A stretch of 38,183 nt of DNA from an uncultured Bacteroidales bacterium (GTDB taxonomy: Bacteria > Bacteroidota > Bacteroidia > Bacteroidales > F082), in contig ONKA01000023.1 of NCBI GenBank assembly GCA_900318265.1, forward strand, positions 11,221 through 49,403, written 5' to 3'. The number at the start of each line of letters is the position of its first letter. Within the stretch, counting starts at the first letter, position 1. The notes under the pieces are model-generated. The model did no database searches. It saw only the letters and a list, made by a program, of their open reading frames with translations, and had not been told where the DNA came from. Shown piece after piece: positions 1 to 38,183 of this stretch. Both the position numbers and the translations under genes were made by a program.

Positions 1-1
1 C

Positions 2-76
2 CGAGAAGCGTTTTTCAGCCTGGATATACCCTATGAACTGGTCAATGAGCATGACAAAAATAAAACTTCGCTGTAA
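2..76 (+). CDS. C-terminal tail of an unknown protein (partial)
   Basis: The window opens inside an open frame that reads 24 codons, ending in DKNKTSL and a TAA at 74-76. Its last codons lie in the left arm of the inverted repeat at 63-111, a usual place for a gene end. It converges on rpsU. Too little remains to identify it, and another frame is also open here, so this is only a plausible gene end. Confidence 0.3.
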   Translation, partial: REAFFSLDIPYELVNEHDKNKTSL

Positions 77-111
77 AATTAGTAATAATTTACCAATTCA
101 CAGCGAAGTTT
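63..111 (-). terminator. Probable terminator between the unknown gene and rpsU
   Basis: A 12-bp perfect inverted repeat (63-74 against 100-111) encloses a 25-base AT-rich loop. Read on the minus strand the stem is followed by TTTTATTTTTG, giving a T-rich tail downstream of rpsU. The loop is longer than in a classic terminator, so the call is moderate. Confidence 0.45.
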
Positions 112-166
112 GCCTAAAAAAATTATTTTTCCTAAGCGGGCGCTTCCGTAACGCGAACGGAATGAA

Positions 167-364
167 TTACATATTCTCTTCAGCCTGACGGAGTTTCTGC
201 ACGTAGATAGCCTTCATCAGCTGTGCACGCTTGATGACTGAGGGCTTGGTGAACTGCTGGCGAGCGCGCAATTCCTTCACGACGCCGGTCTTTTCATACT
301 TTCTCTTGTAGCGCTTCAAAGCTCTGTCGATGCTTTCGCCTTCTTTAACAGGAACAATAATCAT
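167..364 (-). CDS. rpsU: 30S ribosomal protein bS21
   Basis: A 65-residue basic protein starting MIIVPVKEGESIDRALKRYK, the length and sequence expected of bS21 in Bacteroidota. It sits in the small subunit near the 3' end of 16S rRNA and, in this phylum, helps hide the anti-Shine-Dalgarno sequence. The frame is open further upstream, but the start at 364 is fixed by alignment to the family, by a strong Shine-Dalgarno-like sequence just before it, and by a promoter about 55 bases upstream. It is divergent from tatA and convergent with the gene tail at the window start. Identification is secure. Confidence 0.95.
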   Translation of the reverse strand: MIIVPVKEGESIDRALKRYKRKYEKTGVVKELRARQQFTKPSVIKRAQLMKAIYVQKLRQAEENM

Positions 365-371
365 TTTAAAA

Positions 372-380
372 CACTTCCTT
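372..380 (-). promoter_or_regulatory. Strong Shine-Dalgarno-like site of rpsU
   Basis: On the minus strand AAGGAAGTG lies 7 bases before the rpsU ATG. It matches 8 of 9 bases of AAGGAGGTG, the perfect complement of the 16S 3' end. Other starts checked in this window lack such a site. In Flavobacterium johnsoniae a strong rpsU Shine-Dalgarno has been linked to feedback control by bS21; the same control here is inferred. Confidence 0.6.
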
Positions 381-418
381 CTTTTAATTGTTAATACTAT
401 GGTTGATTTTTGAGGCTG

Positions 419-452
419 CAAAAGTACAACTTTTTCTTTTTCCGCAACAAAA
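419..452 (-). promoter_or_regulatory. Promoter of rpsU
   Basis: On the minus strand a TTTG (449-452) is followed after 21 bases by TACTTTTTG (419-427), one base longer than the Bacteroidota -7 element TAnnTTTG. It points at rpsU with a leader of roughly 50 bases. Confidence 0.45.
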
Positions 453-494
453 AATTGCAGAAAAATGTAAAAGTTTCGAATCTGTGACGAAACA

Positions 495-525
495 TTTGTC
501 AAAAACCATCTTTTTGCTAATTTTG
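495..525 (+). promoter_or_regulatory. Promoter of the tat operon
   Basis: TTTG at 495-498, a 19-base spacer, then TAATTTTG at 518-525: a full match to the Bacteroidota primary-sigma consensus. Transcription would start near 532, about 20 bases before the tatA ATG. Confidence 0.75.
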
Positions 526-553
526 CAGTTTTAATCAACTAACTCATAATACT

Positions 554-748
554 ATGCAATTATTGACACTACTACGCATCGGTTGGGGAGAGATTCTTGT
601 TATCGCCCTCATCGTTTTGTTACTTTTTGGTGCACGCAAAATCCCGGAGCTGATGCGCGGCATGGGCAAAGGCGTGAAGAGCTTCAAGGACGGCATGAAC
701 GGCGTGGAGGAACCCGAAATCAAGGAAGACAAGGAAAATAAGGAATGA
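554..748 (+). CDS. tatA: Twin-arginine translocase subunit TatA/TatE
   Basis: A 64-residue protein with one N-terminal membrane helix (about residues 9-25), the family hinge FGARKIPELMRGMGKG (Phe-Gly followed by an amphipathic helix), and a short acidic, charged tail. TatA forms the pore-like oligomer through which folded proteins cross the inner membrane. Only one TatA/B-type gene is present, as is common in Bacteroidota, so it probably also does the work of TatB. The stop overlaps the tatC start (ATGA, 4 bases), so the two are translationally coupled. Start chosen at the first ATG after the promoter, with no Shine-Dalgarno. Confidence 0.93.
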   Translation: MQLLTLLRIGWGEILVIALIVLLLFGARKIPELMRGMGKGVKSFKDGMNGVEEPEIKEDKENKE

Positions 749-1539
749 GCGAACGTGTGGTCAGCAGTTTCTGGGACCACTTGGAGGTGCTTCGGAAAGT
801 GCTGTTCCGCTGCTTGATTGCCTGGCTTGTCGGGGCGGTGGCTGCGTTCTGCTTCAAGAACCTGCTGTTCGGCCTGCTGTTTGCCCCTTCGCGCGACGAC
901 TTCATCTCGTATCAAGGCTTAACATGGCTCTGCGAAAAGACAGGTTGGCAGTCGCTCTGCCCAGGCAGTTTCCAAGCTTCGTTCATCAACACGGAATTGG
1001 CGGCACAGTTCATGACGCACATCAAAGTGGCGCTTGGGGCGGGACTCGTTGTGGTATCGCCTTACCTTATCGTACAGCTCTACGGCTTCGTAGCACCTGC
1101 GTTATACGAAAAGGAGAAACGTCATGCTGCACCCATCATCATCTGGGGTACCCTGCTCTTCATGCTCGGCGTGCTGATGAACTACTTCATCATCTTCCCT
1201 TTCGCCTTCCGTTTCCTCAACGAATACCAAGTGTACGAAGAGGTGAAAAACCAGATCTCACTCTCATCCTACATCTCCAACCTGCTCATGCTCAGCCTGC
1301 TGATGGGCATCCTGTTTGAGATCCCCATCGTCAACTACCTCTTGGCCAAGGCGGGACTATTACAGGCTGAGGCCTTGAAGAAATACCGCCGCCATGCCAT
1401 CGTGGCCATTGCCATCGTGGCGGCCGTCATCACCCCAACGGGCGATGCGGTGACGCTGACGCTGGTCACCTTGCCCATTTATCTGCTGTATGAGACAAGT
1501 ATACTTATTGTGAAAAGAACTAACTCAAAAACGATCTAA
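745..1539 (+). CDS. tatC: Twin-arginine translocase subunit TatC
   Basis: A 264-residue membrane protein with the TatC N-terminal signature (SFWDHLEVLR at residues 8-17, where the acidic residue contacts twin-arginine signals) and about six membrane helices. The conserved segments FRFLNEYQ, SLSSYI and a late ITPTGD are present. TatC is the receptor for twin-arginine signal peptides. It overlaps tatA by 4 bases and is followed after one base by an iron-sulphur protein gene, so these form one operon. The loop after the first helix (about residues 50-85) is longer than in E. coli, as usual for this phylum. Confidence 0.93.
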   Translation: MSERVVSSFWDHLEVLRKVLFRCLIAWLVGAVAAFCFKNLLFGLLFAPSRDDFISYQGLTWLCEKTGWQSLCPGSFQASFINTELAAQFMTHIKVALGAGLVVVSPYLIVQLYGFVAPALYEKEKRHAAPIIIWGTLLFMLGVLMNYFIIFPFAFRFLNEYQVYEEVKNQISLSSYISNLLMLSLLMGILFEIPIVNYLLAKAGLLQAEALKKYRRHAIVAIAIVAAVITPTGDAVTLTLVTLPIYLLYETSILIVKRTNSKTI

Positions 1540-1540
1540 T

Positions 1541-3007
1541 ATGCTACGTAAAATCAGAATCTGTTTACAAATCATCACGATGACCCTGGTGACCCTGCTG
1601 CTGCTCGGTATCGGTTTCCAGGTGCATCTCTGGGCAGGATGGGTGGCCAAGATCCAGTTCTTCCCTGCCATACTGGCATTGAGCTTCGGCGTGTTGGCAC
1701 TGCTCATCGCCGCCACTTTCATCTTCGGGAGAATCTATTGCAGCGTGGTCTGTCCCTTGGGCATCATGCAGGACATCTTCTCGTGGATTGGCGGCAAGGT
1801 AAAGAAAAGCCGCTTCTACTATGCCAAGGAGAAACTCTGGTTGCGCATGGTTTGCTTGGTCGTTTTCATCATTGCGATGATCATCGGCTTCGCGCCTGTC
1901 ACCACCTTAATCGAGCCTTACAGCGCTTACAGCCGTATCGTCAACAGCCTGTTCAAGCCACTTTACGACATGCTGAACAACTGGCTCGCCGGGATGGATG
2001 CCGCCAACGACCGCTACAACTTCACCGAGGTACAAATTTGGATGCGCAGCGTGACGACTTTCGTCGTAGCCATTGCCACCTTAGTCATATTGGGCGCGCT
2101 GGCCTTATGGAAAGGTCGTCTTTATTGCAACACTATCTGCCCTGTTGGAACACTCCTCAGTTTCTGCTCGCGCTACCCGCTGCTCCGTGTGCGCTTCGAC
2201 AAAGACAAGTGCAAGAGTTGCGGTATGTGCGAAAAGAACTGCAAGGCACAAGCCATCGACTTCAAGGAGGGCAAGGTGGATTATGCACGCTGCGTGGTCT
2301 GCGGCGATTGCCTGGCCAAGTGCAAGTTCGACGCCTTGCACTATACCGCTAAGAAACCTGCAACCCAACCCAAGCCCGTCGACACGGAACGTCGTGCTTT
2401 CCTTGCTGCCACCGCAATAGCGGGAACCACAGCTGCCATGGCACAGACCCAGATGAAAGTGGATGGTGGCCTGGCGGTTATCGAGGACAAGGTGGCCCCG
2501 AAGCGCAAAACGCCCATCACACCTCCCGGATCAGTCTCGGCTCGACATCTGCAACGCCATTGCACAGCCTGCCAGCTCTGCGTGTCAAGTTGCCCGAACA
2601 ATGTGTTGCGTCCCTCCACCGACTTGCAGCATTTCATGCAACCCACCATGTCGTATGAACGCGGCTACTGCCGTCCAGAGTGCACACGTTGTAGTGAGGT
2701 CTGCCCCACTGGGGCCATCAAGCCCATCACGAGGGAAGAAAAGACCATGCAACACGTCGGCCATGCCGTGTGGATCAAGGAGAACTGCGTTGCCTCAGAA
2801 AAAGGCATCAGTTGCGGCAACTGCGCCCGCCACTGCCCCACTGGCGCCATCACGATGGTGGACTACGAAGGCCCGAACGGCACGGTGCAGGTGCCTGCCG
2901 TTGACGAGAACAAATGCATCGGCTGCGGCGCCTGCGAGAACCTCTGCCCCGCCCGACCGTTCAGCGCGATTTACGTGGAAGGAAACGAAATGCATCATAT
3001 CAATTGA
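1541..3007 (+). CDS. Membrane polyferredoxin, NapH-like half joined to a Tat-like ferredoxin half
   Basis: A 488-residue protein in two parts. Residues 1-215 hold four or so membrane helices and two NapH/NosR-type motifs (CSVVCP at 67-72, CNTICP at 196-201). Then come two four-cysteine clusters (about 224-234 and 251-261). A second half follows a twin-arginine-like stretch, TERRAFLAATAIAGTTAAMA (283-302), and holds at least three more clusters (341-351, 381-388 with Cys377, 425-432) and a final one at 459-469. It probably passes electrons between the membrane and soluble partners. The internal RR segment resembles the signal of NapG/MauM-type ferredoxins, suggesting a NapH-NapG-like fusion. 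It starts one base after tatC and precedes a Tat-signal aldo/keto reductase. The electron donor and acceptor are unknown. Confidence 0.8.
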   Translation: MLRKIRICLQIITMTLVTLLLLGIGFQVHLWAGWVAKIQFFPAILALSFGVLALLIAATFIFGRIYCSVVCPLGIMQDIFSWIGGKVKKSRFYYAKEKLWLRMVCLVVFIIAMIIGFAPVTTLIEPYSAYSRIVNSLFKPLYDMLNNWLAGMDAANDRYNFTEVQIWMRSVTTFVVAIATLVILGALALWKGRLYCNTICPVGTLLSFCSRYPLLRVRFDKDKCKSCGMCEKNCKAQAIDFKEGKVDYARCVVCGDCLAKCKFDALHYTAKKPATQPKPVDTERRAFLAATAIAGTTAAMAQTQMKVDGGLAVIEDKVAPKRKTPITPPGSVSARHLQRHCTACQLCVSSCPNNVLRPSTDLQHFMQPTMSYERGYCRPECTRCSEVCPTGAIKPITREEKTMQHVGHAVWIKENCVASEKGISCGNCARHCPTGAITMVDYEGPNGTVQVPAVDENKCIGCGACENLCPARPFSAIYVEGNEMHHIN

Positions 3008-3090
3008 TAATTAACTACGTTGAATCTTCGATTTGATAGTTGAAAATTGATAATTGATAATTATTATAAGTTGTCACTACAATCTTTCAA

Positions 3091-3124
3091 CTCTAAACTC
3101 TAAACACTAAACTCTAAACTAAAC
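3091..3124 (+). repeat. Heptamer tandem repeat (CTCTAAA) before the reductase start
   Basis: Four 7-base units (CTCTAAA, CTCTAAA, CACTAAA, CTCTAAA) plus a partial unit end 3 bases before the ATG at 3128. The rest of the 120-base gap after the ferredoxin gene is AT-rich with several copies of TGATAATT (about 3005-3062). No promoter or terminator is clear in it. Confidence 0.7.
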
Positions 3125-3127
3125 AAA

Positions 3128-4531
3128 ATGGACAGAAGAGAATTCCTAAAACATATAGGCGGCGCGGCTGTGGCGACCTCGGTGGTGCTCTCCGCCTGCA
3201 AATCAGAAGGCGACGAGACCCCCATCGCCAAAAACGTCATCGACGGACAAGGTGAGATGACCTATCGCACCAACCCCAACACGGGAGACAAAGTGTCGTT
3301 GCTGGGTTACGGCATGATGCGCCTACCCATCGAGGAAGGCGGCACCTTGCGCGATCACCCCGATTCCCCAATCGACCAAGAGCTGGTCAACCAAGAGATT
3401 GATTACGCCCTCGACCATGGTATGAACTACTTCGACACCTCCCCTGCCTATTGCAAGGGCATGTCAGAACGCGCTACGGGCATCGCCTTGGCACGGCATC
3501 CCCGCAATTCATATTACATCGCCACAAAACTGTCGAACTTCAGTCCCTCCACATGGGACACTGAAAGTTCAAAGGCCATGTTCGAGAACTCGCTTAAGGA
3601 GCTTCAGACTGACTACATCGACTACCTGCTCTTGCACAGCATCGGAGGAAGCACCAACGAATTGGACAGCCACGGCTTGTTCAACGCCCGTTTCATCGAC
3701 AACGGCATCCTCGACTGGCTCGTTGAGCAGAAAGCAGCGGGACGCATCCGCAACCTCGGCTTCTCATACCATGGCGACATTGCCATCTTCGACATGCTGC
3801 TCCAATGGCACGACGAGGGCAAATACCATTGGGACTTCGTCCAAATCGAGCTCAACTACTTGGATTGGAACTATGCCGACGAGATGAATGCGCGCAACAC
3901 CGACGCTCGATACCTATACGAAGAGTTACATAAGCGCGGTATCCCTGCCGTCATCATGGAACCGCTGTTGGGCGGACGCTTGGCTTCGCTCCCCGACCAC
4001 ATCGTGAAGCAACTGCAAGAACGCGAGCCTGAGACACCTGTGGCCCGTTGGGCTTTCCGCTTCGCCGGCACGCCCGAAGGCATACTCACCGTCTTGAGCG
4101 GTATGACTTATATGGAGCACTTGGAACAAAATGTGGCGACCTACTCGCCTTTGCGCCCCATCAGCGCGGAAGAAGACGCCTTTTTGATGAAGATTGCCGA
4201 AGAAATCATCGAGTTGCCGACCGTGCCTTGCACCGCCTGCAACTACTGCATGCCCTGTCCCTTCGGGCTCAACATCCCCGTCATCTTCGACTATTACAAC
4301 AAATGCGTCACCGAAGGCAAGGTGCCCGCAGGAAACCACGAAGCCAAGGCATACCAGGAAGCCAGAAAGCGCTTTCTCATCGGCCTTGACCGCACCGTAC
4401 CTTCGCTACGCCAAGCCAACCACTGCATCGGTTGTGGTCAATGCAAAGAGCACTGTCCGCAAAACATCGACATCCCCACTGAGTTGCACCGCATCGACGA
4501 CTTTGTGGAACAGCTAAAGCAACAAGGGTAA
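3128..4531 (+). CDS. Tat-exported aldo/keto reductase with C-terminal ferredoxin domain
   Basis: A 467-residue protein. Residues 1-25 (MDRREFLKHIGG, then a hydrophobic stretch to LSAC) form a twin-arginine signal ending in a lipobox, so the mature protein is probably a Tat-exported lipoprotein. The middle is an aldo/keto reductase barrel with the usual tetrad: Asp and Tyr in NYFDTSPAY, Lys in IATKL, His in LLLHSIGG. The C-terminus has two four-cysteine motifs, CTACNYCMPCP and CIGCGQCKEHCP, typical of ferredoxin-coupled members. Its substrate is unknown. It follows the membrane polyferredoxin in the tat operon, which may supply or accept its electrons. A strong terminator follows. The Tat signal and the local TatAC genes agree well. 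Confidence 0.88.
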   Translation: MDRREFLKHIGGAAVATSVVLSACKSEGDETPIAKNVIDGQGEMTYRTNPNTGDKVSLLGYGMMRLPIEEGGTLRDHPDSPIDQELVNQEIDYALDHGMNYFDTSPAYCKGMSERATGIALARHPRNSYYIATKLSNFSPSTWDTESSKAMFENSLKELQTDYIDYLLLHSIGGSTNELDSHGLFNARFIDNGILDWLVEQKAAGRIRNLGFSYHGDIAIFDMLLQWHDEGKYHWDFVQIELNYLDWNYADEMNARNTDARYLYEELHKRGIPAVIMEPLLGGRLASLPDHIVKQLQEREPETPVARWAFRFAGTPEGILTVLSGMTYMEHLEQNVATYSPLRPISAEEDAFLMKIAEEIIELPTVPCTACNYCMPCPFGLNIPVIFDYYNKCVTEGKVPAGNHEAKAYQEARKRFLIGLDRTVPSLRQANHCIGCGQCKEHCPQNIDIPTELHRIDDFVEQLKQQG

Positions 4532-4535
4532 CATT

Positions 4536-4572
4536 AAAAAGGCCGAACCTCTTTACGAAGTTCGGCCTTTTT
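4536..4572. terminator. Bidirectional terminator after the tat operon
   Basis: A 13-bp stem (AAAAAGGCCGAAC at 4536-4548 against 4560-4572) with an 11-base loop and a T run on the right side, with matching A run on the left. It can end both the plus-strand operon and the minus-strand lipoprotein genes. Confidence 0.88.
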
Positions 4573-4606
4573 TTCCGATCATTAGTAATCGGAACGTCGT
4601 CTTTGC

Positions 4607-5230
4607 TTATTTCGGATAGAGCTCAAAGTAGGTCGCAATCTCCTCCTTGAATTGATTCGACAGTTCAACGGCTTCCTCTCTGGAATGACCCGTACTTTCT
4701 AAGTCGTCGATGAATTCCAGCCAGTCGATGGATTTGTAAAACTTACGCTGGTTTTGAATCACTTCCTTCATAAAATCCTTAGAGCAATTGGCAAGGTCGT
4801 CAATCAGCCATTCGTCGTCGACAAACACCATCGAGAGCTCATCGGAGCCTGAATACCCGCTTTCCATAGCGACCTTGGCCTTGTTGTTGGTCACCTTAAT
4901 ATCCGTAACGGCCTCCAGTCTGCACATTTCTTCGGAGAAGCTAATCCACACTAAGTTATAATCCTCGTTGAAATCAGCAGGAAGAGCTAAAGCCTCTTTC
5001 AGAATGTCTCCGTATTTGGTGGTGAACACATTGTTGAAGGCATAGACATTGTAAGGGTCGCTGTTGCACAATTTGTCACCCAAGGTCATAACTCTGTCAG
5101 CTATGTATTCCTCGGTGAATTTCTCGGGATACTGGTCGCGAAGCGAATTCTTGGTCGGTTGATCTGAAGATCCGAAATTGCATTGACACATTACTAAAGC
5201 CAAAAGTAGTAATGCAAATACTTTTTTCAT
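4607..5230 (-). CDS. Lipoprotein of a tandem triplicated family (copy 3)
   Basis: A 207-residue protein with an N-terminal signal (MKKVFALLLLALVMCQCNF) and a mature part rich in acidic residues. It contains DQYPEKFTEEYI, DPYNVYAFNNVFT and DDEWLIDDLANCSKDFM, all shared with the two genes upstream. The cysteine region is unusual: Met precedes the first Cys (VMC) and a second Cys follows two residues later, so the lipobox is not canonical. The W-I-D-D-L segment resembles small NTF2-like lipoproteins, but this was not confirmed. Last gene of a three-gene minus-strand unit, 24 bases after copy 2. No function can be assigned. Confidence 0.75.
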   Translation of the reverse strand: MKKVFALLLLALVMCQCNFGSSDQPTKNSLRDQYPEKFTEEYIADRVMTLGDKLCNSDPYNVYAFNNVFTTKYGDILKEALALPADFNEDYNLVWISFSEEMCRLEAVTDIKVTNNKAKVAMESGYSGSDELSMVFVDDEWLIDDLANCSKDFMKEVIQNQRKFYKSIDWLEFIDDLESTGHSREEAVELSNQFKEEIATYFELYPK

Positions 5231-5254
5231 AGCGCTTAAATATTTGTTTATGAA

Positions 5255-5884
5255 TTATTTGGGATAATTCTCAAAGTATTCTTCGATTTGGCTCCTCAAG
5301 CCCTCAGATGCTTCAACGGCATCCTCTTTGGAATAGCCTCTCTCTTCAAGTTGGTTGATCATTTCCAACCAATCGATGGATTTGTAGTACTTGCGGCTCT
5401 CTTGAATCATATCCTTCAACCACTTCTTGGAGCAGTTTCCAAGATCGTCGATCATCCATTCGTCACCAACAAACTTCATAGAAAGTTCATCTAGATCATA
5501 AGCTTCGCTATCCACCGTAACCTTGGCGTTATTGTCGGTCACTTTGACATCGGTAACGGCCAACATACTACAGAGTTCTCCGGCGAATTCAATCCAAAGT
5601 CCTGAGCTTGGCCCGTCTCCATCAATACCTTCAGGAAGTGCCAAAGCTTGTTTGAGCAGATCGCCATATTCGGTCGTAAACACATTATTAAACGAATACA
5701 CATTATAGGGGTCGCAACCACAAAGCTTAACAGCCAGGTCTACGCTACGGTTAGCGATATATTCCGTGGTGAACTTCTCGGGATACTGGTCACGAAGTGA
5801 CTTTTTTGCAGGCTCATTTGAAGACTTGAAGTTGCATTGGCACATCACTAGAGCCAGTAACAGTAATGGTATTATCTTTTTCAT
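5255..5884 (-). CDS. Lipoprotein of a tandem triplicated family (copy 2)
   Basis: A 209-residue paralogue of its two neighbours, with signal MKKIIPLLLLALVMCQCNF and the shared DQYPEKFTTEYI, CDPYNVYSFNNVFT, VTDVKVTDNNAKV and KYYKSIDWLEMINQL segments. The cysteines of the mature part (in KLCGCDPY, GELCSM and GNCSKKW) are conserved with copy 1, consistent with disulphides in an exported protein. It lies 23 bases downstream of copy 1 without its own promoter, so it is probably cotranscribed. Function unknown. Confidence 0.75.
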   Translation of the reverse strand: MKKIIPLLLLALVMCQCNFKSSNEPAKKSLRDQYPEKFTTEYIANRSVDLAVKLCGCDPYNVYSFNNVFTTEYGDLLKQALALPEGIDGDGPSSGLWIEFAGELCSMLAVTDVKVTDNNAKVTVDSEAYDLDELSMKFVGDEWMIDDLGNCSKKWLKDMIQESRKYYKSIDWLEMINQLEERGYSKEDAVEASEGLRSQIEEYFENYPK

Positions 5885-5907
5885 AGCTGTTTAGTTTAAT
5901 TGTTTTT

Positions 5908-6534
5908 TTATTTAGGGAAATTTTCAAAGTAAGTTGCAATTTCCTGCTTATATTCATCGGCAAGGTCAACGGCATCCTGCCTGGAAATGCCAGTACGCTC
6001 AAGATCGTTGATGAATTCCAGCCAATCGATGGACTTGTAGTATTTGCGACTCTCTTGAATCACTTCCTTCATATACTTCTTGGAGCAATTGCCAAGATTG
6101 TCGATCATCCATTCGTCATCTACAAACACAAGGTCGAGATTATCCGTGCCATAGTATTCATCGCTATCCATGGTGATCTTAGCTTTGTTGTCAGTCACTT
6201 TAACATCAGTAACGGCATTGAGGCTGCATAATTCTCCTGCAAACTCAAGCCACTGTTCAGAATGGTCTTCGTTGAAACCATCAGGAAGCGCCAGCACCTC
6301 TTTGAGCAGATCGTCGTACTCCTTTGTAAACACGTTATTAAAGGAATACACATTGTAGGGGTCGCAATTACAAAGCCTTTCAGCAAGGTCCATACTGCGC
6401 GTAGCGATGTATTCCTCGGTGAATTTTTCGGGATACTGGTCACGATACGACTTTTTGGCCGGCTCATTAGAAGATTGGAAGTTGCATTGGCACATCACAA
6501 AGGCCAATAACAGTAATGGTAATACTTTTTCCAT
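5908..6534 (-). CDS. Lipoprotein of a tandem triplicated family (copy 1, promoter-proximal)
   Basis: A 208-residue protein with signal MEKVLPLLLLAFVMCQCNF followed by DQYPEKFTEEYI, CDPYNVYSFNNVF and DDEWMIDNLGNCSKKYM. It is closest to copy 2 in the signal region and in the mature cysteines. It is first in the unit and has a -7 promoter element about 65 bases upstream. Tandem triplication with moderate divergence suggests separate roles or dosage amplification of a surface or periplasmic protein, but nothing in the sequence names that role. Confidence 0.75.
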   Translation of the reverse strand: MEKVLPLLLLAFVMCQCNFQSSNEPAKKSYRDQYPEKFTEEYIATRSMDLAERLCNCDPYNVYSFNNVFTKEYDDLLKEVLALPDGFNEDHSEQWLEFAGELCSLNAVTDVKVTDNKAKITMDSDEYYGTDNLDLVFVDDEWMIDNLGNCSKKYMKEVIQESRKYYKSIDWLEFINDLERTGISRQDAVDLADEYKQEIATYFENFPK

Positions 6535-6596
6535 AGTGTTGAATTTTTATTGATGTGTAATTAAATTTTATACTCTTAGATTGTACATTTAAAATG

Positions 6597-6604
6597 CAAA
6601 AATA
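6597..6604 (-). promoter_or_regulatory. -7 element of the lipoprotein triplet
   Basis: TATTTTTG on the minus strand fits TAnnTTTG. No clear TTTG lies 19-21 bases upstream, so the -33 half is weak. Leader of about 55-60 bases. Confidence 0.5.
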
Positions 6605-6652
6605 TGCTTTTTCTCAAACATTACCACTTATTTTCAAAAAAACATAAAAAAA

Positions 6653-7330
6653 TCATGGGCAACGACATGGCTCATTGCTAGGAATATTCTCTATTTCACC
6701 CAAGAAATGAGGCTGTTTATCAAACATCAAATCGAGGACAACCTTCACCTTGGCTAAGGCTTCGCGCAGATGGTTCTTCAGATAAACCCTACGGCCAGCG
6801 GTATAATCTTTTGCACAAAAAGCGATGGCATCAAGTCCATAATGCCCTGCGATGTATATGGCTCGCTCATCATGCCATTGTTGCGAGACCACGGTCACCG
6901 AATCTTGAGCGAAGACCTTTTTGGCACGCACCATGGAATCAAAGGTACGGAAGCCCGCACAATCAAGGTAAATGACCGAGTCGGGCACTCCCCTTTCGAT
7001 GAGCGACTGCCGCATCGACTCGGGTTCGTTGTAATGACTTATGTGATTGTCACCGCTTAGCAACAGATACGAAACTTTGCCGGCAAAATAAAGCTCAGCG
7101 GCCGCATCCATGCGGTATCTATAATACAGGTTTTGGTGGTCTTGGACGATGGGCACCGTCCCCAGTACCAAACCAACCTTACGATAATGGACCTCACTTA
7201 CATCTGCAAACAACCTCCCCTTGGCATAGTGTTTCACGACTGCATTGCAGACGCCGGTCAGGCCACCGCCTACCATCAGCACCAAAAGAAACCCTAAGAC
7301 AAAGAGTTTGCCCCAACGACGTTTTTTCAT
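6653..7330 (-). CDS. SanA/YdcF-type (DUF218) membrane protein
   Basis: A 225-residue protein with a positively charged start (MKKRRWGK), one membrane helix and a DUF218 domain. Recognisable pieces are LVLGTVPIV near the start, DAAAELYFAGKVSYLLLSG, a conserved Asn/Glu-rich turn, and VSQQWHDERAIYIAGHYG. SanA-like proteins act at the inner membrane in envelope barrier function (E. coli SanA affects vancomycin exclusion); their biochemistry is not settled. The frame opens at 7366, but the promoter element at 7364-7371 overlaps that codon, so one of the later ATGs (7348, 7336 or 7330) must be used. 7330 gives the best signal anchor. It is divergent from the cation transporter gene. Confidence 0.82.
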   Translation of the reverse strand: MKKRRWGKLFVLGFLLVLMVGGGLTGVCNAVVKHYAKGRLFADVSEVHYRKVGLVLGTVPIVQDHQNLYYRYRMDAAAELYFAGKVSYLLLSGDNHISHYNEPESMRQSLIERGVPDSVIYLDCAGFRTFDSMVRAKKVFAQDSVTVVSQQWHDERAIYIAGHYGLDAIAFCAKDYTAGRRVYLKNHLREALAKVKVVLDLMFDKQPHFLGEIENIPSNEPCRCP

Positions 7331-7363
7331 CGTCATGTTTCCTGACATTAAAGATTCTGACGG

Positions 7364-7371
7364 CAAAAATA
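7364..7371 (-). promoter_or_regulatory. -7 element of the sanA-like gene
   Basis: TATTTTTG on the minus strand, about 34 bases before the chosen start. No good -33 partner is visible. It rules out the most upstream start codon of the gene. Confidence 0.5.
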
Positions 7372-7394
7372 GCCAATTGTTTTGACAAAACCAC

Positions 7395-7402
7395 TACATT
7401 TG
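7395..7402 (+). promoter_or_regulatory. -7 element of the cation transporter gene
   Basis: TACATTTG fits TAnnTTTG and lies 35 bases before the ATG. A TTTG at 7381-7384 is too close (10 bases) to be a normal -33 element. Confidence 0.5.
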
Positions 7403-7437
7403 CAGCCCAAATCGCGATTCAATGGAGTGAACAGCCA

Positions 7438-8334
7438 ATGGAAACGTCAACTAGAGAAAAGGAAATCTACAAAGTGACCCTCGTCGGTGGAGTCGTGAAC
7501 GTCATCCTGCTGCTTTTCAAATTTGTGGCAGGCATCGTGGGACACAGCTCGGCCATGATTGCCGATGCCGTCCATTCGCTTTCCGACTTTGTGACGGACA
7601 TCATTGTGTTGGTCTTTGTCAAGATCAGCAACAAGCCGCAGGACAAGTCGCACGACTACGGTCATGGCAAATACGAGACCTTGGCACTGACCATCATCGG
7701 ACTTGCCTTGATGGCCGTGGCCGTCAGCATCATCGTGAAAGGTGCGATTAAGATTGCAGCCTGGGCCAATGGCGAGGCACTCGAAGCTCCTGGGAAGTTG
7801 GCCTTCTGGGCCGCCATCGTATCCATCGTGCTAAAAGAAGGTGTTTACCGTTACTCCATCATCAAAGCGAAAAAGTTGAACTCGAAGGCTGTCGAAGCCA
7901 ACGCCTGGCACCATCGCAGCGATGCGCTGTCGTCCATCGGCACAGCGGTGGGCATCGGCGGCGCCATCTTCCTTGGTGAGCGTTGGACCATCCTCGACCC
8001 CGTCGCCTCAGTAGCCGTGGGTGCCTTCATAGTCAAGGTAGCTTTTGATCTGCTCAAAAACGGAATAGGCGACCTGATGGAGCAATCGCTTCCCGACGAA
8101 GTGGAAGAGGAAATCCTGAAAATAGTCTCCAAAGTGCCTGGTGTTGAAGAGCCGCACGACCTGCGCACACGACGCATCGGCAACCACTACGCCATAGAGT
8201 TGCACATCCTAATGGATGGCAACATCAGCCTAAAGGAAGCCCACGACAAAGCCTCAGAAGCGGAAGCCTTGCTACGACAACGCTATGGTGAAGAAACACA
8301 CGTGGTAGTGCATGTCGAACCAAGAGAAGAATAA
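7438..8334 (+). CDS. Cation diffusion facilitator family transporter
   Basis: A 298-residue inner-membrane exporter with about six helices and a cytosolic C-terminal dimerisation domain ending at HVVVHVEPREE. The two metal-binding pairs are both His-x3-Asp (His46/Asp50 in HSLSDF, His158/Asp162 in HHRSD). This pattern is typical of zinc-type members such as YiiP; Mn members usually have Asp-x3-Asp. The C-terminal domain has HDLRTRRIGNHYAIELHI, the usual regulatory metal-site region. A His/Asp/Gly-rich loop (SHDYGHGKYETLA, about 71-83) follows the second helix. Likely role: proton-coupled efflux of Zn or related divalent ions. Monocistronic, converging with a lipoprotein gene 3 bases away. Confidence 0.92.
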   Translation: METSTREKEIYKVTLVGGVVNVILLLFKFVAGIVGHSSAMIADAVHSLSDFVTDIIVLVFVKISNKPQDKSHDYGHGKYETLALTIIGLALMAVAVSIIVKGAIKIAAWANGEALEAPGKLAFWAAIVSIVLKEGVYRYSIIKAKKLNSKAVEANAWHHRSDALSSIGTAVGIGGAIFLGERWTILDPVASVAVGAFIVKVAFDLLKNGIGDLMEQSLPDEVEEEILKIVSKVPGVEEPHDLRTRRIGNHYAIELHILMDGNISLKEAHDKASEAEALLRQRYGEETHVVVHVEPREE

Positions 8335-8337
8335 AGC

Positions 8338-8889
8338 TTATTCCTTCTTTTCCATCTTTTTCCCATTCCAGAAGAAAACCGTACGGTTGCCTTCTTCATC
8401 AATGGCAACCAAATCATCTTCATCGAAATAGGCTTCCTTGAAACCATTCAATTCATCCTGTAACTCACTTTCAGTGAGTTTGCCGTCCTTGAAGAGGTAT
8501 TCCTTGATGTGATGCGACTCGTTCTGGATCTCGTCGTCATAGATATGCTCATAGTTGTACACATCTAAGACCTTGAACAAGGTTCCATCAAAGAAGCTTA
8601 CAATCTTACGATCTCGGTGATGGTACACACCCAACTCATAGCTGATGTAATTAGGTTCGATGGTGAAGCTGCTGTTGGCTTCAGCCTCCTCGTCCAAAGG
8701 CATTTTCTCAATTTGATCCCACACCAGCTGCATATCGCACACTGGCATGCTATTCTCTTTGGTTTCCTCGGGTTGAGATTTTGCCACGGTCACTGTTTTT
8801 TCTTGAGTACTTAGAGCCATGTTCCCAATATTACGGCCACATGCAAAAAGCAGGAAGAGCGGGAGAAAAAGGACAATCAGTTGTTTCAT
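8338..8889 (-). CDS. Lipoprotein of unknown function
   Basis: A 183-residue protein starting MKQLIVLFLPLFLLFACG, a clear lipoprotein signal with Cys after Phe-Ala. The mature part is acidic and has a regular YNYEHIYDDEIQNESHH stretch and a C-terminal VFFWNGKKMEKKE. An upstream in-frame ATG at 8922 exists, but the signal sequence begins at 8889. It follows another lipoprotein gene at 44 bases, probably in the same transcript. No known domain was recognised. Confidence 0.7.
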   Translation of the reverse strand: MKQLIVLFLPLFLLFACGRNIGNMALSTQEKTVTVAKSQPEETKENSMPVCDMQLVWDQIEKMPLDEEAEANSSFTIEPNYISYELGVYHHRDRKIVSFFDGTLFKVLDVYNYEHIYDDEIQNESHHIKEYLFKDGKLTESELQDELNGFKEAYFDEDDLVAIDEEGNRTVFFWNGKKMEKKE

Positions 8890-8933
8890 AAATCTCTTAA
8901 AATAGTGCGTCAATAACTTCATTTGGCTTTATG

Positions 8934-9854
8934 TCACTCTGGGAAATGATAATAGCTTGCCGTGATGTTTCCTTCGCAAAGCGCATCGCCTTTGACCACA
9001 TAATTCTGGTAATTGCAGCTTTCTTCGCCGCTGTTGGACGTGTATATCGTCAAGGTCCCGTCTTCCATGACAATTAGACTTGCCCATAGACCATAAAACT
9101 CTCCTCCATCGTCCACGCGCCATGTCGACGTCTCGTTGTAGGTTGCAGGGAATTCCTTCACCGCCTTGATCTCGCCGTTTTCAACCAAGGCAGTAACGCC
9201 CAAAGCGTCATCACCTTTGTTCTCAAACTGAACGTTGACCAGTTGGTATTCGCTGTTGTCACCAAAAACCGCCGAAGCGCAGCTAGTTATGATCTTCCTT
9301 CCGTATTTGTTTTCAAAAGCCTTTTGGAGGTCATCCGACAAGGCCACCACTTTGGTCATCCCGTTTTCGCGGTTTTTCAAATCGAGTATGGTGGAGGTGT
9401 TCTTGTAATTCTCATCCACCAACAGCGCGGCATCCCAAATGGCATCGTATTCATTCTCTGGATTTTCCAACAGTTTCCCTTCTTGCATCTCATAGAGCCA
9501 CCCCGAAAGGTTGTCAAAATTATAATAGGTGTCACGGCCGCTGTTTTTCTCTTTGTCCCCCAACTGAACGCCTTTGAAACTCACAGTGTAGTACTTGCCG
9601 TCATAGATGATGTACTTGTAGTTTTTCAGACTATCGTTAGGTTGGGGCGTTTCACCATCGTCAAAATACGTTTGCAACAGGAAACGCTCTCCATACTGAT
9701 CGGAAAGCACATAGACAGGCAGCACGGGTGCCTCATGGACCTCCTCTTTAATTTCCGCCGCGTCCGTATTCGTTGTTTGCTGTTGTTGATTGTTTCCTCC
9801 GCACCCGAAAAGCATGAGTGCCGAAAGAGAAAGAACGAGTAATTGTTTTCTCAT
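8934..9854 (-). CDS. Lipoprotein of unknown function
   Basis: A 306-residue protein with signal MRKQLLVLSLSALMLFGCGG (lipobox LFGC), then a Gln/Asn/Thr-rich linker and an all-beta-looking mature part with many Gly/Asp turns (for example FDNLSGWLYEMQEG, STWRVDDGGEFYGLW). The C-terminus SCNYQNYVVKGDALCEG contains two Cys that could pair. It is the first gene of a two-lipoprotein unit on the minus strand and has its own -7 element. Function unknown; not related by eye to the triplet at 4.6-6.5 kb. Confidence 0.72.
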   Translation of the reverse strand: MRKQLLVLSLSALMLFGCGGNNQQQQTTNTDAAEIKEEVHEAPVLPVYVLSDQYGERFLLQTYFDDGETPQPNDSLKNYKYIIYDGKYYTVSFKGVQLGDKEKNSGRDTYYNFDNLSGWLYEMQEGKLLENPENEYDAIWDAALLVDENYKNTSTILDLKNRENGMTKVVALSDDLQKAFENKYGRKIITSCASAVFGDNSEYQLVNVQFENKGDDALGVTALVENGEIKAVKEFPATYNETSTWRVDDGGEFYGLWASLIVMEDGTLTIYTSNSGEESCNYQNYVVKGDALCEGNITASYYHFPE

Positions 9855-9880
9855 GATGATAAGTTTATGGGTTAATGTGA

Positions 9881-9888
9881 CAAAAGTA
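9881..9888 (-). promoter_or_regulatory. -7 element of the two-lipoprotein unit
   Basis: TACTTTTG on the minus strand, 26 bases before the ATG at 9854; no convincing -33 TTTG at the right distance. Confidence 0.5.
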
Positions 9889-9964
9889 CAAAGAAAACGA
9901 ACATGTTTATCCTTATGGAATCGCTTTTTTTACCCCAAATGAACAGTTTTACGCCAAAAAACCG

Positions 9965-9972
9965 TACTTTTG
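9965..9972 (+). promoter_or_regulatory. -7 element of the beta-barrel gene
   Basis: TACTTTTG followed by CAG, about 77 bases before the ATG at 10050. The -33 region has only TTTT at a short distance. The gap between the divergent genes (9855-10049) otherwise shows only AT-rich leader sequence. Confidence 0.5.
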
Positions 9973-10049
9973 CAGTTGAAAACAAGCATTACCAATATTG
10001 AAGAAAACGAAATAACAACCTAATATCTAACAACTTAAATCATTACACT

Positions 10050-10652
10050 ATGAAGAAAGTATTAGCAATTGTGGCTCTCGTAGCCGCCATGTTCGTTGCC
10101 GGAAATGTGCAGGCACAATCAACAATTTATGCAGGTTACGCTCCTGAGTCCTTCGTTTCGGGCAACTCAAGCACCAACTATCAAGGCTTCTTCGCTGGAT
10201 TCACCCAGAACTTTGGCCTTTCTAAAGGCATTGGCGTTGCCGCTGGCGCCCAATTCCGTATGAACACTAAGAGCGAGTCGAACACCATTTTGGGAGTGAC
10301 CACCACCACCAAGAACAGCCAATTCCTGGTCGATGTTCCGATTCTGTTCAACTATGGCATCGGCGTTAACCGCGATATTACGATCACGCCTTTCGTTGGT
10401 CCTATGGTATCATTGGCCCTGGCTGGCAACACAAAAGTCTCTGTTGGCAGCAGCACTAGCACTTCCGACTGGTATGGCGACAACAGCAGAATGAACCGCT
10501 TCAACCTCTACGCCGTGTTTGGCGCCGATGTAAAGTTCAACCAATTCAATCTGTTTGGTGGCTATCGTCTCGGCCTGCTTGACCTCAACTCGAGCGACAA
10601 TGTTACTTTAAAGACGAATGGCCTTTTCGTTGGCCTTGGCTTCACCTTATAA
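10050..10652 (+). CDS. Small outer-membrane beta-barrel protein (paralogue 1)
   Basis: A 200-residue protein with a Sec signal peptide cut after VQAQ (MKKVLAIVALVAAMFVAGNVQAQ in outline), then alternating amphipathic strands ending in an aromatic-poor but typical GLFVGLGFTL, with a terminal Leu. Gly-rich strands such as GIGVAAGAQFRM, FVGPMVSLALAG and LFGGYRLGLLDL fit an eight-stranded porin-like fold. It is a clear paralogue of the gene at 23233: the signal peptide and last third are nearly identical, while the exposed middle loops differ. Monocistronic, with its own terminator. Role unknown (structural or small-molecule passage). Confidence 0.85.
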   Translation: MKKVLAIVALVAAMFVAGNVQAQSTIYAGYAPESFVSGNSSTNYQGFFAGFTQNFGLSKGIGVAAGAQFRMNTKSESNTILGVTTTTKNSQFLVDVPILFNYGIGVNRDITITPFVGPMVSLALAGNTKVSVGSSTSTSDWYGDNSRMNRFNLYAVFGADVKFNQFNLFGGYRLGLLDLNSSDNVTLKTNGLFVGLGFTL

Positions 10653-10671
10653 TTTGAGGTTTACAGACAAC

Positions 10672-10707
10672 AAAAAAAGCGAGCGACGTTTGTCGCTCGC
10701 TTTTTTT
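10672..10707. terminator. Bidirectional terminator between the beta-barrel gene and dpp4
   Basis: A 16-bp stem (10672-10687 against 10692-10707) with GTTT loop; A run on the left arm, T run on the right. It sits between two converging genes. Confidence 0.9.
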
Positions 10708-10727
10708 GTCCTTCTTACGAGATGGTT

Positions 10728-12947
10728 TTATTCTCCCAGCAAGTGCTCAAACAAGAAGTTGTCTATCTTGTTGAAGAGATGCATGCGGCACTCGCCGCTA
10801 CCATATTCGTAGCCACCGTAGATGCCGTGGTTCTTGTTGGGATAAATCATCAAGTCGAACTGCTTGCCATTAGAAATCATGGCCTTGATGAGTTCCATGG
10901 CGTTCTGGTAGTGGACATTGTCGTCGCCGCTGCCATGGCAGAGCAGGTAGTTGCCCTTGATCATCGCCGTGTTGTGGACGGGTGAATTGAGGTCGTAGCC
11001 ATCGGGGTTCTCCTGCGGGGTGCGCATGAAACGCTCAGTGTAGACATTGTCGTAATAACGCCAGTTGGTCACAGGAGCCACCGAAACGGCCGTGCTGATG
11101 ACATCGGCGCCCTTGGTGATGCCATTGGCGGCCATGAAGCCACCGTAGCTCCAACCATAAATGCCAATTCTATCAGCATCCACGTATGGCTGCTTGGCCA
11201 TATACTTGGCCAGCGTAATCATATCCTCAGTCTCATATTTACCCAGTTGCAAGTAAGTCATCTTCTTGAACACCTCGCCTTGGGCGCCGCTACCGCGGTT
11301 GTTGATGGACACGCTGATAATACCATGCTGAGCCAGCAACTGCATCCACCAATAATCGCTGTCGGCCCATGAATTGTTGACCGTCTGATGACCGGGACCA
11401 CCATACACGTAAATCAACACGGGGTATTTCTTTGCGGGATCGAAGTCGGGAGGCAAGATCTGCCAAGCGTCCACGTCGACTTGCGTTCCATCGGGAAGCA
11501 CGAAAGCGGGGTCGCTGATCTTCATGAGTTTCTTCTCACCGAGGTTGAAGGTCTTCAGCTTTTCAGCGAACTCATGGTTGTCCTCAAGCACGCGCACCAA
11601 CTTGCCCTTGTTGGTATAAAGCTCGAATTGGCGGGGCTGACTGATGGTACTGTTTATATTAATAAGGTAGCTGAAGTCGTTGCTGAAAGTAGCACTGTTG
11701 GTGCCCGGGCGACCAATCACCTCTCGCATTTGGCCTTTCAAGTTAACGGCATAAATCTGACGGTCGACGGGAGTGTTCTTTGCGGCTTGGAAATACACTT
11801 CCTTGCCATCGAAACCGTACACCGAAGTCACATCCCAAGGGCCGTCGGTGAGTTGCTTCACCAATGTACCATCCAGATTGTAAAGATAGATGTGGTTGTA
11901 GCCACTTCTCTCAGAAGTCATCAAGAAACGCTTGCCATCCTCAAGAAAATGCCAGTCGTCGGTAATGTCGATGTAGTATTTGTTGGTATCGTCGTAGAAC
12001 ACACGGCTCTTGCCCGTGGTGGCATCGGCGGCCAAAATCTCCAGATGATTCTGATGACGGTTGAGGCGTTGGATGGCCAGCACATTGGCATCCTTCGTCC
12101 AAGCGATGCGGGGCAGGTAGATATCGGTTTCCTTGCCCGTGTCCATCTTCACGGTCTTACCGTTTTCGAGGTTGTAGACATAAATCTCAACGATGGAGTT
12201 GTCCTCGCCAGCCTTGGGATACTTGAAGCTGTACCAATCAGGATAAAGGCCTTCAAACTCTTCCATCTGGAACTCGCGCACGTTGCTCTCGTCGAACTTC
12301 ATGAAGGCGATTTTCTTGCTGTCGGGCGACCAATAGAAACCTTGCGAGAAGCTGAATTCCTCCTCATAGACCCAGTCGGGAGCGCCATTGATGATATGAT
12401 TGTAAAGCCCGTCGTTTGTAAACTGCTTCTCCTCCCCTGTCTTCAGGTCTTTGATGAAAAGGTTATTGTCGCGCATAAAGGCCACTTTGGTGGCATCAGG
12501 CGAGAAAGTAGCCAGACGCTGCTTGCCGTTATTTGAAAGCGGCTGTAAGGTCTTGGTGGCGAAGTCATATACATAATAATTGGCGTGGAAAGAATGGCGG
12601 TATATGCTTTCCATATCGGTAAGGCACAGCATCTTATCCTCATTGGCGCTCAGCTCATAGTTCTGCAAGCCAATAGGCAGCGAATCGGGATGCATGGTGA
12701 GGTCAGCGATACCGAATAAAGTCTTCTCCAATTTGCCTGTCTTGTAATTGTAGATGTTGAGTTGGCCTTTCTCGAATGAGGCGTAGGTCTTGCCATCCTT
12801 CATCGAGTTCATGCCGCGCACACTCTTGGCATAGAAAGTACCGCGCTGATAAAGGTCTTCCAATTCAAAATTCTTCTTCTCTTGGGCCGAAGCCGAAACT
12901 GCTCCAAAAACAAGGAACAAACTGACTAATAGGTATTTAAACTTCAT
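10728..12947 (-). CDS. dpp4: Dipeptidyl peptidase IV (S9B family)
   Basis: A 739-residue exported serine peptidase that removes X-Pro or X-Ala dipeptides from peptide N-termini. It has a signal peptide (MKFKYLLVSLFLVF..ASAQ), an N-terminal beta-propeller and a C-terminal alpha/beta hydrolase. The N-terminus-binding glutamates are in DWVYEEEF (about residues 195-197). The catalytic Ser is in GWSYGG (about 600), Asp in HGSGDDNVH (about 675) and His in NKNHG (about 707). An earlier in-frame ATG at 12968 lies on the -7 promoter element, so 12947 is the start. In the Bacteroidales DPP-IV acts in the periplasm in peptide use. Length is normal and no lesion is seen. Confidence 0.95.
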   Translation of the reverse strand: MKFKYLLVSLFLVFGAVSASAQEKKNFELEDLYQRGTFYAKSVRGMNSMKDGKTYASFEKGQLNIYNYKTGKLEKTLFGIADLTMHPDSLPIGLQNYELSANEDKMLCLTDMESIYRHSFHANYYVYDFATKTLQPLSNNGKQRLATFSPDATKVAFMRDNNLFIKDLKTGEEKQFTNDGLYNHIINGAPDWVYEEEFSFSQGFYWSPDSKKIAFMKFDESNVREFQMEEFEGLYPDWYSFKYPKAGEDNSIVEIYVYNLENGKTVKMDTGKETDIYLPRIAWTKDANVLAIQRLNRHQNHLEILAADATTGKSRVFYDDTNKYYIDITDDWHFLEDGKRFLMTSERSGYNHIYLYNLDGTLVKQLTDGPWDVTSVYGFDGKEVYFQAAKNTPVDRQIYAVNLKGQMREVIGRPGTNSATFSNDFSYLININSTISQPRQFELYTNKGKLVRVLEDNHEFAEKLKTFNLGEKKLMKISDPAFVLPDGTQVDVDAWQILPPDFDPAKKYPVLIYVYGGPGHQTVNNSWADSDYWWMQLLAQHGIISVSINNRGSGAQGEVFKKMTYLQLGKYETEDMITLAKYMAKQPYVDADRIGIYGWSYGGFMAANGITKGADVISTAVSVAPVTNWRYYDNVYTERFMRTPQENPDGYDLNSPVHNTAMIKGNYLLCHGSGDDNVHYQNAMELIKAMISNGKQFDLMIYPNKNHGIYGGYEYGSGECRMHLFNKIDNFLFEHLLGE

Positions 12948-12967
12948 AACAAATAGATTTGATTGCA

Positions 12968-12998
12968 CAAAGGTAGAATTTTTTTGAAAAAAAGCAGA
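12968..12998 (-). promoter_or_regulatory. Promoter of dpp4
   Basis: On the minus strand TACCTTTG (12968-12975) preceded after 19 bases by TCTG (12995-12998), one mismatch from TTTG. Confidence 0.55.
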
Positions 12999-13004
12999 AA
13001 AAAT

Positions 13005-13035
13005 CTTGTGGGTTTCAGAAAAAGCCGTATTTTTG
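13005..13035 (+). promoter_or_regulatory. Promoter of the tRNA-Val genes
   Basis: CTTG at 13005-13008, 19 bases, then TATTTTTG at 13028-13035. Transcription would start a few bases before the first tRNA at 13047. Confidence 0.65.
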
Positions 13036-13046
13036 CACCCGCATTT

Positions 13047-13121
13047 GGGACGGTAGCTCAGTTGGTTTAGAGCGCATGCTTGACAGGCATGAGGTCACAA
13101 GTTCGATCCTTGTTCGCCCCA
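13047..13121 (+). tRNA. tRNA-Val (anticodon GAC)
   Basis: A 75-base cloverleaf. Anticodon stem CATGC/GCATG carries loop TTGACAG, giving anticodon GAC (reads GUC and GUU). The T arm is ACAAG-TTCGATC-CTTGT. CCA is not encoded. The acceptor stem has an A-C mismatch at pair 4-69 and a G-T wobble at 7-66, unlike the perfect stem of the next tRNA; this may be a point change or a sequence error. Confidence 0.93.
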
Positions 13122-13126
13122 CTCTG

Positions 13127-13151
13127 TAGAGACGCATTGAATGCGTCTCTT
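13127..13151 (+). repeat. Hairpin of an interspersed TGTAGAGACGCA repeat
   Basis: A 10-bp stem (AGAGACGCAT at 13128-13137 against 13141-13150) with a 3-base loop and a short T run, between the two tRNAs. The arm TGTAGAGACGCA recurs in a larger palindrome at 31030-31055, so it looks like a dispersed palindromic element. It could also end or process the first tRNA transcript. Confidence 0.65.
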
Positions 13152-13173
13152 TTCTAAACCCCAAGCGATTATC

Positions 13174-13248
13174 GGGACGTTAGCCCAGTTGGTTTAGAGC
13201 GCTGCCTTCACACGGCAGAGGTCACTGGTTCGAGTCCAGTACGTCCCA
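13174..13248 (+). tRNA. tRNA-Val (anticodon CAC)
   Basis: A 75-base cloverleaf. Acceptor GGGACGT/ACGTCCC is perfect; anticodon stem CTGCC/GGCAG has loop TTCACAC with anticodon CAC (reads GUG); the T arm is ACTGG-TTCGAGT-CCAGT. CCA is not encoded. The last 15 bases (13235-13249, one base past the gene) are duplicated exactly at 28230-28244. Confidence 0.95.
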
Positions 13249-13249
13249 C
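13235..13249 (+). other. Possible attachment core in the tRNA-Val 3' end (left copy)
   Basis: TCCAGTACGTCCCAC spans the T-stem 3' half, acceptor 3' half and discriminator of tRNA-Val(CAC). The same 15 bases occur in the same direction at 28230-28244. tRNA 3' ends are the classic targets of tyrosine recombinases; the role as att site is inferred. Confidence 0.45.
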
Positions 13250-13262
13250 AACAAACGAAGAT

Positions 13263-13288
13263 AACCTGCTGATTTTCAGCAGGTTTTT
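13263..13288 (+). terminator. Terminator after the tRNA-Val genes
   Basis: AACCTGCTGA (13263-13272), loop TTT, TCAGCAGGTT (13276-13285) and a T run to 13288. Confidence 0.85.
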
Positions 13289-13301
13289 CTTTTTTCACAA
13301 G

Positions 13302-13324
13302 TTTTACCCCCTATTTTACCCCCC
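13302..13324 (+). repeat. Two direct repeats TTTTACCCCC next to the tRNA
   Basis: TTTTACCCCC at 13302-13311 and TTTTACCCCC(C) at 13314-13324, period 12. They lie about 50 bases past the tRNA end, where integrase arm-type sites or a transposition end would be expected. The rest of the 244-base gap to the next gene is AT-rich without other structure. Confidence 0.45.
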
Positions 13325-13459
13325 AAGATACCCTAAGTTCATGGTTTTGTGATGATAAGGTCTGTCTTGCAAGCATTGTTTTGACAATTTCTAAATTTCT
13401 CTACTATCGTCCGGTATATCTTTATTACCAATTTGACATATTGGGAAAACTGTTTTTTT

Positions 13460-13467
13460 TATTTTTG
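13460..13467 (+). promoter_or_regulatory. -7 element of the 655-residue protein gene
   Basis: TATTTTTG, 25 bases before the ATG at 13493. TTTG at 13432-13435 is 24 bases upstream, slightly too far for a regular -33 element. Confidence 0.45.
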
Positions 13468-13492
13468 CCTGAGAAAAACACAAATATCCCCA

Positions 13493-15460
13493 ATGGCCGA
13501 CTATTTTGATAATATAGCAAAGCAATTATTTGAAAATGATTTGAAAGATGTCCAAATAAATTCACGTGACATACCAATACACTCTACCGATACCATAGAA
13601 GGTGTTATTGTTGAAACACTTAAAGACAAGGGAATTATAGTTGATAACTATGATTTTTTGATAGGTATTGCCATTTGGGAGTACAATGTATATGTAAATA
13701 AATACCTTTATGAAAACGCATGTGTTTGGAATGGATATCAGGATGCTGTAAATAAGTACATCAACGAGTATTGCAAAAAATACGATATACCCCATGAGGT
13801 ATTACAGGCAATTGAAAGTGCATATCATTGGAAATCAACAAGAAAACTAGCATCTGAGTATTCTGCACCAATCTCCGTAATCTATAGCCAAAAGACAAGG
13901 CAGAGTTTAAGTGGAGAAACAGAATTTGAGAAAAAATGGAATGCATACATTCCACAAGATACAAGCCAGAGTGATAGTGAAATAGCAGAATTTGATAATT
14001 TTTGGGATGCGTGTGTTCCTTGTGAGTCAGGAATAATACCGATTGGCCTATTGCTTCGAAATGCTATAGATATCAACAACACTATTGTTGATAAGGACTT
14101 TATTAATCGGATTGAGTCCATTGAAGTATGTTATGGATATGTGGCAATAATTAACGATGCTTTACGCAGAAATTTAGTTGATGCTTTTTTTTATTATAAG
14201 CAAAGTAACTTAAAAGTGGCTCAACTGGTTTTTGAGGCGCTTGAATACTTTGTCCCTAGTACTTTCAATCATTCGTTGAACTTGATTTTAGCGCCATTGG
14301 TTGCTATTCACGGGTTATATCTCACTGAAAATGGTTATTTGACCCCAATGAAGTATCTGGAGCACAATTATCATTCGAAGGATGGTTTTACTGACGATCT
14401 TTTTGTTAGCAATGTTCAACTTGTTTTTAACGTACGTGGCTCTTTTGCACCTCTTGTTAAACAATGGGAAGAATGGAGAGGGCTGGTGTTACCATGTAAG
14501 AATTTGTGTAATATGATTTTTTCAGTGGTTTTGGGATTACAAGAAGGCAAAGAGGCAGACAGTAATTATTACTACAAAAAAATAACTGATAAAAATTGCA
14601 AAAAATTCGTTGATGATGTATTAAGAATAAAATCCATTTGCTCCTCTTTGGACGAAGGCTTTATTGATTCATATCTTCAAGATAGGGAGGATAAGAGTGG
14701 CAGATTTATTCGAATTGATAAGGAGTCTTTTCATATTGATTCTTGCCCTCCACGAGACATCAATTCGATGATTTGTGATCTTGACATTCCAACAAGGTCA
14801 GGCGCGGCACAAATTGATGAAGCTGAGAATGCATCTCCTAAAAAAGTCGCACAACCAGTTAATAATCCCACATGCCCGCATGATAATACTTCCTTGATCC
14901 TAAAACGAGCTGAAACGTGGCCATTGCCTTTTGACTTCTTTGAAACTGATTACATTGATGAAACATGTAAAGAAGGAGATTATATTCCGGGGTTCTTGTC
15001 GGGTATTGTGGATTTTAGTTTGATAGGAACTGATGTGACGGGTGAGGCCATGAAAAAAGGCTTCCAGTTATCCGGGTATTTCTCTGAATTAATCAATGCG
15101 CTTGCCAAAGAAGGATGCTTCAAAAATGATGACGAAACGAAACTTGCTTTCGCGCGTGCTCTAACAGGAAGAAGAATAAAAAGAGGGGTTAAATGGGAGG
15201 GATCGACTTTTGGAAAATGGGCTAATGTTATGTGCTATCTAACATGGAGACTATACGGAGGCAAATACGATTATATATCCAAAGTTTTCCCAGAACTCTT
15301 AAGAATAAAGAAGCTACAGAATAGCTATGCAAAAAACCTAAAAAAATACGATGGCATAACAAGTGCCATAGATGTCTTTCTGAATAAAGTGAAATACCTG
15401 TATTCAAACAAACAAGAGGAAGATACCCAGGTGCCAGAACAACCATCTTCGCCTGAGTAA
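13493..15460 (+). CDS. Unrecognised 655-residue protein in an AT-rich block
   Basis: A long intact soluble protein with no signal peptide or membrane helix. I do not recognise its family. It is Tyr/Asn/Ile/Lys-rich and its codons favour A/T at third positions, unlike the GC-rich neighbours, which suggests horizontal transfer. Residues 144-155 and 166-177 are a short internal repeat (EFEKKWNAYIPQ, EFDNFWDACVPC). A charged, Pro-containing linker (about 460-485) separates the N-terminal part from a C-terminal helical domain with ALTGRRIKRGVKWEG. That segment resembles C-terminal domains of Bacteroidales mobile-element proteins of the RteC sort, but only by impression. The start at 13493 follows a -7 element; the frame opens earlier at 13433 but upstream of the likely transcript start. 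It converges on a phospholipase D-like gene. Confidence 0.7.
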   Translation: MADYFDNIAKQLFENDLKDVQINSRDIPIHSTDTIEGVIVETLKDKGIIVDNYDFLIGIAIWEYNVYVNKYLYENACVWNGYQDAVNKYINEYCKKYDIPHEVLQAIESAYHWKSTRKLASEYSAPISVIYSQKTRQSLSGETEFEKKWNAYIPQDTSQSDSEIAEFDNFWDACVPCESGIIPIGLLLRNAIDINNTIVDKDFINRIESIEVCYGYVAIINDALRRNLVDAFFYYKQSNLKVAQLVFEALEYFVPSTFNHSLNLILAPLVAIHGLYLTENGYLTPMKYLEHNYHSKDGFTDDLFVSNVQLVFNVRGSFAPLVKQWEEWRGLVLPCKNLCNMIFSVVLGLQEGKEADSNYYYKKITDKNCKKFVDDVLRIKSICSSLDEGFIDSYLQDREDKSGRFIRIDKESFHIDSCPPRDINSMICDLDIPTRSGAAQIDEAENASPKKVAQPVNNPTCPHDNTSLILKRAETWPLPFDFFETDYIDETCKEGDYIPGFLSGIVDFSLIGTDVTGEAMKKGFQLSGYFSELINALAKEGCFKNDDETKLAFARALTGRRIKRGVKWEGSTFGKWANVMCYLTWRLYGGKYDYISKVFPELLRIKKLQNSYAKNLKKYDGITSAIDVFLNKVKYLYSNKQEEDTQVPEQPSSPE

Positions 15461-15475
15461 TATCACGTGGCATTT

Positions 15476-16000
15476 TCACCCTATCCTATCAATACACACA
15501 TCCTTCCGGCCACAGTTTTTACACCACGCCCCCATCCATACCATATCGAATTGGTTGATGGCGGCTTCAAGTAGTTCGGGGTCGTTGGTTAGTATGCCCG
15601 CCTCGAAATTGCGACGGTTTTCACTCTTCATCCCCATACCCGCGCCCGTCAGATTAGCGGAGCCGATGTATGCTGTCCCCGTGTCGAATATCATCAGTTT
15701 GAAATGCACCCTTGGACAACACACCCTTTCCAATTCAGTCGCAAGGATTGGGTAACGGTCAAAATCATCCCTAAACATCGGCCCTGGTTCCTTGGCGTGT
15801 ATCAACCTCACATCGACACCTTTCTTCAGCAAATCGGCAAGTACTGAAAGGAAAGGTTCGGATTCCTTGCCCTTCGTTACATATAGATCCTTAATGTCGG
15901 CCGTCCCTATCCATAATGATTGCTTCACCGTGGCCACCCTTGATATTACCTCGGTGTAGTGTTGCTCGTTTTGAATGTATGTGATGAAGGGCGATGGCAT
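15476..16000 (-). CDS. Single-HKD phospholipase D-like protein
   Basis: A 174-residue protein with one complete HKD motif: His99, Lys101 and Asp106 in VHFKLMIFD, followed by GSAN at 113-116. Single-HKD proteins (Nuc type) work as dimers and are usually nucleases or phosphodiesterases; the substrate here is unknown. The C-terminus CKNCGRKDVCIDR has three close cysteines that might bind a metal. There is no signal peptide, so it is probably cytoplasmic. It converges on the unrecognised 655-residue protein (15 bases apart) and has its own -7 element. It could be a DNA-repair, restriction or defence nuclease; the neighbourhood does not decide. Confidence 0.83.
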   Translation of the reverse strand: MPSPFITYIQNEQHYTEVISRVATVKQSLWIGTADIKDLYVTKGKESEPFLSVLADLLKKGVDVRLIHAKEPGPMFRDDFDRYPILATELERVCCPRVHFKLMIFDTGTAYIGSANLTGAGMGMKSENRRNFEAGILTNDPELLEAAINQFDMVWMGAWCKNCGRKDVCIDRIG

Positions 16001-16020
16001 GAAGCTGTGTTTTCAGTGGT

Positions 16021-16028
16021 CAAAAATA
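16021..16028 (-). promoter_or_regulatory. -7 element of the phospholipase D-like gene
   Basis: TATTTTTG on the minus strand 20 bases before the ATG; no consensus -33 at the right distance. Confidence 0.45.
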
Positions 16029-16056
16029 CGAAATAATCTGAGAACAATTAAGTAGC

Positions 16057-16087
16057 TTTCGGGCTGCGGCATTATTTTGTATCTTTG
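16057..16087 (+). promoter_or_regulatory. Promoter left in front of the umuC-like remnant
   Basis: TTTC at 16057-16060, 19 bases, then TATCTTTG at 16080-16087. It would start transcription close to the ATG at 16093, so the remnant keeps its promoter. Confidence 0.45.
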
Positions 16088-16092
16088 CGGAC

Positions 16093-16227
16093 ATGAAGCA
16101 GCGTACCTACATAGCCATCGACCTGAAATCTTTCTACGCATTCCGCAACCCAAGCCTGCGCCCGAATTGCGGATTCCCGATCAACTGTTCCGATACTGGT
16201 TCGGCGTCATTCCCGTGTGTTTCTTGA
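16093..16227 (+). pseudogene. 5' remnant of a Y-family DNA polymerase (UmuC/DinB-like) gene
   Basis: The first 16 codons read MKQRTYIAIDLKSFYA, the start of UmuC/DinB-type polymerases, in which the Asp of IDLKSFYA binds the catalytic metal. From 16141 the similarity stops: the frame runs on through FRNPSLRPNCG to a TGA at 16225-16227. The last 47 bases overlap the AraC gene end on the other strand. A full gene is over 1 kb, so all but the first 48 bases is gone. The promoter is still present. The break at about 16141 marks a deletion or rearrangement boundary between the AT-rich block and the AraC/export region. Confidence 0.65.
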
Positions 16228-17089
16228 AGTACTTGAAGAAAAACGACGGATTGGGGAAGTTCAACTCGTCAGAGATTTCCTTGATGCATAGGTTGCTATG
16301 TTTCAGCATTTGCTTGGCTTCAAGGATGACGTATTGGTCAATCCATTGCGGGGCGGAGAGGCCGCTGGTATCTTTCACGATTTTGGAGAGATATTTGGGA
16401 GTGATGCACAGCTTGTCGGCATAGAACCCTACGCCGCGTTCTTTGCTGTGGTGCCGGGTGACCAATTCGATAAACCGCTCAAAGACAATCTTGTGTCGCG
16501 TCGAAGCGGACTTCTCCTCGTCGTTTTGGCTCATAATCCGTTTGTTGATGAAACTACCGAAGAGGTAGAACACCGACGAAATCAGGTGACTGACGCTTTC
16601 GCAAGCATAGACATAGTCCGAGTGTATATACTTGTCAATCAGTTGAATGTATTCTTTTACAATGTAGAGTTCTTCTTCTTCAAGACGCATGCAGGGATTG
16701 TCTAAAAGGGTCATGGCCTCGTTGAGCATCTTGCTGATGTCGGAGCTGAAGTTGGACAAAAACTTGGGTGAAACGCCAATGACCGTCAGCGTGGGTTTGT
16801 CGGCAGATTCCTTAGGCTCCACGCTGATGATGTTTTGCGGCAGGTTCACCATAATCATCCCCTCCCCTATTTCGTATTCCTTCAGGTTGATGTGGCATTT
16901 GAAACTGCCGCTTTTGCAAAAGGCCACCACGTAGGCATCAATGCGGCATGGATGGCGCAACAGGTCGTAGTTGGCCTCGTTGGTGCGCTCCGCCATAAAG
17001 AAATCGTCACCTATATTAATGATGTCACCCGATGGGATGAAGTCTTTTGCCCTCAACAGGCTGATACTTGTTAGCTTTTGTGTTTCCAT
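16181..17089 (-). CDS. AraC-family transcriptional regulator
   Basis: A 302-residue protein with an N-terminal cupin-like sensory part (about 1-150, containing GSFKCHINLKEYEIGEG) and a C-terminal double helix-turn-helix domain (about 200-302), with YADKLCITPKYLSKIVK as the first HTH and IKEISDELNFPNPSFFFKYF plus HTGMTPNQYR as the typical AraC ending. It is divergent from the TolC/HlyD/ABC-2 operon across 157 bases, so it is probably its activator, and it may control its own gene. The inducer is unknown. The 3' end abuts the umuC remnant but the protein looks complete. Confidence 0.92.
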   Translation of the reverse strand: METQKLTSISLLRAKDFIPSGDIINIGDDFFMAERTNEANYDLLRHPCRIDAYVVAFCKSGSFKCHINLKEYEIGEGMIMVNLPQNIISVEPKESADKPTLTVIGVSPKFLSNFSSDISKMLNEAMTLLDNPCMRLEEEELYIVKEYIQLIDKYIHSDYVYACESVSHLISSVFYLFGSFINKRIMSQNDEEKSASTRHKIVFERFIELVTRHHSKERGVGFYADKLCITPKYLSKIVKDTSGLSAPQWIDQYVILEAKQMLKHSNLCIKEISDELNFPNPSFFFKYFKKHTGMTPNQYRNS

Positions 17090-17105
17090 TTGTTGAAATT
17101 TTCGG

Positions 17106-17113
17106 CAAAAGTA
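17106..17113 (-). promoter_or_regulatory. -7 element of the AraC gene
   Basis: TACTTTTG on the minus strand, 16 bases before the ATG, giving a very short leader. No clear -33 element. Confidence 0.45.
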
Positions 17114-17117
17114 GATA

Positions 17118-17202
17118 TTTTTAATTGATATTTGATTAAAAAATATGATTATTTCGACTTTTAGATAGTTTTCAGTTCCAAAAAGATTGCTTTTGGTCGA
17201 AA
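17118..17202. promoter_or_regulatory. Candidate operator region between AraC and the export operon
   Basis: The divergent gap holds two dyads: TTTTTAAT (17118-17125) with ATTAAAAA (17135-17142), and TTTCGAC (17152-17158) with GTCGAAA (17196-17202). The second pair has a 37-base interval. A shortened -7-like TACTTTG occurs near 17212. Binding by the AraC protein is inferred from position only. Confidence 0.25.
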
Positions 17203-17246
17203 AAGTTGCCGTTACTTTGCGCCATCAAACAAATGGAAAGAGCAAT

Positions 17247-18764
17247 ATGAACAAAAGACTGAAAATCAAGATGGTGCTGATGATTTGCTTAATGGCTGTC
17301 ACAGCGAATGCACAAAGGGTGCTGACTTTGGACGAATGTCACCGCCTCGCGTTGGAGAACAACAAGAAACTGAAAGTGGCCGAAACGGAAGTCGACAAGG
17401 CAAGGTACGAGATGTATTCCTCGTATGCCAACTACCTTCCCAAAGTGGAGGCAACGGGAACTTACATGCACAACAACAAGAGCCTCCAACTCTTGAGCGA
17501 TGAGAATCTGGCGACGCTCGGCAGCATCGGCACGATGACGCAAGCCCAAATCGATGCCTACCGCGAGGAACTGCTGCAGGTCTACCAAAGCGACCCGGCA
17601 GCGGTCATCGCTTGGACTTTGTTGCAAAACGACCCAACCGTCAACAAACTTGTCACCGACCTGATGAGCCTTAATGTTGAGGATGCCTTGAACCAAATCG
17701 GCGAGCAAGTGGGCGATGCGTTCAAAATCGACACCAAAAACGTTTATGCAGGCATAGTTTCCATTCAGCAACCGATTTTCGCTGGCGGCAAGATATATGC
17801 TTACAACCAGATTACCAAGGATTTGAAGGAACTGGCCGAGTCGAAGTTGGAGATGCAAGAGCAGGAAACGGTGGTCACGACGGACAAGGCCTATTGGCAA
17901 ATCGTTTCCATCGCCAACAAGTTGAAATTGGCCGAGAACTATACCGAGACGCTCCGCTCGCTGTCCAACGATATGGATAAGTTGGTGGCCGAAGGCGTGG
18001 CGACCACTTCCGACCAACTTTCGGTGAAAGTGAAGTTGAATGAAGCCGAAACATCCTTGTTGAAGGCGCAAAACGGCTTGGCGCTGTCGAAGATGCTGCT
18101 TTGCCAAATCTGTGGTCTGCCTTTGGATTCCAACATCATGCTGGCGGACGAGAACCTTGATGATGTGTTGGTGACGAACACTCATCCTTTCTATTCCGAA
18201 AGCGATGTCGAAGCCCATCGTCCCGAACTGAAATGCCTCAGCATCGCCAACGACATCTATGCCAAGAAGGTGTGGGTCACCCGCGCCGACTACCTGCCCA
18301 CAATTGGGGCTTTCGGCAACTATACAGTGAGCAACCCCTCGTGTTTCAACGGCTTCCAGAACGAGTTCGGCGGCATGTGGAACTTCGGCGTGATGGCCAA
18401 AATCCCTATCTTCCATTGGGGCGAGGGCTACAACAAGACGCGCATGGCCAAGGCTGAAGCCAAGATCCAGCAATATAACTATGAGGACTCGAAGGAGATG
18501 ATTATGCTTCAGGTACGCCAATGCGAAAAACAACTTGGCGAGGCCAATGCCCGTCTGAAGTTGACACAAGAGAAACTGAACGACGCTGACGAGAACCTCC
18601 GTATGGCGACGGCAGGTTTCCGTGAAGGCGTGGTGGAGTCGTCGGTCATCGACCTGGCACAAACGGCTTGGCTGCAAGCCCATTCGGACTATATCGACGC
18701 CAAAATCGACTGCATCATGGCGGGAGTGAACCTTCGCAAAGCCGCAGGAGTGAGTTTGAAATAA
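17247..18764 (+). CDS. TolC-family outer-membrane efflux protein
   Basis: A 505-residue protein with a signal peptide (to ANAQ) and two tandem OEP repeats. The mature start VLTLDECHRLALENNKKLKVAE and the second-repeat NARLKLTQEKLNDADENLRMATAGFREG are typical, with long periplasmic helices rich in Ala, Leu and Glu. It forms the outer-membrane duct of the export system encoded downstream. The frame opens at 17187, but MNKRLKIK at 17247 begins the signal sequence. The first repeat has a long insertion (about 75-165) between the strands. First gene of a four-gene operon, 16 bases before hlyD. Confidence 0.92.
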   Translation: MNKRLKIKMVLMICLMAVTANAQRVLTLDECHRLALENNKKLKVAETEVDKARYEMYSSYANYLPKVEATGTYMHNNKSLQLLSDENLATLGSIGTMTQAQIDAYREELLQVYQSDPAAVIAWTLLQNDPTVNKLVTDLMSLNVEDALNQIGEQVGDAFKIDTKNVYAGIVSIQQPIFAGGKIYAYNQITKDLKELAESKLEMQEQETVVTTDKAYWQIVSIANKLKLAENYTETLRSLSNDMDKLVAEGVATTSDQLSVKVKLNEAETSLLKAQNGLALSKMLLCQICGLPLDSNIMLADENLDDVLVTNTHPFYSESDVEAHRPELKCLSIANDIYAKKVWVTRADYLPTIGAFGNYTVSNPSCFNGFQNEFGGMWNFGVMAKIPIFHWGEGYNKTRMAKAEAKIQQYNYEDSKEMIMLQVRQCEKQLGEANARLKLTQEKLNDADENLRMATAGFREGVVESSVIDLAQTAWLQAHSDYIDAKIDCIMAGVNLRKAAGVSLK

Positions 18765-18780
18765 CAAAAAAAGAAATACT

Positions 18781-19782
18781 ATGAGCACATTAAAAGAACA
18801 AAGAGTGAACACGTATCTTGCATTAGGTGTGCTGGCGTGTGTGATTATCGTGGTTTGCGTGATCGGTATCATCACCTTCCACAAGGAAACTGAGTATCTG
18901 CAAGGTCAGGCCGAAGTGACCGAATACCGAGTCTCGAGCAAGGTGCCTGGCCGTATCCTTGAGTACAAGGTGCAGGAAGGCCAGAAGGTGCGCAAGGGCG
19001 ACACCTTGGCCATCCTTGAAGCCCCTGAAGTGGAGGCCAAGAAAGCCCAAGCCGAAGCCGTGGCAAAAGCGGCGAGAGCCCAAAGCGCCAAGGCACAGCA
19101 TGGTGCACAGAAAGGGCAAATCGAGGGCGCCTACGAGATGTGGCAAAAGGCGAAAGTGGGTGTGGATGTCATGGAGAAATCATTCAACCGCGTCAGCAAC
19201 CTTTACAAGGACGGCGTGGTGAGTGCACAGAAATATGATGAGACCAAGGCACAGTATGATGCCGCTATCGCAACGGAGAAAGCAGCCAAGTCGCAATACG
19301 ACCTTGCCCTTGAAGGCGCCCGTTCGGAGGACAAACAGATGGCTGCCGCTCAGGTATTGCAGGCACAAGGCGCTGTGGCCGAAGTCAATTCCTACATCCA
19401 CGAGACGGTGCTGACGGCATACTCCGACGGCGAGGTTACTGAAATCTTCCCCCATGTGGGCGAGTTGGTCGGCACAGGCGCTCCCATCATGAACGTGGCG
19501 ATGATGGACGACCAATGGGCCTCCTTCAATGTGCGTGAGGATGACCTGAAGCAGTTCCCCATCGGCAGTGAGTTTGATGCCTACGTGCCCGCCTTGGACC
19601 GTAGCATCCGCATGAAAGTCAGTTACATGAAGGACATCGGCGACTTCGCCGCATGGAAGGCCACCAAGGAGACAGGACAATACGACCTGAAGACCTTCGA
19701 GGTGCGTGCCACACCGCTTTCGACAAGTGAAGACCTGCGCCCGGGCATGAGCGTGATTGTGGAAAAGGAGCATAAAAAATGA
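18781..19782 (+). CDS. HlyD/EmrA-type periplasmic adaptor
   Basis: A 333-residue protein with one N-terminal membrane helix (about 12-32), a split lipoyl domain (YRVSSKVPGRILEYKVQEGQ near residue 45 and the matching half near 210), a long Ala/Lys/Gln coiled-coil hairpin (about 75-190) and a beta-barrel domain ending LRPGMSVIVEKE. It links inner-membrane transporter and TolC channel. The stop overlaps the first permease start by 4 bases. Similar adaptors are found with YhiI/YbhG-type ABC-2 systems. Confidence 0.9.
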   Translation: MSTLKEQRVNTYLALGVLACVIIVVCVIGIITFHKETEYLQGQAEVTEYRVSSKVPGRILEYKVQEGQKVRKGDTLAILEAPEVEAKKAQAEAVAKAARAQSAKAQHGAQKGQIEGAYEMWQKAKVGVDVMEKSFNRVSNLYKDGVVSAQKYDETKAQYDAAIATEKAAKSQYDLALEGARSEDKQMAAAQVLQAQGAVAEVNSYIHETVLTAYSDGEVTEIFPHVGELVGTGAPIMNVAMMDDQWASFNVREDDLKQFPIGSEFDAYVPALDRSIRMKVSYMKDIGDFAAWKATKETGQYDLKTFEVRATPLSTSEDLRPGMSVIVEKEHKK

Positions 19783-20960
19783 ATTCTGAAACGACAGAGA
19801 AGAAAGGCGTGTGGCGCGTGGTGCAGCGCGAGGTGGCTCGAATGCTGTCGCAGCCGGTCTATGTCTTCTGCATGGTGGTTGCCCCGCTGATCGGCTTCCT
19901 CTTCTTCACCACCTTGATGGGAAAAGGTCTGCCGATGGACATCCCTGTTGGTGTGGTCGATGAGGACAACACCTCCATTACCCGACAGGTGCTGCGCAAC
20001 CTCGACGCCTTCCAGCAGACCGCCATCGTCAAGCAATACGCCAACTTCGGCGAGGCACGCGAGGCGATGCAACAGGGCAAGATCTACGCCTTCTATTACA
20101 TCCCAGAAGGCACGACGGAGCTGGCACTCTCGAGCAAACAGCCCACCGTGTCGTTCTATACGAATGCAGCCTACCTGATTCCTGCTTCATTGGAATACCG
20201 CGACATGAAGACGATGGCGGAATTAGCCTCGGGTGCCATCGCACGCGAGACCTTGTATGCCAAGGGCTATGCCGACAGCCAAGTGATGGGCATCCTGCAA
20301 CCCATCAAGATGGAGATGCACGCCATCAGCAACCCGGGATTGAATTATTCCCAATACCTTTCCAACATCCTGCTACCCGCCATGCTGATGCTGCTTATCT
20401 TCCAAGTGACCATCTATTCCATCCATAGCGAGGTCAAAGAGGGTACTTCCAAGCATTGGCTCGAGCTGGCCGACAACAACATCTACAAAGCATTGGCCGG
20501 CAAACTATTACCTCAATTGCTGGTTTGGATGGTGATGGGCGCCACTTATTTAGTGTTGCTTTACGCCTATTGGGATTTCCCGCTAAAAAGCGGATTATGG
20601 CCGATGGCATTGGCATCGTTGCTACTGATTGTGGTCTCGCAGGCCTTTGGCGTGTTCCTTTGTGAAGCCTTGCCTTCCTTGCGCTGGGCCTTGAGTATTG
20701 CTACCTTGTGGGGCGTGCTTTCCTTCCCGATTTCAGGGTTTTCGTTTCCACAAATTGCATTTCCAGCACCGTTGAAAGCCCTGTCGTATCTCTTCCCGCT
20801 GAGGCATTATTACCTCATCTATGTCGACCAAGCGTTGAACGGCTTGCCGCTGCATTATTCATGGGTCAACTATGCGGCTTTGTTAGTGTTTCTGGCATTG
20901 CCCTTGTTGTTCCCCAACCGATTGAAAAAGTGTTTGTTAGAATATCAATATACAAGATGA
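19779..20960 (+). CDS. ABC-2 type permease (first)
   Basis: A 393-residue inner-membrane protein with the YhhJ/YbhS plan: helix near residues 30-48, a large periplasmic domain (about 50-185, starting MDIPVGVVDEDNTSITRQVL), then five helices including SLRWALSIATLWGVLSFPISG. These proteins form the membrane half of an ABC exporter. No nucleotide-binding domain is present in this protein or in the operon. It overlaps both neighbours by 4 bases (ATGA), so expression with the second permease is tightly coupled. Confidence 0.88.
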   Translation: MNSETTEKKGVWRVVQREVARMLSQPVYVFCMVVAPLIGFLFFTTLMGKGLPMDIPVGVVDEDNTSITRQVLRNLDAFQQTAIVKQYANFGEAREAMQQGKIYAFYYIPEGTTELALSSKQPTVSFYTNAAYLIPASLEYRDMKTMAELASGAIARETLYAKGYADSQVMGILQPIKMEMHAISNPGLNYSQYLSNILLPAMLMLLIFQVTIYSIHSEVKEGTSKHWLELADNNIYKALAGKLLPQLLVWMVMGATYLVLLYAYWDFPLKSGLWPMALASLLLIVVSQAFGVFLCEALPSLRWALSIATLWGVLSFPISGFSFPQIAFPAPLKALSYLFPLRHYYLIYVDQALNGLPLHYSWVNYAALLVFLALPLLFPNRLKKCLLEYQYTR

Positions 20961-22174
20961 AATGGTTGCATAACATATTGGAAGTTTTCCGCGAGGAACT
21001 CCACAACTCGATATTCGACGAGGGTGTCATCGTGTTTTTCTTCGTCGTGCCGTTGCTATATCCGTTGCTTTACGCCTATCTTTATGGCAATGAGACCGTG
21101 CGCGAAGTGCCAACCGTTGTGGTCGATTTGGCCAACTCCACCACTAGCCGTGAGTTTCTGCGCAAGGTGGATGCCACAGCCGATGTTGAAATCGTGGGAC
21201 ATTGCGCCGACATGCAAGAGGCGAAGGATTTGATCCACCGTCGCAAGGCACATTGTCTCATCTACATCCCCGTCGAGTTCGACTACGCCTTGATGGAAGG
21301 TCGGCAGGCCGTTGTGGAACTGTATTCCGACATGGGCAGTATGCTGTATTACAAGGCGGTGCTGGCTTCGTGTACCGAGGTCTCCTTGGCGATGAACCAG
21401 GACATCAAGACACAGCGCTTAGTGGGAGCCACCGAAAAACAAGCCTCCACCTTTGCCTATCCCATCAAGTACGAATATGTCCCGATGTTCAACACGCAGA
21501 GCGGTTTCGCCACCTTCCTGATTCCGGCGGTCTTGGTGATGGTCATCCAGCAGACGATGGTTTTGGGCATCGGCATGATGGCTGGCGAGGAAACCGAGAA
21601 AAAACGTCGCGGCATCCTTGAGCCACATGTCATCGGGGAAAAACCTATCGAGATGCTTTTCGGCAAGAGTGCGGCCTATCTCGCCATCTATTCGGTGATT
21701 TCGGCCTACGTCTTTTGCCTTGTGCCGCATTGGTTCCACCTCATCCAAATTGGCAAGTGGACCGATTTGGTGGCGTTCCTGTTCCCCTATCTGTTGGCAT
21801 GCCTCTTCTTCAGCATGACGCTTTCGAGCATTGCGTACAACCGTGAGGTCTTCATCATCATGTTCGTATTCGTCTCGGTGCCGTTGCTGTTCATCTCGGG
21901 CATTTCGTGGCCTACATGCTCTGTACCGGAGTTCTGGAAAGTGGTTTCATGGCTATTCCCATCGACCTTTGGCATCAATGGCTACGTGAAGATTAATAGT
22001 ATGGGTGCTGTGCTCCGCGATGTGAAGCCCGAGTTGATTGGCCTATGGGTACAAACCTTTGTCTACGGCATCACGGCATGGTTGTTGTACTATCGTTCCT
22101 ATGGCAAACACCTGAAAGACATCATCGAGGTGGCTGAAGAACGCTTGCAGGCCCGCTGGGCAGATTATCTATAA
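20957..22174 (+). CDS. ABC-2 type permease (second)
   Basis: A 405-residue homologue of the first permease, with REVPTVVVDLANSTTSREFL in the periplasmic domain and a membrane half containing GIGMMAGEETEKKRRGILE and FISGISWPTCSVPEFWK. The frame is open from 20708, but the first permease occupies that DNA and the ATGA overlap at 20957 gives the start, as in the other junctions. The two permeases probably form a heterodimer. The energy source is open: an ATPase encoded elsewhere or another mechanism. Confidence 0.88.
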   Translation: MKWLHNILEVFREELHNSIFDEGVIVFFFVVPLLYPLLYAYLYGNETVREVPTVVVDLANSTTSREFLRKVDATADVEIVGHCADMQEAKDLIHRRKAHCLIYIPVEFDYALMEGRQAVVELYSDMGSMLYYKAVLASCTEVSLAMNQDIKTQRLVGATEKQASTFAYPIKYEYVPMFNTQSGFATFLIPAVLVMVIQQTMVLGIGMMAGEETEKKRRGILEPHVIGEKPIEMLFGKSAAYLAIYSVISAYVFCLVPHWFHLIQIGKWTDLVAFLFPYLLACLFFSMTLSSIAYNREVFIIMFVFVSVPLLFISGISWPTCSVPEFWKVVSWLFPSTFGINGYVKINSMGAVLRDVKPELIGLWVQTFVYGITAWLLYYRSYGKHLKDIIEVAEERLQARWADYL

Positions 22175-22207
22175 AGACAAAAATTCGACAAAATAAAACT
22201 TATCATC

Positions 22208-23182
22208 ATGAAAAAAGTATTTTTAAGTTTGGTGCTTTTCTGTGGCTTGGCCCTCATCAGCACCAGTTGCAACAAAGACAACAACACAGTAACCCCCGAA
22301 GTGGAAGAAGGAGCTGTGACTGTCGGTAGCAAAACTATGGACATCGTCGCCTCCAATGCAGTCAAATATGGCCAACAAAATGCCATTGTCCTCACTTCCA
22401 AGGAAATGACTGCCGCTGACAACGAAGGCATTGCTATTATTTTCAACGGCGACATTGTCCCTGGCACCTACACGATTGGCGAAGATACCAAGAGTACGGT
22501 TCCTCAAGTGGTCGGCCTGCATGAGTTCAACATGGGTGAATTGCCTTTCCTTATGGGTGCCGACACGCTGTATTTTGGCGACACTTACTTTTGGGTCAAT
22601 GGGCAACTCTCCATCACTGAAGACAACGGCACTTACACTGTCGTTTTGTCACAATGCGTAGGCACCAATGCCAACGGACATGATGTCAATATGGCTCTGA
22701 ACTTCAATGGCACTTTGCCCCCATACGTCTTCGACACGAGCAACAAGTTCCAAATCAAGGATATCGAAAGCCCCATAGGACTGGCAGGCATCACCACACT
22801 CAACAATCTAAGCTCTTTGGGGCTCGATGTCAAGTCAATGCTCTTCATGTCGGCCGACCGCAAGCGTTTTTTCATCGTCAGCTATTTGGGTGGTCAAGTC
22901 GTGGACGGCGAATACCAGCTTGGATATATCGGCACACCATATCTGCCCCAATTCCCATGCGTGCATGTCGCTCTCGACAGCGATTTCTTGACTTTCCAGC
23001 CCCAAACGGGCTATATTGCCCAAAGCGGCACCATGAAAGTGGTCACCAACGACGACGGCACCAAGACCGTTATCATGGAAAACCTCAAACTGAAAAACGT
23101 GGAACACGACAACGAGTTCTTCTTCCCAGTCATTGACGGCTCGCTGCAATATCACGGTTACATGTATGAACTAAGCCTTTAA
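22208..23182 (+). CDS. Lipoprotein of unknown function
   Basis: A 324-residue protein with a lipoprotein signal ending ISTSC and then NKDNNTV; an acidic/charged start after Cys is typical of surface-exposed Bacteroidota lipoproteins. The mature part is Gly/Thr/Asp-rich and predicted mostly beta (for example GTYTIGEDTKSTVPQVVG, GTMKVVTNDDGTKTVIMENL). The two halves may be related beta domains. It begins 33 bases after the second permease with no evident promoter or terminator, so it may be read from the export operon. Function unknown. Confidence 0.72.
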   Translation: MKKVFLSLVLFCGLALISTSCNKDNNTVTPEVEEGAVTVGSKTMDIVASNAVKYGQQNAIVLTSKEMTAADNEGIAIIFNGDIVPGTYTIGEDTKSTVPQVVGLHEFNMGELPFLMGADTLYFGDTYFWVNGQLSITEDNGTYTVVLSQCVGTNANGHDVNMALNFNGTLPPYVFDTSNKFQIKDIESPIGLAGITTLNNLSSLGLDVKSMLFMSADRKRFFIVSYLGGQVVDGEYQLGYIGTPYLPQFPCVHVALDSDFLTFQPQTGYIAQSGTMKVVTNDDGTKTVIMENLKLKNVEHDNEFFFPVIDGSLQYHGYMYELSL

Positions 23183-23232
23183 AAGCAAGACAAAACCAGA
23201 AAATAAAACTCATTTAATCAAAACAATCAACA

Positions 23233-23838
23233 ATGAAAAAAGCATTAGCAATCGTGGCTCTCGTAGCCGCCATGTTCGTTGCCGGAAACGTGCAGGCACA
23301 ATCAACCATTTATGCAACTTATGCTCCTGAGACTTTTGTCGCTGGCAGCAACAGCACGAATTACCAAGGTTTCTCAGTCGGTTTCTCACAGAACATCGAA
23401 TTGGCCAAAGGTATCGGAGTGGCCGCCGGTGCCCAATTCCGCATGAACATGAGAAACACGACCCAAACCATTTGGGGCATCACCGGCAAAACAAATGAAA
23501 CCCAGACCATCATTGATGTGCCGATTTTGTTCAACTATAAGGTTGCAGTCAACCGCGACTTGGCCATCGTTCCGTTTGTCGGCCCTATGCCGAGTATTGC
23601 CCTTACGGGTGTCACAAAAGGCGCCGACCCCCTCTTTGGCGAAAACAGCTACGACTGGTACGGCGACAACAGCAACCAAAGCCGTTTCAACCTTTACGCC
23701 GTGTTTGGTGCCGATGTGAAGTTTGCCAACTTCAACCTGTTCGGCGGCTATCGTCTCGGCCTGCTTGACCTCGACAAAACCGATAACGCTTCTTTGAAGA
23801 CCAACGGACTGTTTGTCGGACTCGGCTTTACGCTTTAA
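23233..23838 (+). CDS. Small outer-membrane beta-barrel protein (paralogue 2)
   Basis: A 201-residue protein, close paralogue of the gene at 10050. It has the same signal peptide (AIVALVAAMFVAGNVQAQS), GIGVAAGAQFRM, DVPILFNY, YDWYGDNS, RFNLYAVFGADVKF and the C-terminal LKTNGLFVGLGFTL. Differences are concentrated between residues 75 and 155, the likely external loops. The DNA of the signal-peptide region is almost identical in both copies, which implies recent duplication or gene conversion. Fifty bases follow the lipoprotein gene; a terminator follows. Confidence 0.85.
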   Translation: MKKALAIVALVAAMFVAGNVQAQSTIYATYAPETFVAGSNSTNYQGFSVGFSQNIELAKGIGVAAGAQFRMNMRNTTQTIWGITGKTNETQTIIDVPILFNYKVAVNRDLAIVPFVGPMPSIALTGVTKGADPLFGENSYDWYGDNSNQSRFNLYAVFGADVKFANFNLFGGYRLGLLDLDKTDNASLKTNGLFVGLGFTL

Positions 23839-23861
23839 TAGATTAGGCTTAAATCATTTGG

Positions 23862-23889
23862 AGCCGGCCTTATGGGTCGGCTTTTTTTT
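23862..23889 (+). terminator. Terminator after the second beta-barrel gene
   Basis: AGCCGGCC (23862-23869) pairs with GGTCGGCT (23875-23882, one G-T), 5-base loop, then T run to 23889. Confidence 0.85.
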
Positions 23890-23890
23890 G

Positions 23891-23898
23891 TACTTTTG
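23891..23898 (+). promoter_or_regulatory. -7 element of sdaA
   Basis: TACTTTTG directly after the T run of the preceding terminator, 17 bases before the ATG. No separate -33 TTTG is visible, since that region is the terminator stem. Confidence 0.5.
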
Positions 23899-23915
23899 CA
23901 TCAAAACTCATCGCC

Positions 23916-25118
23916 ATGAAAACCATCAAAGACATCTATAAAATCGGCATAGGCCCTTCAAGCAGTCACACGATGGGGCCGCAAAAGGCCGCCTCCATCT
24001 TCAACGAACGTTATCCGGATGCTTCGGCGTTTGAGGTGACGCTTTACGGCAGTCTCGCCGCCACGGGCAAAGGACACATGACCGACTGGGCCATTCTCAA
24101 CACTTTGCAGGCCCCGACCGAAATCATTTGGAAACCTGATGTCGTTTTGCCGTTCCATCCTAATGGCATGTTGTTCAAGGCTTTCGATGAAAGCAAGAAC
24201 CTTATCGGCGAGTGGCAGGTGTTCAGCATCGGAGGAGGCAACCTCGCTGAGGAAGGCAAACAGAGCGAACAGCCTGACATTTATCCGTTGGGCAAGATGA
24301 CTGACATCCTGAACTGGTGCGAACAACGAGGGCGTACCTATTGGGAATATGTCTACGAATATGAGAACCAACAAGAAATCGAGGCCTACATGATGGAGGT
24401 GTGGCAAGTGATGAAAGCCGCCGTCGAGCGCGGATTGCAAGCCGAAGGCGTGTTGCCTGGACCGCTCAACCTGAGCCGCAAGGCCGCCATGTATCATATC
24501 AAGGCTTCGGGCTATACACATACCTTGCGCAACCGTGGCTTGGTGTATTCATACGCCTTGGCCGTTGCAGAGGAAAACGCCTCTGGTGGACGGATCGTCA
24601 CTGCGCCGACTTGTGGTTCCTGCGGCGTGATGCCGGCGGTATTGTATCACCTTTCGAAAAACTATGAGTTCACAGACCAACGTATCATCCGCGCCTTGGT
24701 GACGGCGGGATTGGTGGGTAACATTGTGCGCACCAATGCCTCCATTTCGGGTGCCGAGGTAGGCTGTCAGGGCGAAGTGGGAGTGGCCTGTGCCATGGCC
24801 GCTGCTGCCGCCAACCAGCTGTTTGGAGGCAGTCCGGCACAAATAGAATACGCTGCTGAAATGGCTTTGGAGCATCACCTCGGTATGACTTGCGACCCGG
24901 TTTGCGGCCTCGTGCAGATTCCCTGCATCGAGCGCAATGCATACGCTGCCGCCCGTGCCCTTGACTCCAACATTTACTCCACTTTCTCCGATGGCCGCCA
25001 CCGCGTGTCGTTCGATAAGGTGGTGGAAACCATGAAGGAAACGGGCAAGGACATACCTTCACTATATAAGGAAACCTCCAAAGGAGGTCTCGCCCGCGAT
25101 TATGCCCAGATGGAATGA
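23916..25118 (+). CDS. sdaA: L-serine ammonia-lyase, iron-sulphur type
   Basis: A 400-residue single-chain serine dehydratase that converts L-serine to pyruvate and ammonia in the cytosol. The beta domain is N-terminal ([22 protein letters not shown]) and the alpha domain C-terminal. The [4Fe-4S] cluster cysteines lie in [15 protein letters not shown] and [14 protein letters not shown]. The length fits the one-gene type seen in E. coli and Bacteroidota. It has its own promoter and no partner gene. It converges on the patatin gene with only 5 bases between stops and no visible terminator. Confidence 0.95.
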
Positions 25119-25123
25119 TAGAA

Positions 25124-26038
25124 TCACTCTTTTTTGATGTTTCCTTTTCTTATAGTCCTGATGGCCGTCATTCCTTTTTCTATGGTATTACGGAATATCT
25201 CCTCTGGGTTTTTCAAGTTGTCTTTCTTGTGTTTTTTCTTGGGGAATTCGATGACTTCCTTGGGCATAATACGCTGATAACCGTTCTTTTCCAAGGCTTT
25301 CACGGCACTTTCGTAGCCACGGAAAAACAGATCTTCGATCTTTGACATATCGTAAGCCGTGCAACCATAGGTGTCGAGTTCGATGAAGAGATCTGCTTGG
25401 GCAGAGTCGACTGCTACGTTGGACACCATCATCATCATAAACGAACGATAAGCTACCGATATGAGATTATCCTTATATTTGTCCTCTTCCAAATGGTTGA
25501 GGTTGAGTGCAATGACCTTCTCACATTTTTGTCGTATGGCCGACACAGGCAGGTTTTGGAAAGCGCCGCCGTCGACGTAATGGATTCCGTTGATGTATTT
25601 TGGTTGGAAGATGACCGGAATGGAGCATGAGGCCACCACACGAGGAGCGATTTCACCTTTAGTGAACACTTTCGGCACACCATGTTCAATGTCGGATGCA
25701 ACGAGGAAAGTCGGTATAGGCAACTCTTCCAAACGACTATAAGGTAATTTTTCCTGAATCAATTCCGACAACGGACGCGAATCAAACAATCCCCCTTTGG
25801 GCACACTTGGTGTGACGATATCCTTGAAAAAGTTCATGCCCTGAAAGGTTTCTATCATTTGTTTTGGAGTGAAACCCGATGCGTAGAGCGCCGCCACAAG
25901 AGCACCTGCACTAGTGCCCGACACCACATCAGGTTGGATGCCATATTCTTTCAGTGCCTGAAGTGCACCACAATGGGCCGCAGCCTTGGCACCGCCACCA
26001 CTGAAGGCTATACCCAGCGGATATTTCTTTGTTGCCAT
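25124..26038 (-). CDS. Patatin-like phospholipase (RssA type)
   Basis: A 304-residue protein with the patatin fold: oxyanion loop GIAFSGGGAKAAAHCG (residues 9-24), nucleophile Ser43 in GTSAG, and catalytic Asp156 in DGG. In the oxyanion loop the usual final Gly of GGGxxG is Ala (GGGAKA), a small departure. There is no signal peptide, so it is probably cytoplasmic, like RssA. Likely acyl-ester hydrolase on phospholipids or lysophospholipids. The C-terminus is long and Lys-rich. Monocistronic with a -7 element upstream. Confidence 0.9.
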   Translation of the reverse strand: MATKKYPLGIAFSGGGAKAAAHCGALQALKEYGIQPDVVSGTSAGALVAALYASGFTPKQMIETFQGMNFFKDIVTPSVPKGGLFDSRPLSELIQEKLPYSRLEELPIPTFLVASDIEHGVPKVFTKGEIAPRVVASCSIPVIFQPKYINGIHYVDGGAFQNLPVSAIRQKCEKVIALNLNHLEEDKYKDNLISVAYRSFMMMMVSNVAVDSAQADLFIELDTYGCTAYDMSKIEDLFFRGYESAVKALEKNGYQRIMPKEVIEFPKKKHKKDNLKNPEEIFRNTIEKGMTAIRTIRKGNIKKE

Positions 26039-26056
26039 AAGGAATGTCTTTTTCTT

Positions 26057-26275
26057 TTATTTATTGACACTGCAAAAATACAAAATAACACGGAACGATG
26101 CCATTTTTTTGACAACGTCCTGCTCAATGAGGTTGCCCTGCATGTCGTATTTGTAGAACATGTAAAGCACGTTCGACGACTTGCCCCATGTGGTGGTGTA
26201 GATGTTCTCGCCATCATAGAACACACCGTGCTGACGACTTGTCGAAGTGGTGAACGAGAACACCAACCTGGTCAC
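26057..26275 (-). pseudogene. Fragment of a decayed secreted-protein gene
   Basis: A 72-codon open stretch without a proper start (only GTG) contains HGVFYDGENIYTTTWG and SSNVLYMFYKYDMQGNLIE, which read like one repeat of a large secreted Bacteroidota protein. The sequence then degenerates (DVVKKMASFRVILYF) into the patatin leader. Upstream the frame meets a stop at 26285-26287. It has codon use like the neighbours. Most likely a gene remnant; a chance frame is less likely given its composition. It covers most of the 309-base gap between the patatin and glycosyltransferase genes. Confidence 0.4.
26073..26080 (-). promoter_or_regulatory. -7 element of the patatin gene
   Basis: TATTTTTG on the minus strand, 34 bases before the ATG; no matching -33 element. 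Confidence 0.45.
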
Positions 26276-26294
26276 AAACCGCCTTCAAAAAGAC

Positions 26295-26310
26295 GTTGTA
26301 AAAATACAAC
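26295..26310 (-). terminator. Weak hairpin after the glycosyltransferase gene
   Basis: GTTGTA (26295-26300) and TACAAC (26305-26310) with a 4-base loop; on the minus strand GTCTTTTTG follows. The stem is short, so its use as a terminator is uncertain. Confidence 0.3.
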
Positions 26311-26347
26311 TTTCTTTTGATATAGAGGCAATTACAAAAAGAGAACT

Positions 26348-27505
26348 CTACGCCTCAACGAAAGTGCAGTAGTCCTTGTAAACGTCCCGCACGACATCGT
26401 CCCAGTTGAGGTAGAGGTCGCGGCGGGCGGCGGCGGCGATGCGTTCATAAGCCTCCGGGGCGGCCATGATGTCTATAATCATTCGCGCATAACTGTCCTC
26501 GTCCGGAGGACAAACATAGCCGTTGACGCCAAGCGTGACGGTGGCTGCCGTGCGAGCACCTTCCAAGAATACGGTGGGCGTACCTTGGCAAGCTGCTTCA
26601 ATCTGCACTAACGAGTTGGCATCATAAAGTGAAGGGAACAGGAAGAGTTTGGCGCGGGAATAGAGGTTTTCCAGCATCTCCTTGTCCGTCAGGCCACACA
26701 TGACCACTTCTTCGTTCAAGCCCTGTTCTTGCACGAGGGCGGCGAGTTTCTCCTCGTCCTGCCCCTTGCCGGCGAACAACATCCGGAAGTTCTTCAGGCC
26801 CATCGCCTTGGCTTTCGCCAAAGCGCGGATAGTGAAGTCTATGTTCTTGATGAAATTAATCCGTCCGACGAAAAGGAAAACTGTGGCATCGGCAGGGATG
26901 CCGTAGGTCTCGTTGACGATTTGGGCGGCTTTCTCGGGGTTGGCAACAGGGCTGTGGTCGGTGGCATTGAGGCGCACCTTGCAGGGCGCGGTCAGACCGT
27001 ATTCATGGACATAAAGGTCTTTGATGCCGCCGTTCACGGCCCAGCACTCGTCGCAGGCGTTGAACACACGCATGATGGTGTCCATCGCTATGTCCACGGT
27101 CAACTTGAGCTTGAGCGACTTCTCGAAATCCTGCTTGTACTGCGAATGCAGGGTGGCAACCACGGGTAGTTTGTGTATTTTGGCGTACATTACTCCCGCC
27201 AGACCTACCGAAAAAGGAGAATGAATATGAACAAGGTCAATACCGCTCATAATCAGCTGCGCCTCGAACCGTGGGTCCAACGCAGGCATGGGAAGGTCGT
27301 AGTCGGTTGTAATGAGCGGCAGAGACGAGCATCGCACGACTGGGTACGGCAGTTTTGCATCCTCCTTGCGATCAAAGCCTTTGGCTTCAGGGCAGAACAC
27401 CACCACCTCGCAATATTGCACCAATCGGCGTGCGTAGTTGTCCACCACTTTGATTACTCCGTCCACCATGGGGTACCATGTGTCGATGAAAAGTCCAACT
27501 TTCAT
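26348..27505 (-). CDS. GT4-family glycosyltransferase
   Basis: A 385-residue GT-B enzyme. The N-terminal acceptor domain begins MKVGLFIDTWYPMVDGVIKV, with DLVHIHSPFSVGLAG and LHSQYKQDF. The C-terminal donor domain has FVGRINFIKNID, an active-site FPSLYDANSLVQIEA with the conserved final Glu, and GTP. The pattern is close to diacylglycerol alpha-glucosyltransferases and other lipid or mannosyl transferases of family GT4, so the product may be a glycolipid; the exact sugar and acceptor cannot be told. Length is normal. It lies 50 bases downstream of the truncated DUF362 gene on the same strand and no own promoter was found. Confidence 0.88.
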   Translation of the reverse strand: MKVGLFIDTWYPMVDGVIKVVDNYARRLVQYCEVVVFCPEAKGFDRKEDAKLPYPVVRCSSLPLITTDYDLPMPALDPRFEAQLIMSGIDLVHIHSPFSVGLAGVMYAKIHKLPVVATLHSQYKQDFEKSLKLKLTVDIAMDTIMRVFNACDECWAVNGGIKDLYVHEYGLTAPCKVRLNATDHSPVANPEKAAQIVNETYGIPADATVFLFVGRINFIKNIDFTIRALAKAKAMGLKNFRMLFAGKGQDEEKLAALVQEQGLNEEVVMCGLTDKEMLENLYSRAKLFLFPSLYDANSLVQIEAACQGTPTVFLEGARTAATVTLGVNGYVCPPDEDSYARMIIDIMAAPEAYERIAAAARRDLYLNWDDVVRDVYKDYCTFVEA

Positions 27506-27555
27506 AGCTGCTCTTAATTCATTGAAATAACGTGACTTTTGTCTTCTTTAGTTCA

Positions 27556-28227
27556 TTATTCTGCTTCGTCAATGTTCACGATGGTGTATTTGCGGCTACC
27601 GAGCCCAATGGTTTCAGCATGCTCAATGGTGTGGACACCATGCTGCTTGTCAATGCGGTTCAGCAAGTCGGTGGGGTCGTTGGTAGCCGTCACCTGTTGG
27701 TTGTTGATGATGTCGACGCAGGCTTGGTCCAAGGCCACAGGATCAGTGGAGGCAAGGATGCCGTAGTCTTCGAGCTTCACGGGGGCGGGATGGTCCACGC
27801 AGTCGCAGTCGATGCTCATGTTGTTCATCACGTTGATGTAGATGATGCCATCCTTCTTCTGGAAATAGTCCACCACGGCCTGCGCAGCGGCAGCCATGCT
27901 TTCGAGGAAGCCGTCCTGGTTGCCGATGTATTCCTTTGTCCAAAGTTTCGCCATATCGAGCACTTCCATCTTGCCAGCGGAGTGGATGTAGGCCTTGCCG
28001 TTCGAACTGGCGCAGCCGATGCTGAGGTTCTTCAGTGCGCCGCCGTAGCCGCCCATCGGGTGACCCTTGAAGTGGTTGAGGGCGATCATGAAGTCGTAGT
28101 TGGCGATATGGCCGCCCACAATGTCGTACTTGAGGTGCGTCGAGTCCTGCACGGGGATGCGCATCTCGCCCTCCTCGTCCATGATGTCCACTTTGAACAG
28201 GGGCGTGAATCCGTGACGCTCGATCAC
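27556..28227 (-). pseudogene. DUF362 protein gene lacking its 5' end
   Basis: The frame encodes 223 residues of a DUF362 protein: NYDFMIALNHFKGHPMGGYGGALKN, IGCASSNGKAYIHSAGK and LASTDPVALDQACVDII are typical of the middle and C-terminal parts. The N-terminal part of the family (around 100 residues or more) is missing. The only starts are GTG at 28227 or nothing, and just upstream (28230) the DNA turns into a tRNA 3' end plus terminator. The upstream codons (VVGGTYWK) are read from that tRNA fragment. So the gene is truncated by a rearrangement. Function of DUF362 proteins is unclear; some carry ferredoxin clusters, none seen here. Confidence 0.72.
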
Positions 28228-28229
28228 CT

Positions 28230-28244
28230 TCCAGTACGTCCCAC
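28230..28244 (+). other. Possible attachment core (right copy): orphan tRNA 3' end
   Basis: TCCAGTACGTCCCAC, identical to 13235-13249. Here it is followed by CA, giving an encoded CCA, and by a tRNA-style terminator, but no tRNA body precedes it. It looks like the downstream half of a tRNA-Val gene, or the right end of an element that inserted there. Confidence 0.45.
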
Positions 28245-28250
28245 CAACAA

Positions 28251-28278
28251 CAAAACCCGCTGGTTTCAGCGGGTTTTG
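28251..28278. terminator. Terminator after the C1 peptidase gene (and of the orphan tRNA end)
   Basis: A 12-bp stem (CAAAACCCGCTG at 28251-28262 with 28267-28278), GTTT loop. On the minus strand it ends in TTTTG for the peptidase gene; on the plus strand it follows the tRNA-like tail by 7 bases. Confidence 0.8.
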
Positions 28279-28305
28279 CGTTTTATTGAGCGCTTCTATA
28301 GCGTG

Positions 28306-29481
28306 TCATTTCACACCGAGTTTCTTGGCGATGTTCTTAGGAAGTGCGTCCTTGTGCAGGACAATGTTCATGGTTTTGTATTTGGCGAAAGTCTCAGAGA
28401 CATACCATATGCCGTGGTATTTGCCACTGTCGCCCCACGAGTTCTTGCCCATGAAGTATTCCTTGCCGTTTTGGTCTTTGGCCTTGCCGAAGATGAGCAG
28501 ACCGTGGTCGTCGCCAGTCTCCCAGTTATCAAAGGCTTCCTGGCGCATCTCTTGCGTGACTTCAATCTCTGGCATTGGTTTGGATGTCAGTTCGTTGCGA
28601 CGATTTGCCGCCGACATGCCCAACCAATGTGCCATGTCGGAGCCTGAGAGTTCGACCGCTTTCTCGGCATCGGGGCAGACGGCAATGCCATCGCGGGTGA
28701 AGCCTTGCTCGCTGACATCGGCACTCCATTGGAAGGTGTAGCCTTTGTCGATGGCATATTGCATGACCTCCATCAGTTCGTCGATAGGCAGGTTATAATA
28801 GGGGCAGCCACGCCAATTGTCTTCGATCTCAAGTGCAAAAGGCTCATAGAAAGGGTGATGCGTGAAAGATGTGAGGGTAATGTAGTTGTCGGCTTCGAGG
28901 CCCAACGACTTGGCATATTCTTGTGGCGTCGTGCCATTCACCTTTTCAGGATATTTGCCAAGATAGGCATCGTAAATGCCTTGCAGGCCTTCTTTCCACA
29001 CGGGGCTGAGTTTGCTGATGTCACTTTTGGCAAGGGCTTTCACATAGCCTGTGGCCACGAGGTCGAGTTCGGTGTGATTGGGCAAGGTTCCACCATAACG
29101 GTTGCCAGGCATGTCTTCCTGACGGACGAAGCCATAGTGTTCCAAGCAGTAAAGCACGTCGCCGCACTTGCCGCCTGGCGCCCAACTGGCGTTGCCGTGC
29201 AGACGGACATATTTTTCGGCACGATCCATCATGGAATGGCTGACAACATACATCTCGGAGAGGTCGACGTCAACGCCCTTGATGCGGAGCGCTTCGGCTT
29301 CCATCAGGGCAATGCCGGAATGGGCCCAGCAAGTGGAAGAGCGATGTTGGTCGCGAACGGCCGTGATTGGAATTTCCTTGATTGTAGTAAACTGGAATCC
29401 TTCTTCTTTCTTTTCATCTTGTGCCTTGACGGGCATGAAGCCCATCATCAGGGCTAAGGCAAGTAACAATTGCTTTTTCAT
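28306..29481 (-). CDS. Secreted C1-family cysteine peptidase (bleomycin hydrolase/PepC type)
   Basis: A 391-residue papain-fold peptidase with a signal peptide (to VKAQ). The oxyanion Gln and catalytic Cys are in RDQHRSSTCWAH, the His in TGDDHGLLIFG, and the Asn in MGKNSWGDSG. The layout, with a long insert between Cys and His and C-terminal DALPKNIAKKLGVK, matches the aminopeptidase C/bleomycin hydrolase branch, here exported rather than cytosolic. It likely trims peptides in the periplasm, alongside DPP-IV. Length and motifs are normal. It has a -7 element and a terminator of its own. Confidence 0.92.
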   Translation of the reverse strand: MKKQLLLALALMMGFMPVKAQDEKKEEGFQFTTIKEIPITAVRDQHRSSTCWAHSGIALMEAEALRIKGVDVDLSEMYVVSHSMMDRAEKYVRLHGNASWAPGGKCGDVLYCLEHYGFVRQEDMPGNRYGGTLPNHTELDLVATGYVKALAKSDISKLSPVWKEGLQGIYDAYLGKYPEKVNGTTPQEYAKSLGLEADNYITLTSFTHHPFYEPFALEIEDNWRGCPYYNLPIDELMEVMQYAIDKGYTFQWSADVSEQGFTRDGIAVCPDAEKAVELSGSDMAHWLGMSAANRRNELTSKPMPEIEVTQEMRQEAFDNWETGDDHGLLIFGKAKDQNGKEYFMGKNSWGDSGKYHGIWYVSETFAKYKTMNIVLHKDALPKNIAKKLGVK

Positions 29482-29564
29482 CAGTATTTGGAATTTAATG
29501 ATATACTATCTAAGGACAAACCTAATATTTGCAGCTCGACAGTCTGCCGTGAGGTTTACAAGCG

Positions 29565-29572
29565 CAAAAATA
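29565..29572 (-). promoter_or_regulatory. -7 element of the C1 peptidase gene
   Basis: TATTTTTG on the minus strand, 83 bases before the ATG; weak -33. The leader region holds no other evident signal. Confidence 0.45.
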
Positions 29573-29614
29573 AGAAAACTACAGTTACCACGGTAAAGAC
29601 TTAATCATTTTATT

Positions 29615-29645
29615 TTTGCACGTCTCAAATAATTTCCTATCTTTG
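29615..29645 (+). promoter_or_regulatory. Promoter of the aminotransferase gene
   Basis: TTTG at 29615-29618, 19 bases, TATCTTTG at 29638-29645: full consensus. It lies inside the longest open frame, showing that the true start is the downstream ATG at 29685. Confidence 0.75.
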
Positions 29646-29684
29646 CCGTTCCAATTAAAATGTGCAAAACAAACCAAAACAGAT

Positions 29685-31004
29685 ATGATGCAACACAATA
29701 TTGTACCCCAAGATTTAGCGAAGAAACTCTTTGCAGATAGTGGTCTGCCGAGCATCGGAAGAGCTGGCATCCGTGAAATCAACAAGTTAGCCTTCGACCT
29801 CGAAGCTGCCAGCGGCAAGAAATTCATCCACATGGAGTTAGGCAACCCTGGCCTGCCCGCCGCCCGCGCTGGCGTGGAAGCCCAGATCAAGGCCTTGCAA
29901 AACGGCGTGGCCGCCAACTATCCGCCCATCGATGGCGCACCTATTTTAAAGAAAGAGGCATCTCGCTTCATCAAGAACTTCCTTGACCTCGATGTCGCCC
30001 CCGCCAACTGCGTGCCCACCGTCGGTTCCATGCAGGGAGCTTTCGCCTCGTTTATGATTGCCGGACATTCCGACGCGAAGAAAAACACCATGCTCTTCAT
30101 CGACCCCGGTTTCCCCGTCCACAAGTTCCAAAACAAGGTACTCGGCATCCCGATGGAGCATTTCGACATTTACGAATACCGTGGCGAGAAGCTGCGCGCC
30201 AAACTCGAAGAAATCCTGAGCAAAGGTAACATCCACAGCCTGCTCTACTCCAACCCCAACAACCCGACATGGGTGTGCCTCACCGACGAGGAGTTGCGCA
30301 TCATCGGCGAATTGACCAACAAGTACAACGTCATCGTCATGGAAGACCTCGCCTATTTCGGCATGGACTTCCGCAAGGACTACAGCCATCCGGGCGAAGC
30401 CCCGTTCCAACCCACCGTGGGTAAATATACCGACTACTACATCCTGATGATCTCCAGCTCGAAAGCCTTCAGCTACGCTGGAGAACGTTGCGCCATCCTT
30501 GGCATCAGCGATAAGCTGGCCCAGCACCACTTCCCCGACCTGAAAGCCTTCTGCGGACAGGAAGTCTTCTTGCGTGCCATTCTCTTCGGTGCCTTGCATC
30601 CGCTGAGTTCTGGCACTTCACACTCGGCACAACATGCTTTGGCCGCCGTGCTGAAAGCCGTGAACGATGGCACCTACAACTATCGTGAGGATGTGTTGGA
30701 ATACGGCCGCAAGGCAAAGTTGATGAAGAAAGCCTTCATCGACAACGGCTTCTACATCACCTACGATGAGGACTGCGGCGAGCCCATTGCCGATGGTTTC
30801 TATTTCACCTACTGCTATCCTGGTTTCACAGGAGCCGACCTCGTGGAAGAAATGCTGTATTACGGTGTTTCTGGCATCTCATTGGACACCTGCGGCAGCA
30901 CCAAGCAAGGCGTCCGCGCCTGCACCTCGCTGATCCAGCGGGAAGAAATCCCGATTCTTGCGGAGAGATTGAAGGCCTTTGCTTTGGATCACCCCGTGAA
31001 ATAA
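29685..31004 (+). CDS. PLP-dependent aminotransferase, class I/II
   Basis: A 439-residue fold-type I aminotransferase. The PLP Lys is Lys260 in SSSKAFSYAGER; the substrate/PLP contacts SNPNNPTW, VMEDLAYFGM and the C-terminal Arg in GVRAC are in the usual places. The N-terminus FIHMELGNPGLPA and NYPPIDGAP are typical of the family of Bacteroidota alanine/aspartate-like aminotransferases. The amino-acid substrate cannot be named; branched-chain or aromatic acids would fit the 2-oxoacid oxidoreductase genes that follow, but those start 213 bases later after a palindrome. Two adjacent ATGs open the gene. Confidence 0.9.
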   Translation: MMQHNIVPQDLAKKLFADSGLPSIGRAGIREINKLAFDLEAASGKKFIHMELGNPGLPAARAGVEAQIKALQNGVAANYPPIDGAPILKKEASRFIKNFLDLDVAPANCVPTVGSMQGAFASFMIAGHSDAKKNTMLFIDPGFPVHKFQNKVLGIPMEHFDIYEYRGEKLRAKLEEILSKGNIHSLLYSNPNNPTWVCLTDEELRIIGELTNKYNVIVMEDLAYFGMDFRKDYSHPGEAPFQPTVGKYTDYYILMISSSKAFSYAGERCAILGISDKLAQHHFPDLKAFCGQEVFLRAILFGALHPLSSGTSHSAQHALAAVLKAVNDGTYNYREDVLEYGRKAKLMKKAFIDNGFYITYDEDCGEPIADGFYFTYCYPGFTGADLVEEMLYYGVSGISLDTCGSTKQGVRACTSLIQREEIPILAERLKAFALDHPVK

Positions 31005-31029
31005 GTGAAAAATTAGAAGAATTGAAATG

Positions 31030-31055
31030 TAGAGACGCAAGGCCTTGCGTCTCTA
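31030..31055. repeat. Perfect 26-bp palindrome of the TGTAGAGACGCA repeat
   Basis: TAGAGACGCAAGG (31030-31042) followed directly by its complement (31043-31055), preceded by TG. The first 11 bases match the hairpin arm at 13127. It is followed by a T-rich stretch and may act as the aminotransferase terminator. The rest of the gap to 31217 is AT-rich with no clear promoter. Confidence 0.8.
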
Positions 31056-31217
31056 TTTTTATATTGAACAAACAAAAACCAGCGGTTTTGTTTAAAATCA
31101 ATCTAAATTAACGATAAACCAAGAAATAAAACGAAAAGACGAATAATATTTGCCCAAAATTCCCTAATTTCGTGGCTCATTATTTAAAGACACAACAAAT
31201 CCTAAATCTTAATCAAT

Positions 31218-31443
31218 ATGGCAAAATTCAGAGGAGCCATCGTAGTTGACACTGAGCGTTGCAAAGGCTGTGGCGTGTGCATCACGGCCTGCCCCTGCGG
31301 TGTCATCGAATTGGCAAAAGAAGTAAACGGAAAAGGTTACAATTACGCCTTCATGGCGAACCCCGAAGCCTGCCATCGGCTGCGCTAGCTGCGGCATCAC
31401 CTGCCCCGACGGCGTCATCAAGGTTTACAAGAAAGCCCTGTAA
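31218..31443 (+). pseudogene. Ferredoxin subunit of a 2-oxoacid oxidoreductase, frameshifted
   Basis: The first 52 codons encode a 4Fe-4S ferredoxin with CKGCGVCITACP at 15-26. At 31373-31374 one extra C changes the frame and leads to TAG at 31387-31389. Reading past it by dropping one C gives EACIGCASCGITCPDGVIK and KVYKKAL to a stop at 31441-31443, the normal 74-residue product with two clusters. This is the delta subunit that passes electrons from the thiamine enzyme to ferredoxin. The genes after it are open. A sequencing error is likely; a true null or recoding is less so. Confidence 0.8.
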
Positions 31444-31482
31444 TCAAAACCTATTGTCTAACAAATCAAAAAATCTTACATA

Positions 31483-32568
31483 ATGGGAGAATTAAAACTG
31501 ATGAAGGGTAACGAGGCATTGGCCGAAGCCGCCATCCGCTGCGGCGCCGATGCTTATTTCGGATATCCTATCACCCCCCAGTCGGAAGTGATCGAGTATC
31601 TGTCGGAACAGAACCCTTATGAACGCACCGGTATGGTCGTTCTTCAAGCTGAAAGTGAATTGGCAGCCATCAACATGGTGTATGCCGCTGGTGCAGCCGG
31701 TAAGCATGTCATGACCTCCTCCTCCAGCCCGGGCGTGTGCCTGAAGCAGGAAGGTTTGGCCTACATCGCAGGTGCCGAGGTGCCTTGCGTCTTCGCCGAC
31801 GTCGTTCGTGGCGGCCCGGGTCTGGGTACCATCCAGCCCTCACAGGCCGACTATTTCCAGAACACCAAGGGTGGCGGCAATGGCGACTATCGTAACATCG
31901 TCCTCGCCCCCGCTTCCGTCCAGGAAATGGCCGACTTCGTGCCGCTGGGCTTCGACCTCGCCTTCAAGTATCGTATGGCAGTGTGCATCCTCTCCGACGG
32001 TGCCATCGGCCAGATGATGGAAAAGGTCGTCCTGCCCGAGCAGAAGGCCCGCCTCACCGAAGAGGAAATCAAAGCCAAGTATCCTTGGGCACTGACAGGC
32101 CGCAAACGTGGTACGCAACACCGCGTCATCACCTCTTTGGACCTCGACTCAGCCCGTATGGAAGAGCACAACCGTGCCTTGCAGCGCAAGTACGACGAAG
32201 TGACCAAGAATGAAGTCCGCTACGAAATGATCGACTGCGACGATGCCGACTACGTGTTCGTCGCTTACGGCTCCAGCGCCCGTATCGCTCAGAAGTCGGT
32301 GCAACTCGGTCGCGCCGAAGGCCTGAAGGTCGGTCTGCTCCGTCCCATCACCCTGTGGCCCTACCCCACCAAGGCTATCCAAAGCCTCATCGACAAGGGC
32401 GTCAAGGGATTCCTCTCTGTTGAATTGAGCTGCGGTCAGATGATCGAAGACGTGCTGCTGGCTTGCAATGGCCGCGCCAAGGCCGAACACTTTGGCCGCG
32501 TCGGTGGCATCATCCACACCCCGGAAGAAGTTCTCGAAGCTATGAAGAAACAAATTATAGGAGAATAA
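31483..32568 (+). CDS. vorB: 2-oxoacid:ferredoxin oxidoreductase alpha subunit (VorB/KorA type)
   Basis: A 361-residue alpha subunit of the branched-chain/2-oxoglutarate oxidoreductase family. It begins GELKLMKGNEALAEAAIRCG with the active-site threonine in GYPITPQSE, then SSSPGVCLKQEG, and ends with the C-terminal domain VFVAYGSSARIAQKSVQLG and LLRPITLWPYP. The family oxidatively decarboxylates 2-oxoacids to acyl-CoA with reduction of ferredoxin and is a core anaerobic catabolic enzyme. VorB and KorA are not easily told apart by sequence. Third position in the order ferredoxin-alpha-beta-gamma; 39 bases after the frameshifted ferredoxin gene. Confidence 0.9.
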   Translation: MGELKLMKGNEALAEAAIRCGADAYFGYPITPQSEVIEYLSEQNPYERTGMVVLQAESELAAINMVYAAGAAGKHVMTSSSSPGVCLKQEGLAYIAGAEVPCVFADVVRGGPGLGTIQPSQADYFQNTKGGGNGDYRNIVLAPASVQEMADFVPLGFDLAFKYRMAVCILSDGAIGQMMEKVVLPEQKARLTEEEIKAKYPWALTGRKRGTQHRVITSLDLDSARMEEHNRALQRKYDEVTKNEVRYEMIDCDDADYVFVAYGSSARIAQKSVQLGRAEGLKVGLLRPITLWPYPTKAIQSLIDKGVKGFLSVELSCGQMIEDVLLACNGRAKAEHFGRVGGIIHTPEEVLEAMKKQIIGE

Positions 32569-32572
32569 GACA

Positions 32573-33382
32573 ATGGCAGAAATCACATTACAAGATATCA
32601 TCCAGCCTGAAAACTTGGTTTACGAAAAATCAAAGCTGCTGACGGAAAAACCTTTCCACTACTGCCCCGGCTGCGGTCACGGCACTGTGCACCGCATCAT
32701 CGCTGAAGTGCTCGAAGAGCTCGGCGTTGACGACCGTACCATCGGTGTCTCCCCTGTGGGTTGCGCCGTTATGGCTTACGACTACTTCGACGTCGACTTC
32801 GTCGAGGCTGCCCACGGCCGCGCCCCAGCGTGCGCCACGGGTATCAAGCGCGTGTGGCCCGACAAGGTCGTGTTCTCCTACCAAGGTGACGGTGACCTCG
32901 CTGCCATCGGTACCTGCGAGACCATCCACACCTGCAACCGTGGTGAGAACATCACCATGATCTTCGTCAACAACGGCATCTACGGCATGACCGGTGGCCA
33001 GATGGCTCCTACTACCCTCGTGGGCATGAAGACCGCCACCACGCCTTACGGCCGTATGCCTCAGTGGCCCGACGGAACACCTAACAACGGTTTCCCGCTC
33101 CAAATCACCCAACTGCTGGCACAACTTCCTGGCACCCGCTACGTCACCCGTCAGGCTGTATTCAGCCCCGCCGCTGTGCGTAACGCCAAGAAAGCCATCA
33201 AGAAGGCTTTCCAGAACCAGATTGAGAACAAGAACGGTGTCAACTTCGTTGAAATCGTTTCGAACTGCAATTCCAACTGGAAGATGAGCGCAGTCGACGC
33301 CAACAAGTGGTTGCAAGACAACATGCTGCCCGTCTATCCTTTGGGCGACCTCAAGGACAATTTCGAGCTGATTAAGAAATAA
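32573..33382 (+). CDS. 2-oxoacid:ferredoxin oxidoreductase beta (thiamine diphosphate) subunit
   Basis: A 269-residue beta subunit with the thiamine-diphosphate motif GDGDLAAIGTCETIHTCNRG and metal-binding NN (FVNNGIYGM). The cluster-coordinating Cys are in YCPGCGHG near the start and in NCNSNW near the end. It starts 4 bases after the alpha stop, so the two are coupled. Length is normal and no lesion is visible. The beta subunit binds substrate through TPP and hands electrons to the ferredoxin subunit. Confidence 0.93.
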   Translation: MAEITLQDIIQPENLVYEKSKLLTEKPFHYCPGCGHGTVHRIIAEVLEELGVDDRTIGVSPVGCAVMAYDYFDVDFVEAAHGRAPACATGIKRVWPDKVVFSYQGDGDLAAIGTCETIHTCNRGENITMIFVNNGIYGMTGGQMAPTTLVGMKTATTPYGRMPQWPDGTPNNGFPLQITQLLAQLPGTRYVTRQAVFSPAAVRNAKKAIKKAFQNQIENKNGVNFVEIVSNCNSNWKMSAVDANKWLQDNMLPVYPLGDLKDNFELIKK

Positions 33383-33399
33383 CTAAAAACGACAAAGCA

Positions 33400-33909
33400 A
33401 TGACAGAAGAAATTATTATAGCCGGTTTCGGCGGACAAGGTGTCTTGTCAATGGGTAAGATCCTTGCTTACAGTGGTATCATGCAGGACAAGGAAGTCAG
33501 CTGGATGCCTTCATACGGCCCCGTTAGCGACGAGCGCGTGTGCTCCCCCATCCTCAACGCTTTCGACACTGCCGTCATTCTGAATCAGCAGTCACTCGAC
33601 AAGTTTGAGGACAAGGTGAAGCCCGGTGGCTATCTGCTCTATGATCCCAACGGCATCACCCACAAACCCACCCGTAAGGACATTCACATCTACAGCATCG
33701 AAGGCGCACAACTGGCCTCCGATATGGGCAACAGCAAGGTGTTCAACATGATCATCTTGGGTGCTTTCCTGAAGCTGCGTCCCATCATCGACAACAAGAA
33801 CGTCGAAGAGGGTCTGCGTCACTCCCTGCCGGAGCGCGCTCACAAGCTCATCCCGCTGAACATGCAGGCCGTCCAGGTTGGCATGGACAATGTGAAGGCT
33901 GAGAACTAA
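33400..33909 (+). CDS. 2-oxoacid:ferredoxin oxidoreductase gamma subunit, 12 residues short
   Basis: A 169-residue gamma subunit beginning IIIAGFGGQGVLSMGKILAYSG. After SWMPSYGP (residues 34-41) the sequence jumps to VSDERVCSPILNAFD. In the family the conserved stretch GPE-x-RGGTAN-x-T-V-I lies exactly here, so about 12 residues (36 bases) are missing at 33522/33523, in frame. The rest, including KPGGYLLYDPNG and HKLIPLNMQAVQVG, is normal. The lost loop is among the most conserved parts of the protein, so the enzyme would probably be impaired. A real deletion or an assembly gap are both possible. Confidence 0.88.
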   Translation: MTEEIIIAGFGGQGVLSMGKILAYSGIMQDKEVSWMPSYGPVSDERVCSPILNAFDTAVILNQQSLDKFEDKVKPGGYLLYDPNGITHKPTRKDIHIYSIEGAQLASDMGNSKVFNMIILGAFLKLRPIIDNKNVEEGLRHSLPERAHKLIPLNMQAVQVGMDNVKAEN

Positions 33910-33930
33910 GATTCGGGTATTCCGATGACG

Positions 33931-33960
33931 AAAAAGCCGCTCAATTGAGCGGCTTTTTTT
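33931..33960 (+). terminator. Terminator of the oxidoreductase operon
   Basis: A perfect palindrome AAAAAGCCGCTCAA (33931-33944) with its complement (33945-33958) and T run. An AT-rich centre forms the loop. Confidence 0.9.
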
Positions 33961-33979
33961 GTGGCTATAACACAAAAAG

Positions 33980-34007
33980 AAAGGGACGAGAAACCTCGTC
34001 CCTTTTT
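33980..34007 (-). terminator. Terminator of the Pro/Asp-linker lipoprotein
   Basis: GGGACGAG (33983-33990) and CTCGTCCC (33995-34002), loop AAAC. On the minus strand the stem is followed by TTTCTTTTTG. It ends 20 bases from the lipoprotein stop. Confidence 0.75.
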
Positions 34008-34026
34008 AGTTCAATAATCGAATTGA

Positions 34027-34896
34027 TTACTTCAAGCCATTCCAAGTGCCATAGATATTCTTGCACTGAGTGTAAAGAGCAGGGCAATTGAAGACTTTGT
34101 ACATGTCAGAGCCCATGGGCTGCCAAATCTCAACACTGCGTTGGAAGCTATCCCAGCCACCGGGAGCCAAGATGTAGAGGTAATAAACCATACCATAACC
34201 CGTAAAGGTGGTTTCTTGAGGAGCGTTTGCCGAGCGGCACATCTCAAGCGTATAAGGTTCGGTAGGATTGTAACCATTGTTCCAAGCGGCATTCTTCATG
34301 GTAACGGCCGGGAGGTAACGCTGGACGTACGGGTCACCATCAGGGCTGTAAGGAGAATAGTTGAATTTGGTCTTCAGGATACGGATGATACCAGCGACAG
34401 TAGCATCACTGTTGCAGATCAGGTTGAAGCATCTCTCACCAAGAGCAGCGTCACGAGCATACATTTCCATTGCCATAGGAATCATGGCTGCGGTGCCTTG
34501 CATTGACTTACCCAAGAATTGGTTGTACACGGCTTCAAACTCAGTGAAACCAGAAGGAATGTTGGTGAAACTGACAAAAGCGGTCGGGGTTTGGAAAGTA
34601 GTGGCATTAAGATCAATTTCGCCATTCACAGTGTACACGTGGTCGCCATATGTCATGGTGTTACCATTGACAACAGCCTCGTGTGGGGTCTCATTGATAA
34701 GATGGGCCCAAGAGTCATTCGAGGTGGGACCCGGATTCGGATTGGGATCAGGATCTGGTGTAGGATTGACGGGAGTCGGATCAGGCGTCGGATCGTCAGA
34801 TGGATTGTTTGGGCAACCCGTTAAAGTCACTAAGCTGATGCCCAAGAGAGCAATCGCAAAGGTCTTACCCATTGTTTTGAAAAAGTTTTTCTTCAT
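34027..34896 (-). CDS. Lipoprotein with Pro/Asp-rich linker, unknown function
   Basis: A 289-residue protein with a lipoprotein signal (to VTLTGC). The mature N-terminus is a low-complexity Pro/Asp/Asn/Thr linker (PNNPSDDPTPDPTPVNPTPD and so on, about residues 29-58) that would hold the domain away from the membrane. The globular part has FTEFEAVYNQFLGKSMQGTA and ends in SVEIWQPMGSDMYKVFNCPA, with two cysteines (CFNLICNS) near the middle. The Pro/Asp repeats vary by nucleotide slippage in other species, though only one copy is seen here. I do not recognise the family. Single gene, own promoter and terminator. Confidence 0.72.
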   Translation of the reverse strand: MKKNFFKTMGKTFAIALLGISLVTLTGCPNNPSDDPTPDPTPVNPTPDPDPNPNPGPTSNDSWAHLINETPHEAVVNGNTMTYGDHVYTVNGEIDLNATTFQTPTAFVSFTNIPSGFTEFEAVYNQFLGKSMQGTAAMIPMAMEMYARDAALGERCFNLICNSDATVAGIIRILKTKFNYSPYSPDGDPYVQRYLPAVTMKNAAWNNGYNPTEPYTLEMCRSANAPQETTFTGYGMVYYLYILAPGGWDSFQRSVEIWQPMGSDMYKVFNCPALYTQCKNIYGTWNGLK

Positions 34897-34957
34897 GATG
34901 TTTGGATTTTAAGTTAATAATAAGGTTTTATTTGAGTGTTTTTATGATTCTTTACTG

Positions 34958-34965
34958 CAAAATTA
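34958..34965 (-). promoter_or_regulatory. -7 element of the Pro/Asp-linker lipoprotein
   Basis: TAATTTTG on the minus strand, 61 bases before the ATG. A TTGT at about 16 bases upstream is a poor -33. The gap 34897-35060 holds this and nothing else visible. Confidence 0.5.
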
Positions 34966-35060
34966 GAAATAAAAAACAATACAACCATAGGTAAAATTAC
35001 CTATTTTTTCATGTTTTTTCAAAAAAAACACCAGAAAAGCGCATTTTCATAGGCAAAAAC

Positions 35061-35091
35061 AAAAAAAAGGCTGTCCAAAACGGACAGCCTT
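35061..35091 (-). terminator. Terminator of the rpoA ribosomal operon
   Basis: On the minus strand AAGGCTGTCC pairs (10 bp, 35082-35091 with 35067-35076) around a 5-base loop, followed by a run of eight T. It lies 22 bases after the rplQ stop. Confidence 0.9.
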
Positions 35092-35113
35092 CTCCATCTG
35101 TATTGAAAAAACA

Positions 35114-35629
35114 TTACTCTTTCGTCTCTTCAGCGGGAGCCTCGGCGGGAGCTTCAGCAGGAGCCTCAGCCTTAGGAGCGGCCTTCTTGCTGCTTCTGCG
35201 GGTGCTCTTGGCCTTAGCAGGCTTTTGACCCTCGCGGGTGTAGACCTCGTTGTAGTCGACGAGTTCCATCAGAGCCATCTCAGCGGCGTCGCCTTTACGA
35301 TTCTCAGGCATACGGATGATTCTCGTATAGCCACCGGGGCGAGAAGCCACTTTCGGACCCACTTCACGGAACAGCTCGGTCACAGCAAACTTGTTTTGCA
35401 GCTCGGCAAAAACGATTCTGCGGTTGCTCGAACCAGTCTCGGTGGTGGCGTTGTTCTCAGGCTTTGCCTTGGTGATCAGAGGCTCGACATAGACGCGCAG
35501 CGCCTTGGCCTTGGCCGTCGTGGTGATGATGCGTTTGTTCAGAATCAGCGAAGAAGCCATGTTCGAAAGCATAGCCTTACGGTGAGCGCTTTTTCTTCCC
35601 AAGTGATTGAATTTCTTATTGTGTCTCAT
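35114..35629 (-). CDS. rplQ: 50S ribosomal protein bL17
   Basis: A 171-residue protein with the L17 core ([20 protein letters not shown], then [10 protein letters not shown]-like segment and [16 protein letters not shown]). The last 35 residues form an Ala/Pro/Glu/Lys tail with repeated APAE, a variable extension common in Bacteroidota L17. Last gene of the rpmJ-rpsM-rpsK-rpsD-rpoA-rplQ operon. It starts 5 bases after the original stop position of rpoA (35635), which supports the view that rpoA once continued to there. Confidence 0.95.
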
Positions 35630-35650
35630 CTTTCTTATTCCTTATCTAAT

Positions 35651-36598
35651 TTATATTTGCTGACATTCATACCGAACTAGTTCGGTGAGCGACTTCTTAC
35701 CGAAGTTGCGGAACTTAAGGAGGTCGGCCTTGTTGAAGGCAACCAGTTCACCAAGCGTTTCAACCTCAGCAGCTTTCAAGCAGTTCAACGCACGGACCGA
35801 AAGGTCGAGGTCGACAAGCTTGGTCTTGAGGAGCTGACGGATATGCAACGAACCTTCATCAAAGTCTTCAGTCACGGTCTTTTCGTCGGGAACGAGATTG
35901 ATGTTCTCGTCGGAGAAGAGCATGAAGTGATAGATGAGGATCTTTGCGGCTTCTTTCAAAGCATCTTTAGGATTGATCGAACCATCGGTATCGATTTCGA
36001 TGACAAGCTTTTCGTAGTCGGTCTTCTGTTCGACACGCCAGTTTTCCACCTTGTAGCTCACGTTGCGGATGGGCGTGTAGATGGAGTCGATGGCGATGGT
36101 GTCGACAGGGGCACCGGCAACCTTGTTCTCGTCGGCAGGCACATAACCTCTACCCTTGTTGATGGTCAGCTCGATGTTGAGCTTCACGGAAGGCTCGAGG
36201 TTGCAGATGACGAGATCCGGATTGAGCACTTGGAAGGAGCAGAGGTACTTGTTGATATCACCAGCCTTGAATTGCTCTTGGCCTGTGATGGTGAAGCTGA
36301 CCTTCTCGTGCATTTCGGTGGGAACAACTTGTTTGAGGCGGACTTGTTTGAAATTCAAGACCATGTCGGCGACATCTTCAATAACGCCGTCGATGGAGGC
36401 GAATTCGTGGGTAACGCCGTCGATGTGGATAGAAGTAATAGCGAAGCCTTCAAGTGAAGACAACAGGATTCTTCTAAGCGCATTACCAATGGTGATGCCG
36501 AAACCTGGTTCTAGAGGTCGAAACTCGAAAACGCCTTTGGTGTCGGAGCCTTCAACCATGATAACCTCATCGGGTTTTTGAAACGCTAATATTGCCAT
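35651..36598 (-). CDS. rpoA: RNA polymerase subunit alpha, C-terminus cut by a frameshifting deletion
   Basis: A 315-residue alpha subunit; the N-terminal domain ([21 protein letters not shown]) and linker are normal. The alpha C-terminal domain keeps [16 protein letters not shown] and [12 protein letters not shown], then ends with the unrelated VRYECQQI. The family continues with about DDLLESLNLS-FG-x4-KYKLDKE. Those last codons ([13 protein letters not shown], stop at 35635) still follow in another frame, so about 29 bases were lost at a 16-bp palindrome (35671-35686). The final helix of the DNA- and activator-contacting domain would be missing. Start at MAILAFQKP (36598), not the earlier in-frame ATG at 36631. 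Confidence 0.92.
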
Positions 36599-36631
36599 AT
36601 TTAATAATTTTACCAGGTTAACAATCAACAA

Positions 36632-37240
36632 TTACTTAGAATACAATTCGACGATGAGCTGTTCGTTGATGTTCTCCGGAATCTCTTCGCGAGCCGGATA
36701 GTTCATGAACTTGCCACACATCTTGTCCGAATCCCATTCCAGCCAGGCAAAGTTGCTGCCCTGACGGCCTTCCAAGGAATTGGTGACGACTTCCAAGCTC
36801 TTTGACTTTTCACGAACGCCGACAACATCACCAACCTTCACGAAGTAGGACGGAATGCTGAGGACACTGCCGTTGACGACGATATGACGATGGTTCACGA
36901 GCTGACGGGCGGCGGCGCGAGTGGGAGCAATACCCAGACGGTAGACCACATTGTCAAGGCGTGATTCCAGAAGTTGCATAAGGATCAAACCTGTGACGCC
37001 TTCCTTACGGCGGGCGTGCTCGAAGGTCTTGCGGAATTGTCTCTCGAGAACTCCGTAGGTATATTTAGCCTTTTGCTTCTCCTTCAGCTGGGTGCCGTAT
37101 TCCGAGACTTTCTTTCTTCTGCTGTTGGCGCCATGCATTCCAGGAGGATAATTTCTCTTTTCGAAGTACTTATCGGAACCGAAGATGGGTTCACCAAACT
37201 TACGAGCGATCTTCGTTTTTGGACCTGTATATCTAGCCAT
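36632..37240 (-). CDS. rpsD: 30S ribosomal protein uS4
   Basis: A 202-residue S4 with the N-terminal [21 protein letters not shown], the S4 RNA-binding domain ([30 protein letters not shown]) and C-terminal [15 protein letters not shown]4 binds 16S rRNA early in 30S assembly. Length and motifs are normal. Between rpsK and rpoA in the operon. The start has no Shine-Dalgarno, as expected here. Confidence 0.96.
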
Positions 37241-37261
37241 AATTCAAGTTTTTTAATTGTT

Positions 37262-37600
37262 TTACACTCTTCTACGTTTTGGAGGACGGCATCCATTGTG
37301 CGGCAGCGGGGTGACGTCGATGATCTCGGTCACTTCAACGCCCATCGAGTGGATGGCACGAATGGCAGATTCACGTCCTGAACCAGGTCCCTTCACATAA
37401 ACTTTAACTTTGCGTAATCCCAAGTCATAGGCAGTCTTGGCGCACTCTTCAGCAGCCATCTGAGCAGCGTATGGTGTGTTCTTCTTTGAGCCGTTGGTCA
37501 AAGAAACGATGACGTTGTTGAACGAAGCTTTCACGAAAGCCATGCCCGTTGCTTCAATCTTCACAACACGTTTCTTGGTAACTTTATTGGTCTTTGCCAT
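37262..37600 (-). CDS. rpsK: 30S ribosomal protein uS11 with a 17-residue internal deletion
   Basis: A 112-residue S11 where about 129 are expected. The start [22 protein letters not shown] (to residue 36) and the end from [19 protein letters not shown] to [11 protein letters not shown] are typical. But the universally conserved segment of the form x-G-x-x-I-S-W-S-S-A-G-K-M-G-F-R that should separate them is absent: the frame runs from Asn36 directly to Gly37 at 37492/37493. This is 51 bases in frame. A cell could hardly lose this loop of an essential protein, so a collapsed assembly is a fair suspicion. The neighbouring S13 and S4 are intact. Confidence 0.9.
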
Positions 37601-37648
37601 TTTTAATTGTGTGGTTTTAAATTTTTGATATAATCCAACTACTACTTA

Positions 37649-38026
37649 TTACTTCGTAGCTTTCTTCTTGTTAGCGACAGTCTTTTTGCGGCCCTTGCGG
37701 GTGCGAGCGTTGTTCTTCGTGCTTTGTCCGCGGACGGGCAGGCCGGCACGATGACGGACACCTCTGTAGCAACCGATATCCATCAAGCGCTTAATGTTCA
37801 TCTGAACTTCACCGCGAAGCTCACCTTCGGTCTTGTACTGTTCGGCGATGATGTCACGGACAGTCTTCTGCTCGTCGTCGGTCCAGTCTTGGACTTTCTT
37901 GGCAGGTTCGACACCGGCTTTGTTCAGGATTTCCTTGGACAGTGAACGTCCAATGCCGTAAATGTAGGTCAACGAGATTTCACCGGCCTTGTTGCTCGGG
38001 ATATCTACACCAGCGATTCTTGCCAT
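37649..38026 (-). CDS. rpsM: 30S ribosomal protein uS13
   Basis: A 125-residue S13: [27 protein letters not shown] helix-two-turn-helix, [20 protein letters not shown] and the basic [19 protein letters not shown] tail. It sits at the head of the small subunit, contacts the P-site tRNA and S19. Normal length. Between rpmJ and rpsK, as in other bacteria with the alpha operon. Confidence 0.97.
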
Positions 38027-38062
38027 ATTCTCTTATTCTTTAGTTTAAATTTTCGACCAAGA

Positions 38063-38179
38063 TTAACCCTGACGCTGATTCTCTTTAGGGTTCTTCTTAT
38101 TAATCACATACACTCTGCCCTTGCGCTTCACGATGATGCAGTCGGCAGATCTTTTCTTTACAGATGCTTGAACTTTCAT
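38063..38179 (-). CDS. rpmJ: 50S ribosomal protein bL36
   Basis: A 38-residue basic protein: [20 protein letters not shown], then [19 protein letters not shown]36 usually has three zinc-binding Cys and one His; here only one Cys (Cys14) remains, so it is a zinc-free type, as often in Bacteroidota. Directly before rpsM, its usual position. It is complete except that the 4 bases before its start are the end of the window. Confidence 0.9.
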
Positions 38180-38183
38180 TTCA

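Follow-up and report, generated by a model that had tools for sequence, protein, structure and literature searches.

Introduction

Integrases often use T-loops, and coupling sequences are a known feature of CTnDOT recombination by IntDOT. Genomic islands residing in tRNA and tmRNA genes have been mapped by Islander (PMC4383910), and a secondary attachment site has been described for Salmonella genomic island 1 (PMC2297512). Here we analyzed a stretch of 38,183 nucleotides from an uncultured Bacteroidales bacterium (contig ONKA01000023.1), hereafter the window, to which all positions refer unless a contig is named. The preliminary description of this DNA had noticed the 3' end of a tRNA-Val gene repeated 15 kb away and compared the two copies with attL and attR of an integrated element. 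The genome holding the window is designated G000, and the other G-numbered genomes belong to the same genus, in which the named relatives are mostly from ruminant guts; all results rest on draft assemblies. We propose that positions 13,250–28,229 probably constitute an integrase-less island, i.e., an integrative element in tRNA-Val(CAC) that lost its right end via recombination at a secondary site. Islands in tRNA genes are of a known kind, and this assignment is well supported here. The unusual feature of this island is that an end lacking the integrase has arisen twice at the same position of the tRNA.

Results

The Repeat and the Insertion Site

The 15-bp sequence TCCAGTACGTCCCAC occurs as two exact copies on the plus strand, at 13,235–13,249 (attL copy) and 28,230–28,244 (attR copy), and no further match with up to three mismatches was found in the window. 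The expected number of exact copies is ~7e-5. Shuffled windows contained on average 0.56 approximate matches (≤3 mismatches), with at least two in 13 of 100 shuffles. The entire 2.98-Mb assembly of G000 contains only these two exact copies and two places with two mismatches, neither of which lies in a tRNA. The left copy forms the 3' end of the tRNA-Val(CAC) gene (13,174–13,249, plus strand), the regenerated target gene, directly preceded by tRNA-Val(GAC). The right copy lacks a tRNA body and is followed by CA and a hairpin terminator (28,245–28,285, plus strand), so that both copies are as first described. ARAGORN predicts a tRNA-Val(CAC) of 76 nt in the window vs. 78 nt in relatives. The relatives' genes encode the CCA end, and window positions 13,174–13,251 encode a CAA end after the insertion; CCA would therefore need to be added post-transcriptionally.

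The preliminary description had suggested searching related genomes for tRNA-Val(CAC) followed directly by the right-hand terminator. We found this arrangement, with the gene running directly into the flank from 28,245, in 13 other genomes of the genus (G003, G066, G092, G095, G010, G105, G030, G119, G021, G031, G024, G002, and G012). G012 was counted though its tRNA partly reads N, and short matches to the terminator only (G089, G096, G097, and G098) were left out. These empty sites match the right flank of the window at 95–99% identity over 53–140 bp. Of nine genomes tried, eight align with the joined flanks of the window over the full 459 bp, and G003 does so over 366 bp. The left flank, comprising a peptidase gene and the two tRNA-Val genes, is contiguous with the right flank from 28,230 in G021, G031, G024, and G002. 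Because the flanks are contiguous in relatives, 14,980 bp and one repeat copy have been inserted in the window, and the right copy represents the displaced original 3' end, since in relatives a complete tRNA-Val(CAC) stands immediately before this flank. We examined 68 other copies of the 15-mer in the genus. Upstream of 60, the tRNA sequence extends past the T-arm (reaching only to the contig end in two of them), seven have the T-arm only, and one, in G016, has neither.

We also considered a 28-bp repeat at tRNA-Val(CAC), with TCACTGGTTCGAG before the 15-mer, found as seven partial copies in five genomes (G027, G071, G095, G106, and G114). It represents another att type, which does not account for the window. 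In G114:C12 (4,177–62,841), the tRNA-Val(CAC) end occurs twice, 58.65 kb apart, with the 28-bp repeat, and a different type of element apparently targets the gene there.

An Integrase-bearing Element Family

The first 150 bp after the tRNA (13,250–13,400, plus strand) contain a terminator and the blocks TTTTACCCCCTATTTTACCCCC and CTTGTTTTGA..TCTAAATTT, presumably arm sites. They align with five other element termini, residing beside tRNA-Val(UAC) in G029:C1, beside tRNA-Ala(CGC) in G019:C2 and G089:C95, and, in G023:C1 and G114:C3, at the end of the tmRNA, that of G114 being named by sequence as its contig carries just the last bases of the tmRNA. TTTTACCCCCTATTTTACCCCC occurs with up to two mismatches in five of 99 genomes of the genus (G000, G089, G019, G029, and G023). 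The window shares this conserved left terminus with an integrase-bearing family targeting the T-loops of tRNA-Val, tRNA-Ala, and tmRNA genes. One complete member, in G019:C2, has its repeats 39.5 kb apart. In G029:C1, repeats at 10,568, 69,251, and 78,211 delimit two tandem family elements behind tRNA-Val(UAC) (10,568–78,225) of 58.7 and 9.0 kb, each with an integrase and the 15-bp repeat at its end.

The left edge of the family repeat falls at the T-loop boundary GGTTCGAG/C|TCC. TCC is preceded by GGTTCGAG in intact tRNA genes and by GGTTCGAC in tmRNA. We examined nine other attR sites (G019, G089, two in G029, G018, two in G024, G114, and G028), all of which have non-tRNA sequence up to TCC; the start is exact in seven and ambiguous by one shared base in two (G029:C1:69251 and G114). 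The right copy of the window starts at the same boundary, right after GGTTCGAG/C of the intact gene. The repeat in G028 and G024:C47 is the tmRNA end found in G114, G023, and G016. The right edge of the repeat is not fixed among the pairs measured (15 bp in G029 and the window, 19 bp in G019, 24 bp in G114, and 27 bp in G089), and the last five bases before the repeat vary among the ends, e.g., GACCT, AACAA, AAGCG, and GACCC. The attL/attR reading of the preliminary description is thus borne out by the 13 empty sites and by a left end and a left repeat boundary matching those of an integrase-bearing family.

The family integrase is a tyrosine integrase of 450 residues, with the Pfam domains Phage_integrase and Phage_int_SAM_5 above cut-off. 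Its gene starts 217–330 bp from the repeat at the attR sites measured and is open, or cut only by the contig end, at eight of the nine sites and broken at one (G089). Short matches to it were found in G031:C36 and G014:C361. Neither G000 nor G016 showed a match at E 0.001, an absence that is uncertain because these genomes are 89 and 77% complete, respectively. As first reported, no integrase was found in the DNA between the repeats: Pfam scanning of the 13 larger ORFs of the insert revealed none, nor any relaxase or type IV secretion genes as in ICEs or IMEs. Instead of an integrase gene and P-arm, DUF362 coding sequence abuts the right repeat of the window. A search for more integrase-less attR sites with a pattern of non-G before TCC returned 37 matches in 34 of 99 genomes. 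Apart from known attR sites and tRNA genes, the matches look like chance among the 31 that were read. One of them, in G034:C4, is an exact tRNA-Ala 15-mer but lies within a stop-free frame of 453 codons.

Two Breakpoints in the DUF362 Gene

The DUF362 gene (27,556–28,229, minus strand) has lost its 5' side at the junction. The gene continues intact past the break in G029, which has a 319-residue version, and in G112. The letters TCCAGT are shared at the break and are identical to the start of the repeat. They occur once in 16,080–28,235 on either strand, at the breakpoint itself, where about six occurrences would be expected by arithmetic from length.

A second junction of this kind was found in G016:C226 (CACXXW010000226.1, RUG11691), a 3.4-kb contig whose left side has no link to an attL. 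It follows window positions 25,941–28,161 at 99.96% identity and then enters the identical tRNA boundary. The two genomes have the tRNA boundary in common, and their DUF362 breakpoints differ, 28,229 in G000 vs. 28,161 in G016, i.e., 68 bp deeper. Six bases are shared at the junction in G000 and 0–1 in G016, where the breakpoint shows no core-like sequence. By eye, DUF362 contains at 28,140–28,153, just left of the G016 breakpoint, a further occurrence of TCGAGTCC, which belongs to the tRNA T-arm. The right flank in G016 is nearest to that of G031 among ten compared, not to that of G000, so that the two junctions lie on different backgrounds.

Gene Content and Spread of the Cargo

Next to the left terminus lies an ORF of 655 codons (13,493–15,460, plus strand; 675 codons from TTG at 13,433) without any Pfam, PHROG, or PADLOC match. 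Within its C-terminal region, a part is similar to a 541-residue ORF at the edge of a G034 element (E 1e-6), and no resemblance was found to the 582- and 550-residue ORFs of two G029 elements. The following PLD-domain gene (15,476–16,000, minus strand) has one relative inside a complete family element of G029:C1; in G112:C56, a further relative neighbors an integrase and tRNA-Gln. The weak PADLOC matches of this ORF to DrmC are probably explained by the PLD domain that both share. A remnant of about 16 codons (16,093–16,139, plus strand) derives from an element dinB/Y-family polymerase gene, found in full in the G019 element.

The cargo includes an AraC-type regulator (16,181–17,089, minus strand; Pfam HTH_18) and exporter genes (17,187–22,174, plus strand; Pfam) for an outer-membrane factor, an HlyD-type adaptor, and two ABC-2 permeases; an ABC ATPase for this exporter was not found among the 13 insert ORFs scanned. 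Downstream reside a 324-residue ORF without Pfam match and an outer-membrane β-barrel ORF (22,208–23,838, plus strand), a second copy of sdaA encoding L-serine ammonia-lyase (23,916–25,118, plus strand; 80% identical to the native copy in G000:C45), a patatin-like phospholipase gene (25,124–26,038, minus strand), and a GT4 glycosyltransferase gene (26,348–27,505, minus strand).

All or parts of 16,142–28,229 occur near-identically, at 97.5–100% over the aligned pieces, in eight other species represented by one genome each (G029, G034, G021, G016, G105, G106, G112, and G121); the pieces are short in G121 (~3.0 kb) and G112 (460 and 155 bp). The island sdaA of G000 is 99.8–99.9% identical to those of G029, G034, G021, and G106, and 99.5% identical over 187 bp to that of G105. 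The native sdaA genes of eight genomes are only 75–81% identical to the island gene, and those of the seven genomes other than G000 are 77–91% identical to the native copy of G000, differing by 9–23%. Near-identical cargo across species whose native sdaA genes diverge indicates recent horizontal spread within the genus. The regulator-exporter cluster is not peculiar to the island, as diverged versions exist elsewhere in the genus (88% identity in G069, 85% in G111, and ~76–82% in others). A plasmid search gave a single match, of 76% identity over 203 bp, in an L-serine ammonia-lyase gene, and neither junction of the window was found in viral contigs.

The ends of the shared block differ among the genomes. 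It stops at 26,039 in G105, G021, and G106, at contig ends in the latter two, and continues past 28,235 in G029 and G112. In G112, its left edge adjoins a PLD gene, another integrase, and tRNA-Gln(CUG). In G034:C2, at ~181,400, the cargo is cut inside the GT4 gene (window 26,954) and joined to mobile-element-like genes. The patatin gene in G105:C49 (14,562–14,568) has a deletion of ~70 bp (window ~25,871–25,940) with seven shared bases at the break.

Discussion

An intact tRNA gene at one end, its displaced 3' fragment at the other, an uninterrupted site in 13 relatives, and foreign, horizontally shared cargo characterize positions 13,250–28,229 as a tRNA-gene island. The empty sites and the family termini show that an integrative element of the tyrosine-integrase family entered tRNA-Val(CAC) at its T-loop, rebuilt the gene, and displaced the original 3' end rightward, and the island demonstrably carries a shared cargo block. 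The integrase would then have made its normal cut at the tRNA boundary, with the cut end being joined to a secondary site in the DUF362 gene of the cargo. Such recombination of the att repeat with a site in the cargo would have removed the right end together with the integrase gene and P-arm, stranding an island that probably cannot move without an integrase acting in trans.

Among the three origins suggested by the preliminary description, decay of the element fits this scheme, and recombinational joining of two halves probably applies to the right-hand junction alone. The third, a chimeric contig, here with the false join at 28,229/28,230, is very unlikely. A draft, metagenome-type assembly and near-identical cargo in several species do pose an assembly and binning hazard, but the shared stretch is just 6 bp, the left junction matches true family termini, and a separate assembly, G016, has its junction at the identical tRNA position with a different flank haplotype. 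Breakage and joining without any integrase, fusing cargo to the tRNA end by chance in both genomes, is very unlikely: the six and 0–1 shared bases resemble those of ordinary end joining, yet both junctions fall exactly at the boundary of the nine other attR sites examined.

The island could instead be mobile itself, a helper integrase excising and inserting it in trans via its fixed left arm and repeats, and the arm-less right end being trimmed during transfer, hence the DUF362 ends of both G000 and G016. The tRNA boundary and end gene common to two backgrounds (the G016 flank being nearest to G031 among ten) and the related integrases in other genomes of the genus speak for such transfer. We nonetheless consider it unlikely, as the right P-arm of intact members is absent, no circular form was seen, and the G016 contig with the left block (C93) has a different context, resembling that of G021. 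Loss of the right end by secondary-site recombination remains the likeliest account, even though it leaves the closeness of the two DUF362 breaks unexplained: that one gene should have suffered two separate deletions within 68 bp of each other is strange. Also counting against it are the G016 breakpoint, with its lack of core-like sequence, and the second att type active at tRNA-Val(CAC), with the 28-bp repeat, and no integrase-bearing version of the island in this gene was found among the genus genomes examined. A tentative and rather unlikely extension is that the family integrase makes one-sided errors, cutting exactly at the tRNA T-loop boundary but joining it to almost any cargo DNA. This would repeatedly generate islands whose tRNA end is fixed and whose cargo end is ragged, and these might still move in trans.

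The locus shows a cargo block spreading between species beside tRNA-targeting elements and illustrates how an island can be stranded, with one tRNA boundary used twice with different cargo breaks. It further suggests an integrase family versatile in its targets, whose crossover boundary can be inferred in the T-loops of several tRNA genes and tmRNA. A description of this 450-residue family was not found in the literature searched, which is weak evidence of novelty.

As with CTnDOT and IntDOT, ends that are otherwise alike differ in the bases immediately preceding the repeat; the family described here, in contrast, targets T-loops of tRNA and tmRNA genes, and coupling sequences are a candidate explanation. 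Like the islands mapped by Islander (PMC4383910), the locus has a regenerated tRNA at one end and a displaced fragment at the other, and intact members of its family carry a tyrosine integrase. Unlike them, the copy in the window is devoid of the integrase and right arm and ends on the right in a truncated gene of the cargo. Salmonella genomic island 1 (PMC2297512) is likewise a tyrosine-recombinase island with a secondary site, which is chromosomal there, whereas the site proposed here lies within the cargo and would serve deletion.
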